This document shows positions 1 to 64,000 of a stretch of DNA of 64,000 bases, piece by piece (the stretch's first letter is position 1; each line of letters begins with the position of its first letter). Under the pieces are notes generated by a model. It ran no database searches and was not told the origin of the DNA. It saw only the letters and a list, made by a program, of their open reading frames with translations. The translations under genes and the position numbers were made by a program. Origin of the DNA: Bacteroidota bacterium (lineage in GTDB: Bacteria; Bacteroidota; Bacteroidia; Bacteroidales; Prolixibacteraceae). Where the stretch lies: positions 62,001 to 126,000 of the forward strand of contig JAJUGZ010000001.1 in the NCBI GenBank assembly GCA_029265715.1, written 5' to 3'.

Positions 1-3000
1 TTGGCCGTTCACGACAACTTTTGCCATAGCAGTAAGATTGCCCAGATTGATCACAACACGCTCATTTTCTGGTAGTTTTTCCAAATTAAACTTATTGGTG
101 TAGAAAGCTGTTCCTGAATAGTATTTGATCCGCTCGTCTGAAGAAGTTGTCCAATCCTGAAGGGTTTCGAACACAACCGATTGTTCCGGACCGCGCTGAG
201 CTACATCGAATTGAACGGTCCACGGGCCTTTCAGTTCGGTCAAAAGCGTTGGCTCCGGATAGTTGGCTTCCACACCGTTGGCTAAAGCCGGGCCTGCCTG
301 TTTGCGAAAAACCACGAACACACTTTCGTAAGGAGCCAGTTTCAACGGGACGGCTGTGGTATTCTCTTTCTGTTCATATGCTGGAAGTTGACGCGTCGAT
401 CCGGTGGTAGCTTCCCAAAGTTCGGGCTGCAGGCCTTTGACCCGAAATTCAGGGGTAATCAGCTTGGTTTCTCCGGTTTGGTTGGTCACAAAGTAGAACT
501 CACCATTTTTCGAAGTGCGGTGTCCGTAGTGAATGGTGCGGTCTTCGGGCAGTTTGCAATCGGGAGTACAGTTGATTTGAGCGAATGCTTCTTCCATGCT
601 CAAGCCATTCATGATTGTCCCTTTTCCGAATCTGCGTGATTTTACTTTCACCCCGTCCACATCGCCCCATAATTCGGCCGCCATTCTCTGAACTTGCAGA
701 TCAGCTTCAGGCTGGTTTTGCAGGCTGGGGGAACGTTTAGGCGCCGGCCCAAGAACAACAGCACCATCGCGGACCAACTGTTTGATTTTAGCCAGCAACT
801 CAGGCCGCATGGTTTCCAGTTTGGGTAATACCAGAATCCGGTATTGTGTTCCGTGGGGCAGAGTAATCAGTCCATCTTTCACTGTCATGTATTTTTCGAT
901 CACTTCAGCATTCATATAGTCGAACTGATATCCAACCGGAAGTTCAGGATAAGTAATTCCCGTCATTTTGGGAGCATCTTCACCTATAAAATAAGCGATA
1001 TCGGCAACATTTATACCCTGCTGGAGAAGGTAATTGGTCCGTTTCAGATAATCAACATAAACATCCAGTTGCGAAAACCAGGTGTTCTTACGATTGAATT
1101 CGTTTCCAAAATCAGCATTGATACCAGGTGTTTTGTTCTCATACGGCTGGCTAATATAGACATGCAGTAAGGTATTGTTTATCCCTTCAGCAAAAAAACG
1201 ATCTCCCCGTTGTTTAAACATTGCAGGATATCTACTGAAAGCAGGTCCACCACAGGTATTCGATTCGGCTGAAATTTTTGTTTTCCCGTAAATGTGTCCG
1301 CAAGAAGTAGCCGCACGGTTTTCAATATTTCCCAAATCACCTTCGCTCCAGAATTCACCCCCGATCTCATCCGATTGTCCGCCGTACATCAGGAATTCAC
1401 CAGGGAAGCCCCAGTGGCCGTAGCATTCCAACCAGGTGTGCAATCCATTATTATGACTGATATCTCTTAACCCTCCGACATAATCATAAGCAACCTTGTC
1501 GGCCACCATGCGACGCATATCCCATAAGAATCGGTCGGAAGCCTGTTGGCTGTTTACCACATATCCTTTATAAACCGGAAGAAACGGAACCGGATCATAT
1601 CCGTACCGTTGCCGGAAGTCATCCAGAAAGTCGTCGGTAAAGTTTTGCCCGCCAGTTTCATAACTATCCTGAACCACTACCTTAAAGGTTTTGCGATCGG
1701 CTTCCGGAATACGTTTCAAAATTTCGCCAATATAACCATGAAAATGTTTTTCCGCGTGTTTTTTACTCATCTTATCCACCTCGTAACCTGTAGCTTCAGG
1801 AGATGCCGGAGCATTTGTTGTTCCGGTAGGGGTCATTCCTGTACGAAGAATCACCCAGTTCCCTTCAGGAACATCCCAGTTCAATGTGCCATCAGCAGCA
1901 AGATAGCTGGTCAGGTCCAGAACTTTCGATGCATCAATTACTGTCGATTTATCTCGAGGCTCTGCTTGCTCCGACCATTGGTATTCGTGCCAGTAAGGGA
2001 GTGGCGTTTGGTACATTTTTGCCAATGTCTTTTCGGGGTAACGCTCAACACGGGGGGATGCTGAAAGCTCTACTTCGGCCAGACCGTTACTTGCATTTAT
2101 ACCTTTCACAATAAGCCGGAATGAAGTAGCTGTTATCTCCGGGAACGAGACAACCACCGGGGCATACGGATCAAAACCTACATTTAATTCTGCATTGAAA
2201 CGGTTAACCTGGAATTCAGCAATCGTCCGGTAATTCCCATTGACTTCTTTAACTTGAAGCTCTGCCGGATTGTTAATGGGCTTTTCAATCGGAAAAACAG
2301 AAAGACTCCTGGCCGTGAAAGGTGCCTTTGATTCGAAATCGATAGAAAAATCTCCTTCAGCAGGAAAGTTGATCCCCGTTTTGCGGTCGCGATCAGTCAG
2401 CTTTGACAAATTATCGACCCGGGGGGAAGAACTGATTTTCGCATTGTTGCTATTCAGAATCAGTTGATCATCCTTCGGTTGTGGATAAGCAATCACCTTT
2501 ACATCCTGAAAGAGCTCGATCGGTTTATCCAGTTTTTGACTAAATTTCTGCGGGCCACTCACATGCAATTCCGAAGTCGTCAAATAACGCATGGCTTCCT
2601 CTGGCTTAACCCAGGGCCCCCCCGATTGACTCCAGCCCGGTGAATTGAAGATCCCGATTTCGATGTTCAGTTCGGTCGCCTTTTTCAGAGCTGCGTGCAG
2701 AATATTCCACCATTCGTCACTAAATATTTTTACCTTTCCATAAGGCACATCGCTCTGCCCGATGTAGCCAATAAACGCACGGTTGATACCGGCTTTTTTC
2801 ATCGACTCCAAGTCTTTCTCAACTCCTTCCTTCGAAATATTATCCGAAATCCAATACCAGTAAACGCTGGTTTGCATTGAATCGGGAGGAGTGAGAAAAC
2901 CGCGTTCAAGCGCTTCGCCGGATACCATTTTTTTATCCAATCCGCAAGAAATAAAAAGTAAAAGAAGAATCAATCCGGGGAATAATCCCGGTACATTGTG

Positions 3001-3009
3001 TCTGTTCAT
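1..3009 (-). CDS. GH106-like alpha-L-rhamnosidase, secreted lipoprotein (3' end truncated by window edge)
   Basis: My own reading of the minus strand from ATG at 3009 gives MNRHNVPGLFPGLILLLLFISCGLDKK (lipobox), then SVYWYWISDNISKEGVEKDLESMKKAGINRAFIGYIGQ and FNSPGWSQSGGPWVKPEEAMRYL, typical of GH106-type proteins. The frame is still open at position 1 (...NERVVINLGNLTAMAKVVVNGQ), so the ORF track omitted it. Confidence 0.8.
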   Translation of the reverse strand, partial: MNRHNVPGLFPGLILLLLFISCGLDKKMVSGEALERGFLTPPDSMQTSVYWYWISDNISKEGVEKDLESMKKAGINRAFIGYIGQSDVPYGKVKIFSDEWWNILHAALKKATELNIEIGIFNSPGWSQSGGPWVKPEEAMRYLTTSELHVSGPQKFSQKLDKPIELFQDVKVIAYPQPKDDQLILNSNNAKISSSPRVDNLSKLTDRDRKTGINFPAEGDFSIDFESKAPFTARSLSVFPIEKPINNPAELQVKEVNGNYRTIAEFQVNRFNAELNVGFDPYAPVVVSFPEITATSFRLIVKGINASNGLAEVELSASPRVERYPEKTLAKMYQTPLPYWHEYQWSEQAEPRDKSTVIDASKVLDLTSYLAADGTLNWDVPEGNWVILRTGMTPTGTTNAPASPEATGYEVDKMSKKHAEKHFHGYIGEILKRIPEADRKTFKVVVQDSYETGGQNFTDDFLDDFRQRYGYDPVPFLPVYKGYVVNSQQASDRFLWDMRRMVADKVAYDYVGGLRDISHNNGLHTWLECYGHWGFPGEFLMYGGQSDEIGGEFWSEGDLGNIENRAATSCGHIYGKTKISAESNTCGGPAFSRYPAMFKQRGDRFFAEGINNTLLHVYISQPYENKTPGINADFGNEFNRKNTWFSQLDVYVDYLKRTNYLLQQGINVADIAYFIGEDAPKMTGITYPELPVGYQFDYMNAEVIEKYMTVKDGLITLPHGTQYRILVLPKLETMRPELLAKIKQLVRDGAVVLGPAPKRSPSLQNQPEADLQVQRMAAELWGDVDGVKVKSRRFGKGTIMNGLSMEEAFAQINCTPDCKLPEDRTIHYGHRTSKNGEFYFVTNQTGETKLITPEFRVKGLQPELWEATTGSTRQLPAYEQKENTTAVPLKLAPYESVFVVFRKQAGPALANGVEANYPEPTLLTELKGPWTVQFDVAQRGPEQSVVFETLQDWTTSSDERIKYYSGTAFYTNKFNLEKLPENERVVINLGNLTAMAKVVVNGQ

Positions 3010-3031
3010 CAGTATGATTTATTGGTTTTTA

Positions 3032-4846
3032 TTAGTTTTTTTCAGAATAAACAAAATTGAAACGGCCGCCGGGAGCTGTATCCCCATTAACATAGAAATC
3101 CATGATATTGCCATTCTCCTGCATATTGTCATTCCATTTCAGTTCAATATCAACCGGTTTTCCAAGCAGGTTCAGAATTGCTCTTGGAATTTCCAGTTCC
3201 AGTTTGTTGTCGGTAACGGCATAGTTGGTTTCGGCTACCTGCTCCCATTCCCAGCGGTTATCTACATTTTTTTCTACAATGGCTTTCCCTTTCGGATTGA
3301 CCCTGTTGACAATGTAGTCGTAACCATTCCAGCCGGTCGATTTATCCCGGTCGGTATCAATAAAAAGCATCATCCAATTCCGATCGGTTTTAGGGGACAG
3401 TGCTTTGGCGGTTTCTACATAGAAGTATAGTTTATTGGCATCCCGGGCAACTTTGGCACCTGTGATATCGTTACGCCCCGAATTGTTTTTATAGTACTGA
3501 TCGTAACGACCTCGATGATCGCGGGGCAAAGTGTTCCCTTTGTAGTGCGAAAAATAAGGGGCAACATCGGCCCAGCCATCAGCTTTCCCAATTTTAATGG
3601 TTTTCGGCCCTGAAATCTTTTGAGGAGGCGTCATTCCTTTGAATTTCCTTACCTGATCGACCAACTGAAGGTAATACACATCTCCTTTATCGCCCCATCC
3701 CTTATTGGGTTCGATGTCGCGGCTGTGTTCCCAGTCGAACTGATCGACAAACGAGAACGGGTCTCCGGTCCAACCATCTTTAGGCAACCATTGTCCGGCG
3801 ATATATTCGTTCCAACCGGTCACAAAAACCAGTTCCGGGTCGAGTTCGAATGCTCGGTCCCACTGTTCCATAAAATTCCAACCGTAGAGGTAGCCATCTA
3901 CCCGCGGGTCGAATCCGTTTCGCTGGCTAAAGCTACGCCCGAAAGAGCCGGGCAGGTTAAACGCGCTGCAGTGCCCTTTTGTAGCCGGGCATGCATTTTG
4001 GGCAATACCCACGGTGACCTGTTCAAACTTGCCGTCGGCACCTTTCACATAGCCGTGTTGCGGATAGTTTTCGAGCCATCCCCACTGGTCATTACGTGAA
4101 GGACCGTTCACGTAGTCAGGTTGCCCGGGCCGGAAGGTGAAAAAAGCAGCAATCTCTTTGTCTTCGGGAGAATCTGTCAGGTTATCGGGATAGCCCATGA
4201 TGCAGGGTTTGCCTTTCCAATAGAACCACAGGTTTTTATACCGGCCCGGTTTATACACATCACGGTACAACTGTCGCAGAGAAGTTAATCCGTGAGGAAC
4301 AGGGCCAAACGGGAGCATGTAGGCAATTTTAGGCGTATTTACCCCGTCTTTTTGAGCCTGATCCCAGGTTTTTAGCAAAGCTTCGTACGACTCTTTCCAG
4401 GTAAGATCGCCATTGGTACAATCGAAAAACACCGCATCAACTCCGGCATCGGCCAGCATTTCGGCATGTTTGCGCAACACCCAGGGATCGGTGGTTTTGT
4501 AATAACCCAGCAAAGGTTGTTCCCAGAAGAAGAACCCCGGTTGCTTATCTCCCCAGGCCGGATGATGATAATCTTTCATGGCCTCGGGGTATTTTCGGAC
4601 AATTTCAGTAATATTTTTTACGTGGTAAGTTGTATCGTCGTCACCCTGGTGCCAGGTCCAGTAAAAGATGGCAACGAACTTGTCTTGTTTTTTATCGCCG
4701 GCATCGCGGTATTCACGTACTTTGCGGCCAAGGGCGTCGGTTGCAGCCCATTGATCGGGTACAACAGGCTGAGCAGGCGATTGTGTGGTGCAGAAGCTGA
4801 CGACTATTGCTGCTGCAATTGATTGGATAAGTTTTTTGTTGATCAT
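3032..4846 (-). CDS. GH71/GH99-like glycoside hydrolase with C-terminal CBM9-like domain
   Basis: 604 aa with signal peptide; FVAIFYWTWHQG, LADAGVDAVFFDCTNG, VFVTGWNEYIAGQW resemble GH71/99-like TIM barrels. The tail (WADVAPYFSHYKG...ANKLYFYVETA...LFIDTDRDKSTGWNGYDYIVN) resembles CBM9/DOMON-like domains. Confidence 0.65.
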   Translation of the reverse strand: MINKKLIQSIAAAIVVSFCTTQSPAQPVVPDQWAATDALGRKVREYRDAGDKKQDKFVAIFYWTWHQGDDDTTYHVKNITEIVRKYPEAMKDYHHPAWGDKQPGFFFWEQPLLGYYKTTDPWVLRKHAEMLADAGVDAVFFDCTNGDLTWKESYEALLKTWDQAQKDGVNTPKIAYMLPFGPVPHGLTSLRQLYRDVYKPGRYKNLWFYWKGKPCIMGYPDNLTDSPEDKEIAAFFTFRPGQPDYVNGPSRNDQWGWLENYPQHGYVKGADGKFEQVTVGIAQNACPATKGHCSAFNLPGSFGRSFSQRNGFDPRVDGYLYGWNFMEQWDRAFELDPELVFVTGWNEYIAGQWLPKDGWTGDPFSFVDQFDWEHSRDIEPNKGWGDKGDVYYLQLVDQVRKFKGMTPPQKISGPKTIKIGKADGWADVAPYFSHYKGNTLPRDHRGRYDQYYKNNSGRNDITGAKVARDANKLYFYVETAKALSPKTDRNWMMLFIDTDRDKSTGWNGYDYIVNRVNPKGKAIVEKNVDNRWEWEQVAETNYAVTDNKLELEIPRAILNLLGKPVDIELKWNDNMQENGNIMDFYVNGDTAPGGRFNFVYSEKN

Positions 4847-5135
4847 GGTTTATCTTTTTTCGTTGGTTTCGTATCTGTTTTTTCCCCTATCATTAAAAGA
4901 GAGCGGAAAAGTCTGATGGGGAAGGGAAAGTCAAAAAAAATCTATTGCTCTCATTCCTTGAAATCCCGCTATTTTTTTCCTTCTTCAGTATCTCATCAAC
5001 AAATAGTTTTTCTCTTTCAGTTAACACGATTTGTTCCATGGTCAGGTTCGGATCCGGCAAATACCATTCAAATTGTGAAAAGTAGTAGCGTAAATCCCTA
5101 TCCTTGAAGATGCAACCTTGTTGAGCCTAAATGCA

Positions 5136-7322
5136 TTATTGAACTGCATGCATGATTTCGCTCCAGTTACTGATCCCGATGATTGATTTATAGGGGTCGA
5201 AAATACGTTCCTCCTGATCGGTATCAGCAGCTTGGTAAGCATACCAGACCGGTTTTTTACCTCCCGGGTCGGTGGTGTCGTCGGGGAAGCGGCGCAAGCC
5301 GATCCGCAAACCATCTTCTGCACGGTTATCAATCCAGTTGTGCCATTGGAAAGCGTCGATCCCATCAAGGTTCTTCATCTTTTTCCAGGTGTAGGCAAAT
5401 CCTGCCGCCTGTTCTTTCAAATCCTGATCGCCGTAGGTCTTCGAATTGGTGCCGTTTTCCGACAGCCAGAGAGTTCGTTTGATGGTGCCTTTGTATTTAT
5501 TTTCCGGCTTCTTGATCCAGGCATCCAGTACTTCCAGGTTTTTGAAGGTGACCAATGCCGAACTCATGCTGAAAGTGGCGTTGGCATCGTTCCAGGTTTT
5601 GGGTTCAAACAAGTTTTCAGGATACGGGTGATAAGCCACAGCCCATTGAAAATCGCCTTCGGCATTGCAATAATCCTGCATGGTTTTCAGCATGTCTTTG
5701 GTGGCATAATACTTCGCTTCACAAGGCTCAGTCCATGAATGGGTGAAGGAAGCGAACACCTCGCTGTAGGCATCGTACTGCCGGGCTATGTTGTAGCATA
5801 AGCGCATCGATTTGATGTAGGTATCCATAAAAACTATCATGGGTTTGTCGCCCATGTTGGTCCACGAAAGCCCGGCGTCCACTTCGTTGTGCATGATCCA
5901 GTGGTGAATGCGCCCGTAGGCGTTGTCGCTACGGCAATAGCGGCTGGCCAGAAAATCGAGCGCAGCAGCATAGCAGTTCAGGCTTTCGGCGGTGGTCATG
6001 TTAGGCATAGTATAAATGCCGTCGGAAGTGTAATTCGGATGTTGGAGCAATCTACCGATTTCAGGATCGGCACAATGAGCGGCTTTCTGTACCAGAATGA
6101 TGGCCGCAACCACAATGTTTTTCGACTGGGTAGTTTGCAGCGTCTTATCGAGTGCTCCAACCTTTGCCTGATCGAAATAGTAGGTTTTGTCGCCATAGGT
6201 ATGAGCAATCGCATTGGATCGTGGTTGCAGGTACATGAATTCGGTAAAAGCAATATTGACGGTGGCGCTGGTGATGTGCAGGTCGTCCAGGTCGGTCTGG
6301 AAACCGCGTTCGGCAGCGAAACCACCCAAACCTTTACGTCCTGATGGCTTCTGTGCCTGAAGGTTTTGAGAAGCCGGAATCTGGTCGGCATAACGGGCGC
6401 TGGAAACAATTTCGTCGGAAGAAGCTCCGGTTTTGGCAATTGCCCATTTCGACAAGGCCCGATCGTATTTAAACCCGTCGCGGGTCACAAACCGGTCGAG
6501 ATCAACCGAGAACGAAGGGCTACTGAGCGCCGTTGTGTTCTGAAATTTGGTAATCTGGGTCAGTTGATCGTAAGGAGCCACTTCGCAAAGGCTGAATTTC
6601 CCGTCGCCTGAATAGTTTCCCTTGATACTGACCGTTGAAGCGCTGACTTTAACTTCAGTAACATGTGAAGTATAGCTTGCTGCAAGGTATTTTTTAATAT
6701 TCGATTCGAGTAAAAGATCTTCTGCGATCTGGTCTTCGCGGGCTTTAGCCAGCGCGGCTTCTTCGGCATTGCGGACACGGAATTGCATGTTGCGGATCTG
6801 AATAACCACCCCCGACTCATTCCCAAAATCGAGGCGAAGAAAATCTCCGGCATTTCCCCAGCTAAACTTTTTAACGTATTCTCCCAAATCGACCGAATAA
6901 GTTGTCCAGCTTATCGCTGAAGGAACCGTTGCCGTTTTTAATGAACGTTCTTCTGAAACCGGGGCCCCCAGAAAAATCTGCAAATTACTGATGTCTTTCG
7001 TACTTTGGTAATCGAAGGTAAAAACTACGTGATCTGAAGCATTGGATTTAATTAACGGGGCCAATGACAAATAAGGATCTTCTCCGGAAGTGATCAATTC
7101 GTACTGAAAAGTCCCTTTTCGGGTTATCTGAATTTGGTTTCCTGATGACTCATCAATGCTCATATAACTCAGAAAGGAAACCGGGACCGTCGGTTCGGGC
7201 AACGAAGAATCTTCTTTCCCGCACGATAACAGGATACTGCCCGTGAGCAGGAAAAAACAAACACTACGACAGGTTACCCTCCCGAAAAAATCAGCTGATA
7301 ATATATCCTTTCTTGATTTCAT
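5136..7322 (-). CDS. DUF5722-family lipoprotein with N-terminal beta-sandwich-like domain; putative glycosidase
   Basis: MKSRKD start at 7322 with lipobox LLTGSILLSC is more plausible than the track start at 7403, which overlaps the upstream gene. The C-terminal part (NIAFTEFMYLQPRSNAIAHTY..., IHHWIMHNEVDAGLSWTNMG, LSENGTNS) looks like DUF5722 proteins. Confidence 0.65.
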   Translation of the reverse strand: MKSRKDILSADFFGRVTCRSVCFFLLTGSILLSCGKEDSSLPEPTVPVSFLSYMSIDESSGNQIQITRKGTFQYELITSGEDPYLSLAPLIKSNASDHVVFTFDYQSTKDISNLQIFLGAPVSEERSLKTATVPSAISWTTYSVDLGEYVKKFSWGNAGDFLRLDFGNESGVVIQIRNMQFRVRNAEEAALAKAREDQIAEDLLLESNIKKYLAASYTSHVTEVKVSASTVSIKGNYSGDGKFSLCEVAPYDQLTQITKFQNTTALSSPSFSVDLDRFVTRDGFKYDRALSKWAIAKTGASSDEIVSSARYADQIPASQNLQAQKPSGRKGLGGFAAERGFQTDLDDLHITSATVNIAFTEFMYLQPRSNAIAHTYGDKTYYFDQAKVGALDKTLQTTQSKNIVVAAIILVQKAAHCADPEIGRLLQHPNYTSDGIYTMPNMTTAESLNCYAAALDFLASRYCRSDNAYGRIHHWIMHNEVDAGLSWTNMGDKPMIVFMDTYIKSMRLCYNIARQYDAYSEVFASFTHSWTEPCEAKYYATKDMLKTMQDYCNAEGDFQWAVAYHPYPENLFEPKTWNDANATFSMSSALVTFKNLEVLDAWIKKPENKYKGTIKRTLWLSENGTNSKTYGDQDLKEQAAGFAYTWKKMKNLDGIDAFQWHNWIDNRAEDGLRIGLRRFPDDTTDPGGKKPVWYAYQAADTDQEERIFDPYKSIIGISNWSEIMHAVQ

Positions 7323-7348
7323 TTCTTCTGCAAAAAGTGGTTGCTGCT

Positions 7349-9118
7349 CTATCTGGCAATTTCTCTGAATAGTATTTGCTTCCGGTATCCGGAGCCCTGA
7401 CATACAGTGGAATCCATCAAATGATAAACCGGCGACAGCTTGATGTCAGTCCCCTGAATACGAAAATTGTCGCGCCCAACTTTATCAATTATAATTCCCT
7501 TCGGAACAGAAATCTCAGTTTCACTGTCATGTCCCAACAATAAGGGACCATAGAACATCCTGACTGTACCCGGCTTCGTATGAGCCAGATTAGCAACTCC
7601 CTCAACGCCAGATTTAAAAGTGAAAGCATATTCAATACGATCCCCGACTTTGAACTCACGGACAACACGTATAAATCCATTCTTCTCCACTGCCTCTGTT
7701 TCTTGGTGGTTGACAAATATTTCCGGATCTTGCACCCATGAGGGGACGAAAAATTGGAGACTCAGCTTAGATGGATTTCTCAAACTATCGATTTGCAGAG
7801 TCACCATATTCTCAAACGGGTAATCGGTGTGTTGTGAAATTGTAATTGGGCCGCCAGATAAACGAAACGAAGCCGAACTTTCGTAAAATGCCGGGACAAG
7901 AATGGTGTCCCCTTTCTGGAAATAACTATATTCAACAGCCCTTCCCAAGCCCTCGCCCCCCCTCATCGAGCAACACCAAAAAGCTTCGTCGGCTTTCACC
8001 GAAAGGAAATTATCAGCCGGACCGGGGCAATTATCGCATCCAAAACCACCGTTTCCACGTTGTGTATGTCCAAGGGCATTATAATAAATCAACTGAGCAT
8101 CTTCCAGATAATGAAATAATTGCGTGTACCGCCACAACTGAACTGCCAACAAATAAGAATCGACAATGGCGCAGGGTTCAGTCCATTCCGGACGTTCAAA
8201 CCAGTTGAAGTTCTCATAATTTTCAGTCATAGCCTGTTCCCGGTATAGTTGATAACGTTTCTCAACTTTGGAGAGTAACTCTTTTTCCCCGGTAATTTCA
8301 TAGTACCTCAACGCCGCACGCAAACCAGTAAGGGTTGCATGAGTTTGAGCTTTTATCCCAACCAAATCCATTTCAAAGAAACGGGCCATCATCTCCTCAA
8401 TCAAAGCTTTCAACGGGGCAGTAGGAAACAAACCGTACGCCTGCACTACTCCATCCATAAAAATGAAGTCGCAGCCTACATCGGTCGAAAGTTTCCAACC
8501 ATTCACTATGTTGACCGAAGAGCCTGACATGCCGCCAGTTCCGGCTATCCGTTCTGCCGGATCAATCGGATAATTCCGGTGATGTCCGGAGGTTGGTAAA
8601 GCCAGGTTTTGAATGATCCCTTCAATGACTGTTTTTACGTTTGGATCTTTCTTCCACTGGTAATATTCGCACAGCCCACGCAACAACCAGCCATGACCCG
8701 AAAGTTGCTGCTCGTCGATTGTATCGCCCTGCAGCGGGCCTAAATATCCATTCCGGTTCAGTTTTTCAGGCAATATCCGGATCATTTCATCCAGATATTT
8801 TGGGGTACGATACGTTGCACGAGCTTCCATGACCAAGCCAAGAATGGTCCGCCCCTCTTTATCGCCTGGCCATCCGGCCGATGTTGGATGATGCTGTTTC
8901 GGGAAAACATTTTCCGGATAATAGATTTCCGTCTCGAGCCGGTCGAAATTTTTCATGGCCCGCTGAAACAATTCCCCTTTTATCCGAACATGATTAAATT
9001 CAATCGATTTTAAGGCAACCGCCTTTTCTGGCAGGGTTCTACACGAAACAAAAAACAACAGCAGGGGACATGCCAACAAGTGCGCTTTATTGCACAGACT
9101 ATTTTTTTTAAAATTCAT
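7349..9118 (-). CDS. DUF1680 / GH127-GH146-like glycosidase (beta-L-arabinofuranosidase-like)
   Basis: 589 aa lipoprotein (LLLFFVSC); SAGWPGDKEGRTILGLVMEARATYRTP, GFGCDNCPGP...FWCCSMRGGEGLGRAVEYSYF. Adjacent cysteines and overall layout resemble DUF1680. Confidence 0.6.
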   Translation of the reverse strand: MNFKKNSLCNKAHLLACPLLLFFVSCRTLPEKAVALKSIEFNHVRIKGELFQRAMKNFDRLETEIYYPENVFPKQHHPTSAGWPGDKEGRTILGLVMEARATYRTPKYLDEMIRILPEKLNRNGYLGPLQGDTIDEQQLSGHGWLLRGLCEYYQWKKDPNVKTVIEGIIQNLALPTSGHHRNYPIDPAERIAGTGGMSGSSVNIVNGWKLSTDVGCDFIFMDGVVQAYGLFPTAPLKALIEEMMARFFEMDLVGIKAQTHATLTGLRAALRYYEITGEKELLSKVEKRYQLYREQAMTENYENFNWFERPEWTEPCAIVDSYLLAVQLWRYTQLFHYLEDAQLIYYNALGHTQRGNGGFGCDNCPGPADNFLSVKADEAFWCCSMRGGEGLGRAVEYSYFQKGDTILVPAFYESSASFRLSGGPITISQHTDYPFENMVTLQIDSLRNPSKLSLQFFVPSWVQDPEIFVNHQETEAVEKNGFIRVVREFKVGDRIEYAFTFKSGVEGVANLAHTKPGTVRMFYGPLLLGHDSETEISVPKGIIIDKVGRDNFRIQGTDIKLSPVYHLMDSTVCQGSGYRKQILFREIAR

Positions 9119-9390
9119 CCGTATAAATTTTCAAAGTTGTTTCTTACAATTTTCGTATCTATTTCTGTTTTTCAAACTAGTTTTTCAACGAGATGGAATA
9201 GCCATTTATACATTCCCGGTTGGTATAAGCTTCAGCTTTTATGGCTATTTCATCCGTATAAATTTTCAATGTTGGTTCGTACAATTTTCGTAACAGCGTT
9301 CGCTTTTCAATCTGAATTCCAACGGATGGAATAGCCATTTATACATTTCCGGTTTGTATGAGCGATGGCTCTTATGGCTATTTCATCATC
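9116..9390 (-). repeat. Two tandem imperfect ~134-bp copies of a hairpin-containing leader repeat
   Basis: TTCATCCGTATAAATTTTCAA(A/T)GTTG...TACAATTTTCGTA recurs at ~9115 and ~9249. Each copy contains GATGGAATAGCCATTTATACATT..CCGGT..GTAT and ends with ATGGCTATTTCATC. Hairpin arms: 9192-9205/9241-9254 and 9325-9338/9374-9387. Confidence 0.85.
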
Positions 9391-9426
9391 TTTTTTTATT
9401 CAACAGCTTCCGGATTGGTTTTATTT

Positions 9427-11853
9427 CTAACGGTTCTTTTTGGTAATTTCATAATCGCCGCCCTCTAACATTTCCTTGAAACCACCAAGCTGACAATCAA
9501 ATATTTGACGCTTCATTTTTTTCGATATGGAACGAATAGCCACCGTTGTTTTTGCTTCCGTTTCAGTTTGAAAAACAGCCGTTGTTCCTTTGGGTACCGT
9601 GATTTTGTAGACAATCTCTCCCGAAGCTTTTTTCTCCCAGTTCGACACAATGTAGCCATTGGGGGTTTTATACGATGCTTTTACATAGCTCAAACCCGCA
9701 GGAGTTTGCGGTTCAAGGTAAAACTGCTGAAATCCAGGATGCTCGTTATCCGGACGAATTCCGCCCAGCCAGCGATAAAACCATTCGGAAACACTCCCAA
9801 ACATCGGGTGACAGTTGGAATAGGTATTGTCGCTTTCCTTCCAGGTTTCCCAAAGGGTTGTAGCTCCCCGATCGATCATAAATCCCCAGCCAGGAAATTC
9901 CCGGCTGTTCACAATGTCGAAGACAGACTGCGTTAAACCAGCCTGCGACAAAGCTTCCAGGATATATTTGGTCCCAAATATTCCGGTGGTAAAATGTCCG
10001 TTTTCACCTCTTTTTACCGAAGCAACCAATGAATCAACAGCCGCCTGTTTTTCCGTTTCAGGAATCACGCCTAAATACAACAAAGCAGCATACAACGTTT
10101 GCTTGTTTACTTTTTCAAGACCAGAACCGGGATTTTTCCAAAAAGTTTCCAGCAATTTTTCACGGATGGTTGTTCCCAAACCGGCAAATCGTTTTTCGTT
10201 GATTCGATCGTTCATCAACGCTGCAAATCGTTTCATCACACCCGCAGCCTGCAAATAATGGCAGGTTCCGGTTATCTGCACGGGCACCGGAACCAGCGAC
10301 TCATGATCGCCCAATCCGTTATTAATGATTGGTTCAGGATGCAACCGGGCTACTTTGTCCATCCACTTCAGGTCGAGCGGATACATTTCCCGAACAATGG
10401 CTATATCATTATAATATTTGTAAAGTATATCCTGAAGAAACAGGAACGCCGACTCCCAGCTAATTCCGCAATATTTTAAGCCGATGTACGGAGCCGTGTC
10501 AACAAAAACAGAGTCGTTCATTGCATCAACCCAATCGTAAACAGCTTTCCGGTAAAAGTCGCGCATAGCGAAATTGCAGATGTACGATTCGGCCACTGCA
10601 TTAATGTCGCCACCATACCCGAAGCGTTCCCGGGCTGGACAATCTGACTGAACGCCAACTAAGTTGGACTTGAACGTGCGGACACTCATTTTTTGAATGG
10701 CGTTCAACAATCCGGAAGAACATTCGAAATGATTACATTCTTCTACGGCAGTATTCAATGCCAATCCCTGGATATCAGCTACGCGGGGCCGATAGCTCAA
10801 CCCTTTAATTTCTATGTAACGGAACGTATGAAAGGTAAACTCGGGAGAATACCATACCTCTTTATTTTTACCAAACACATACGCATCGGTCTGCCATGCA
10901 ATATCCGGAGAGCCGGGGCCACCCATCCCGGCACCCTTAATTTGTCCACAAACTGTAGTCATCGGGTTTAAACTTCCGTTATCGTAAAGCCGCTCTCCCA
11001 ACCGGAAAACAATGGTGTCGCCGGTATTCCCTCTCAGCCTGATTTTATAGGTCCCAGCAAAGTTGGTTCCCATATCAACGATGTAAATCCCGGATTCGTG
11101 ACTATCGATTTTAATCGGTTCAATCCGATCAGTTATTTTAACCGGCTGAAAAAAACAAGGCTGAAGCTTTCCTCCGGGGCCATCACACACACAGACCCTG
11201 CTCCATGTTTTATCATCAAAATTGGCGGTATCCCATCCAGGTATTTCCTGACGGGCATCGTACCATTCACCCAGATAAACGCTATTTTTCAGGAGTGGCC
11301 CTGAAGCAAATTTCCAGGAATCATCTGTTTTTACTTTCATAATTTTCCCATTCTCATACACGATCTCCAAACAGGCAATAAATGCAGGGATGCCTGTTGG
11401 CAGGGCATTTCTCAGGTTCAAGGATCCCCACATACGCAAAGGGAGCGGATTATAAAAGCCATTGCCCAACGCAATGCCCAGACAGTTATTTCCCGACTTC
11501 AATTTCGACGTGAGATCGTATTCTGAATAATAAACCCGCTTGCTATAGTTGGTCCACGCCGGATCGAGATAAATATCGCCAACCCGTTCACCATTCAGTG
11601 TAGCACGATAATAACCGGCAGCCGTGATCGAAAGGGTTGCTTTTCTTATTTTTCCCTTTTCAACGAAAAAAGCCTTCCGGAACAAAGGAGCCGGATACTC
11701 ATGGTACATGTCTGCCTCTGTTGTTATTTCGGAAGCACAATTACTAATCCACCGGGCATCCTGCAACCCATATTCCGAAGCATTACCAGACAGGGTACAA
11801 ATAGATATCAGAAAGATATTTCCCAAAAGCATTATCATTTCCCTGAAACCCAT
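9427..11853 (-). CDS. GH78 alpha-L-rhamnosidase
   Basis: 808 aa, signal peptide, DARWISN, AGYYRATLNGERVGDIYLDPAWTNYSKRVYYSEYDLT, VQSDCPARERFGYGGD, TTLWETW: GH78 signatures. Confidence 0.92.
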   Translation of the reverse strand: MGFREMIMLLGNIFLISICTLSGNASEYGLQDARWISNCASEITTEADMYHEYPAPLFRKAFFVEKGKIRKATLSITAAGYYRATLNGERVGDIYLDPAWTNYSKRVYYSEYDLTSKLKSGNNCLGIALGNGFYNPLPLRMWGSLNLRNALPTGIPAFIACLEIVYENGKIMKVKTDDSWKFASGPLLKNSVYLGEWYDARQEIPGWDTANFDDKTWSRVCVCDGPGGKLQPCFFQPVKITDRIEPIKIDSHESGIYIVDMGTNFAGTYKIRLRGNTGDTIVFRLGERLYDNGSLNPMTTVCGQIKGAGMGGPGSPDIAWQTDAYVFGKNKEVWYSPEFTFHTFRYIEIKGLSYRPRVADIQGLALNTAVEECNHFECSSGLLNAIQKMSVRTFKSNLVGVQSDCPARERFGYGGDINAVAESYICNFAMRDFYRKAVYDWVDAMNDSVFVDTAPYIGLKYCGISWESAFLFLQDILYKYYNDIAIVREMYPLDLKWMDKVARLHPEPIINNGLGDHESLVPVPVQITGTCHYLQAAGVMKRFAALMNDRINEKRFAGLGTTIREKLLETFWKNPGSGLEKVNKQTLYAALLYLGVIPETEKQAAVDSLVASVKRGENGHFTTGIFGTKYILEALSQAGLTQSVFDIVNSREFPGWGFMIDRGATTLWETWKESDNTYSNCHPMFGSVSEWFYRWLGGIRPDNEHPGFQQFYLEPQTPAGLSYVKASYKTPNGYIVSNWEKKASGEIVYKITVPKGTTAVFQTETEAKTTVAIRSISKKMKRQIFDCQLGGFKEMLEGGDYEITKKNR

Positions 11854-11865
11854 ATTATTCTCATT

Positions 11866-13857
11866 TTATAGTTTTACATTTACTGACTGCCCATTTTTAA
11901 TGACTTTGGAAAAACAGGTGGATGCCGATTTCACCTGAACCCAAACTGATGAGTTTTTTCGGCAAACCTCGATATCACATACCTGTCCATTCAGACAGAC
12001 ATTCTTTAATGCCATCCGGGTCCAGCCATCGGGCAAATGAGGCGTTAACGCGAATGATTTAAGCCCGGTCGGACGGAGGCCAAACAACCCTTCGGTAAAA
12101 ATGCGGCAATACAAGCCACTCTCAGCCGACAAATGACGCTGTCCACCCTCCGGATAAGCCTCTACCGGATATGGGACATGTTCGCCCAGCAAACGTCGTT
12201 GGGAATAATATTGCAAATATTTGATCGCCTTTTCAGTCTCGCCAGCCTGAAGCACACCCCTCAGCGCATAAAGCGTTGAACGGTCCCAGAAAGTCTGATC
12301 CCCGGCTTGTGTCGCCAGCCCATCCTCCGTCCATAACCGAGGAGAAAATAACGCATCGATTGTTCCTCTGGCCCGATCCTGAATCTCAACAGTCAACGGA
12401 ATACAAATCCACGCCCGCAATACATCATTCCCCTCGTAATAGCGGTAGGTATTAAATCCTTCCACCGTGCACCCAAAATAGTTCCCGATATTGGCATACA
12501 GCTCTCGTGCCTCTTCCTGGTATTGCTGAACCAGCGATGCAGAAACGCCCAGATCATGCCCCAGAAAGCTTGCCGAGCGCAAGGCATCGTAATACAAACA
12601 GGAGGTACACAGATTGGCTTTCCCGGACGGGAAACGTCCTTCCAGCTCATCCGAATCAGAAGCAACCACACCCTCGGGGGTAAGCTTCCGTCTGCAATAT
12701 TCCAGACACCATTCGATCAAAGGCCAGAGTTTTTGTGCGGTAACCTGATCGCCAAACGATAATGCAAAACGCGAAGCCCCATAAGCGATCATGGCTGCAT
12801 CTCCCCGATCGCCGGCCCCATTCCAAATATCCAGTCCTTCGGCAATGATTGAACTTGGTATTGGACGGTATTCCGGATTCATAAAGCGGGCAAAATGCAG
12901 ATACGCATTTAGCGAAGCTTCATTTCCCTTGGCATATCCCAAAAACGGGAAAAACGGACCAACGTACTCAGCCTGATCATTCGCCCAGATGGCAGCATAA
13001 TAAGCCTCGCCTCCCGGGCTATGCAGATACCCGCCTCGTGTTTTATATATACTTTCTGACGCTCTGATCTTTGCAAACGCAAAAGCTCGGTTTAAAACAG
13101 AATCGGGGGTTTCCAGCACAAGATGCTCCCACCATTGTTTTATCAGATCCTGCCGACTGAGTTTTTCATCCGGAACAGCCATCAGCGTAGTTGATTTTCC
13201 CTGGGGCTTTGCAGTAATCCGCAAAAACCACGATACCGACTCACCTGGCTTAAGCCAATAAAAACCACCGCCCAGCGTTTCAATCGAAACCTGATAACTA
13301 CCAGTAACGCCCCGTTCCGGATCGGATGTTGTAACCGACCGATATTGCGGAACTTCTACCTCCATTCGCCCGGCTGATTTATTTTCCAGCTTATACTCTT
13401 CGTAATAAGCCGGATGGGTCGTGGATGGGAAAACAGTGCGGACAAGCCGAAGCTGTGAACTTTCACTTACCACCTCCATCATTCCGTATAGTTTTATAGC
13501 CGAAGTTTCCATTGCCAGCATCAATTTGCCATTAATCCTGAGTTTTGACACATAATCTTCATTTTCATCCAGAATGAAGCTTGCATGTGTATTGTTTGGA
13601 ATAGTGCGGAGCATAGGCCAAACAAGCCTTCGCTGCAACTGAAACGATCGGTCGCTGTTAACTCCGTAACGCAAAATCACCGATAAGCTGTCGCCACTCA
13701 TTTCCACATGATCGACATGAGGAATAGTTGTACCAATTTGCCAAACAATTCCGCCATCCGGGGTTAACTTCCACCGGCTTGTTGTAGCAAAAATTTCTCC
13801 CAACAGGAGACACGCCATGACTACACAAGCTATTTTCCGACCAATATTTTCAACCAT
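11866..13857 (-). CDS. Secreted (alpha/alpha)6 six-hairpin-type glycosidase, family not assigned
   Basis: 663 aa with signal peptide. GGEAYYAAIWANDQAEYVGPFFPFLGY, GLDIWNGAGDRGDAAMIAYGASRFAL and a C-terminal GLFGLRPTGLKSFALTPHLPDGW beta-domain signature are typical of six-hairpin glycosidases. I could not place it in a specific GH family. Confidence 0.5.
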   Translation of the reverse strand: MVENIGRKIACVVMACLLLGEIFATTSRWKLTPDGGIVWQIGTTIPHVDHVEMSGDSLSVILRYGVNSDRSFQLQRRLVWPMLRTIPNNTHASFILDENEDYVSKLRINGKLMLAMETSAIKLYGMMEVVSESSQLRLVRTVFPSTTHPAYYEEYKLENKSAGRMEVEVPQYRSVTTSDPERGVTGSYQVSIETLGGGFYWLKPGESVSWFLRITAKPQGKSTTLMAVPDEKLSRQDLIKQWWEHLVLETPDSVLNRAFAFAKIRASESIYKTRGGYLHSPGGEAYYAAIWANDQAEYVGPFFPFLGYAKGNEASLNAYLHFARFMNPEYRPIPSSIIAEGLDIWNGAGDRGDAAMIAYGASRFALSFGDQVTAQKLWPLIEWCLEYCRRKLTPEGVVASDSDELEGRFPSGKANLCTSCLYYDALRSASFLGHDLGVSASLVQQYQEEARELYANIGNYFGCTVEGFNTYRYYEGNDVLRAWICIPLTVEIQDRARGTIDALFSPRLWTEDGLATQAGDQTFWDRSTLYALRGVLQAGETEKAIKYLQYYSQRRLLGEHVPYPVEAYPEGGQRHLSAESGLYCRIFTEGLFGLRPTGLKSFALTPHLPDGWTRMALKNVCLNGQVCDIEVCRKNSSVWVQVKSASTCFSKVIKNGQSVNVKL

Positions 13858-13985
13858 TCATTCATATAATTTATTGGTTCATACAATTTTCGCAACAGCG
13901 TTTCAATCAAGTTAACATCAGAATAGAATAGCCATTTGTACATTTTTGTGTTGTATGAGCTATGGCGTTTATGACTATTTAATAT
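13858..13985 (-). repeat. Third copy of the hairpin leader repeat
   Basis: TTGGTTCATACAATTTTCGCAACAGCGTTTCAATC...AGAATAGCCATTTGTACATTT...TTGTATGAGC.ATGGCGTTTATGACTATTT matches the 9.1-9.4 kb copies, immediately 5' of the ATG at 13857. Confidence 0.8.
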
Positions 13986-14015
13986 TCGTGAACTTGTAAA
14001 CCTACATGAACCCGC

Positions 14016-15878
14016 TTACATTCGAGTTCTCAACTCATCGAACGTAATTACCAGCAGACACCCAATGGGTTTGCCATCACGGTAGGTTATGGCCCAGATT
14101 TCGGATGATCCTTTCGGGGTCTTGATCGGGTTGCCATCGTATTTGGCCGAGAACTTATCGGGGAAGGTGCAATCGAAGGTGTAGTAAATATCCAGCCCTT
14201 TGATTTCGGGGGTGAAGACAATCCGGTAGTCTCCTTCTGCGGTTTTGACCATCGCAACCTCAGGATCGTAAATACTGGTGGCGTAGTTTACTTCAGCCTG
14301 GTCGAAACGCGGGAACTGGGCTTCCATGCGGGGCACAAATTCGTCCCAGTTACGCTCTGTTTTCGGGGACCACAGAATTTCGGAAAGCACCAGAGCACGG
14401 GGCCAGGTCATGTATTCCACCCGACGATAATTCGGGATGAACTCAGTCCAGACATTTCCCTGTCCTCCAAGAATATATTTAGGATCCACCCCCTCTGGAA
14501 CCGGTTCGAACTCATAAACCCGCTTGGCCCGCAAGTAGCCAAAAGAATTACGCTCAATATTTTTTTCACCCTGCAGGTAATCTAAATAACAAAATGAGGT
14601 GGGCGACATAACAGCCGAATGCCCGGCTGCTGCAGCAGCAATAGCACCATCAAGGCCTCTCCACGACATTACCGAAGCTTCGGGAGCCAAACCACCTTCC
14701 AGAATCTCGTCCCAACCAATCACTTTTTTACCTTTTGATGCGATGATCTTGCCAATCCTCCGGGTGAAGTAACTCTGCAAATCAGGCAGTTCCTTTATAT
14801 TTTCTTCCTTCATGCGTTGTTGGCATTTCGGACAATTTCTCCAGAATTCGCGATTAGCTTCATCTCCGCCAATGTGAATGTATTCGCCGGGAAAAAGAGA
14901 AGCCAACTCGCCAAAGATGACATCCAGCATCTTGAAATTCTGCTCATTACCCACACAGAAGACATTCTCCCCAATACCATTATTGGTTCCTGCCGATACG
15001 GTAGTTGGTTTTCCTGAACAGGACACTTCGGGATAAGCTGCCAAAACAGCTTTGCTGTGAGCCGGAACATCTATTTCGGGAACAATGGTCACGAAACGGT
15101 CGGCAGCATATTTCACAACTTCGCGGATATCATCCTGAGTATAAAAACCACCGTAAGTTGCCGGTTCTCCTTCTTCTTCAGGAGCAAAGCCACCGTAACG
15201 TCCGGTGCGGAACACGCTCCAGGCACCGACGCTGGTGAGTTTGGGGTATGCTTTGATTTCAATCCGCCATCCGTTGTCGTCGGTCAGGTGCCAGTGGAAC
15301 ACGTTGTATTTATATTTCACCATTTGGTCGATAAAACGTTTTACCTCGTCTTTGGTGAAAAAGTGGCGGCTGACATCCAGCATCAGGCCGCGCCATCCGA
15401 AACGCGGGAAGTCGGTGATGTCAGCACAGGCAACAGCTACCGGGCCATTGGCTTTCACCGGTGGAATCAGTTGCAACAGCGTTTGTGCGCCATAAAACAA
15501 TCCGGCAGGTTTATTGGCCGAGATCGTGATGTTTTGAGGGGTTACATTCAGCGAATAGCCTTCGTTGCCCAGGCTGGAATTGGCCTGAGTGTTCAATTTA
15601 AACTCGATGGATCGTTTTGTTTTTGCATTGCTGATTTCCAGCTTCTGACCGGTGAGTGAAGCCAGTTGCCCGTCAAATAAGTCGGCGACTTCGCGGATGT
15701 CAGCATTCCCCGATGGAACGACAATCTTTGTATTTGATGACAGTTGGAAATTACCGTCGAGGCTTTTTACCTGCACCGGCACGGGTAATAGCGTTTTGCA
15801 ATTCTGACTGAAAACGATGTTGCTTTTACCCAGAAAAGCGATTAAAAAACACGTCAATAAGATGATTGATTTATTCAT
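14016..15878 (-). CDS. GH20 beta-N-acetylhexosaminidase
   Basis: 620 aa; FGWRGLMLDVSRHFFTKDEVKRFIDQMVKYKYNVFHWHLTDDNGWRIEIK, EYIHIGGDEANREFW, VIGWDEILEGGL. Confidence 0.95.
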   Translation of the reverse strand: MNKSIILLTCFLIAFLGKSNIVFSQNCKTLLPVPVQVKSLDGNFQLSSNTKIVVPSGNADIREVADLFDGQLASLTGQKLEISNAKTKRSIEFKLNTQANSSLGNEGYSLNVTPQNITISANKPAGLFYGAQTLLQLIPPVKANGPVAVACADITDFPRFGWRGLMLDVSRHFFTKDEVKRFIDQMVKYKYNVFHWHLTDDNGWRIEIKAYPKLTSVGAWSVFRTGRYGGFAPEEEGEPATYGGFYTQDDIREVVKYAADRFVTIVPEIDVPAHSKAVLAAYPEVSCSGKPTTVSAGTNNGIGENVFCVGNEQNFKMLDVIFGELASLFPGEYIHIGGDEANREFWRNCPKCQQRMKEENIKELPDLQSYFTRRIGKIIASKGKKVIGWDEILEGGLAPEASVMSWRGLDGAIAAAAAGHSAVMSPTSFCYLDYLQGEKNIERNSFGYLRAKRVYEFEPVPEGVDPKYILGGQGNVWTEFIPNYRRVEYMTWPRALVLSEILWSPKTERNWDEFVPRMEAQFPRFDQAEVNYATSIYDPEVAMVKTAEGDYRIVFTPEIKGLDIYYTFDCTFPDKFSAKYDGNPIKTPKGSSEIWAITYRDGKPIGCLLVITFDELRTRM

Positions 15879-16019
15879 GATCTGAGATTAATTATTTGAA
15901 CTAATGCTGCTATTAATTTCAATAGCCTGATTAACAACACACACTATTCTCCCTAAGAATAGATGTTCTGCATAATGCCCCTGATTCTATTCATGTTTTT
16001 ATTTCGGCTACATATTTCA

Positions 16020-17918
16020 TTATTTCCCCATACGGGCTTTCAACTCGTCCAGCCTGATGACCAGCAACCGGCCAATGGGCTTGCCGTTGCGGTAGCTGAT
16101 GGCCCAGATTTCGGAGGCCCCTTTCGGAATGTCGATTGGTTTGTCCTGATATTTCGGATAAAATTTATCGGGGAAGGTGCAGTCGAACGAATAATAGATG
16201 TCCAGCCCTTTGATTTCGGGCGTAAAAACAATTTTCAATTCATCATTTTCGACTTTGACCATCGCGATATCGGGATCGTATATGCTGGTTGCATAGTTTA
16301 CTTCAGCCTGATCGAAACGCGGAAACTGTGCTTCTACCCGTGGCACAAATTCATCCCAACTACGGTCGGCTTTAGGTGACCACAAAGTTTCGGCAAGTGC
16401 CAGTGCGCGGGGCCAGGTCATGTATTCGGCCCTCCGGTAATTGGGGACCATCTCGGTCCAGAGGTTGCCCTGTCCGCCCAAAACATAGGATGGATTGTCC
16501 ACACCTTCGGTTGGTTCAAATTTGTAGGCCTCACGCATCCGCATGAAGCAGCAGAACAGAATGCCGTAACGTTCGATCACGTTCTCGCCCTGGGTATGAT
16601 CCAGATAACAGTATTGATTGGGGGTCATAATCACATGATGCCCGGTTTTTGCCGCAGTGTTGCCGCCTTCGGTACCACGCCACGACATGACCGTTGCATC
16701 GTCAGCCAATCCACCTTCGAGAATTTCGTCCCATCCAATCAGCTTTTTGCCGTTGGCTGCCAATATTTTGCTGACCCTTTTGATGAAATAGCTTTGCAAT
16801 TCCTCTTCATTTTTCAGGTTTTCAGCTTTCATGCGCTCCTGACATTGGGGGCATTTTTTCCAAAAAGCTTTATCAGCTTCATCGCCGCCAATGTGAATGT
16901 ATTTACATGGAAATAACGAGGCAACTTCAGAAAAAACAATTTCTAACTTCTTGAAATTATCTTCATTTCCGGCACACAAAACCACATCAGCATCGGTGCC
17001 AAAACCAGCATTTACCGGATACTGACGTTGGGTACAAGAAGATTCCGGATAAGAGGCAATAAAAGCCAGGCTGTGACCGGGAACGTCGATTTCAGGGACG
17101 ATGGTTACAAAACGGTCCTGTGCATATTTCACGATCTCACGAATATCGTCCTGAGTGTAGAATCCACCGTCGGTATTTTCTTCACCTTCAGCCGGAGGTG
17201 CAAATGCGCCAAAAGATCCGGTGCGCGGCACACGCCAGGCGCCAACTTCGGTCAGCCTGGGCAATCCCTTGATTTCGATCCGCCATCCCTGATTATCGGT
17301 CAAATGCCAGTGGAAAATATTGTATTTGTATTTGGACATCTGGTCGATGTACCGTTTTACCTCGTTTTTGGTGAAGAAGTGACGGCTGACGTCCAACATC
17401 AAACCTCGCCATGCAAAACGGGGATAGTCGGTAATCTGAACTGCAGCAATGGCGATTGGAGCAGTTGTCGATACAGGTGGCACCATCTGCAATAATGTTT
17501 GTGCCCCGTAAAATAACCCGGCTGGCTTATTTGCAGAAATACTGATGTTTCTTTTTGAAACGCTTAGCGTGTATCCTTCGTCGCCTAAAACAGGATTGGC
17601 TTGAGTGTTCAGTTTAAACTCAATAGCTTGTTTCGTTTCCCCGGAAGTGATCTCCAGTTTTTTGCCCGAGACCGAAGCCAACTCGTCGGCAAAAAGCTTG
17701 GCAACCTCACGGATTTCATTATTTCCGACAGGAACTGATATCATTGTTTTTCCGGACAACAAAAAAATTCCGTTTTGAACTTTTATTTCGACTGGTTGGG
17801 GAACAAGCGACAGTTTACTCTGTTGCAGAGTCGGATTACCCTTTCCCCCAAACCAGTAACAGAGAAAAAAAATCAGTATCAATAAACGTGGCATGATAAC
17901 TAAATTGCTTTTATTCAA
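16020..17918 (-). CDS. GH20 beta-N-acetylhexosaminidase (tandem paralog)
   Basis: 632 aa; FAWRGLMLDVSRHFFTKNEVKRYIDQMSKYKYNIFHWHLTDNQGWRIEIK, KYIHIGGDEADKAFW. Strongly similar to the 14016-15878 product across its length. Confidence 0.95.
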   Translation of the reverse strand: MNKSNLVIMPRLLILIFFLCYWFGGKGNPTLQQSKLSLVPQPVEIKVQNGIFLLSGKTMISVPVGNNEIREVAKLFADELASVSGKKLEITSGETKQAIEFKLNTQANPVLGDEGYTLSVSKRNISISANKPAGLFYGAQTLLQMVPPVSTTAPIAIAAVQITDYPRFAWRGLMLDVSRHFFTKNEVKRYIDQMSKYKYNIFHWHLTDNQGWRIEIKGLPRLTEVGAWRVPRTGSFGAFAPPAEGEENTDGGFYTQDDIREIVKYAQDRFVTIVPEIDVPGHSLAFIASYPESSCTQRQYPVNAGFGTDADVVLCAGNEDNFKKLEIVFSEVASLFPCKYIHIGGDEADKAFWKKCPQCQERMKAENLKNEEELQSYFIKRVSKILAANGKKLIGWDEILEGGLADDATVMSWRGTEGGNTAAKTGHHVIMTPNQYCYLDHTQGENVIERYGILFCCFMRMREAYKFEPTEGVDNPSYVLGGQGNLWTEMVPNYRRAEYMTWPRALALAETLWSPKADRSWDEFVPRVEAQFPRFDQAEVNYATSIYDPDIAMVKVENDELKIVFTPEIKGLDIYYSFDCTFPDKFYPKYQDKPIDIPKGASEIWAISYRNGKPIGRLLVIRLDELKARMGK

Positions 17919-17921
17919 GTA

Positions 17922-20249
17922 TTATCGGATTGTTTTAAAGCTCCATTTCCCGCTTATCACCTCGGCCTGACTTTTTCCTGCAGGGAACGAAATCAGGTTG
18001 GTCCCGATCTTCTTTATCAGCGCTCCGTTTTTCCAAATAATCTTTCCGTTGTATTTAACCACGGTTATGTCACCTGATGGCAGTTTTACCAAAGCAGAAG
18101 TGTTCTCGGGTACAGTTACATTCATCTCAAAACTTTCCGGTTGATTTGAAAAGGCAACCTCAATCACGCCCTGAACACTTCCGACTTTTGCTGATGCTGA
18201 CACTAAAGTTCCAGGTTGGGGTGCGACCTGGAACTTTTTATAACCGGGTTCAATGGGCGCAATTCCGCAAACATATTGAGAAAGGAGCGTGAGCCCGCCC
18301 CCACTCCAGGCATGGTTGGTTGTTCCTCCGGTAAATCCGTCAGCGCCATTTTCCCATATTTCCCAAAGAGTTGAGTGCTCCCTGTCATCGATCATGGGGC
18401 CAAAACGCTTTTTCAGTCGTTCAAGCGCATAATGATCTTTACCCATCCGAAAAAGCGCCTCAACAACATACTTTTCCATGTAAGGACTTGCAAACTCGTT
18501 GGTGGTAAATATTTTAAACAACGCAGGGTATTTGGGTTCGTCGGCAAGCCCCGCAACCACAGCCAATGCCTGAGCCCGGTCGTCGGTTTGCCCCAAATAA
18601 TTGGGGTCCCGATACGCCTCGCCAGTCCAGAATTGCTGATTAAATGCTTTCTTAAAATTCGCCATCTGTTCCTGAAAAAGAGTAGCGTCACCTGCCTTTC
18701 CGAGAGCTGTTGCCATCTCACTCACACCCTTCAAACTCAAATAATACCAAGCATTCAAAAGCACGCTCATATCAATTTGTTCGCCCCAATCGCCCCAGTC
18801 CCATCCACCTTTGCGGTAAACAAGGGTTCCATCCGGATTGGTCGACCAACCCGACAAATAACGTTTCACCCCGTCGTAAACCTGGGCCATCGTTTGCAGA
18901 TCGCCCGTATTTAGATAATAATTCCAGAATCCGTAATACCCAATCGAAGCCAGCATCTGGCCGGGAAGTTCTTTATCCCAATTACCGGCCGGAATCGGAG
19001 CGAACAGGGTTCCATCCGGCTTTTGCCAATTGATCAGTTCCAGCATCCCTTTTTTCTGCAAAGCGTGGCTCTGGCAATCAAAAGCATAAAATGCTTCTCC
19101 GCTTTCAATTACTTCATCGCCCCACCATTGGGCGCGTTCCCGGTCCGGACAATCCATATAGTTGTCGCGCATCGTTACATACAACGTACGACAGGCTTTG
19201 GTCCATAGCCGGTTGAAAAACTCATCAGAGCAACTAAAGCTTCCGAAAAATTCTGTATTGTAACCAGTCTCCCTGTATTTCAGCGCTAAGATTTTTACCC
19301 CGCGGGGAATCGTGTAGATAATTTTTTCACCATTCATCCACCCCAAGCTTTCGTATTCCTGAATACCATTTTTTGTGATATAACGAGCTTGAACATTCGG
19401 CTCTCCTCCTCCATTGAGGTGATCCGTGCACATGTCGACAACCTGACCATCAGTGGTTTCAAGCTTTAACCACGGAGTAACCTGCAAATTGGCCGGAAGC
19501 TTACAAATGATCGGTTCGCCCGTACTAACCGAAGGAATCTCGTCGTTGTTTTCGTAATCTTTCAATCCGGAATTTTTCCATTGGGGAATCGGGCGAAGCA
19601 CTAACTGGTTCCATGGCTGACAAGGTGGAAGCCCCATCGTCATTGCCGTTTGCCACGACGAACAATCAAACGACCCGAGCATCCAATCGCCGGGATCTTT
19701 CCTGGCATCAAAACACACATTCGACTCAGGTAAACGCACGTTAGGCTGAATTCCTTCAAATGGTCCATACGAAGGATGAACCAACGTTTTCCAGCTTTCG
19801 TCTGAATTCAAGGATACGCCGGATATTTGGCAATCAAACAATAAACCAGCTTTCCCGCTGCTCTTGTGCGAAAAACCTTCTTTCCCAAAATACCATAATA
19901 ATATTGCGATCGTGTTGTGTCCTTTCCGGAGAAAAGGAGCAATATCTACTTCATCATAATAGGTGTTTTCTGGAGAGGGCCCTCGTTTTAATCCACCTTC
20001 GAAAACAGCCATTTCTCCATTAATCCAAAGCCAGTATTTAGTATCGGCAGCAATAGAAGCAACGGCCTTCCCCGGCACGGTTGCTATATTGGCTTCTTTC
20101 CGGAAGCAAATCCATGTATTCGCTTCGTTTTTCACCTGCGGGGAAGTAATCCACCGGGCCGTCCAGTTTTTTTCAGCCGGCAAAAAAAGTGAACTGAACA
20201 AGAGAACAACAAGTAAAAATCCTCTTTCAGAAAATTTCAGGTTTATCAT
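17922..20249 (-). CDS. GH78-like alpha-L-rhamnosidase
   Basis: 775 aa; WTARWITSPQ, YWLWINGEMAVFEGGLKRGPSPENTYYDEVDIAPFLRKGHNTIAILLWYFG, MRDNYMDCPDRERAQWWGDEVIESGEAFYAF, STLWEIWENG. Confidence 0.88.
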   Translation of the reverse strand: MINLKFSERGFLLVVLLFSSLFLPAEKNWTARWITSPQVKNEANTWICFRKEANIATVPGKAVASIAADTKYWLWINGEMAVFEGGLKRGPSPENTYYDEVDIAPFLRKGHNTIAILLWYFGKEGFSHKSSGKAGLLFDCQISGVSLNSDESWKTLVHPSYGPFEGIQPNVRLPESNVCFDARKDPGDWMLGSFDCSSWQTAMTMGLPPCQPWNQLVLRPIPQWKNSGLKDYENNDEIPSVSTGEPIICKLPANLQVTPWLKLETTDGQVVDMCTDHLNGGGEPNVQARYITKNGIQEYESLGWMNGEKIIYTIPRGVKILALKYRETGYNTEFFGSFSCSDEFFNRLWTKACRTLYVTMRDNYMDCPDRERAQWWGDEVIESGEAFYAFDCQSHALQKKGMLELINWQKPDGTLFAPIPAGNWDKELPGQMLASIGYYGFWNYYLNTGDLQTMAQVYDGVKRYLSGWSTNPDGTLVYRKGGWDWGDWGEQIDMSVLLNAWYYLSLKGVSEMATALGKAGDATLFQEQMANFKKAFNQQFWTGEAYRDPNYLGQTDDRAQALAVVAGLADEPKYPALFKIFTTNEFASPYMEKYVVEALFRMGKDHYALERLKKRFGPMIDDREHSTLWEIWENGADGFTGGTTNHAWSGGGLTLLSQYVCGIAPIEPGYKKFQVAPQPGTLVSASAKVGSVQGVIEVAFSNQPESFEMNVTVPENTSALVKLPSGDITVVKYNGKIIWKNGALIKKIGTNLISFPAGKSQAEVISGKWSFKTIR

Positions 20250-20428
20250 GCTGCTGGTTTATTTAATTTTCTATTCCTTCCCCGATCATTGTAACCCCAT
20301 GACGGTAAGTTCTATAAGCAACCTAAAAATGATCCGACTCCGGGTCGAAAGATTCCAACAAAGTCCGACCATTCAAAATGAGCTATTTCAAATCGTGGTT
20401 TCGGAACCATCAAAATAGGATGTTAAGA

Positions 20429-20460
20429 AAGTAAGAGACTTTTATCAAAGCCTCTTACTT
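20429..20460 (-). terminator. Hairpin terminator candidate between the susCD block and the enzyme block
   Basis: AAGTAAGAG-ACTTTTATCAAAGC-CTCTTACTT, perfect 9-bp arms, just 3' of the lipoprotein gene ending at 20474. Confidence 0.6.
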
Positions 20461-20473
20461 CATGACAGTATCC

Positions 20474-21325
20474 CTATTTTTGAATTTTTACATCAAAGTT
20501 GTAATCCTCTTGCGAGTTCAGCGAAATGATTTTGAGCAACCCTTTCTTTCCATTTTTTGTTTTAAACAAAATCACGTCGCCGGCTTCAAAACCGATTGAC
20601 TGAAGAGTCGGATCGCTTAATGATTTAAATTTATCATCGTCTCTCATTGCATCAAACTCTGCCGATGTAAAGTTGGTCGAAGCAAACCGGGTTCCCATAT
20701 CCGGGAACTGTGCCTCTTCAGCAAATTTGGGATAATCCAGATCAATGCTCCCAACGGCGAAATCGCCAAAATAAAAATCGCACTCTGAAATTAATTCCGG
20801 CCTCTGCCATTCAATGCTCATTCCGTAAGTCGAGTTATTTGCAATGCTGAAAAAACTTCCATAGTTGGGGCTTTCCCATCCGCCAGTCCATTTGTTAGAC
20901 AAGGTCTTAATATTTGAAATACGGCCCGAATTGATTGTAAAGTTTGCAAAATCCTGATGCCCGTTCCCCTGTGTAACTGCGACCTTAATCATGGTCTGGT
21001 ACGTAATATCAGGTACATTTACTGAGAATGAACACGTTCCGTCGGCAATATTTGTTATTTCGGTTGCAGCCATTTCAACCTCATCTTGCCCTCCGTTAAA
21101 GGGAAAGCTCCGGTAAAACTGTACCCGTTGAATCGGCCCTTCGGCTTCAATCTGTCCTTTAAGCACATAGGTATCGTGATCGTAAACCGAATCAACTGCC
21201 GACTCGTGTTCGAAACGAATTGTTACCGGGTAATTCTCATCACTTTCAGAATTACAGCCATTCAAGAAAGCCATACCCAACAACACACCTGACAGAATAA
21301 TAAACTTTATATTTTTCATAAACAT
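20474..21325 (-). CDS. PUL surface lipoprotein (SusE/F or SGBP-like)
   Basis: 283 aa, MKNIKFIILSGVLLGMAFLNGCNSES lipobox; last gene of the susCD block. Confidence 0.5.
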   Translation of the reverse strand: MFMKNIKFIILSGVLLGMAFLNGCNSESDENYPVTIRFEHESAVDSVYDHDTYVLKGQIEAEGPIQRVQFYRSFPFNGGQDEVEMAATEITNIADGTCSFSVNVPDITYQTMIKVAVTQGNGHQDFANFTINSGRISNIKTLSNKWTGGWESPNYGSFFSIANNSTYGMSIEWQRPELISECDFYFGDFAVGSIDLDYPKFAEEAQFPDMGTRFASTNFTSAEFDAMRDDDKFKSLSDPTLQSIGFEAGDVILFKTKNGKKGLLKIISLNSQEDYNFDVKIQK

Positions 21326-21357
21326 TGATCTTAATAATTAAACCTCCGATTAACCGA

Positions 21358-22431
21358 TCATGGCATATAGTAGAAATAAATTTCAGCCATGTGCATCCAG
21401 GTTTGTCCGCCGCTTAACCCAATTAGTTTGATGTAACGTCCGTAGACTGGTGCAAACGAATATTCGTGCCCAAAGATTTGCTGAACATCAAAATCAAACT
21501 CTCCGATGTTTGTGAAGTTCTGTCCGTCCAGGCTGTACAGGAATTGTACCCGGTTGGGGGCCCACTGCCCATTCCCGTTGTCGTCCTGCCGACGAACCAG
21601 TTCAATCTTATTGAGATTATATTCACTTCCCAGATCGATTACAATATTATGAGGGTAACCTGATAATTGGGTGTGCCAGTAGGTATAAATATCGTTATCA
21701 ATTAAATAAGATCCCAAACAACCACCCCAATCCGAAGAAACCGAATAAATACTCATTCCGTTCTTTGAAATTTCGCCCAACTTGGGACTTACATCGAATG
21801 TTCTTGAATCAGATTTTCCTCCGGATGTGTTTTCAACGTAAACAGTTAATGTAGTCGTTTCGACAAAACTTGCGACAATTCCCTTCCCCGAATTTCTGGC
21901 ATTAAATTTCTTTTCCTTTTTTATTCCCTTGCTGTCCAGAAAAGATACAACCACATAACACTCCACCCCTGTTTCATTCTTCCAGCTCACTTCAGCTCCT
22001 TGAACTGCAGACGCCACATTTACCGTGGTAGCCACATAGTCTTTCACAGCATCAGTGCTTAACGGTGCCGCAGAGATACTTGCCGGCGTCGAAGTTGCTC
22101 CGGAATAGCCATAACTGGTCAATGTAAAGGTATAGGTGTTTTCATCCGTAAAACCACCAATAATCACCCGGGTACGACCAGAGTCGTCGACGTCGAAACA
22201 GCTCACCTTTTTATTGACTTTTTCTCCATTCGCGTTCGTATATGACACCAACGTATAGTAGTAATCGTCATCCGAGGGATTTGTCCAATTTAAAATGACC
22301 GATCCGAAATACGGAGTTACCTGAACATCGGTCACCTGACTTATTGATCCGCCGCCATTATCATCATTCTCACAAGCAGTTATATAAGCGCATAAAATAA
22401 GCATCATCAATATATATAATAGCCTTTTCAT
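21358..22431 (-). CDS. Surface glycan-binding lipoprotein with Fn3-like/DUF4959-type repeats and C-terminal F5/8 type C domain
   Basis: 357 aa; CAYITACENDDN lipobox; VTPYFGSVILNWTNPSDDDYYYTLVSYTN; SYLIDNDIYTYWHTQLSGYPHNIVIDLGSEYNLNKIELVRRQ...GRYIKLIGLSGG discoidin-like. Confidence 0.75.
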   Translation of the reverse strand: MKRLLYILMMLILCAYITACENDDNGGGSISQVTDVQVTPYFGSVILNWTNPSDDDYYYTLVSYTNANGEKVNKKVSCFDVDDSGRTRVIIGGFTDENTYTFTLTSYGYSGATSTPASISAAPLSTDAVKDYVATTVNVASAVQGAEVSWKNETGVECYVVVSFLDSKGIKKEKKFNARNSGKGIVASFVETTTLTVYVENTSGGKSDSRTFDVSPKLGEISKNGMSIYSVSSDWGGCLGSYLIDNDIYTYWHTQLSGYPHNIVIDLGSEYNLNKIELVRRQDDNGNGQWAPNRVQFLYSLDGQNFTNIGEFDFDVQQIFGHEYSFAPVYGRYIKLIGLSGGQTWMHMAEIYFYYMP

Positions 22432-22465
22432 TGTTCTGTAATTTAAGAATTTAACATCCGGTTCG

Positions 22466-22496
22466 AAATCAGGCGAAGAAAACCTCCTCCTGATTT
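22466..22496 (-). terminator. Intercistronic hairpin after susD (attenuator/terminator candidate)
   Basis: AAATCAGG-CGAAGAAAACCTCCT-CCTGATTT, 8-bp perfect arms, immediately 3' of the SusD stop at 22504. Confidence 0.45.
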
Positions 22497-22503
22497 GAAT
22501 TTT

Positions 22504-24693
22504 TTACCATCCTGGATTTTGCCAGTTGTTTCCATTTATACCAATTACTTTGACCACATCATCCTGATTAATTGGATACAATAACCACTTATCAGAAGAG
22601 CAGTTTCGGTTGTCAAACTTAAATCGCGTATAAGTCAACCCCGTTCCATTTTTGGTAATCTCCATTCCGGTAACAAACTTGTCAGTTTGATCCAGAATCT
22701 TCCAGCGACGAACATCGAAATAACGATGCTCTTCAAAAGCTAATTCAACCCGCCGTTCGTTTCGGTATTTGGCCTTGAAATCATCTGCCGACATACCGGC
22801 AGGGAAGTCGGGCATCCCGGCTCTTGCCCGCACCGCGTTAACTGCATCGCGGGCACTCATTGTCATTCCGGGGCCAAGGGTAACTTTAGTGTCTGGCCCA
22901 TTTGACTGATAAGCAGATTCGGCAAAATTCAGATATAGCTCTGCTAAGCGGAACAACCTGACTGCGCCATCGGCATTATTATTTAATCCTGATTTCCAGT
23001 TATTAAACTTACGCATATAATACCCGGTCCGTGTGTGGGTCCGGTTTGTTTGCGAGATTTCTTCAGCTCCGCCGACAAACGTTTCTATGCCACCAGAATA
23101 GCCTGAGCTCTTAACCTCAATCCGGATATTTTTAATTTTCATAGAAACGCCAGAATTACCCCCCAGGTCGAAGCGAATGTTATCTCCCGCATTTCCCCAG
23201 CCCAGAGAACCTGCTACAGCCGTAATATCAGCAGAGTATGTAGTCCACACGCTGGAACTTGGTATTGTTGCCGGATGCGTAGAACGACTTTCTGCTATTG
23301 CCGGTCCCAGGAAAAGTTGAGGCGCCACATCGGCCGAGCTCATATATTCAAATGCAAATACGACAGATGGCGGGTTGTTCAATCCTTCGGCTAATGGAGT
23401 TAAATAAACGTATGGATCGCCACCCGTGGTTGTCAATTCGTATGACCCGGTTGCAACTTCAGTTATTTCGAGTTCATTCGTTGTAGCCGTGAAATTTAAA
23501 TTGTAGGCATCATTACGGGGGGCAGCAGCTTGAAGATTTTTAGGAGCTCCATTATAATAAACCGATGCATAAAAACGAGGGTCACGACCTTCATAAGGAT
23601 GTTCCGGATCGTACCCGGAAGCTCTGTTAATAATAGGGTTCAGGTGGTTTGCATCGCTATAGCCTAAAATAGGAGCCAGCCCATTGGCCATTTCATAACA
23701 ATCTACCAGCTCCTGAGTCGGACATGGCCCGGCTTTATCCATGCCTGCAGTTGTTGGCAATCCGGCATATTTCCAGATTGCCATCTGCCCGCCAACCTGC
23801 AAAATGGTCTCCTTATCAACAGAGCGCTGATCATCAGAGTTTGTGATAAAATAGAGTGCATAGGCATTTTGCGCAGCATTTTCTACCGGTTCGTCATCGA
23901 ATAATTTGTAATCATGAGTCAAACACTGATATAACGCTTCTTTGTTTATTGCAGTCGCATCGGCCCACGAAAAAGTACCGTCAGACCATAGCGGACTAGC
24001 CGCATAAGTAACTGCCTCCGACATGATCGCATAGGGTACCGCGCGGGTCATCATTCCAAACTGGTTGTTATACACCTCCCAATGAAAACCATCTTGTGTA
24101 GCCGGAGCTTTTAAGGCTGAGTCACAATCAGCCAAAATAAATTTGACGACCTCGGAAAAAGAAGATTTCGTATCCTTTGAAAAGTCGTGATCGGTTCCCA
24201 ACGGTTTATCAAAAACCGGAACGCTGCCATACCTTTTGATCAACTGCAAATAATACAGTGCCCGCAATGTGTGAGCCTGAGCAGCCCAACCTTTCTTTTC
24301 GTCGGCTGTTGCGTATGCCGTTGATGTCCAGATATTGGCCAGAAATACGTTACATTTTCGGATCCCCTCGTACAAAGAAGCCCACGGACTTCCATCAACA
24401 GAATAAGAAGGGTACGTATTTGCCGTAACAGAACCTGAATACCAGGCGCTATACCGGGATCCGGACGTATTATCATCAGCATCTTCCGCTTCATCGCACA
24501 TAGAAGCACGATCCATATAAGGAGCGGGACAATAGCCATAGCAGGAATTTAAATAGCCCATTGTCCGATACCTGTCCGAAAAGACTTGGTCCATTGTTAT
24601 ACGCCCATCCGGATCCAAGTCCAGTTGATCGTTGCAAGAATTCAAGAATCCGATCGCAACTGTTGTGATAAATAAGAAAATATATCTTTTCAT
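22504..24693 (-). CDS. susD: SusD/RagB-like nutrient-binding lipoprotein with a ~125-aa inserted domain
   Basis: MKRYIFLFITTVAIGFLNSCNDQLDLDPDGRITMDQVFSD, RDPRFYASVYYNG, RTGYYMRKF, RLAELYLNFAE, NERRVELAFEEHRYFDVRRW, WQNPGW. The track start at 24735 falls in a hairpin repeat; MKRYIF at 24693 is better. Extra domain roughly at 23100-23480. Confidence 0.93.
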   Translation of the reverse strand: MKRYIFLFITTVAIGFLNSCNDQLDLDPDGRITMDQVFSDRYRTMGYLNSCYGYCPAPYMDRASMCDEAEDADDNTSGSRYSAWYSGSVTANTYPSYSVDGSPWASLYEGIRKCNVFLANIWTSTAYATADEKKGWAAQAHTLRALYYLQLIKRYGSVPVFDKPLGTDHDFSKDTKSSFSEVVKFILADCDSALKAPATQDGFHWEVYNNQFGMMTRAVPYAIMSEAVTYAASPLWSDGTFSWADATAINKEALYQCLTHDYKLFDDEPVENAAQNAYALYFITNSDDQRSVDKETILQVGGQMAIWKYAGLPTTAGMDKAGPCPTQELVDCYEMANGLAPILGYSDANHLNPIINRASGYDPEHPYEGRDPRFYASVYYNGAPKNLQAAAPRNDAYNLNFTATTNELEITEVATGSYELTTTGGDPYVYLTPLAEGLNNPPSVVFAFEYMSSADVAPQLFLGPAIAESRSTHPATIPSSSVWTTYSADITAVAGSLGWGNAGDNIRFDLGGNSGVSMKIKNIRIEVKSSGYSGGIETFVGGAEEISQTNRTHTRTGYYMRKFNNWKSGLNNNADGAVRLFRLAELYLNFAESAYQSNGPDTKVTLGPGMTMSARDAVNAVRARAGMPDFPAGMSADDFKAKYRNERRVELAFEEHRYFDVRRWKILDQTDKFVTGMEITKNGTGLTYTRFKFDNRNCSSDKWLLYPINQDDVVKVIGINGNNWQNPGW

Positions 24694-24719
24694 CTGTAAA
24701 TAATTTGTTTTTACGTTGT

Positions 24720-24790
24720 CAGATGGAATAGCCATGATCGGGTATTATCTTCATTATCTGCTGGTGTTTGTAAATCATGGCTATTTCATA
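24720..24790. repeat. Fourth, divergent copy of the hairpin (susC-susD intergenic)
   Basis: GATGGAATAGCCAT (24722-24735) ... ATGGCTATTTCAT (24777-24789), the same arms as at 9.2 and 9.3 kb but an unrelated loop. Confidence 0.7.
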
Positions 24791-24919
24791 CTATAATTTG
24801 CTTTTAATGGTAGTATGGAACTCCATGTTGCCGAGAAATATTATAATTCTCTTGGAAGTGTGACGCAACATGTTCGTTTCATATTGTTATTATTTCAAAA
24901 TTTAAAATGCTCCAGGTTT

Positions 24920-27900
24920 CTAAAAGGTGACACTGATTCCTGCATTATAAACCCGATACACAGGAATGGCATCATAACTATTGGCTTCCGGGCCAAAATC
25001 ATTCGACTTCATTTTATCCCATGTCAGCAAATTCTGGCCGCTTAGAATTAACCGTATCTCACTCGCTGATAATGCCTTCGATATCCGATCGGAGAGTGTA
25101 TAGGATAATTCCACATTCTTGAGGCGCAAGTATGCTCGATTGTATTCATAATAATCGCTGGCCTCGTGACTTACCGATTTGGTAAGAGACAATGCGGGGG
25201 CTGTAATCTTTTCGCCATTGTTCCACCGTTCCTCGGTCCATGCATTTCGGTGCAAAGAGCCATACACCCCGTCGTAACTGGTTTCATAAACGCCAATCCC
25301 GCCATAAACCGACGACCATTTTCCAACACCCTGAAATAAAAAGCTCAGATCAAATGATTTATACCTGAACCCGCCAGAAAATCCATAGTAATAGCGGGGC
25401 ATATCTCCTGTCCCGATTGGGGCTTGGTCTTTCTCATCAATAACATGGTCTCCGTTCAGATCTTGGTACTTTAGGTCTCCAACGCGAGGTATTCCGAATG
25501 AATAAGTCAGCTCGCTGGCATCAACTTCTCCTTGGAAATTATAAAAACCATTGCCATTGCGATAATCAACCAAATACCCCCATGCTTGTCCATAAGAATA
25601 CCCTTCAGATCTCTTGCGATAAGCATAATCTTCCGATTTAAGAGCTTCCAACGACTTGATTTCCTTATTTTTAGCATACGTAATGTATCCACCCATCCGA
25701 ATCGAAAAATCTTTGGTCAGTTCCTTCTTGTAGTCGGCAGTAACCTCATATCCTTTATTTTCATATATACCAGCATTTGTTATTGGATAATTTCCAAGAG
25801 GAATCCCCTGATAAGTCGGAATATACGACGAAGGGTTCACGATCATATTATCTAAACGCTCATTAAAAATATCCACGCTTAACGAAAACTGGTTCAGTAA
25901 CCCCAAATCCAGTCCGTAATTCTGTTTTACGGTGTTTTCTGAAACATAATTTGGATTACCCACCTGATTTTCAGTAATTTTATACTGAAGAGCACCAATT
26001 GGGCCGCCTCCGCTAAAAGTTACATTATCGAGATAAGCAAACCGGTTTTGATTATCCTGATCATTGGCGGTTTTACCGTAAGAGGCTCTGACCTTTAAAT
26101 TGTCGACCCATTCAACATTTTTCATAAAACGTTCTTTTGATATGACCCAGGCTCCGGAAACAGCAGGGGTCCATGTATACCGATGACCTCTTGCATATTT
26201 TTCCGATCCGGAATACCCCACATCAAACTTCAGCATATACTTTTTGTTATACGCATAAGTTGCTTCGGCACCCGAACTCATCCGGTTGTATGGAAGACAC
26301 CATGGCGATCCATTATCTTCTTTTGACAGGTTCTGATAAAACATATAGGCCATCGCGGTAACAGCATGTTGCCCGAAAGTCCGCTGGTAATCCATCATTC
26401 CTTTGTAAGTGATGTGGTAGTAATACGACGATCCTTTGCCATAAGAGAGTGTCGTGTTATTATTTGATCCCTTTTTAACAAACGAAAGCGTTTCATCATC
26501 ATCGGTCCTCATCCATCTTTCATAATCTTGGGTTGTTGTCAGACTATTCACAGAGTTTGTCTGATACGCAACCACTCCTGATGCTTTCAATCCTGAAGCC
26601 AGAAAGCTCATGTCCAGATTTAACCCAAATTGTGAATAGATATTGGTTACTGTATGTCGTGTGTAACCAGAACGATTTAGCATGCCATAAGTCGGATCGC
26701 CAACCAAACTCGTTGTTACAACCTGATTGCCAGAAACAGCGCCAGTTTCAGGATCGATAACTGTCGGGGTAACAGGTCCGTATACAGTTGATGGCATATT
26801 AAACAGGCTTGAATACAATGTTTGCGAAAAAGTGCCGCCACCAGGAACCCGTTCCCTTTTTATATTTCCACTTAATTGCAGGTAAGCGCTTAAATAATCA
26901 TTGATTTTGGCATCGACATTTGAACGGAAGTTTGCCCAATCAAAATTCGGACTGGTATCATAGTCTGGCTGATCTGTTTTAAACTGACTTTTCTGATGCA
27001 TGACATTCACATTGGTAAAATACCGTACCCAGTTTGACCCACCGGATAAATCGACACCCACCCGCTGCATTTGAGCAAAATTCCGGAGAAATGTATCGTA
27101 CCAGTTCGTGTTCGGATACAAGTCAGGCTGTTCTCCCGAACGATATTTTTCGACTTGTTGATCAGTAAAAAAGTAATTTGGCCCTTTCCCGTCATTAAAG
27201 GCAGCCTGATTTCTCAATTGTGCATATTCTGCCGAACTAATAAAAGCCGGCTGAGTAGTCATTTGCTGCAACGATTCGTCAACCCTAACTTTTACATTAA
27301 GTTTCCCAAGCGAACCTCTCTTGGTCGTAACAACAATGACCCCATTAGCTCCCTGTATGCCGTATAATGCTTCGGTCGATGCATCTTTTAATACAGTTAC
27401 CGACTCAATTTCTGAAGGAGATATGTATTCCAGCGATTGATTGCTATTGTGCGCACATACAATCCCATCTATAATTACCAACGGCCCTTTAGCTCTGTTG
27501 GCACAAACACCTCGAACGTAAAGATCGGTATTGGCCCGGCCTAATTCGGATGAGGTTTCCCGGGTAAACAACCCCGGTAACCGGCCGGCAAAAGTCATAG
27601 GCAAATTAGCAACCGGAGATTTTTCTAGTTCTTCGCCGGTAACCGTTGATACCGCTCCAGACATTTCGCTCTTTCTCTGAGAAGAATATCCCAATTGAAT
27701 TATCTCATCTTCAGAATCTTCTATCAAATTGAGAATTACGTCAACCTGCATCGCATTCCCAATTTTCACAACCTTATCCGAATAGCCAATGCATGAAAAA
27801 ACCAGAGATTTGCTCGCATCATCGATAACTAAAGCATAGGTTCCGTCCGGCTGTGTCAAAGTCCGGCTATTCCCATTCTGCGTGCTAACAACAACCCCGG

Positions 27901-28036
27901 CAAGAGGTTTTCCCAATACATCACTGACGACTCCCTTTACAAAAGGAAGCTTATCATTTGCGCCTTGAGATACTCCAATGAATATAAAAATCAGCAAGGC
28001 CTGTATGAATGTTTTTATAATTATTTTATGTCTCAT
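24920..28036 (-). CDS. susC: SusC/RagA-like TonB-dependent outer membrane transporter (no STN domain)
   Basis: MRHKIIIKTF signal, FVKGVVSDVLGKPLAGVVVSTQNG carboxypeptidase-regulatory-like domain, plug (SPVANLPMTFAGRLPGL, VTVLKDASTEALYGIQGANGVIVVTTKRG), C-terminal LSGQNLLTWDKMKSNDFGPE...YNAGISVTF. Start corrected from the TTG at 28099. Confidence 0.95.
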   Translation of the reverse strand: MRHKIIIKTFIQALLIFIFIGVSQGANDKLPFVKGVVSDVLGKPLAGVVVSTQNGNSRTLTQPDGTYALVIDDASKSLVFSCIGYSDKVVKIGNAMQVDVILNLIEDSEDEIIQLGYSSQRKSEMSGAVSTVTGEELEKSPVANLPMTFAGRLPGLFTRETSSELGRANTDLYVRGVCANRAKGPLVIIDGIVCAHNSNQSLEYISPSEIESVTVLKDASTEALYGIQGANGVIVVTTKRGSLGKLNVKVRVDESLQQMTTQPAFISSAEYAQLRNQAAFNDGKGPNYFFTDQQVEKYRSGEQPDLYPNTNWYDTFLRNFAQMQRVGVDLSGGSNWVRYFTNVNVMHQKSQFKTDQPDYDTSPNFDWANFRSNVDAKINDYLSAYLQLSGNIKRERVPGGGTFSQTLYSSLFNMPSTVYGPVTPTVIDPETGAVSGNQVVTTSLVGDPTYGMLNRSGYTRHTVTNIYSQFGLNLDMSFLASGLKASGVVAYQTNSVNSLTTTQDYERWMRTDDDETLSFVKKGSNNNTTLSYGKGSSYYYHITYKGMMDYQRTFGQHAVTAMAYMFYQNLSKEDNGSPWCLPYNRMSSGAEATYAYNKKYMLKFDVGYSGSEKYARGHRYTWTPAVSGAWVISKERFMKNVEWVDNLKVRASYGKTANDQDNQNRFAYLDNVTFSGGGPIGALQYKITENQVGNPNYVSENTVKQNYGLDLGLLNQFSLSVDIFNERLDNMIVNPSSYIPTYQGIPLGNYPITNAGIYENKGYEVTADYKKELTKDFSIRMGGYITYAKNKEIKSLEALKSEDYAYRKRSEGYSYGQAWGYLVDYRNGNGFYNFQGEVDASELTYSFGIPRVGDLKYQDLNGDHVIDEKDQAPIGTGDMPRYYYGFSGGFRYKSFDLSFLFQGVGKWSSVYGGIGVYETSYDGVYGSLHRNAWTEERWNNGEKITAPALSLTKSVSHEASDYYEYNRAYLRLKNVELSYTLSDRISKALSASEIRLILSGQNLLTWDKMKSNDFGPEANSYDAIPVYRVYNAGISVTF

Positions 28037-28077
28037 ATTAATAATCTTTATTAGTCCAAAAACCAGCTTTCTGCTTG

Positions 28078-29964
28078 TTACCAACCCGGATTTTGCCAAT
28101 CCTCTCCGGTCAACGATTTCATCCGGTTGGCTTCGTTAAGTGAAATTGGACACTTCAAATACTTATTGGTATAACACTTTCGTTCGACTGAGCGTACCGG
28201 ACGACGGGTGTAAGTATAGGTCCCTTGATCGTTGCGATGAATCTCCATCGCAGTTATCCATTTATCCGTTTTAGACAAGTCACCATCCGGATTTGTCCAG
28301 CGTCGAACATCGAAATACCGAAACTCTTCCATCGCAAGTTCAACCCGACGTTCATGGCGTACACGAAGAATCATTTCTTCTTTTGACAAACCTGTCGGGA
28401 GCTCAGGCATGCCAACCCGGGCCCTGATCAGATCGACTGCTTCTTTGGCTTCATTTAAATGACCTGCTTCGGCTGCAGCTTCAGCTAAATTTAGATACAC
28501 TTCGCCCAAGCGGAATAATTTAAAATATGCCCCGCCTACAACATAATCGCCACCAGCAAATGGATGCAAGAATTTACGTTCGTAATAACCAGTCCGGGTT
28601 AAATACCTGGTTATTTTATCAATCCCTGTCTTTGGCTCTCCAGCCCAAGTTGCTATAATCCGGGTTCTATTTCCTTTCGCTGCCGGATAATTTTCTTTAC
28701 ATTCGGGTAGTTCGTCAAAATTCCAGAACGCTTTTCTCTTTGAACCATTATAATAAATAGATGCATAAAAGCGGGGATCGCGATTTTCATAGGGGTTGTT
28801 AGGATCGTACATTGTATTGACTGCATTGTAATTTGGTTCCGTATGTTTTTCATCCAAATACGGATTTGCCAGATCTAATACAGGCTTCCCATCAATTGTT
28901 TCGTATGAATCAACCAATTCCTGAGATGGACATGTCCCTGATTTATACCCATCCTGCGAACCAATCCCATCAATATTCCAGACATTTCCTTGCCCATCTC
29001 TACTTTGGTACAAGGTTTCCTTGTCAACCGGATTGGACGAATAGGCCATGGAATTTGTGAAGTATTCATTGTAGAGAGCAGCATATTTATTGGGGAAATA
29101 TGCTTCAGGAGATTCATAAACTTGCGGAAAATTTATCTTTGAATACAAAGCGTATCCTTGATTTTTAAGATTTTGAAGAACTGTTTTATTCATTTGATAC
29201 GCTTCTTCCCAATAATTTGCACCATTGTTATAAAGCGGACTGGCAGCATAAAGGATCATTCTGGATTTGATCGCTTCGGCCATCGCCTTGTTAACTCGTC
29301 CGGCTTCGCCTCCGGTTGTTATCCTCCAGGGTAACTCATTAACAGCCAAGGCGGCATTACAGTCTTCAATGATAAATTTTACAACTTCATAATAACTTGC
29401 TCTTTTCACCTGCGAGAAATCTCCGGCATAATCAAATGGTTCCCGCTCAATGGGTAATCCCATTCCAAACCAACGGAGTAATTCTGAATAATAATAAGCC
29501 CGAAGCAAATGAGCCTCCGCTTTCCACCGATTGCGGTCGCTTTCGTTTTTTACAGTTGCACCATCTATTCGACTTAAAAAAACAGAGCACATCCGAATCG
29601 AGTTCCAGTAGCGATCCCAATAATCACCGTTACCAGCTTCATCGCTAATATCAATGATCGGGTGACTGCTGGCTGATGCATCGCCATTATACATACGTCC
29701 CGACATAATCCATGATTCGGCTTCGGCGTCTGTATCCCATGCTTCATCACTCCATTCTACCGGTCCTCTGCTCCAAAAGAAATAACGATTTCCTTTAGCA
29801 GGCATGTTCTCATAGCAGCTATTTAAGTAAGCCGAAACTTTATCGTTATCAGCAAATATGTCGTCTTCAGATATTCTCCCGTCCGGAGCAACATCCAACG
29901 CTTCGGAACAGGCAAATAAAAGCAGAGTTATTCCTGCAAAAAATGGTATTATATATTTTTTCAT
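28078..29964 (-). CDS. susD: SusD/RagB-like nutrient-binding lipoprotein
   Basis: 628 aa; LLLFACSEALDVAPDGRISEDDIFADNDKVSAYLNSCYENMP, RDPRFYASIYYNG, RTGYYERKF, HERRVELAMEEFRYFDVRRW, WQNPGW. Confidence 0.95.
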   Translation of the reverse strand: MKKYIIPFFAGITLLLFACSEALDVAPDGRISEDDIFADNDKVSAYLNSCYENMPAKGNRYFFWSRGPVEWSDEAWDTDAEAESWIMSGRMYNGDASASSHPIIDISDEAGNGDYWDRYWNSIRMCSVFLSRIDGATVKNESDRNRWKAEAHLLRAYYYSELLRWFGMGLPIEREPFDYAGDFSQVKRASYYEVVKFIIEDCNAALAVNELPWRITTGGEAGRVNKAMAEAIKSRMILYAASPLYNNGANYWEEAYQMNKTVLQNLKNQGYALYSKINFPQVYESPEAYFPNKYAALYNEYFTNSMAYSSNPVDKETLYQSRDGQGNVWNIDGIGSQDGYKSGTCPSQELVDSYETIDGKPVLDLANPYLDEKHTEPNYNAVNTMYDPNNPYENRDPRFYASIYYNGSKRKAFWNFDELPECKENYPAAKGNRTRIIATWAGEPKTGIDKITRYLTRTGYYERKFLHPFAGGDYVVGGAYFKLFRLGEVYLNLAEAAAEAGHLNEAKEAVDLIRARVGMPELPTGLSKEEMILRVRHERRVELAMEEFRYFDVRRWTNPDGDLSKTDKWITAMEIHRNDQGTYTYTRRPVRSVERKCYTNKYLKCPISLNEANRMKSLTGEDWQNPGW

Positions 29965-29981
29965 TGCGTCTGAATTAAAGG

Positions 29982-32900
29982 TTAGAAAGTAATATTTGCC
30001 CCTAAATTGACCATTCTTGTTACAGGGTAGCCAATCGGATCTCCGTTCTCCGGATCAAGTCCTCCTATTCGTTGATGATCCCACACATAGAGGTTCTGCC
30101 CACTAACATATATCCTCAGTTTGCTGACATTCATTCGTTTCAAGCATGACGCACCTTGAATGGTATACCCCAGCTCAACATTTTTTAACCGGGTAAACGA
30201 ACGATTCATGATAAAAAAATCGTTGGCAACATGATTGGTGTTGCTATGAGTGCTTAATGCCGGATAGGTAATTTTATCTCCGTTTAAATATCTCTCCAGG
30301 GTCCAGGCTGTTTTGTGATAATCGTAATATGTACCCTCTTTAATATATTCATATACCCCCTGATCTGACCTCGTGCTTGAGAACTGACCAACTCCCTGGA
30401 AGAAAATGGAAAAGTCGATCAACTTGTAATTCAGGGAAAGTGTTACCCCGTAATTAATTCGGGGAATTGTCGGATTGCCAATAGGCACCTGGTCCTTATC
30501 ATTAATAACCCCGTCGTTATTCATGTCTATGTATTTAAAATCTCCCACCCTTGGGGTCCCAAAATCATAAGTCAACCCACTTGCCTGTATTTCTTCTTCT
30601 GACACCCAATATCCTCCATGGTCGTTCCAGTCAATTCTATACCCCCACGGTTGACCTAAGGAATACCCTTCGGTTCGGGTACGACATACATAGCTCTCAT
30701 CACGTTTTACTTCATCATCATTTTTCACGGTATTGTGGTTATAGCTGTAATTTCCCTTAACCATCACGGAAAGATCTTTGTTAATCGACTTGTTGTAGGT
30801 AAGTTCAATCTCGTAACCACGATTGTAGACCACTCCCATGTTTTGCAATGGAATGCGGCTCAAATAAACTCCCTGGAAAGTTGGCACAGTATGGCGGGTA
30901 ATCAGAATATCACTACGATGTTCAACAAAATAATCAAATGACCCATAGAAATCGTTGAATAATTGGAAATCTACCCCAATGTTTCTCTTCCAGGCGCTTT
31001 CCCAAGTCAGATTTTGATTTCCCCGGATACCTTCATAAACCTTTTTGCCATTCCCTAAACTCGATAGTGGACCATTTACGATCTGTGTATCATCGAGATA
31101 TAAAAACCGGGAATCACCCATCTTATCATTTCCGACTTTCCCATAAGATGCTCTAATTTTCAAATAATTAACGCTCTTGTTATCTTTCAGGAATTGTTCA
31201 TTACTCAAGACCCAACCTCCGGAAAAAGCGGGGAAAAATCCAAAGCGTTTTTTTGGCGAAAATTGTTCTGAACCATTATAACCCATATCAAATTCGCCAA
31301 AATACCGATCGTTATATGCATATGTTGCCCTGCCACACAAACCGATCACATTATGAGGTATTTCTCCGCCGTGATCCCAAAAATCCCTCTGAGCCAGAAG
31401 CATTCCACCAATATCGTGCTTCCCGAACTTTCGATTGTAATTAACAGATCCCTGCAAATTGATATTGTAATATGTCAATGCCGACTTGCTCACAGAAAGC
31501 AAACTCTCGCTATCTCGTTTCAACGAATAGCTCAATTCATCCGTTTCATAATTAATATTAGCCAGATAGAGCCTCTCTGATTTACCTCCCTCCAAAGTCG
31601 TACCGGCATAGGCATCATACGAAACCAACCCCTTCATATTTAACCCTTTGGTAATTAGCTTGCCTAAATCCCAGGTTAGTCCCAGCGAAGAGTTCAAATT
31701 CGAACGAACATCTCTTCGATAGCCACGGCGGTTCATAACCTCAAAAGCCGAACGGTCAAGATATCCGGGATCAACAACCTGCCCGGGAGCATAGCCAAAA
31801 CCAGCAATTGTTGTAGGCCCTGGAGTAATCGGCAAAATAGTTTTTGCCTGGTAAAAGAGATCCCGCATCATCCAACCATAATCAGACCCATACATTCCAC
31901 CCACATAAGGCATATTTACCTTTTCAATGTAACTGCCTAAATTGAGCAACATAGAAAGAGATTCTGAAATTTTATAATCCAGATTCGCACGGAACGTCCA
32001 TCTGTCCATCTTTGATGCAGGATCATATCCTAATAAGGATTTGGGTTCTGTATTTAGGTTACCTCCCTGATGCAAAAATCCCGCATTCATGAAATATTCA
32101 ACCTTATCAGTTCCTCCGGTTAAGTTGGCGCTCAATCGGGTCTGTGGTGAATACCTGGAGATAAACTCGCGGTAATAATCGTGATCCGGATAAATGTATT
32201 TACGAACTATTGCTTTTTGTTCATAATCCGGATCAGCCGGATCAAGCCCAATCAGCGGGTTTTTATATTTGGCAATAATCTCATCGCTATAAGGAACATC
32301 CTCTCCATCGTTTCGCATTGCTTCATTTCGTAACTCCAGATACTCCCAAGAGTGAAGGCGTTCGGGCTCTTTGGTAAATGAAGAATAACTTTGATCGGCG
32401 TTTATCGACAATTGCGATTTCCCTTTTTCTCCCCGTTTGGTCGTAATTAAGATTACACCATTTGCCCCCCGCACACCAAATACGGCAGTAGCTGAGGCAT
32501 CTTTCAAAATAGATACTGATGAAACCTCATGAGCATCAAGGGTTCGAATATTATCACGGGGAACACCATCGATGAGGATTAACGGACTCGTACCATTCAA
32601 GGTAGCTGCACCCCTTAAAAAAATCGTTGCATCGTCCATCCCCGGCTGGCCACCTCCAGCTTGAATAGAGGTTAACCCGGGTAACTTCCCGGCCAAAGCA
32701 TTATCAATAGTAGCTGCCGAACTTTGCGTTAGTTCCTTGGTTTGGACAGAAGCTACCGAACCTATAACCGAAATTTTCTTTTGAACTCCGTAACCAACTA
32801 CCACCACTTCTTCAACCCCCTGAACATCATCTTCCAATACCACATTCACTTCTGTTTGACTGGTGATGACAACTTCTTTGGTTTTCATCCCAACGAATGA

Positions 32901-33479
32901 AAATACCAACGTAGCTTTATCCGGAACCTTTGATAAGGTATACCGGCCATCCGGATCGGTTATCGTACCAATTGTTGTTTCCTTTACCATAACTGTTACT
33001 CCGGGAAGTGGGACTCCATTCACATCGGTCACTCTACCCTGAAGTGTTTTCAGCTCGACGGGTAAGGCCCATTGTTCAAGCAATGCTTTTGTTTCAGGAG
33101 AAACTTTCCGTTCGGGAACAATTACAATCTGCCGATCGAAGATGCGATAATGCAGATTCGTCCCGCTGAGTGCTTCGGTTAAAACTTCTTCGACCGAGGC
33201 CTTGTCAAAAACTGCACGTACTTTCCGATTCAGATCAACCTGACCGTCTTTGTAAAAAATAATGAACTCACTCTGCTCCTGAATCTTATCAAAGACCTGT
33301 TTGAGTGTACCATCTTCTATTCGAAGAGAAATCCGCGTACTTTGCGAATAGGTAGAATCGGCATATACACTGCCGATGCACAAGAGAAGAAGAAATAATG
33401 TTATTTTCATAACCCTAAAAACCAGTGCACAATAATCCCGTATATGGAAAAAATGAGCACAGATGCTACTTTTTTTCAT
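29982..33479 (-). CDS. susC: SusC/RagA-like TonB-dependent transporter with N-terminal STN signalling domain
   Basis: 1165 aa; RISLRIEDGTLKQVFDKIQEQSEFIIFYKDGQVDLNRKVRAVFDKASVEEVLTEAL (STN), LQGRVTDVNGVPLPGVTVMVKETTIGTITDPDGRY, VQGVEEVVVVGYGVQKK, TonB plug/barrel. Confidence 0.96.
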   Translation of the reverse strand: MKKSSICAHFFHIRDYCALVFRVMKITLFLLLLCIGSVYADSTYSQSTRISLRIEDGTLKQVFDKIQEQSEFIIFYKDGQVDLNRKVRAVFDKASVEEVLTEALSGTNLHYRIFDRQIVIVPERKVSPETKALLEQWALPVELKTLQGRVTDVNGVPLPGVTVMVKETTIGTITDPDGRYTLSKVPDKATLVFSFVGMKTKEVVITSQTEVNVVLEDDVQGVEEVVVVGYGVQKKISVIGSVASVQTKELTQSSAATIDNALAGKLPGLTSIQAGGGQPGMDDATIFLRGAATLNGTSPLILIDGVPRDNIRTLDAHEVSSVSILKDASATAVFGVRGANGVILITTKRGEKGKSQLSINADQSYSSFTKEPERLHSWEYLELRNEAMRNDGEDVPYSDEIIAKYKNPLIGLDPADPDYEQKAIVRKYIYPDHDYYREFISRYSPQTRLSANLTGGTDKVEYFMNAGFLHQGGNLNTEPKSLLGYDPASKMDRWTFRANLDYKISESLSMLLNLGSYIEKVNMPYVGGMYGSDYGWMMRDLFYQAKTILPITPGPTTIAGFGYAPGQVVDPGYLDRSAFEVMNRRGYRRDVRSNLNSSLGLTWDLGKLITKGLNMKGLVSYDAYAGTTLEGGKSERLYLANINYETDELSYSLKRDSESLLSVSKSALTYYNINLQGSVNYNRKFGKHDIGGMLLAQRDFWDHGGEIPHNVIGLCGRATYAYNDRYFGEFDMGYNGSEQFSPKKRFGFFPAFSGGWVLSNEQFLKDNKSVNYLKIRASYGKVGNDKMGDSRFLYLDDTQIVNGPLSSLGNGKKVYEGIRGNQNLTWESAWKRNIGVDFQLFNDFYGSFDYFVEHRSDILITRHTVPTFQGVYLSRIPLQNMGVVYNRGYEIELTYNKSINKDLSVMVKGNYSYNHNTVKNDDEVKRDESYVCRTRTEGYSLGQPWGYRIDWNDHGGYWVSEEEIQASGLTYDFGTPRVGDFKYIDMNNDGVINDKDQVPIGNPTIPRINYGVTLSLNYKLIDFSIFFQGVGQFSSTRSDQGVYEYIKEGTYYDYHKTAWTLERYLNGDKITYPALSTHSNTNHVANDFFIMNRSFTRLKNVELGYTIQGASCLKRMNVSKLRIYVSGQNLYVWDHQRIGGLDPENGDPIGYPVTRMVNLGANITF

Positions 33480-33593
33480 AAATTCGTTAAGTCTTTTAGT
33501 TAGTTAATGTCGCTTTTAAGTGATGTTAATTTAAACTCCAGCTTGTGGATGGTGCCAACATCTGCAAGCTTTTGTTTTTACACTGATAATCTG

Positions 33594-34772
33594 TTACATA
33601 GGCTCTCCGGTTTTATTAATTAATATTTTATTGTTATCAAACACATATTCGAATGGCGTTGTTTGCGAAATCACATCAAGCACTTCGGCTGGGGATTGTT
33701 TCAGGTCCAAACGACCGGAGAACGTTTCTGCTCCAAGCCTGCCGTCTGCTATTTTAAAATCAACATTATAATATCGGCCAAGTTTCCGGAGAATATCTTC
33801 CAGCTTTTCCGATTCAAAAATCAAATATCCATTCTTCCAGGAGAGATAGTCTTCCGGATTTACCTTCTGCTCCGAGAACACTTTTTTATCTTGATCAAAC
33901 AATGCCTTGGTCCCGGGAGTTATAATCAGTTTTTCTTTAGAAAATAATGACGTGCCGGAATGTATCAGTTCAACTTTCCCTTCGGCCAAAACCGTACTTG
34001 AATATTTGTCGTCGGCATAAGCACTCACATTAAAAATGGTACCGAGTACTTTTACATCATAATTTTTTGTACTGACAATGAACGGCCATGAAGAATTGTG
34101 CGAAATTTCGAAAACAGCTTCTCCTTCGATAAACACCTCCCGTTTCTTTTGATCAAACACGGCAGGATAGACTAATTTAGACCCGGCATTGAGCCAAACT
34201 TTTGATCCATCAGCCAGCGAAAGTTCCGTTCTCTTACCGAATGGTACAATTACAGTATTATAAACAACTTGCTTTTGGTCGGTCTGCTGCGAGATTTCCT
34301 TGTTCTGATCGATAATGATATTCTCGCCTCCGTTTTCGTATTTAATTTGCGAGTTGTCATTTTCAATCCGAACCTCTTCACCATTCTGAAGAATCAGCCG
34401 AACATCTTTTGTCGGGTTTCCAACGTCAATCCGATTGGCATATATTGAAATATCGGAACTGGCACTCTGATGAAAATATACGTTGGCAACCCAAACAACC
34501 CCTAATGATATCGCGGCAACAGCTATGCCCCGCTTCAAATACCGTCTCCATATAAATTTCCGGATCGAGTTTCTTATCCGGATCTTCAATTCTTCTTTTT
34601 CAGAATGTGTTAAAGGTTCCTGTGATGAAATCAGAAATGAATATAGTTTCCGGGCTATCTGTATTTCGCTGTTATCAGATTCTTCTTGTTTTATTTTTTC
34701 TTCCAGTTGGTCTTTTGTTATGCCTTCTGACGCTAATAAATCTTCTGCTCTTGTTTTTGGATTTTCTCTCAT
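33594..34772 (-). CDS. FecR-family anti-sigma factor
   Basis: 392 aa, single TM (GIAVAAISLGVVWVANVYF), NTVIVPFGKRTELSLADGSKVWLNAGSKLVYPAVFDQKKREVFIEGEAVFEISHNSSWPFIVST, C-terminal LGRYYNVDFKI domain. Confidence 0.95.
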   Translation of the reverse strand: MRENPKTRAEDLLASEGITKDQLEEKIKQEESDNSEIQIARKLYSFLISSQEPLTHSEKEELKIRIRNSIRKFIWRRYLKRGIAVAAISLGVVWVANVYFHQSASSDISIYANRIDVGNPTKDVRLILQNGEEVRIENDNSQIKYENGGENIIIDQNKEISQQTDQKQVVYNTVIVPFGKRTELSLADGSKVWLNAGSKLVYPAVFDQKKREVFIEGEAVFEISHNSSWPFIVSTKNYDVKVLGTIFNVSAYADDKYSSTVLAEGKVELIHSGTSLFSKEKLIITPGTKALFDQDKKVFSEQKVNPEDYLSWKNGYLIFESEKLEDILRKLGRYYNVDFKIADGRLGAETFSGRLDLKQSPAEVLDVISQTTPFEYVFDNNKILINKTGEPM

Positions 34773-34869
34773 CTATGCTTGTTTTCTTTACAGGTAAAAA
34801 GAAACAAGATGAAGAAACATAGACAGAAATAATTGACTTTTTTTGAAAAAAATCACAACATGATAGATA

Positions 34870-35484
34870 TCAATGCGATAGATGAATGCTTTTTTTTGAA
34901 AGAAGGTGTAATAAATAGATTGTTTTTCCGGTAGCTTCAATACTTGCACGCAGATCTTTCAACGCTCTGTATATACTCGTTCGAACAGACTCAACAGATA
35001 TGCCCTGTATATCAGCGATCTCTGAATAAGTGAGATTATGCTCAAATTTTAAAGAAAGTCCTTCCCTTTGCCGTGCAGATAACGAATTAAGAGCATTGGC
35101 CAATATTTTGTAGTTTTCGTTTTGAATTTCCCCATCGATTATGGTCTCTTCAAATGCCAACACAGGCTTATCGTGCGACATATTTATATTTTCTTCCAGC
35201 ACCAACGAAATGAGCTTGCCTTTTTCCCGGTAAATCTTCCGCCGAAGAGACCTTAGCAAATAAAATCGGATATTGTCCGTGTTTGAAAGTTTTTCCCTGT
35301 ATTTGTATAAATCAAGAAATAGATCGTGAATACAGTCTTTTATAAAATCCTTGTCCTTTGAAAAGTGCAGCCCATAACCCAAAAGTACATCCACATATTG
35401 ATCATAGAGTAAATAAAAGCCATCTTCGTTGCCATTAATAAAACTTTTCCAAAGCAAATAATCACTCTTCAATTCTTTTGGCAT
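34870..35484 (-). CDS. ECF RNA polymerase sigma factor (PUL-linked)
   Basis: 204 aa; KDFIKDCIHDLFLDLYKYREKL (sigma-2), LNSLSARQREGLSLKFEHNLTYSEIADIQGISVESVRTSIYRALKDLR (sigma-4). Confidence 0.93.
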   Translation of the reverse strand: MPKELKSDYLLWKSFINGNEDGFYLLYDQYVDVLLGYGLHFSKDKDFIKDCIHDLFLDLYKYREKLSNTDNIRFYLLRSLRRKIYREKGKLISLVLEENINMSHDKPVLAFEETIIDGEIQNENYKILANALNSLSARQREGLSLKFEHNLTYSEIADIQGISVESVRTSIYRALKDLRASIEATGKTIYLLHLLSKKSIHLSH

Positions 35485-35497
35485 AAACAGGCAAATT

Positions 35498-35505
35498 CAA
35501 AGGTA
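35498..35505 (-). promoter_or_regulatory. Bacteroidota -7-like box upstream of the ECF sigma gene
   Basis: Minus strand TACCTTTG (TAnnTTTG) 14-21 nt before the start; a TTTG lies 24 bp further upstream, a slightly long spacing. Confidence 0.35.
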
Positions 35506-35752
35506 ATGAGGTAATATACTAATGCGACTCAAAGTTAGAATTAAAATCGAAACAGGATAGCTTCCAGGGTTAAACAAAAAGATCCAGAAACTGCTTTGAA
35601 AAATTTCCCCATACTTGTATAAAAGAACAGAGCCTTATAACTACACTGTAATCATCAGGCTTTGTACCCCGCTACGAATTAACTACGAATAAGCTCAGTA
35701 CGTTTCGACTACCAATATTTTGGCTATAAATTGGGCACTAAAAGATGCTAAA

Positions 35753-35782
35753 AACGCCGTCATTCGGGCGATTGACGGCGTT
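35753..35782 (-). terminator. Rho-independent terminator of tRNA-Arg
   Basis: AACGCCGTCA-ATCGCCCGAA-TGACGGCGTT followed by TTTAGC on the minus strand, 25 nt 3' of the tRNA. Confidence 0.75.
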
Positions 35783-35807
35783 CCATTGAAACGTGAATAA
35801 TACGTTG

Positions 35808-35881
<74 letters not shown>

Positions 35882-35956
35882 ATCCTTAAAGGCGGTGCAA
35901 AGATAGAAAATTATCCCATCGAGCAACCTCTTTTGTTATTTTTTACATCATATTCG

Positions 35957-36991
35957 CTATACCAGATGTATGCCATTGGCTTTACATGCTGCAATCATTT
36001 CATCGGGCCAGATACTCGACTGAATTTCTCCTATATGGGCTTTTCGCAAGAAGTACATGCAAATACGCGACTGCCCTATTCCACCTCCTATCGATAAAGG
36101 AAGCTCGCCATTAAGCAGGCGTTGATGCCAGTACAGATTGACACGATCTTCTTTATTGGCAATTTTAAGCTGTTTCAACATAGCCTCTTTATCAACACGA
36201 ATGCCCATCGACGAAATTTCATACGAACTTTCCAATACCGGATTCCAGATCAGGATATCGCCGTTTAGCCCTTTGTAGCCATTTACGGTTTCGGTTGTCC
36301 AATCATCGTAATCGGGGGCACGGCCATCATGAACCTCTCCATTGGGCATCTCGCCACCAATCCCGATTACAAATATGGCTCCATATTCTTTGGCAGCTCT
36401 GTTTTCCCGTTCTTTGGGAGCAAGGCCTGGATACCTTTCTACAAGCTCCTCTGCATGGATAAATGTTATTTCTTCAGGCAATATCGGTTTAATTTGGGGG
36501 TAATGTTCATACACAAAATATTCTGTCCTCAAAAGAACGGTATATATCTTCCGGACAATTTTTTTCAGGAAATCCAGATTACGATCTTCGGGGGTAATTA
36601 CCCGCTCCCAGTCCCATTGATCAACGTATATCGAATGAATATTATCGAGTTCTTCATCCGGACGCAAGGCATTCATGTCGGTATATAAACCATAACCTGG
36701 TTCAAATTCCAGGTCTGCAAGCGCCATCCGCTTCCATTTTGCCAACGACTGAACCACTTCGGCTTCATGATCGTTTAATTCTTTTACGGGAAAAGAAACC
36801 GGGCGTTCAATTCCATTCAGATCATCGTTAATGCCGGTGCCTTTTAATACGAATAAAGGGGCCGTGACCCGACTGAGCTTAAGCTCCGATGATAAATCCT
36901 GCTGAAAAAAGTCTTTAATAAGCTTGATCGCCTTTTCTGTCTGTTTTAAATCAAGGTACGACTTGTAATTCTCCGGAATGTATAATTTCAT
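35957..36991 (-). CDS. asnA: Aspartate--ammonia ligase
   Basis: MKLYIPENYKSYLDLKQTEKAIKLIKDFFQ...LSRVTAPLFVLKGTGINDDLNGIERPVSF...YVDQWDWE...LPLSIGGGIGQSRICMYFLRKAHIGEIQSSIWP. Start adjusted to 36991. Confidence 0.95.
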   Translation of the reverse strand: MKLYIPENYKSYLDLKQTEKAIKLIKDFFQQDLSSELKLSRVTAPLFVLKGTGINDDLNGIERPVSFPVKELNDHEAEVVQSLAKWKRMALADLEFEPGYGLYTDMNALRPDEELDNIHSIYVDQWDWERVITPEDRNLDFLKKIVRKIYTVLLRTEYFVYEHYPQIKPILPEEITFIHAEELVERYPGLAPKERENRAAKEYGAIFVIGIGGEMPNGEVHDGRAPDYDDWTTETVNGYKGLNGDILIWNPVLESSYEISSMGIRVDKEAMLKQLKIANKEDRVNLYWHQRLLNGELPLSIGGGIGQSRICMYFLRKAHIGEIQSSIWPDEMIAACKANGIHLV

Positions 36992-37141
36992 AAAATGCTT
37001 ATTTATTGTCAAAATGACAAATGTTTACAATTATTAATTTCTTCAGGTCAAAAATAGAAAGATTATTCTAACTCAAAGAAGTCATAACTGTTTTTATAAA
37101 ACAGAAACTGATTATAGCCGAATCCCTCGTTGTGTTTACCC

Positions 37142-37170
37142 TTTGTCAAAAGGTGATTTTGCTATTTTTG
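37142..37170 (+). promoter_or_regulatory. Bacteroidota-type promoter of the MFS gene
   Basis: TTTG (37142-37145) - 17 bp - TATTTTTG (37163-37170), matching the TTTG/TAnnTTTG consensus; the ATG lies at 37175. Confidence 0.6.
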
Positions 37171-37174
37171 CGGC

Positions 37175-38344
37175 ATGTACAACTACGTCCGTTCCAATAT
37201 TAGATATCTGTACCTGATAAAGTTTTCGAAATGGTTTAACCTGGTTATGCCAGTCGTTGTATTGTTTTATCAGGACAATGGCCTCTCGATGACGCAAATC
37301 TTCTCGCTGAAATCGATATATTCCATCGGGATTGTCATTATGGAAATTCCATCGGGCTATCTTGCAGATGTCTGGGGCCGAAAAAAAACATTGTTAGCCG
37401 GAAGTATTTTAAGCAGTTTAGGTTTCCTGACTTATTGTTTTTCACATTCATTCGGAGGTTTTGCCTGCGCTGAATTTATCCTGGGAATTGGTTTTAGTTT
37501 TGTTTCAGGAGCCGATTCGGCCATGCTATATGACACGTTGAAAGATGCCCAAAAAGAACAAGATTACATCAAACATGAAGGGCGAATAACTTCGGCAGGG
37601 AATTTTGCTGAAGCTTTTGCCGGTATTTTGGGAGGCCTAATTGCAGCTGTAAGTTTACGGATGCCTTTTTATTTCCAATTTTTAGTTTCATCAGTAGCCA
37701 TTCCGGCGTCCTTCTTGTTAAAAGAACCGGAGCGTTTGCCGGGAAAAACAGAACTGCAATTAAAAGATATTCTGGCTACCGTCAAAAACTCATTTTTTAA
37801 TGCCCAACTGAGAAGCGCCCTTCTTATATCATCTCTTACTGGTACGGCAACGTTAACTTATGCCTGGTTTGTTCAGCCATTCTTAAAAGAAGCTGGCGTT
37901 CCGGTGTCATTATTTGGCATCCTGTGGACCTTATTAAATATCTCGGTTGGTATTTTCTCGATGTTCTCTTACCGCATCGAGCGATTAATCGGCTTAAGAA
38001 GTAACGTGTTACTGATCTGTTTTTCAATATCCGCTGGATTTGTTTTGACAGGCCTATCGATTAACCAGGCAGGAATAGTCGTTCTGTTTGCAGTCTATAT
38101 CGTTCGAGGTATTGCAACTCCTGTTTTCAAAGATTATATCAATCAATTTACCGCCTCCGAAGTCAGGGCGACCATCATGTCTGTTCGAAATTTTGTAATC
38201 CGGATTATTTTTGCCATAATCGGCCCCATATTGGGAATCTGCACCGATCTGTATGGGTTAAAAGTTGCACTTATAATAGCCGGATTGTTGTATTTGGTTC
38301 CTGCATTATTTAGCATTCAACCATTACTTCGCCGCAGACATTAA
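37175..38344 (+). CDS. MFS transporter
   Basis: 389 aa, ~12 hydrophobic segments, GYLADVWGRKKTLLAGSILSSLGF motif. Confidence 0.9.
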   Translation: MYNYVRSNIRYLYLIKFSKWFNLVMPVVVLFYQDNGLSMTQIFSLKSIYSIGIVIMEIPSGYLADVWGRKKTLLAGSILSSLGFLTYCFSHSFGGFACAEFILGIGFSFVSGADSAMLYDTLKDAQKEQDYIKHEGRITSAGNFAEAFAGILGGLIAAVSLRMPFYFQFLVSSVAIPASFLLKEPERLPGKTELQLKDILATVKNSFFNAQLRSALLISSLTGTATLTYAWFVQPFLKEAGVPVSLFGILWTLLNISVGIFSMFSYRIERLIGLRSNVLLICFSISAGFVLTGLSINQAGIVVLFAVYIVRGIATPVFKDYINQFTASEVRATIMSVRNFVIRIIFAIIGPILGICTDLYGLKVALIIAGLLYLVPALFSIQPLLRRRH

Positions 38345-38415
38345 ATAAAATGCGAAGAATAATCCGGATTTAACAGACTATTCTTCGCTTTCGCCAGAGA
38401 CAATGCTCGTTCGAG

Positions 38416-40053
38416 TTATTGCAGGCCCAATGCTTCAGGTCCCTGTTCAAACACGATATCGCGCGGGATTCCAGCTCCGGCAATCCGGTCCAGATCTTTC
38501 TGTAAATCCTCTTTTACCACACTTTTTTCCTGAAGCAGTCTCACTGCCTGATCATAATCGCCATCACCCTGGATTTTTAAGATCAAAGCAGACAAATCGA
38601 ACATGGCCTGTTTCATTTTTTCAAAATCAACATGGTAATAACCAGTTTCCGGATTGCGGACAAAAGCACCAGCCTCTTCAAAATAATTAAATCGCATCAT
38701 ATTGGCTTTACCATGTGCGCTGGCCGCCCCAAACCGGATTGATCGGAAAATGCCGGCCATGAAGGTAACAAAGTTGTCCATCAGGTCTTTATCTTTTAAC
38801 TCGCCCATTTCGCTCAGTTTGTAAACGCACCACAAGCCCAAAATATCAGCTTTGCCCTCTTCGATCGACGAGTACGTTTCTTTCAGTGCCTGACGGACAG
38901 TTTGATCACCTTTTATGGTTTTGCCCAGTCCCAATCCGTGCGAAACTTCATGAAACATGGTATTTTCGAAAAAAGCATCAAACTTCACATGACTGATTTG
39001 CTCCGGATCAATCAGCAAACCGGCAATCGGAAGCATAATTTTATCGAATTTGGCTTGCATGGCATTTTTCAGCTGCAACTTGCGGCTCCCTTTTTCCGCA
39101 CGCACTTTTTCGTCGTTCGGCAAATTGATAGCGATCGTTTTCGACCCGGCATTGCAATCGCCGGCGTAAAAAACCACATCGTACGCATTTAAATCAGAAT
39201 CAGAGCCTGGCATCTCATTTTTATAAGCCGGATCGCAAGGCAAATCTTTTTGCAACTTCGGAAGTAAAGCGGCAAAACGGTCCAACTTTTTGCTCCACTC
39301 CTGATCTTTTACCAATATGTAAGCTTCGTGTGCGGCTTTATAACCGAAAAGCTGGTCTTCGTAGCTTTCAATCGGGCCAACGACAAAATCAATGGTGTTG
39401 GTTTTCATATCCATCCATGCCATATCACTCTCAAAATACCGATCCGTTAACAAAGCTTCGGCCCGCAACTCCAAATACTTTTTCAGTCCCGGGTCTTCGG
39501 CCAGTTCAGCTGCTTTTTTAATCAGATCGGCTGCCTGAGTTATTTCGGCAGCAAATGCTTCGTGGTATGGAACCGCCTTAAGCGAACCATCTTCTGCCCT
39601 TTCGATTTTTGTATATAAACTGGTTTTATCCGGATTGTTCCAAGCTTCAAATTCGGCCTTGGTCATATCGGCCGGGTAAAAACCGGCGCCGGCTGGTTTA
39701 GGACCCAAGCCCTCCAGAAATGGTTTATTGTCGTTCAGCCGTTCCCATGGACCATAATTAATCCGGATAAATTTCTCTGTTGCCGGATCGGTTGCTTTGC
39801 CCAGTATCTCGTTTTTATCTCCATACGCTTCTTTCCAGAAAATATCATCCATCAAACGGGCAGCTTGAAACAGATAAGGCAACATTTGCTTTTCTTTCTC
39901 GGTTAACACACTCAAATCGGTTGTCAGTTTAAAACTGGCAAACTCATCTGCTTTTTTCTGAATTTCATTTTTCATTTCAGGCTCTTTTTTCGGACCGCCA
40001 CAGGCCATCAGAACAAAAGCCAACAGTCCGATCCAATGTTTTGTTTGTCTCAT
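38416..40053 (-). CDS. Peptidase M49 (dipeptidyl peptidase III)-like zinc metallopeptidase lipoprotein
   Basis: 545 aa; LLAFVLMACGG lipobox; FENTMFHEVSHGLGLGKTIKG and ETYSSIEEGKADILGLW correspond to M49 zinc motifs. Confidence 0.8.
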   Translation of the reverse strand: MRQTKHWIGLLAFVLMACGGPKKEPEMKNEIQKKADEFASFKLTTDLSVLTEKEKQMLPYLFQAARLMDDIFWKEAYGDKNEILGKATDPATEKFIRINYGPWERLNDNKPFLEGLGPKPAGAGFYPADMTKAEFEAWNNPDKTSLYTKIERAEDGSLKAVPYHEAFAAEITQAADLIKKAAELAEDPGLKKYLELRAEALLTDRYFESDMAWMDMKTNTIDFVVGPIESYEDQLFGYKAAHEAYILVKDQEWSKKLDRFAALLPKLQKDLPCDPAYKNEMPGSDSDLNAYDVVFYAGDCNAGSKTIAINLPNDEKVRAEKGSRKLQLKNAMQAKFDKIMLPIAGLLIDPEQISHVKFDAFFENTMFHEVSHGLGLGKTIKGDQTVRQALKETYSSIEEGKADILGLWCVYKLSEMGELKDKDLMDNFVTFMAGIFRSIRFGAASAHGKANMMRFNYFEEAGAFVRNPETGYYHVDFEKMKQAMFDLSALILKIQGDGDYDQAVRLLQEKSVVKEDLQKDLDRIAGAGIPRDIVFEQGPEALGLQ

Positions 40054-40073
40054 ACTTTATAGTTTAATTTTCT

Positions 40074-40475
40074 TCAAAGCATATATTCTTCTGCAAATCC
40101 TCGCCGAACAAGGATGTCATTCAAACAATAGTAATCGTCAATGCTCCGGATGTTTTCCAATCCATCAATTTCCGCCGAAGGCACTTTCAAATACATTACA
40201 GCCAGATAACGGCCATATTTTTCCTTTTTGTCCTTCACCGTATCAACAAGCACTTCGTCGCCTTCGTGAACAATACTTTTGGCAAAGTTGGAAGCTTCAG
40301 TTCCTTTTTGCCATTCTTCAGAGCCTTTTTTTACGCCATAAATTTCCGGAGTATTCACCCCATAGAGCCGGACTTTTTCACCACGTACCCAGACCGACAA
40401 ACCCAGATCAATATCAATGATATACGTGTCGCCATCGACAACATTTCGGATAATTGCTTTGTACTGGTACATCAT
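40074..40475 (-). CDS. Thermonuclease (SNase)-like nuclease
   Basis: 133 aa; VVDGDTYIIDIDLGLSVWVRGEKVRLYGVNTPEIYG...ASNFAKSIV...DKKEKYGRYLAVMYL. Confidence 0.88.
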   Translation of the reverse strand: MMYQYKAIIRNVVDGDTYIIDIDLGLSVWVRGEKVRLYGVNTPEIYGVKKGSEEWQKGTEASNFAKSIVHEGDEVLVDTVKDKKEKYGRYLAVMYLKVPSAEIDGLENIRSIDDYYCLNDILVRRGFAEEYML

Positions 40476-40596
40476 TCAGTTTTTTAGTTAATAAGCTACA
40501 AGTTACAAAAAAGGCGTCATCCTAAACGTGGTAAAATATGTGAATGACCTCTCCTTATACGAAAATAAAAAAAGCCACCCGGAGGCAGCTTTTAGT

Positions 40597-42525
40597 TTAT
40601 TTTTTCGGCATTTGAACCCCTCGTTCTTTCGCCATTTGTTCGAGCCGTTGCTGGAAACTGGATTTTTTTACCGGTTTCTTTTTGTTGATGGCTATCTGGG
40701 CCCTGATTTTATCTTCATCAATCAATTTTCGGAAGATGTATACCTGACCAATCGTAATCACATTTGCCAGGAAATAATAGTAGCTCAGTCCGGCTGAATA
40801 GCTGTTTAAAATGAACAGGAACATGATCGGCATAATGTACATCATGGTTTTCATGCCCGGCATAGCTTGAGAATTCTGCCCCTGCGAGTTCAGGTGGGTT
40901 GAAATGATTGTTGTAATAGTCATCAACAAACAGAATAAGCTCACATGATCGCCATAAAATGGAATGGTAAAAGGCAAATTCAGGATCGAGTCATAAGTCG
41001 ACAGGTCGTGCGCCCACAGAAAACTTTCCTGGCGCAATTCAATCGAAGTCGGGAAAAAGAAGAACATGGCAAACAAAACCGGCATCTGGAACAACAGCGG
41101 CAAACAACCTCCCATCGGATTAACCCCTGCTTTCTTATACAAGTTCATGGTAGCCTGCTGTTTTTCCATCGCTTTGTCCTGACCCGGCCCATACTTTGCA
41201 TTGATCTCGTCAATTTCAGGTTTCAATGCTTTCATTTTTGCCTGCGACAGATAAGACTTATAGGTAAACGGGAAAATAATCAGCTTGATAAAAATTGTCA
41301 GCAACAGAATGATTATACCAAAGTTATCAATGTATTTCCGCAAAAAATTGAACGTTGGGATGATCAGGTATTTATTCACCGGACGAACGATAGCATACCC
41401 CAGGTTCACCAACCGCTCCATAGATAAATCATACTGTTTCAGCGTATTGTAATGGTTCGGGCCGAAATAGAATTTCATTTTGTAGCTTTCAGAAGCTTTG
41501 GCTTCATAAGGCACGGCAATGTCGGCAGAGAAATTTGCCAGGTATTTCGGATCGTCTGGCAAAGCTTCCGATTTAATCTCAGCATTTGGGAAAGCCTCAT
41601 CGGCAATCAGGGTCGAAGAGAAAAACAATTGTTTAAAACTTACCCATTTTGTTTTTGTAGTTAAACGTTCATCTCCTGATTTGCCAGGGCTCAATTTTTC
41701 CGGATCCTCTTCCAAATACTTATAATAGATAGTTGTATAACGGTTTTCGCCATACTGCGATTTGCGTTCCTGCCGTGGAACCGAAATGGCCCATGTAAAA
41801 TTCAGATAATTCGAATTGGCGGCAATCACATTGTTCATACCAACGGTATTCACCTCAAATCCGATCAGGTACGAGTTGTGCGTGATGGTATATTTGTATT
41901 CCAGGTATTTCCCATCACCAGCCATCAGCCTCATGCCCAGCGATTTGCTCTCACCCTTCGATTCCTCGTTGAATTTTTCGTTCCCTTCTTTTCCTTTTTT
42001 TACTGAAGGACCCGATACCATGAGGCTTTTTTCTTCAGAAGAAGGTACAAAATAGAAGTTCTCAGTCTGAATGCTCCGGTTCTGGGCAAAGAAGTTCATC
42101 CCAAATTCGTTTTTATCCCCGTCGAAGAGAATCAGCGGCCTTCCGTCATAGGTTTTATACCCTTTCAGTTCGACCGAATAAATGCGCCCACCCTTATTCG
42201 AAACCACAACTTTCATCAGGTTATTTTCAAGGGTATAAAATGTTTCAACGCCCGAAGCTGCATCGGCAAATGCACCGTATAATTCTTTGCGCTGTTCGGC
42301 TGCCGCACTATCACTTACTGCTACTCCGCCAGCAAGCTGAAGTGAATCAGAAACTGCATCCCGGGCAATTTCAGCTTCGCGTTGTTTAGCCGCTTCGACC
42401 TGTTCTATTGAGTCGCGGGTCCGTTTAGCGGCAGCAATCTGTTCTTTCGATGGTCTGTTCAGGTAACTAAACCCGATCAGGATTAGAAAAATCAAAACAA
42501 TTCCAACAATCGAATTTCTATCCAT
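40597..42525 (-). CDS. yidC: Membrane protein insertase YidC
   Basis: 642 aa; N-terminal MDRNSIVGIVLIFLILIGFSYLNRPSKEQ, periplasmic domain, NFGIIILLLTIFIKLIIFPFTYKSYLSQAKMKALKPEIDEINAKYG...GVNPMGGCLPLLFQMPVLFAMFFFFPTSIELR. Confidence 0.98.
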   Translation of the reverse strand: MDRNSIVGIVLIFLILIGFSYLNRPSKEQIAAAKRTRDSIEQVEAAKQREAEIARDAVSDSLQLAGGVAVSDSAAAEQRKELYGAFADAASGVETFYTLENNLMKVVVSNKGGRIYSVELKGYKTYDGRPLILFDGDKNEFGMNFFAQNRSIQTENFYFVPSSEEKSLMVSGPSVKKGKEGNEKFNEESKGESKSLGMRLMAGDGKYLEYKYTITHNSYLIGFEVNTVGMNNVIAANSNYLNFTWAISVPRQERKSQYGENRYTTIYYKYLEEDPEKLSPGKSGDERLTTKTKWVSFKQLFFSSTLIADEAFPNAEIKSEALPDDPKYLANFSADIAVPYEAKASESYKMKFYFGPNHYNTLKQYDLSMERLVNLGYAIVRPVNKYLIIPTFNFLRKYIDNFGIIILLLTIFIKLIIFPFTYKSYLSQAKMKALKPEIDEINAKYGPGQDKAMEKQQATMNLYKKAGVNPMGGCLPLLFQMPVLFAMFFFFPTSIELRQESFLWAHDLSTYDSILNLPFTIPFYGDHVSLFCLLMTITTIISTHLNSQGQNSQAMPGMKTMMYIMPIMFLFILNSYSAGLSYYYFLANVITIGQVYIFRKLIDEDKIRAQIAINKKKPVKKSSFQQRLEQMAKERGVQMPKK

Positions 42526-42609
42526 AGATTATTTTTTAGTGTTGAACGTGCAAAGGCACTTTCGCCTTCACAGAATCTCAAACGCTTTAATTCGTACCTG
42601 TTCGCCCAA

Positions 42610-44235
<1,626 letters not shown>

Positions 44236-44315
44236 CTAAAAACTGCCAAAGTTAATGATTTAAGGTATTCGCCTGATAAAACAGGTTCATTTTAATCAAC
44301 AGATTATTATTAACG

Positions 44316-44347
44316 AACAAAGCCCGCTGTTACGAGCGGGCTTTGTT
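44316..44347. terminator. Perfect-arm terminator 3' of the DUF349 gene
   Basis: AACAAAGCCCGC-TGTTACGA-GCGGGCTTTGTT, 12-bp perfect arms, symmetric A/T flanks. Confidence 0.85.
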
Positions 44348-44355
44348 CTATATGG

Positions 44356-46413
44356 CTATTCATCTTCTTCGGTGGCGTCGATAATCCGAATCTTTTCTTT
44401 TAAAAATTCGATCTTTTCCTTGGTGCTGGCAATCTTGTGATTGACGTCCTCGATCAGCGACTCTGCATTTTTCGTGTTGGCGAAGAACCCGATGTTGTTA
44501 TCCAGCAACGCCAGATCATTTTCAAGCTGCTTCAACTTATTCATGTACTTTTCACGCTCGAACCGCATTTTGCTTTGCCCTTTGTTCGATTGGGTAAAGT
44601 TTTCCACTTTATTCTTGAACTTCATCAGGTTACGGCGTTTTTCATCGACCCGTAACTGATCAAAATATACATTGATAATGTCGCGAAACTCGTTCTGGAT
44701 AGCATCCTTGTCTTTAAACGGAACATGACCGATCTCGGTGAAACGGCGCTGGAAATCTTTCAGTTTCTCGAAATCGCTGCTGTCATCGCCCGAAAGTTCA
44801 AACTTCTTCACTTCTTCGATCAGTTCTTTCTTCAGCCGCAGGTTTTCGAACTGTTCGCTATCGACTGATGAAAAATGTTTAGCCTTGTTTTCGAAGAAAT
44901 AATCGCAGGCAGCGCGAAAACGTTTCCAAATTGTGTCTGAATATTTTCGTGGCACCGGCCCAATCTCTTTCCAGCGCTTCTGGATGTTGATGAACTCATC
45001 GGCGGTCTTTTTCCAGTCGGTGCTGTCTTTCAATGCTTCAGCCTGAACGCACAAATCAGTTTTAAGCTGAAGGTTGTTCAACTGAACTTCTTTATTGTGT
45101 GAATAGAATTCGCGTTTACGGTCAAAGAATTTATCACATGCCTCGCGGAAGCGTTCGTAAATCCGGTTATTGTCTTTTTTCGGCGCAAAACCGATCGTAC
45201 GCCATACTTTCTGAAGTTCGACCAGTTCTTTCGAGCGGTCGTCCCAGTCTTTGTGCGTTTTCAATTCGGAAGCCAGAATTTCTTCGGCCTTTTCGCACAA
45301 AACGGTTTTCGCGTCCAGATTTTTTTTCTGCTCGTTCTTCCGTCCTTCGAAATAATCCTGGTGTTTTTTGTTGATTTTAGAAGTAGCCGCTTTAAACCGT
45401 TCCCAAAGCTCATCTTTTTTATCGGCAGGGACCGGACCAACTTCACGCCATTGTTCGTGGTATTTCTGAAGAATATTAAACGCTTTGATTACCGACGGCT
45501 CCATCAGCAGTTCTTCAGCTTTTTCACAAAGCTCGATCTTTGCTTCCAGGTTTTTCTTCAGATCCAGATCACGTAATTCTTTGTTGATCTTGATATAATC
45601 GTAAAAGTTTTCAACATGGTGATGGTAAGTATCCCAAAGATCTTTCAATTTAGCCTGGGGTACCAGGCCAATTTCGCGCCAGCGGTTTTGTAAATCCCTG
45701 AATTCCTGAAATGTCTTATTAATCGATTCCTTATTGTTAATGAGAGCCTTGATTTCCTCAATAATCGCGTACTTTTTCTGGAGGTTGATCTCTTTTTCTT
45801 CTTCGAGCTTCCGGTTATGTTCCAACCGTAAATCACGATATTGTTTCAGCAAATTGCGCAGATCTGTTTCGTATGGGTCCGGTTCGGCAATAAATGCACC
45901 TTCTTCTCCCCCTCCGTCGACAAATGCTTTCTTCTGAAGCTCGAGATTGGCACGGTATTTCCTGTAAAAATGAATTTTGATGGCATCCACATCATTTTTG
46001 ATTCTTTCGTAATCTTCATTCTTCAACAATTCGCGCAGCTCGTTAATCAGCTCAACCTCGGTCAACCCGGACAAATCTTTCAACTCGCGGGGATTTCCTT
46101 CTTCGTCAAACTCTTCATCCCCTTCGTCGATGTCTTCGTCTAAATCATAATCGTCGGGTACCATTTCTGCAACAGGCTCTTCAACCGGTTCTGTTTCTGC
46201 AGCTTCAGACTCTTTATCAACTAATTCCGCCCCTTCTTCATCAACAACTTCCGGGGTCGGTTCAATATCTGACGTTTCCTCAGCAAACGCAGGTTCAATT
46301 TCGGCTAAAACTTCGTCAGACTTTTCAGCAGCATTTTCTTCTTGTACGAATTCCGGTTCATTAGCTGCACCGTTTAACTCTTCAGGAGAGTTTTTGAGAT
46401 CTTTAGGTTCCAT
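44356..46413 (-). CDS. DUF349 domain-containing protein
   Basis: 685 aa, acidic N-terminus then repeated FxxLQxxWREIGxVPxxxxxxLWxxF units (e.g. FRDLQNRWREIGLVPQAKLKDLWDTYHHH). Confidence 0.92.
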   Translation of the reverse strand: MEPKDLKNSPEELNGAANEPEFVQEENAAEKSDEVLAEIEPAFAEETSDIEPTPEVVDEEGAELVDKESEAAETEPVEEPVAEMVPDDYDLDEDIDEGDEEFDEEGNPRELKDLSGLTEVELINELRELLKNEDYERIKNDVDAIKIHFYRKYRANLELQKKAFVDGGGEEGAFIAEPDPYETDLRNLLKQYRDLRLEHNRKLEEEKEINLQKKYAIIEEIKALINNKESINKTFQEFRDLQNRWREIGLVPQAKLKDLWDTYHHHVENFYDYIKINKELRDLDLKKNLEAKIELCEKAEELLMEPSVIKAFNILQKYHEQWREVGPVPADKKDELWERFKAATSKINKKHQDYFEGRKNEQKKNLDAKTVLCEKAEEILASELKTHKDWDDRSKELVELQKVWRTIGFAPKKDNNRIYERFREACDKFFDRKREFYSHNKEVQLNNLQLKTDLCVQAEALKDSTDWKKTADEFINIQKRWKEIGPVPRKYSDTIWKRFRAACDYFFENKAKHFSSVDSEQFENLRLKKELIEEVKKFELSGDDSSDFEKLKDFQRRFTEIGHVPFKDKDAIQNEFRDIINVYFDQLRVDEKRRNLMKFKNKVENFTQSNKGQSKMRFEREKYMNKLKQLENDLALLDNNIGFFANTKNAESLIEDVNHKIASTKEKIEFLKEKIRIIDATEEDE

Positions 46414-46541
46414 AACTACAAATTTTTGAGTACGTTTTTTCAGAGATTTGGCTATTCTTTGAGCCTACGAAAATAAGATATTACCAACTAATACTCAAAG
46501 TTTTTCCCAATTATTCTGAAAATACACGTCTTTTAACAACA

Positions 46542-46567
46542 AAAGCCGCCCTAAACAGACGGCTTTC
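46542..46567 (-). terminator. Terminator 3' of hsp20
   Basis: AAAGCCGTC-TGTTTA-GGGCGGCTTT on the minus strand. Confidence 0.7.
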
Positions 46568-46593
46568 TATCTATATTTCTTAAAAACAGTTTC

Positions 46594-47031
46594 TTAAGCA
46601 ATCTCAATTTCCCGAATCAGTTTCTGTTTTTCTGCAACTTTCTTGGGCAGACGAACCTGAAGCACCCCATTTTTAAATTTTGCTTCAATTTTTTCGACAT
46701 CAATTTTTTCCGAGAGCTGAAACTTGCGTTCAAAATTGTTCGCCGAAAATTCAACATGAGAATACAAATACTCCGTGTTCGTGCGTTCTGCTACTTCTGC
46801 TTTAATGACCAGCAGATTCTTGTCGATTGAAATTTTTACCTGGTCTTTTTCAAAACCAGGCGCCAACAATTCCAACAGAAAATCATCGCTGGTTTCGTAG
46901 ATATTTGCTTGCGGTAAAACCGATTTTTGATTCGCAGCCAATGGGTAATTCCAAACCGAATTTAATAATTCGTCAACCAAGTTATTTCTGAATGCTGCTG
47001 AAACCGGACGGTTAAATCGTATTACGTTCAT
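46594..47031 (-). CDS. Hsp20/alpha-crystallin small heat shock protein
   Basis: 145 aa; ANIYETSDDFLLELLAPGFEKDQVKISIDKNLLVIKAE...FERKFQLSEKIDVEKIEAKFKNGVLQVRLPK. Confidence 0.95.
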   Translation of the reverse strand: MNVIRFNRPVSAAFRNNLVDELLNSVWNYPLAANQKSVLPQANIYETSDDFLLELLAPGFEKDQVKISIDKNLLVIKAEVAERTNTEYLYSHVEFSANNFERKFQLSEKIDVEKIEAKFKNGVLQVRLPKKVAEKQKLIREIEIA

Positions 47032-47304
47032 TTTATGTTCCTCCTTGAATTTTAATTATACATTGTTTTGTTTCTGATCATCTCCTTACCAACTACTGTT
47101 CCAAATACCCCGATCCGGATATCTCAAACGAAAATAAAGACATTTTGTCATTGTAAATTCGAAAATTTGAGACATTTTTTCCGATTTATTGTTTATCACA
47201 GTGCCATTTTCAAAAAAATCCAAGCGATCCACTGCGGTATAGCGCCACGCACCAGTTAGGAAAATATCGCTCCGGATGTTATTTTTGCCGAAAATTTTTT
47301 AAAC

Positions 47305-47982
47305 ATGCGCATCGATATTCTTACCGTAGTTCCAGAACTTCTGGAAAGTCCGTTCCGCCATTCAATTATTAAACGCGGGCAAGCCAAAGGCTTGATAGAA
47401 ATCCATGTGCATAACATTCGTGATTTTTCGGAAGACAAACACAAACGGACCGACGACTATGCCTTCAGCGGCGGCGCTGGAATGGTTATGACTATTCAGC
47501 CAATTGAAAGCGCCATTAATTACCTGAAATCACAGCGCGACTACGATGCGGTTATTTATACCAGTCCTGATGGCATAAAATTCAATCAAAAAGAAGCAAA
47601 CAAGCTATCATTATTAAATAACATTATCATCTTGTGCGGACACTACAAGGGCGTTGATCAGCGGGTCCGCGATAACCTGGTCACCATGGAAATATCAATT
47701 GGTGACTATGTTTTGACCGGAGGCGAATTGGCTGCAGCAGTTATCGTCGACAGCGTTGTCCGCTTAGTTCCCGGCGTTTTGTCGGATGAAACGTCGGCAT
47801 TAACCGATTCTTTTCAGGATAACCTGCTGAGCCCACCCGTTTATACCCGCCCGGCAGACTACCATGGTTGGAAAGTACCCGAAATCCTTCTTTCGGGCAA
47901 CGACAAAAAAATTCAGGAATGGCAGGAAAAACAAGCTTACGAACGAACCAAACGGCTTCGCCCAGATTTATTGGACCATTAG
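47305..47982 (+). CDS. trmD: tRNA (guanine-N1)-methyltransferase
   Basis: 225 aa; [96 protein letters not shown]. Confidence 0.98.
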
Positions 47983-48283
47983 AATTTTATCCAAATCCAT
48001 TTCTACCCGAAAACGACATTGGTTACTGATTTTCAGTTCATGCCTGCTGTGAGACAGGATTGACTTTATGCTGTTTAACATCGTCTCCATCAGCCCAAAC
48101 AAGTCAATATTTTATCAATCAAAGCCTTACGAGTCCCGTCGAAATTTATCATCCCGATCCAAAACTGTGCTATAAAACAAGGTTATCCGTCAGGCAGTTG
48201 GAGAAAATCTATATTTGCGCGGTTTTTTTGACAAACCTTTCTATTCTATTTCTAATTACAAACAACTGATAAACTAATCTTTT

Positions 48284-50071
48284 ATGACGAACAACAAGAA
48301 ACTGTTGGCGTGGGTCGATGAGTGGGCCTCACTCTGCCAACCAGACAAAGTGTACTGGTGTGATGGTTCGGAAGAAGAAAACCAACGTTTACTGGATGAA
48401 ATGGTTGCATCGGGCGCTGCCACGAAACTGAATGAGGAAAAACAACCGGGGTCCTACGCTTTCAATTCCGATCCTTCGGACGTTGCCCGCGTTGAAAACC
48501 GCACGTATATCTGCACCGAAAAAGAAGAAGACGCCGGACCAACCAACAACTGGATGGCCCCGGCCGAAATGAAAGCCATCCTTCGTGAAAAATTCAAAGG
48601 TTGCATGAAAGGCCGCACCATGTATGTTATCCCGTTCAGCATGGGCCCATTGGGTTCGGATATTGCCAAAATAGGTATCGAAATTACCGATTCGGCTTAC
48701 GTGGTTGTAAACATGCGCATCATGACCCGCATGGGACAGAAGGTGCTCGATATTTTGGGCGATGGTGATTTTATTCCCTGTGTTCACTCGGTAGGAGCGC
48801 CTCTGAAACCCGGACAAAAAGATGCCAAGTGGCCTTGCGCCCCGATCGAAGAAAAATACATCAGCCATTTCCCTGAAACCCAGGAAATCTGGTCGTATGG
48901 TTCAGGATATGGCGGCAACGCCTTATTGGGGAAAAAATGTCTGGCATTACGTATTGCTTCGTATGTAGCCAAACAAGAAGGCTGGCTGGCAGAACACATG
49001 CTCATCATGGGTATCACCAACCCGAAAGGTGAAAAGAAATACATCGCAGCTGCATTTCCAAGTGCCTGCGGAAAAACCAACTTAGCCATGTTAATCCCGA
49101 CCATTCCGGGCTGGAAAGTTGAAACCGTTGGCGACGACATTGCCTGGATGAAATTCGGCGCCGACGGTCGTCTCTATGCCATCAATCCGGAAGCCGGGTT
49201 CTTTGGCGTTGCGCCAATGACATCCATGGAGACCAATCCGAATGCCATGCTTTCGACTAAAGCAAATACCATTTTCACCAATGTGGGTGTCACCCCCGAT
49301 GGCGACATCTGGTGGGAAGGAATTGGAACAGAATGCCCTGCCGGCACGATAAACTGGAAAAATCAACCACACAACCCGGATGCGGGCGAACCGGTTGCCC
49401 ATCCGAATGCCCGGTTTACGGCACCAGCCAACCAATGTCCGGCTATTGATCCGGAATGGGAAAATCCTGCCGGAGTTCCGATTTCAGCCTTCCTGTTTGG
49501 CGGACGCCGTCCTTCGACTGTTCCGCTGGTGTATCAGGCTAAAAACTGGAACCATGGCGTATTCATGGGGTCGATTGTTGGCTCTGAAGTAACAGCTGCT
49601 GCAATCGGATTAAAAGCTGGCGTTCGCCGCGACCCGTTTGCCATGTTACCGTTCTGCGGTTATCACATGGGCGACTATTTCGGGCACTGGGTCAACATAG
49701 GTAAGATAGCCCCTGATCCTGCCAAATTGCCCAAAATTTTCAACGTAAACTGGTTTCGCAAAGACGAAAACGGCAAATGGCTGTGGCCAGGTTATGGAGA
49801 TAACATGCGCGTGCTGGAATGGATTTTCAACGCCTGCGACGGAACGGTCGAACCGGTGGAAACACCTATCGGCTTTGTCCCAAACAAAAAAGATATCAAC
49901 CTTTCCGGCATTGAGAGCGTAGCAGAAAACATGGACGAGTTGTTGAGCGTCAACAAAGAAAAATGGCTCGACGAATGCGCCCTGATTGAAGAACATTACG
50001 CCAAGTTTGGGGCCCATCTGCCCAACGAACTGAAAGAAGAATTCGAAATTCTGAAAGCCAGTCTCGTTTAA
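48284..50071 (+). CDS. pckG: Phosphoenolpyruvate carboxykinase (GTP)
   Basis: 595 aa; [74 protein letters not shown]. Confidence 0.97.
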
Positions 50072-50354
50072 AAATTTGCATTTTCAACCATACCAAAACT
50101 CAGTAGGAGGAAAATAAAATCGTTTTCCTCCTATTTCATTTTCAGACCTTCCACACCTCCATGCGTACATGTACGATACTCTGCCCTCTGCTTCCCCTCT
50201 GACATATACGAATTCCGAAAACTGCCGGATAAGGATTTTTTCAAAATACAAGAGCAATGATCCACAACCACTCTTTTGCAGGCGTTCCAAGGTTAATGGC
50301 AGCACAAAAAGCCCCCGTCTTAGGACACAAAAGACCGATTAAATAAAATATCTC

Positions 50355-50398
50355 AATAAAGAAAAAGGCCGCTCATGCGAACGACCTTTTTCTTTATT
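50355..50398. terminator. Bidirectional terminator between convergent pckG and lolA-like genes
   Basis: AATAAAGAAAAAGGCCG ... CGACCTTTTTCTTTATT, 17-bp arms with one mismatch, A-rich/T-rich flanks on both strands. Confidence 0.88.
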
Positions 50399-50416
50399 GG
50401 GATAAAATCTGGTTGC

Positions 50417-51067
50417 TTACCGCATATCAACCACCTCAACACCAGGATGAGCAGCTTTGTTAAACACAAAGTCCGAGTCTTTATACACCCCATCCGTTTT
50501 CAGCGAGTTCACTTTAATTTTATAGTGGTTGCCGTCTTTGCCATACATGTCGGCACTCCGGATGAACATCTTCTGTTTGTCGATGGCAATGTTCACCCGC
50601 TGGAATTCTTTCGTTTTATCGGTCGGGAACAGGTCGATCACATACGAGGGCACCCCGTCAACCACTGATTCGCTGACAAACTTGTAATTAAAGCCGTTTT
50701 CGTAGATAGTGAACAATTTGGCCGGGTCCATCAAGTCGTCGGTATTATCTTCAATATTCGAGATGGTAACTTCGTTGACGCTTTTCATATACGACCATAT
50801 AGTTGTTCCGTCGCTGGTAATTTCAAGTCCCATGCCCGGGAGCGTCACTTTGTATTTTTTGCCTTTCATCACCAGCGTACCGCTGTTGGCTTCATTAATA
50901 CCCTCGGCTTTATTCTCCATGGTAAACAAAAACTGAGCATTAATCGAACTCGAGGTCTGTGTTTTTTGGGTAACCTGTTCCAGAATCTGTTTTGCTTTTT
51001 CGTCGCGCTGCCCAAAACTGTATAGTCCGATGAGCAAAAACGCGAACAAGAGGAAATTCTTCTTCAT
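50417..51067 (-). CDS. LolA-like outer membrane lipoprotein carrier
   Basis: 216 aa; signal peptide; NAQFLFTMENKAEGINEANSGTLVMKGKKYKVTLPGMGLEITSDGTTIWSYMKSVNEVTISNIE. Confidence 0.88.
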   Translation of the reverse strand: MKKNFLLFAFLLIGLYSFGQRDEKAKQILEQVTQKTQTSSSINAQFLFTMENKAEGINEANSGTLVMKGKKYKVTLPGMGLEITSDGTTIWSYMKSVNEVTISNIEDNTDDLMDPAKLFTIYENGFNYKFVSESVVDGVPSYVIDLFPTDKTKEFQRVNIAIDKQKMFIRSADMYGKDGNHYKIKVNSLKTDGVYKDSDFVFNKAAHPGVEVVDMR

Positions 51068-51090
51068 TGATTGTTTTCTTTTCTGTGTTT

Positions 51091-53562
51091 TTATAGGCTA
51101 TTCAATAATTGTTCCAAAGTATATTCATCCTGAATGAGCACCTGACGGGCTTTGCTACCCTCGCTCGGGCCCACCACGCCGGCAGCTTCCAACTGGTCCA
51201 TGATGCGGCCTGCACGGTTGTACCCAATGGCAAATTTGCGCTGGATCATCGAAGTCGATCCCATTTGGTTCAGCACCACCAGACGGGCTGCATCGTCGAA
51301 CATTTCATCGCGGTTGGCCAGATCGGCATCCAGGGCGCCTCCGCCATCTTCGGTGTCGCCTACATAATCGGGCAACATAAAGGCAGTCGGGTAACCTTTC
51401 TGTTCTGCAATAAACTGGCAAACGCGTTCTACTTCAGGCGTATCAACAAAAGCACACTGAACACGGGTCATCGCGCTCCCGGCCGAAATCAGCATGTCGC
51501 CCTTCCCGATCAACTGGTTGGCCCCCGGTGTGTCCAAAATGGTGCGCGAGTCGATCATCGAAGCCACCTTAAAGGCGATACGGGCCGGGAAGTTTGCCTT
51601 GATAACCCCGGTAATAATGTTGGTCGACGGACGCTGCGTGGCAATAATCATGTGGATCCCCACGGCACGGGCAAGCTGCGCAATACGGGCAATCGGCAAT
51701 TCCACCTCTTTCCCGGCCGTCATGATCAGGTCGGCAAACTCATCGACAATCACCACAATGTAAGGCAAATAGCGGTGTCCCTTCTCCGGATTTAAACGGC
51801 GGGAGATGAACTTGGCATTGTACTCGATAATATTTCGGGTATGAGCCTTTTTGAGCAGGTCATACCGGGTATCCATTTCCACAGTCAGCGAGTTCAGCGT
51901 ATTTTTTACTTTTTGAATGTCGGAAATAATTGCTTCTTCTTCGTCGGGCATTTTGGCCAGAAAATGCTTTTCGAGAGTTGAATACAGCGTCAGTTCCACT
52001 TTCTTCGGGTCGACCAGCACAAATTTCAGCTGCGACGGATGCTTCTTGTACAGCAGGGAAGTGATGATGGCATTCAATCCCACCGATTTACCCTGACCGG
52101 TTGCACCAGCTACCAGAATGTGCGGCATCTTGGCCAGATCGACCATATAGGTTTCGTTCGAGATGGTTTTTCCCAACGCAATCGGCAATTCAGCATTCGA
52201 CTCCTGAAATTTCTTCGAGCCGATAATCGAGCGCATCGAGACCACTTCCGGTTTCTGGTTCGGAACTTCGATACCAATTGTTCCGCGGCCCGGAATTGGT
52301 GCAATAATGCGAATTCCCAAGGCAGCCAGGCTCAGAGCGATATCGTCTTCCAGATTTTTGATCTTGGCAATACGAATACCCGGCGCCGGCACAATCTCGT
52401 ACAACGTAATGGTTGGCCCAATGGTAGCCCTGATTTTTGTAATCTCGATCTTATAATGACGGAGCGTTTCAACAATCTTGTTCTTGTTCGAAATCAATTC
52501 TTCGTTGCTAACTTCGGCATTTCCCGAAGAATGTTCATCCAATAAATCAATGGTTGGATATTTGTACGATGACAGATCAAGTGTCGGGTCATAATCTTCA
52601 GCCGGAGGGTTCGGATATTCCTCGTCATCCGCTTCCGGTTCTTCCACATGCATCTCCGGATTCAGGTTTTGTTCAACTTCCATTTCCGGTTCTTTGGCAA
52701 CGCGTCCATCGCTTTTCATCCGGCTTTCGATGCTCATTGCAATATCCTTGGCCGAAATCGTATTCTCAACTTCCAGGTCATCATCGTTAAAACTATCCGG
52801 ATCAAATACTGCTTTGACGTGGTCTTCTTCGGTAATCACTTTGGAAATTGCATTATCTTCAACGGGTTGAACCGGGGCAGTAAAACCACCAGCCATGGCT
52901 GGTTCCGGAACATCGTCCAGATTTTCATTTTCCGGTTTCGGCGGTTTGCTGAACAGGTTTTTCATCCATGGAATGAAATTGCTAATGCCGGCAACAGCCA
53001 GAACGAACGCGTAAAGACCGAGAGCAAACATGGCTCCGACGGTTCCTAACATAGCCGAAAGCCAGCTCGAAAAGAACAAACCGTAAATCCCTCCCAGATA
53101 CAAAAACTGGTCGCTTTCGGAATCGACAAACAACATGCCCAGCACAGTCGACATCCAGAACATCAGCAACACTGAAAATACCAGTACTTTGCCAAAACGA
53201 ATGGCTTTTACACCAAATAAGCGTAACGATGTTGTAATGAATAGAAAAACGAAAAAAAACGAAGCCAGTCCAAAACCCTGGTTAATTAAAACTTCGCCCA
53301 GATAGGCACCGGTTTTGCCCCCTGAATTCTGAACTTTGACAGTTGCGTCGCCAACAAACTCACCAGCTGGCAAATCAAGTTTGCTCTGATCGGCTGCGCC
53401 AGAAGAGAGGAAAGAAACGAAGGCAATCAGCATGTAAACACCTAAAACCATAAATGTTACAGCCAATGTATAACGAAATTTATCGCTCTTGAAAAAAGCG
53501 AACCGGACCTTCCTTGCTTTGGGTTCCGGCTTTCTGGGTGATTTTTTTGCTTGTTTAGCCAT
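51091..53562 (-). CDS. ftsK: DNA translocase FtsK/SpoIIIE
   Basis: 4-TM N-terminus; MPHILVAGATGQGKSVGLNAIITSLLYKKHPSQLKFVLVDPKKVEL, DEFADLIMTAGKEVE, ATQRPSTNIITGVIKANFPARIAFKV, C-terminal gamma winged-helix domain. Start MAKQAKKSPRK at 53562 preferred over 53628. Confidence 0.97.
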   Translation of the reverse strand: MAKQAKKSPRKPEPKARKVRFAFFKSDKFRYTLAVTFMVLGVYMLIAFVSFLSSGAADQSKLDLPAGEFVGDATVKVQNSGGKTGAYLGEVLINQGFGLASFFFVFLFITTSLRLFGVKAIRFGKVLVFSVLLMFWMSTVLGMLFVDSESDQFLYLGGIYGLFFSSWLSAMLGTVGAMFALGLYAFVLAVAGISNFIPWMKNLFSKPPKPENENLDDVPEPAMAGGFTAPVQPVEDNAISKVITEEDHVKAVFDPDSFNDDDLEVENTISAKDIAMSIESRMKSDGRVAKEPEMEVEQNLNPEMHVEEPEADDEEYPNPPAEDYDPTLDLSSYKYPTIDLLDEHSSGNAEVSNEELISNKNKIVETLRHYKIEITKIRATIGPTITLYEIVPAPGIRIAKIKNLEDDIALSLAALGIRIIAPIPGRGTIGIEVPNQKPEVVSMRSIIGSKKFQESNAELPIALGKTISNETYMVDLAKMPHILVAGATGQGKSVGLNAIITSLLYKKHPSQLKFVLVDPKKVELTLYSTLEKHFLAKMPDEEEAIISDIQKVKNTLNSLTVEMDTRYDLLKKAHTRNIIEYNAKFISRRLNPEKGHRYLPYIVVIVDEFADLIMTAGKEVELPIARIAQLARAVGIHMIIATQRPSTNIITGVIKANFPARIAFKVASMIDSRTILDTPGANQLIGKGDMLISAGSAMTRVQCAFVDTPEVERVCQFIAEQKGYPTAFMLPDYVGDTEDGGGALDADLANRDEMFDDAARLVVLNQMGSTSMIQRKFAIGYNRAGRIMDQLEAAGVVGPSEGSKARQVLIQDEYTLEQLLNSL

Positions 53563-53729
53563 TGTTTTCCATAATTCGGTTGCAAAGGTAACGATTTTAA
53601 CGTTCATATATTTTCTGCTCCACTTCAATCGGGAAATAATAATTGACAGTGGCAGGTTAGGCAGGAACTACATAAGCCTATAAAGCACAATGAACCGATT
53701 CGGGTTTAGATGTCGGCATTTCTCTATTC

Positions 53730-53798
53730 AAGATAAAGATTGAAGATCAAAGATTGAAGACTAAAGATTGAAGACTAAAGATCAAAGATTGAAGATTG
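53730..53798. repeat. Short tandem repeat, 14-bp unit AAGAYYAAAGATTG
   Basis: AAGATAAAGATTG / AAGATCAAAGATTG / AAGACTAAAGATTG / AAGACTAAAGATCAAAGATTG / AAGATTG in direct succession. Confidence 0.9.
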
Positions 53799-53935
53799 AA
53801 TTCATCATTCCCATTCTTCCAGCTGCCAGCTTCTGTTTTAAAGCATTGCCGTAACATCCGGAGAACAGGCATTCATCATGCTTTTCGCCTGATTGATTCA
53901 CTATGTTTGTTTCAAATGCATCAATTTTCAATGGT

Positions 53936-54895
53936 ATGAAGAAAATTGCCGTAGTTGCCCTGGGAGGCAACGCCCTGCTTCGCGAAAACGAAACCGGCAC
54001 CATCGAGCAGCAGGAAGCCAACACGACCGACACGCTAGAAAACCTGGTTTTCCTGCTCAACGCGGGTTATGAAATTGTAATCACGCACGGGAACGGGCCA
54101 CAGGTTGGTAACATTTTGATGCGAAACGATGCAGGTAAACAATTGTACGACATTGCCCCGATGCCCCTGGATATTTGTGTAGCCGATTCACAGGGAGGAA
54201 TTGGCTACATGATTGAACGAATGATGCGCAATGTGCTAAACAAGCACGGCATACGGAAAAATGTTATCAGCATGATTACCATGGTAACTGTCGACCCAAA
54301 CGACCCTGCTTTTGAGAATCCGACCAAGCGTATCGGAAAGATTTATTCGCATGAAGAGGCCGACCATCTGGCAGAAACCAAAGGCTGGTCGTTCAAACCA
54401 TCAACCAAAGGTCATGGAGGCTGGAACCGGGTCGTGCCGTCTCCCCTGCCACACGACATCATTAATAAAGAAACAATCGAACAATTAGTCCGTGCCGGGA
54501 ATATCGTAATTGCTGCCGGTGGCGGCGGGATTCCGGTTTACTACGACGAAAACAACGACCTGCGCACTCTGGATGCCGTTATCGACAAGGATTTAGCGTC
54601 GGCCCTGCTGGCATCCAAAATCAGGGCCAACGAATTTTATATCTTGACCGATGTTCCGTTCATCTATAAAGATTTTGGCCTTCCGACCCAGGAAAAACTC
54701 GAATTTCTGGATTATGCCGACACCATAAAATACCTCGAAGCCGGAACGTTTGCCGAAGGATCGATGGCCCCCAAAATTAAAGCCTGTCTGCATTTCATTG
54801 AAAACGGCGGAGAGAAATCGGTCATAACCGAGGCCAAAAAGTTGGAAGATAAATCGTACGGGTCTAAAATCACCATGCATTACGACGAAACTTAA
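53936..54895 (+). CDS. arcC: Carbamate kinase
   Basis: MKKIAVVALGGNALLRENETGTIEQQEAN...ITHGNGPQVGNILMRND...AAGGGGIPVYYDENNDLRTLDAVIDKDLASALLAS...EGSMAPKIKACLHFIE. Start adjusted to 53936. Confidence 0.96.
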   Translation: MKKIAVVALGGNALLRENETGTIEQQEANTTDTLENLVFLLNAGYEIVITHGNGPQVGNILMRNDAGKQLYDIAPMPLDICVADSQGGIGYMIERMMRNVLNKHGIRKNVISMITMVTVDPNDPAFENPTKRIGKIYSHEEADHLAETKGWSFKPSTKGHGGWNRVVPSPLPHDIINKETIEQLVRAGNIVIAAGGGGIPVYYDENNDLRTLDAVIDKDLASALLASKIRANEFYILTDVPFIYKDFGLPTQEKLEFLDYADTIKYLEAGTFAEGSMAPKIKACLHFIENGGEKSVITEAKKLEDKSYGSKITMHYDET

Positions 54896-54981
54896 ATAAT
54901 CATAAAATAACCAAAGCAAAACGAGACCTTAACGTATCAGTCGATCCCAATTGCTAATTTTAAGCGTAAAACCTGAAAAAA

Positions 54982-55995
54982 TTGAAAACCATGGAAATGA
55001 ACCTAAAAAAAAGAAACTTCCTGAAATTACTCGATTTTTCCCCGGAAGAAATACAATACCTGCTAAACCTTTCAACCAAATTGAAGAAAGCAAAAAAAAG
55101 CGGGCTGGAAGAACAAATGCTGCTTGGTAAAAATATAGCCCTGATATTCGAGAAAACTTCGACCCGTACCCGTTGTGCTTTTGAAGTTGCAGCGCACGAC
55201 CAGGGCGCCAATGTTACCTATCTGGGGCCTGTCGGCTCACAAATCGGGCACAAAGAATCTATTAAAGACACCGCCCGCGTATTGGGCCGCATGTACGACG
55301 GCATTGAATACCGCGGCTATGGTCAGGAGATCGTGGAAGAATTAGCCAAATACGCGGGGGTCCCCGTCTGGAACGGGCTAACTACCGAATTTCACCCCAC
55401 CCAGGTCTTGGCCGATCTGATGACCATGCAGGAACACTGTGCTAAACCCCTCAACCAGGTTAAGTTCTGCTACCTGGGCGATGCCCACAACAACATGGGC
55501 AATTCGCTAATGGTTGGCGCTGCCAAAATGGGCATGGATTTCCGGGCTGCGGCACCCAAAGGATGTCAACCATCCATCGAGCTACAACAAAGATGTCAGG
55601 ACATAGCCGTACAAACCGGAGCCCGTATCCTGATTACCGAAAGCGTTGAAGAGGCTGTAAAAGACTGTGATTTCCTGTACACCGACGTTTGGGTATCAAT
55701 GGGAGAACCCGAATCGGCCTGGGCAGAGCGGATTAAACTGCTACAGCCGTATCAAATTAATTCGAAGGTTTTGCAAATGACCGGAAACCCCAACGTGAAG
55801 TTTTTGCATTGCCTTCCGGCTTTCCACAACCGGGAAACCAAGGTAGGCGAAGAAATTTTCCAAAAGTACGGATTGGATGCCATGGAAGTAACCGATGATG
55901 TTTTTGAAAGCGAAGCTTCCATTGTGTTTGATCAGGCAGAAAACCGGCTTCATACCATCAAGGCAATTATGGTTGCCACATTAAATGAGTGGTAA
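54982..55995 (+). CDS. Ornithine carbamoyltransferase
   Basis: 337 aa; [73 protein letters not shown]. Placement after arcC suggests the catabolic arcB type. Confidence 0.95.
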
Positions 55996-56014
55996 CCTGT
56001 TATCGCCGGACTGT

Positions 56015-56055
56015 AAAAAACGTTTCCGGAGAATGAGCCTTTGGAAACGTTTTTT
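56015..56055 (+). terminator. Terminator 3' of the ornithine carbamoyltransferase gene
   Basis: AAAAAACGTTTCC-GGAGAATGAGCCTTT-GGAAACGTTTTTT. Confidence 0.85.
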
Positions 56056-56151
56056 ATGGCACGAGTGCCTTAAAACACCGTGAAATATCCGTTTTGATCC
56101 TATCTTTGTCAGCACAATACAGCACAGTAAAACCACTTAAAACCTTAAACT

Positions 56152-57474
56152 ATGAATGTACAACGAATCGCGTCGTTATGGATGTTTTTATTCCTGATCA
56201 TCAACCTGTACGCACAAAAAGACTATGTCCCGGCTCCTGAAAACCTGAAAAACCGGGAATGGTTTCAGGATGCCAAATTTGGATTGTTTATCCATTGGGG
56301 GGTTTACAGCGAATTAGCAGGCGGAGGCGACTACGGCATTGCCGAATGGATCATGAACCAGAAAAAAATTCCGGTCAAACTGTACGAGAAACTCCCCACA
56401 TTTTTCAATCCAACTCAATTCGACCCAAAAGAATGGGTCAGCATGGTAAAAAACGCCGGGATGAAATACATTGTCATTACCAGCAAACACCACGATGGGT
56501 TTGCCATGTACGGATCGAAAGTGAGCAACTACAATGTAGTTGACCGCACTCCATACGGGAAAGATGTGATCAAAATGCTGAAAGATGAATGCGACCGTCA
56601 GGGTATTAAATTGTTTTTTTACCATTCTCAACTCGACTGGCACCATCCCGATTATTTTCCGCGCGGAAATACCGGACAAGGTTATACCGGGCGTCCTGAA
56701 TCGGGAGACTGGAACAAGTACCTCGACTACATGAATGCGCAGCTTACCGAGTTACTGACCAATTACGGCGAGGTTGGCGGTATCTGGTTCGACGGTATGT
56801 GGGATAAATGGGACGCTCCCTGGCGCCTGGATGAAACCTATGCCCTCATTCACAAACTTCAACCCGGAGCATTAATTGGTAGCAACCACCATAAAGCACC
56901 GTTCCCCGGCGAAGACTTCCAAATGTTTGAACGCGACCTCCCGGGCGAAAACACCATGGGCTTCAACCAAACCGGAACCATTTCGGAACTACCGCTCGAA
57001 ATGTGTGAAACGATGAACGGCTCGTGGGGATTTAACCTGATCGACCAAGACTACAAATCGAGCAAACAATTGATCCAAACCATGGTTAAGGCTGCCGGAT
57101 ACGGCGCCAATTTTCTGCTGAACACGGGTCCCATGCCAAACGGAAAAATCCAGCCGGAAAATGTCGACACACTAATGATCATGGGCAAATGGATGAACAA
57201 GTACGGAGAAACAATTTACGGTACACGGCGCGGGCCAATCAAACCAACCACCTGGGGAGCCACAACTCAGAAAGACAATAAAGTCTGGATCCACGTGCTC
57301 GACTGCAAAGACGATTATCTGTTTATCGGCAAACTTCCAAAGAAAATAAAATCGGCAGTTTTTTTTGACGATCGTTCAAAAGTATCATTTAAAGAAACCG
57401 AGTATGGGACCATCTTGAATTTGCCAGCAATCAAAAAACAAAAAGTTGACACCATTATTGAAATCGAATTGTAA
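56152..57474 (+). CDS. GH29 alpha-L-fucosidase
   Basis: 440 aa, signal peptide; WFQDAKFGLFIHWGVYSELAGGGDYGIAEWIMNQ, MKYIVITSKHHDGFAMYGSKVSNYNVVDRTPYGKDVI, VGGIWFDGMWDKWDAPW, GANFLLNTGPMPNGKI. Confidence 0.96.
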   Translation: MNVQRIASLWMFLFLIINLYAQKDYVPAPENLKNREWFQDAKFGLFIHWGVYSELAGGGDYGIAEWIMNQKKIPVKLYEKLPTFFNPTQFDPKEWVSMVKNAGMKYIVITSKHHDGFAMYGSKVSNYNVVDRTPYGKDVIKMLKDECDRQGIKLFFYHSQLDWHHPDYFPRGNTGQGYTGRPESGDWNKYLDYMNAQLTELLTNYGEVGGIWFDGMWDKWDAPWRLDETYALIHKLQPGALIGSNHHKAPFPGEDFQMFERDLPGENTMGFNQTGTISELPLEMCETMNGSWGFNLIDQDYKSSKQLIQTMVKAAGYGANFLLNTGPMPNGKIQPENVDTLMIMGKWMNKYGETIYGTRRGPIKPTTWGATTQKDNKVWIHVLDCKDDYLFIGKLPKKIKSAVFFDDRSKVSFKETEYGTILNLPAIKKQKVDTIIEIEL

Positions 57475-57503
57475 CCAACTCCCGTAAAATATTGAAAGGA
57501 CAG

Positions 57504-57531
57504 GCGCCATTTTGGGAACCCGAAATGGCGC
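57504..57531 (+). terminator. Rho-independent terminator 3' of the GH29 gene
   Basis: GCGCCATTTTGGGAACCCGAAATGGCGC followed by TCTTTTTTA. Confidence 0.88.
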
Positions 57532-57613
57532 TCTTTTTTATGATTTTGTTTCATTGAACTTTAAAATTCTTCTATCTTTCGACCCCTGATTCTAAATCAC
57601 TAATTTTTACCTT

Positions 57614-58723
57614 ATGAAAAATTTAAGTTTAGGACTCGTACTGATCCTGCTCTTAAGCACATTCTACTCGTGCCGCCATCATAAACTCAACGAAGGCGTT
57701 ATCCGAAAAACCAAATACAAAGAGAGTATCAAAAAAGCTTATCAGGACCTGGGAGTCTTTTGCGTTACCAATTTTATCCCCGGAATGGCAGTCTGTGTTT
57801 CCATCGACAACGAAATTGTCTGGGCCGATGGTTTTGGATTGGCCAATAAAGAATTAAATGCTCCGGCAACTCCCCTGACCAAATTCAGGATCGGAGATGT
57901 TTCGCAGGTCATTACAGCGCTAACCGCAGCCAAGATGGCCGAAGAAAAACGCATCGACATTGACAAACCCATTTCAACATACATCCCGGAAATGGCCGGG
58001 AAAGATACGATTACCATCCGGCAGCTGGCCGCACATTCCGCAGGTATCCGCGAAGAAATGGACCCTGACCGGAATGGGCTCATCAACACCTCGCTGACAA
58101 AAGGGATTGAACGCTTTATCAACGACCCGCTACTGTATAAACCGGGGGCATATACCTTAAAAACAGGGCTTGGGTTCGACCTGATTGGCCGGGCGATGGA
58201 AAACGCAGACAATAATTCGTTCTACAAAATTGTTAAAAGTACGTTGCTCGACACACTACACCTGGATGGCATTGCGCTCGATTATACCCCGGCCATTATT
58301 GAAAACCGCAGTGCCTGCTACGATCGCGACATGGTGGCCCGGGTTGTAAATGCTACAACTCGCAACTTCTCGTACCGTGAACCATCGATGGGTTATATTG
58401 CTTCGGTTACCGATTTGACCAAACTTGGCAATTTACTGCTTCAGCCAGGATTTTTTAAACAAGAAACGCTTGATTTGTTCTTCACACCATTCAAGCTCGA
58501 AGGAAATGTCGATTCTAACCAGGGATTTGGCTTTCTTCTCGGGAAAGATAGCGAGAACCATCCGTTCTACGGGCAACTCGGGAACATCACAGGTGGCAGT
58601 GCCATCCTGATTATTTTTCCTGAAAAGAAAATGGTAATTGCCATGGCTTCCAACCTGAGCATGGATTCTGGAGAATTACCCATTCTGAACGTCGCCAAAA
58701 CATTTATGGATAATATGAAGTAA
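57614..58723 (+). CDS. Beta-lactamase-related serine hydrolase (class C/PBP-like), lipoprotein
   Basis: 369 aa; LLLSTFYSC lipobox; FIPGMAVCVSIDNEIVWADGFGLANKE, IRQLAAHSAGI, FYGQLGNITGGSAILIIFPEKKMVIAMASN. Confidence 0.85.
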   Translation: MKNLSLGLVLILLLSTFYSCRHHKLNEGVIRKTKYKESIKKAYQDLGVFCVTNFIPGMAVCVSIDNEIVWADGFGLANKELNAPATPLTKFRIGDVSQVITALTAAKMAEEKRIDIDKPISTYIPEMAGKDTITIRQLAAHSAGIREEMDPDRNGLINTSLTKGIERFINDPLLYKPGAYTLKTGLGFDLIGRAMENADNNSFYKIVKSTLLDTLHLDGIALDYTPAIIENRSACYDRDMVARVVNATTRNFSYREPSMGYIASVTDLTKLGNLLLQPGFFKQETLDLFFTPFKLEGNVDSNQGFGFLLGKDSENHPFYGQLGNITGGSAILIIFPEKKMVIAMASNLSMDSGELPILNVAKTFMDNMK

Positions 58724-58735
58724 GTATCAGCAAAT

Positions 58736-58869
58736 GAAGAGACTATCTCAAAAGTGCGATGCCATGGGCCCATCGCCATTGCGAGCGAGTAATCTGTATT
58801 TCAACAGATTAATTCAGTTGTACCTCCTTCACAACAACGTTACAACTGACTGTTGAGGCAGTCTCTTTT
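58736..58869. repeat. MITE-like multi-stem inverted-repeat element
   Basis: Outer arms GAAGAGACTATCTCAAAAGT (58736-58755) and ACTGTTGAGGCAGTCTCTTTT (58849-58869; reverse complement AAAAGAGACTGCCTCAACAGT) enclose three consecutive hairpins: GCGATG/CATCGC (58756-58776), AATCTGT/ACAGATT (58791-58810), CAGTTGTA/TACAACTG (58815-58848). Confidence 0.75.
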
Positions 58870-59053
58870 ATTTTTTTATCACCATCCATAAACAAATCTT
58901 CTTTCAGGACCCGCATGAGCGAAAGTGCATATCTTCAGGTCCGGCCTCCTATAAAAATTGGCATACGGATCGGTTAGCCGCGAAGCGAGGCACTTCTCCA
59001 AAATGGTTTTTGATGACTCCTCCTGACTACAGAAGGCCGAACTCCCATTATTT

Positions 59054-62000
59054 TTACTCATTCCGCAATGTGCCGACCAAATCCTTCTGCAATGCCGACC
59101 AGACAGCCACCAAAGTACAAATGGCCCCACTAAGGATAACCAAGAGCGGGATTACCCACAACCAGTTCCATAAACCAGCATAAAGCGGCGAAAAGAGGGT
59201 TGGCAGGCCACTCAAAAAGGCCGGGATCAAGCCGATTAAAACAGCAACAGCAACCACCAGTAGTTTTTCTCCCACGACCAACCGGTATATTTTCGTTTTT
59301 GAAAAACCAACCGACTGCAACAACGCGAACTGCGGAACCTGCTCAAATGTGGTCCTGAAAATCAAAACCCCAAGCCCGATTGTGCCAATCAGCAATCCGA
59401 GGGCGCCCAGCATCAGGAAAATGTTCAGGTACGTATTTTCGACCTGATAGAACGATAATAACCGATCGGTGCTGCGGACAACTTCGGGCCCATAATTCCG
59501 CAAACTTTCGGCCAACTCTCCAGCCGAAATTGTCTCCGGCGCATCAACCAAAAAAAGCTCCGACCCGCTCACCGACGGAAAATTCTGATTGAAAAATCGG
59601 GCATCAATCAACACATTCCCCTGAAATACGGAATTGGCCAAGCCGCCAATCAGCTTTATTTTCAGGTCGTCGCCCTGCTCGTTTTTATAGACCAGCGTAT
59701 CCCCTACTTTCTTGCCCAGCCCCCACTGGATGACCGTTTGGTCGGCAATACCCGGTATCACGCCATCGGATAGTTCTTTGCTCAGGCTTTGCCACGGATG
59801 TTCGGCATCCAGATCGACCGAGCGGGTTGCAAACGTAAAAGCTTGGCGCCGGTCAAAATCGTCCGGGTTGAAACCAATCAGGCGGGGCCGCGAAATCCGG
59901 TTCAGGTTCAAACAACTGGCATCGTCGCCCGGCTGAACACTGAATTGCACAACGTGTACGGAATCGGGCAAGCCTGTTTCATTACGGCCTTCGGGAGTAT
60001 TCAGGTCGAAAAGCACCGGAAGCGTCGTCTCGATAAACCAGGGATAACCGCCGGTTCCGGATGAGGGCAAACCGGCATTTCGGGTCAGGTCCTTGCGGTA
60101 AAGACCGGTTGAAACAACCAGGAAAACCCCAACCGACAGAAATGCGGCGGTCATCACATTCCGGCGACGCTCGCCAGCCACCCGTTTCAGGAAAAATAAC
60201 TTCGAAGAAAATGCCATAGTTGCTGAGTGCCGGGCCAACTTCCGGAGCACTGAATCCAGCAAAAACAACAAACCCGGCAGCAAACCGAACCCACTCATGA
60301 AAAACAAATCCGGATTAATCTCGTCGCTCCCCAGTCCGTTAACCAGCAACAAAACCACAGAGCCTGCAGCCAACAAAATTCCGGTAATTGTTTGCCATTT
60401 GCCGGTCCTTTTTCCCTCCGGAACAAAAGACTTCTGAAGAACAATTTTTTGCTGCTTCAGAAACTTACTCAACACGATCCAAACAGTTAATATTGAGATA
60501 AAAACGATAGAAAATGCGCCAATCAGCAATGAACTAAATTGAATATTGATGTGGACAATCGATGTTTGAACGATGCTTGTCCAAATGGTATTGATCGCCG
60601 ATAAAATGAGTTTGTTGTACCCAATCGCAAACGGCATCCCCAGTAAAACTCCGAGGAGAACATACACCAACGATTCTTTCACCAACATGTTCCTGACTTG
60701 CTTTGGCGTGAAACCCATGGCCAGCAAGGTAGCGGATTCAGCCTGCCGGTAGTTCAGAAAAAGTTTGAACAACAGGAAACTGAGCAAAACGGCAGCAAAC
60801 AACACAAAAAAGCTCAGCCCGATGAAAAGCTGGCCAAAATCGACACTGTGCGAAGCCGCGTCTAAGCCGTTTTGACGAACATCGGTCACCTGAAAACCGA
60901 CCATTTCCGGATTCATCGAAGCCATCAGTTTTTCGGATAATTCTTTGCCACGCAAGCCCGGAAACCGGATGGCCGTTGCCTGTCCGAAACGGTTGCCCCA
61001 TAACTTTTGCGCAATCGCCAGCGATACAAACGCTTTCGGGGTGCCTTTGTAGTGGTTCCAGTAAGCTTCGTCGGTCGGACGGATCTTCGACAGGTCGACA
61101 GGCACGCCTGTTTCCCAATCGCTGCAATGCCCGGCATCAGACAGGCCCGGAATATCGGGCATCAGGTTTTGATCGGCATACAGACCTTTGATCGGTTCAA
61201 TCCGCTGAACCACAAATACGGTATCACGTTGTTTCAGGCGACGCAACGGCCCCACCTCGAAATAAGATACCCGGACGCTGTCGCCCACGTTAACCTTCAA
61301 ATCATCAGCAAGCCACTGATTAACAACCATCTGATTGCCGGAAAGCAAGGTATCAGTCGATACAAACGAATACGGACATGCCTGATCGCCAAACCTGAAT
61401 TCGTTGGCAAAATAGCTCATCACCGGCCAGCTTCCGGAGAAACTGGACAGCACGTATTTTTCAAGTTCCGGCTCGATGAATACACGATCGGAAACAACTT
61501 CGGTATAATTCAAATCCTGATTTTCACGAATCCGGAGATTTGCATCATCGGTTGACCAGCAGGCTTGCAGCATTTTATTAATCTCGCCGGATGTTGAATT
61601 ACCATCGAGCAACACCACGTTGGCTTTGGCATCCAGCCCCAATTGATTGTTGAGCCATTCCGCATTCAAAAACACATTGCGCGGCGCCGTTTGATTGTTT
61701 TGCAGGTTGAAATTGCCCAATTCCGGAGCGCTCAAAATCCGGGAAATCCTGACGCGAAACGAAACACCGGACCCATCGGCCGCAACAAACGGTGTATTGG
61801 CCGGGAAAGCGCTCAGTTTGTTGACCCGAAGCAGAATTTCGTCACCCACTTTTACCCGGGCCAGTTTGGCCAGTTGCTCGTTAATGGCAGCTTCGCCAAC
61901 AGCAGGGACCCAACCAAGATCAGCTTCAGCAAAATTTAAAACCAGACTATCAACACCCCAAACCGCCAACTGATTAACCCGCAGTTGCCCCCCATCAACG

Positions 62001-62284
62001 ACGGCTACCCCATTGGCCCGCAAAAGAGCCGCTGTTCTTTCGCCAGAAACCCGGGCAAGATCAGTTGCCAGTTGTTTTCTGAAAATACGTTCGCCAGCCG
62101 TGATCACCCGGCTTGTTTTGCCCAAGCGTTCAATCGTAATTTGCTGCAGGCTGTACCGCACCGAGTCGCCAACAATCAGGGCGCCGGTCAGGATAGCTGC
62201 ACTGAGCGCAATGCCCAACACCAGTGTCAGGTTCAGGCGCCGGTAATGCCAGACTGTTTTCAGTATGTATCGGGAAATAGACAT
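59054..62284 (-). CDS. ABC transporter permease (FtsX/MacB-like, duplicated core)
   Basis: 1076 aa; N-terminal TM (LTLVLGIALSAAILTGALIVGDSVR), FtsX-like clusters around 'FLNYRQAESATLLAMGFTPKQVRNMLVKES' and 'FRTTFEQVPQFALLQSVGFSKTKIYRLVVGEK'. Confidence 0.92.
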   Translation of the reverse strand: MSISRYILKTVWHYRRLNLTLVLGIALSAAILTGALIVGDSVRYSLQQITIERLGKTSRVITAGERIFRKQLATDLARVSGERTAALLRANGVAVVDGGQLRVNQLAVWGVDSLVLNFAEADLGWVPAVGEAAINEQLAKLARVKVGDEILLRVNKLSAFPANTPFVAADGSGVSFRVRISRILSAPELGNFNLQNNQTAPRNVFLNAEWLNNQLGLDAKANVVLLDGNSTSGEINKMLQACWSTDDANLRIRENQDLNYTEVVSDRVFIEPELEKYVLSSFSGSWPVMSYFANEFRFGDQACPYSFVSTDTLLSGNQMVVNQWLADDLKVNVGDSVRVSYFEVGPLRRLKQRDTVFVVQRIEPIKGLYADQNLMPDIPGLSDAGHCSDWETGVPVDLSKIRPTDEAYWNHYKGTPKAFVSLAIAQKLWGNRFGQATAIRFPGLRGKELSEKLMASMNPEMVGFQVTDVRQNGLDAASHSVDFGQLFIGLSFFVLFAAVLLSFLLFKLFLNYRQAESATLLAMGFTPKQVRNMLVKESLVYVLLGVLLGMPFAIGYNKLILSAINTIWTSIVQTSIVHINIQFSSLLIGAFSIVFISILTVWIVLSKFLKQQKIVLQKSFVPEGKRTGKWQTITGILLAAGSVVLLLVNGLGSDEINPDLFFMSGFGLLPGLLFLLDSVLRKLARHSATMAFSSKLFFLKRVAGERRRNVMTAAFLSVGVFLVVSTGLYRKDLTRNAGLPSSGTGGYPWFIETTLPVLFDLNTPEGRNETGLPDSVHVVQFSVQPGDDASCLNLNRISRPRLIGFNPDDFDRRQAFTFATRSVDLDAEHPWQSLSKELSDGVIPGIADQTVIQWGLGKKVGDTLVYKNEQGDDLKIKLIGGLANSVFQGNVLIDARFFNQNFPSVSGSELFLVDAPETISAGELAESLRNYGPEVVRSTDRLLSFYQVENTYLNIFLMLGALGLLIGTIGLGVLIFRTTFEQVPQFALLQSVGFSKTKIYRLVVGEKLLVVAVAVLIGLIPAFLSGLPTLFSPLYAGLWNWLWVIPLLVILSGAICTLVAVWSALQKDLVGTLRNE

Positions 62285-62287
62285 AAC

Positions 62288-62965
62288 TTAGTGCCGGATT
62301 AGTTTTCCATCGACCAACTCGTAGACACACTGCATTTTGCGCGCCAATTCAGAAGAATGTGTGACAGTAATCAGAGCGATACCTTCTTCGCGATTGAGTT
62401 CGACCAGTAAATCGGCCAACTGTGAGGCGGTATGCGCATCGAGCGCACCGGTTGGCTCGTCGGCCAAGAGAAGCGAAGGTCTGTTTACCAGGGCACGCAC
62501 CACGGCAGCCCGCTGACATTCACCTCCGGAAAGTTGCGAAGGTTTCTGATACATAACCTTCGAAAGCCCGACCCGTTCGATCAATGTTTTTGCCCGCCTG
62601 ATGGTTTCTGCACCCTGAAGGTTTTTATCCGTCAGCGTTGGCACCAGCACATTTTCCCACAGGGAAAATTGCGGCAACAGGTGGTGCAACTGAAACACAA
62701 ACCCGATTTTCAGGTTACGAAAAGCAGCCAGCCCAGTATCGGGAACTTTTAACAAATCGCGGCCCTCAAAAATAATTTTCCCGGAATCCGGACGATCGAG
62801 CGCCCCAATCAAATTGAGCAAGGTCGTTTTTCCGGAACCTGACGGCCCGACAATGGCAAGGCTTTCACCCGGCTGTACGTCAAGATCTAATTCATCGAGA
62901 ATGACCCGCGGGTGTTGTTCCCCGGAAGGATATGATTTACTGATCCGATCGAGTTGAAGAATCAT
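62288..62965 (-). CDS. ABC transporter ATP-binding protein (LolD/MacB-like)
   Basis: MILQLDRISKSYPSGEQ..., Walker A GPSGSGKTTLLNLIGALDRPDSG, signature LSGGECQRAAVVRALVNRPSLLLADEPTGALD. Start adjusted from 63022. Confidence 0.96.
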   Translation of the reverse strand: MILQLDRISKSYPSGEQHPRVILDELDLDVQPGESLAIVGPSGSGKTTLLNLIGALDRPDSGKIIFEGRDLLKVPDTGLAAFRNLKIGFVFQLHHLLPQFSLWENVLVPTLTDKNLQGAETIRRAKTLIERVGLSKVMYQKPSQLSGGECQRAAVVRALVNRPSLLLADEPTGALDAHTASQLADLLVELNREEGIALITVTHSSELARKMQCVYELVDGKLIRH

Positions 62966-63029
62966 GATGCTTGGGTTGAGTTTATTAGGGCAACAAGTTA
63001 CTGTTTTATCCGGTTGCAACAAAAAACAA

Positions 63030-63054
63030 GCGCCCTGCCATAGGTGCAGGGCGC
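63030..63054 (-). terminator. Terminator of the ECF sigma/membrane protein operon
   Basis: GCGCCCTGC-ACCTATG-GCAGGGCGC followed by TTGTTTTTTG on the minus strand. Confidence 0.85.
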
Positions 63055-63083
63055 CCGCCTAAAATTTTCCAATCTATATTTTC

Positions 63084-63518
63084 TTAACCTTCCTGAACCT
63101 TCCGGCTTCGTCCCAATAATTGATCCAGGGTCCAAAGCGCAAAAGCTGCCAGGAAAATAATAAAGACTTCTTTCGGGATCGCGGTAAAATATCCGAGTAA
63201 CGAACGCCCAACCTGGCTGACCTTTTCTGCGCCTTCGGCCGCTTGCGGGTTATTCAGGAATGAGAGCAAGCTTTGTCCGCTGTCTGTTTCCCCGGCTTGC
63301 CCCATCGAAAGAAACACGATGAACCCCACAAAAATCGCAGCCAAAGCAATCCACATCGGCCTGCTGATTACAGGCTTGTAATCGTGCAGCAATGGTTTTG
63401 GCGTGAGGGCAGCTTCGGTTTGTATGCGCTGCATCACGCTCAGCGTAAACCTATCCGAAGGCGAATCAGGTTTGACCCGTTTCATCAGGTTTTCAAAATT
63501 GCGGTCTATCTGTTTCAT
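63084..63518 (-). CDS. Small membrane protein downstream of an ECF sigma (possible anti-sigma-type partner)
   Basis: 144 aa with two TM segments (MWIALAAIFVGFIVFLSMG, EVFIIFLAAFALWTL); start overlaps the sigma gene stop by 4 bp. Confidence 0.6.
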   Translation of the reverse strand: MKQIDRNFENLMKRVKPDSPSDRFTLSVMQRIQTEAALTPKPLLHDYKPVISRPMWIALAAIFVGFIVFLSMGQAGETDSGQSLLSFLNNPQAAEGAEKVSQVGRSLLGYFTAIPKEVFIIFLAAFALWTLDQLLGRSRKVQEG

Positions 63519-64000
63519 AACAAGTTGTATATTTCTTCTTTTAATGTTTCCTGCAAAATACTGTACACTTTTTTCCGGGCGCGGTGAATTTTTATTTTCA
63601 CATTGCTGACTGTCAAATCGGTTATGGCGCTGATTTCGTCCATCGACTGGTTTTCGTAATAATACAAAGTCAGCAAAACCTGATCGTCTTCGGGCAGTTG
63701 CCCCAATGCCAAAGTCAGGTAACGATCCTGATCTTCTTTTTTATTGGCGCTAAAATAATCATATATATTTCGTTCATCTTCATCCGACATTTTTTGATCC
63801 TCGATCGAAGCAAAGGTAATGCGGCGTTTTCGCAACTCAGAGATACATCCGTTGTATGTTATACTGTAAAGCCATGTAGAAAATTTCGACTTCGACTGGT
63901 ACGAATCCAGCTTCTGGTAGGCTTTTACAAACGTATCCTGCGCCACCTCCTCGGCATCCATTGAATTTTTCATCAGCTTCAGGGCTAATGAATATACCAT
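63515..64000 (-). CDS. ECF RNA polymerase sigma factor (5' end cut by window edge)
   Basis: MDAEEVAQDTFVKAYQKLDSYQSKSKFSTWLYSITYNGCISELRKRR; LGQLPEDDQVLLTLYYYENQSMDEISAITDLTVSNVKIKIHRARKKV. The ORF starts at the window edge, so its N-terminus is probably missing. Confidence 0.93.
   Translation of the reverse strand: MVYSLALKLMKNSMDAEEVAQDTFVKAYQKLDSYQSKSKFSTWLYSITYNGCISELRKRRITFASIEDQKMSDEDERNIYDYFSANKKEDQDRYLTLALGQLPEDDQVLLTLYYYENQSMDEISAITDLTVSNVKIKIHRARKKVYSILQETLKEEIYNLL

Follow-up and report, generated by a model that had tools for sequence, protein, structure and literature searches.

How does a domain found on an enzyme come to sit inside the lid of a transporter, and what might it do there? 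SusD proteins form the lid of SusC transporters. In the gene cluster studied here, one SusD lipoprotein contains a segment of about 125 residues that recurs in the DUF5722 protein, a putative endo-acting glycoside hydrolase encoded in the same cluster. The cluster around this SusD lies on the minus strand of the window, that is, of the whole 64,000-nucleotide stretch of a Bacteroidota contig that we analysed; its features are collected in Table 1. A sequence-only reading had placed the shared segment in these two proteins and proposed that a single glycan-binding or docking module serves both.

Table 1. Features of the SusD cluster, in window coordinates
Feature	Coordinates	Strand	Basis or remark
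SusD/RagB lipoprotein with inserted module	22504-24693	-	Start MKRYIFLF..., lipobox FLNSC
Whole insert in SusD	23089-23532	-	Residues 402-549, numbering from the ATG at 24735; limits set by the empty sites of orthologues L042 and L073
Module A core in SusD	23104-23478	-	Residues 420-544; predicted CBM-like beta-sandwich
Partner SusC (RagA/SusC TonB-dependent transporter)	24920-28099	-	TIGR04056, E 5.8e-215
Second SusD of the cluster, without insert	28078-29964	-	Sequence, Pfam, orthologue alignment
Second SusC	29982-33479	-	Reference SusC2 in the cluster comparison
SGBP-like lipoprotein, DUF4959 and F5/8 type C	21358-22431	-	Pfam
DUF5722 protein, predicted lipoprotein (LLSC followed by GKED), putative endo-acting glycoside hydrolase	5136-7403	-	PF18989
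Module A in the DUF5722 protein	6765-7139	-	Residues 89-213, N-terminal; BLASTP
DUF5722 domain	5154-6356	-	Residues 350-750, PF18989
Enzyme without Pfam family; homologues elsewhere carry module B in a loop, none here	3032-4846	-	Cluster comparison

The identities of both hosts are borne out by Pfam. The SusD matches PF07980 (SusD_RagB, E 4.6e-46) and PF14322 (SusD-like_3, E 1.5e-12), and its gene, which has an additional in-frame ATG further upstream, directly adjoins that of its partner SusC, an order repeated in loci L031, L032, L034 and L042. The DUF5722 protein matches PF18989 with E 5.1e-124 and 414.6 bits against a curated cut-off of 30.5. In both lipoproteins the lipobox precedes charged residues (e.g. 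CGKED), from which we infer a location outside the cell. HNE and SENG motifs in the DUF5722 part resemble the catalytic glutamates of clan GH-A, and a PDB sequence search returned no relative for this protein or for the enzyme without a Pfam family. Elsewhere in the window, a predicted glycoside hydrolase (11866-13857), whose only match, to the GH65 C-terminal domain, is weak, sits between a GH78 gene and two GH20 genes.

Full-length BLASTP of the SusD against the DUF5722 protein yields one significant segment, with 55 of 126 residues identical (44%, E 2e-30), at the places originally proposed. The pair has a Smith-Waterman score of 281, against 27 +/- 4.5 (maximum 50) for 2000 shuffles, a z of 56. 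We refer to this domain as module A and to a second one, introduced below, as module B; both names are coined in this analysis. The two copies of module A lie 16 kb apart and are the only two in the window's genome; the D, P, Y and R-x-D residues of the module do not vary among its hosts. Pfam gives no match for the segment in either host protein, and neither Pfam nor NCBIfam holds a model matching module A, also when 33 relatives are scanned singly. A PDB sequence search with the module A profile found no chain up to E 10, the chains of CBM29, CBM4, CBM11, CBM30 and CBM6 included.

The segment is not a standard SusD loop. The corresponding interval spans 189 aa here versus 16-120 aa (median about 50) in the 29 other SusDs of the genome, close orthologues lack the insert, and comparison with orthologues likewise finds none in the second SusD of the cluster, as had been stated. 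The loop lies between RDPRFYAxxYYNG and ETFVGG...RTGYY of the SusD core. Its location was correctly given; the limit on the RTGYY side can be refined. ETFVGG...THTRTGYY belongs to the core, and the insert of about 148 aa, with its module A core of about 125 aa, runs from about residue 402 to 549.

Orthologues of this SusD occur in three states at the insert site: empty, with module A or with module B. The site is empty in Parapedobacter defluvii (L042, YYNGAPRNLGGGSGRTVETFVGG), in L073, in L137 and in three more distant SusDs; the empty-site SusDs include a paralogue in MAG G024. Since orthologues have an empty site, the segment is an insertion into the SusD loop. Module A fills the loop in the window and in G010, G024, G034, G053 (L044), G138, L038, L041 and L045. 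At exactly the same site G084, G085 (L034), G092 (L037), G102 and G436 carry module B (SusD loci L075, L076, L078, L079 and L139), a different domain of about 125 residues. As profiles the two modules are not homologous (hhalign probability 0.5%), and a PDB sequence search with module B gave nothing useful. The 14 filled sites hold these two module types only, both of which recur on enzymes of the same cluster, and in two assemblies (G024 and G436) empty and filled SusD paralogues occur together. The loop looks like a socket in which modules can be exchanged. With module B at the same exchange site, the emphasis moves to this socket and away from a single shared domain.

Do the modules in the socket correspond to those on the enzymes? 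Eight of the nine genomes with module A on SusD also have it on a DUF5722 protein, and in six genomes, counting the window, the two genes are on one contig (the other five being L038, L041, L044, L045 and L143). All five genomes with module B on SusD also carry it on an enzyme related to the one without a Pfam family in the window, represented in G102 by a contig-end fragment only; in three of the five the enzyme is encoded on the same contig, close to SusD. In these enzymes module B is an insertion between GKPLIMAYP and FFTFRPGQPDY, which the window and Parapedobacter versions lack. The pairing has exceptions: in G034 module A is on SusD and the whole genome encodes neither an A nor a B enzyme, and L042 has module A on its DUF5722 enzyme and an empty SusD socket. 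P-values for co-occurrence are 6e-5 (A) and 2e-5 (B), confounded by shared cluster ancestry, and co-occurrence alone is no proof of matching because DUF5722 proteins with module A are present in nearly every such cluster, including the empty-socket L042. Where a genome has enzymes of one kind only, the socket matches in three of three cases, a small sample (A enzymes and module A in G000 and G138, B and B in G436). Where enzymes of both kinds are present, the socket may hold A, B or nothing, so only three genomes test matching.

Enzymes with module B are found at L032:11148-13652, L034:5097-7751, L037:3623-6124 and L160; the enzyme occurs with and without it, and its loop forms a further module socket within these clusters. 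An enzyme of about 493 residues with a weak GH130 match (L037:8121-9599, L033:868-2346, L105) has module B inserted as well.

Module A is present in 19 of the 140 genomes of the window's family and in 9 of 393 genomes spread over the order. By a genome-wide profile scan of contigs, built on a 10-row domain alignment, its carriers are Prolixibacteraceae, Dysgonomonadaceae (Proteiniphilum, Petrimonas), Sphingobacteriaceae (Parapedobacter) and one Bacteroidaceae bin; most relatives compared are metagenome bins, and a search of plasmids gave no match. The survey of architectures carrying the domain, which had been suggested as a check, returned several hosts. In DUF5722 proteins, most of which are lipoproteins, module A is N-terminal; in SusD it is in every case at the same loop; and in SGBP-type lipoproteins with DUF4998 or BACON it is C-terminal, the position held by the F5/8 type C domain in the window's own SGBP-like lipoprotein. 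Further hosts are NAGPA phosphodiester glycosidases and proteins with two or three copies. The NAGPA domain stands beside module A in L015 and L052:5471-8032. A Bacteroidaceae protein (L051:8456-10357) has one module A at each end and a middle part without a Pfam match. Divergent copies, up to three in tandem, occupy the N-terminal region of large secreted proteins (L028, L057 and L072; G014 and G307), followed in the G014 protein by List_Bact repeats.

Trees give some insight into the history of the socket. In trees of the SusD core without the insert (17-18 sequences), the A, B and empty states are intermixed, with 5-6 changes; a single B clade (p-AU 1.6e-10) and a single empty clade (p-AU 1.3e-5) are both rejected. 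The A-carrying SusD of the window is sister to the B-carrying SusD of L079 (bootstrap/SH-aLRT 100/100 in one tree and 94/94 in the other). An empty SusD (L073) and one with module A (L085) have cores 89-92% identical and come from the same metagenome bin, which may hold two strains. In the module A tree the SusD copies split into two groups or more. The window type has a weak placement, and another type, marked by a GGPQGG motif, branches next to the BACON lipoprotein L030. A SusD copy is not sister to the DUF5722 copy of its own cluster, so there was no recent copying between the two genes, and recent gene conversion between them is rejected. The B modules of SusDs and of enzymes are close kin, with no clean separation in the tree. 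When we looked for recombination breakpoints, the 5' and 3' parts of SusD gave similar identity rankings and no clear flank signature of swaps; the exchanges would thus be old enough to have left none.

Modelled by AlphaFold with 33 relatives, module A is an all-beta domain (pLDDT 93.3, pTM 0.86). Among the matches listed by Foldseek against the PDB, nearly all are carbohydrate-binding modules (CBMs), with probability 1.00, E from 6.5e-6 and TM up to 0.63: CBM29-2, CBM4, CBM11, CBM30, CBM6 and a hyaluronan-binding module, along with SGBP-B of B. thetaiotaomicron (7kwb/7kwc). A model of the full-length SusD from 11 homologues is poor (pLDDT 53), and in it the insert is still a compact beta unit (residues about 408-543). 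Module A is accordingly predicted to be a discrete CBM-like beta-sandwich, and because the predicted fold is that of carbohydrate-binding modules, we clearly prefer a glycan-binding module to a generic domain. The earlier proposal of a shared glycan-binding module is supported in part: SusD and enzyme share a discrete homologous domain with a predicted CBM fold, and the pairing recurs on one contig in five other genomes, with G034 and L042 as exceptions. The invariant R-x-D has an apparent parallel in the CBM29-2 mutants R112A/D114A named in PDB titles.

We consider it probable that the loop of the SusD lid is a socket that takes CBM-like modules of the kinds present on the surface enzymes of the cluster, adding a second glycan contact. 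Module A would be exposed on a surface loop of the lid and, by binding sugar, would provide a contact outside SusD's own binding cleft. The surface DUF5722 enzyme would be tethered to the polysaccharide by the same type of module, presumably through a common ligand. The polysaccharide would be held at the SusCD entrance while it is cut and the products are passed over, which may benefit uptake. A more specific account leaves us in two minds, leaning slightly to doubt: a SusD lineage with a dedicated socket may have had non-homologous glycan-binding modules swapped at one site by intragenic recombination, with selection keeping the kind found on the cluster's enzymes, so that both grip the same polysaccharide.

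Other explanations deserve weighing. The SusD loops of this genome do range from 16 to 120 aa, and the insert might be ordinary loop variation and its likeness to the DUF5722 segment a coincidence; the chance of this is negligible, since it is refuted by the alignment statistics (E 2e-30, z of 56 against shuffles), by the model of a domain predicted to fold independently and by the clean empty sites of orthologues. A less easily dismissed reading is that the loop merely tolerates inserts, which spread from gene to gene within the cluster as recombination hitch-hikers in the absence of selection for a matching ligand, the module being a spacer or neutral. Frequent changes of socket state (5-6 among 17-18 sequences), empty and filled paralogues sharing one assembly (G024, G436) and the insertion of module B into loops of two other proteins are all compatible with it. 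We think it rather unlikely, given that 14 filled sockets hold two module types only, both found on enzymes of the same cluster, and that the invariance of D, P, Y and R-x-D across hosts argues for retained function.

The A domains could also be protein-protein contacts that hold the DUF5722 enzyme to SusCD in a utilisome, which the sequence-only reading had entertained as docking. Both proteins are predicted outer-membrane lipoproteins of one cluster; SusCD pairs are known to assemble with surface enzymes and glycan-binding lipoproteins (PMC7618045); and the internal CBM112 of a GH26 has been suggested to help position that enzyme in the utilisome (PMC13357471). Against docking, which we regard as quite improbable, are the fold matches of module A to carbohydrate-binding modules, its occurrence without a partner copy (G034, L042), its presence on unrelated proteins, singly or in tandem (L015, L028, L051, L052), and the fact that module B takes its place at the same SusD site.

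No paper describing a SusD with an inserted CBM or other binding module was found in the open-licence literature, in agreement with the initial impression that the arrangement is undescribed. The closest precedent is CBM112, an internal CBM of Bacteroides GH26 mannanases that in related PULs is found at the end of SGBPs (PMC13357471, 2026). There, too, a surface lipoprotein of a PUL has a CBM embedded in one of its other domains, and related PULs have the CBM on the SGBP and an enzyme without it; the host, however, is a GH26 or SGBP, and no SusD is among the hosts listed (GH26, GH5, CE7, SGBP, unknown). Deletion of CBM112 left mannanase activity unchanged, and its authors propose a role tied to utilisome position (PMC13357471). 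One CBM112-like GH26-internal domain, picked by architecture from genome G158, gave no alignment with A or B.

The window SusD resembles other SusD/RagB lipoproteins in its Pfam core, its lipoprotein nature and a gene adjoining SusC, and differs in the CBM-like module in its loop, absent from the inspected PDB SusD alignments (3qnk, 5ck1, 5cjz). Module A shares the predicted beta-sandwich fold of CBM29, CBM4, CBM11, CBM30 and CBM6 but not their sequence, and like CBMs in general it is attached to putative carbohydrate-active enzymes and SGBP-like lipoproteins. Its terminal place on DUF4998/BACON lipoproteins elsewhere and the SGBP-B fold match recall SGBPs of the SusE/F type, whereas in the window the module is inside SusD itself rather than on a separate lipoprotein. 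In CE20 esterases a beta-sandwich is likewise inserted in the core domain of a PUL protein; that host is catalytic, and its GH2-type sandwich shapes the active site and is not common to SusD (PMC12313940).

These observations bear on how SusCD pairs gain specificity and how surface enzymes pass products on. Natural versions of this SusD core carry module A, module B or no module, which offers a directly testable handle. Modules A and B define two uncatalogued CBM-like families, the former by its predicted fold and the latter by architecture only, that would help to annotate gene clusters of Bacteroidota, and we predict that SusD sequences are worth searching for inserted binding modules. If selection does keep matching modules in a dedicated socket, swapping them would allow the capture range of a SusCD pair to be retuned.
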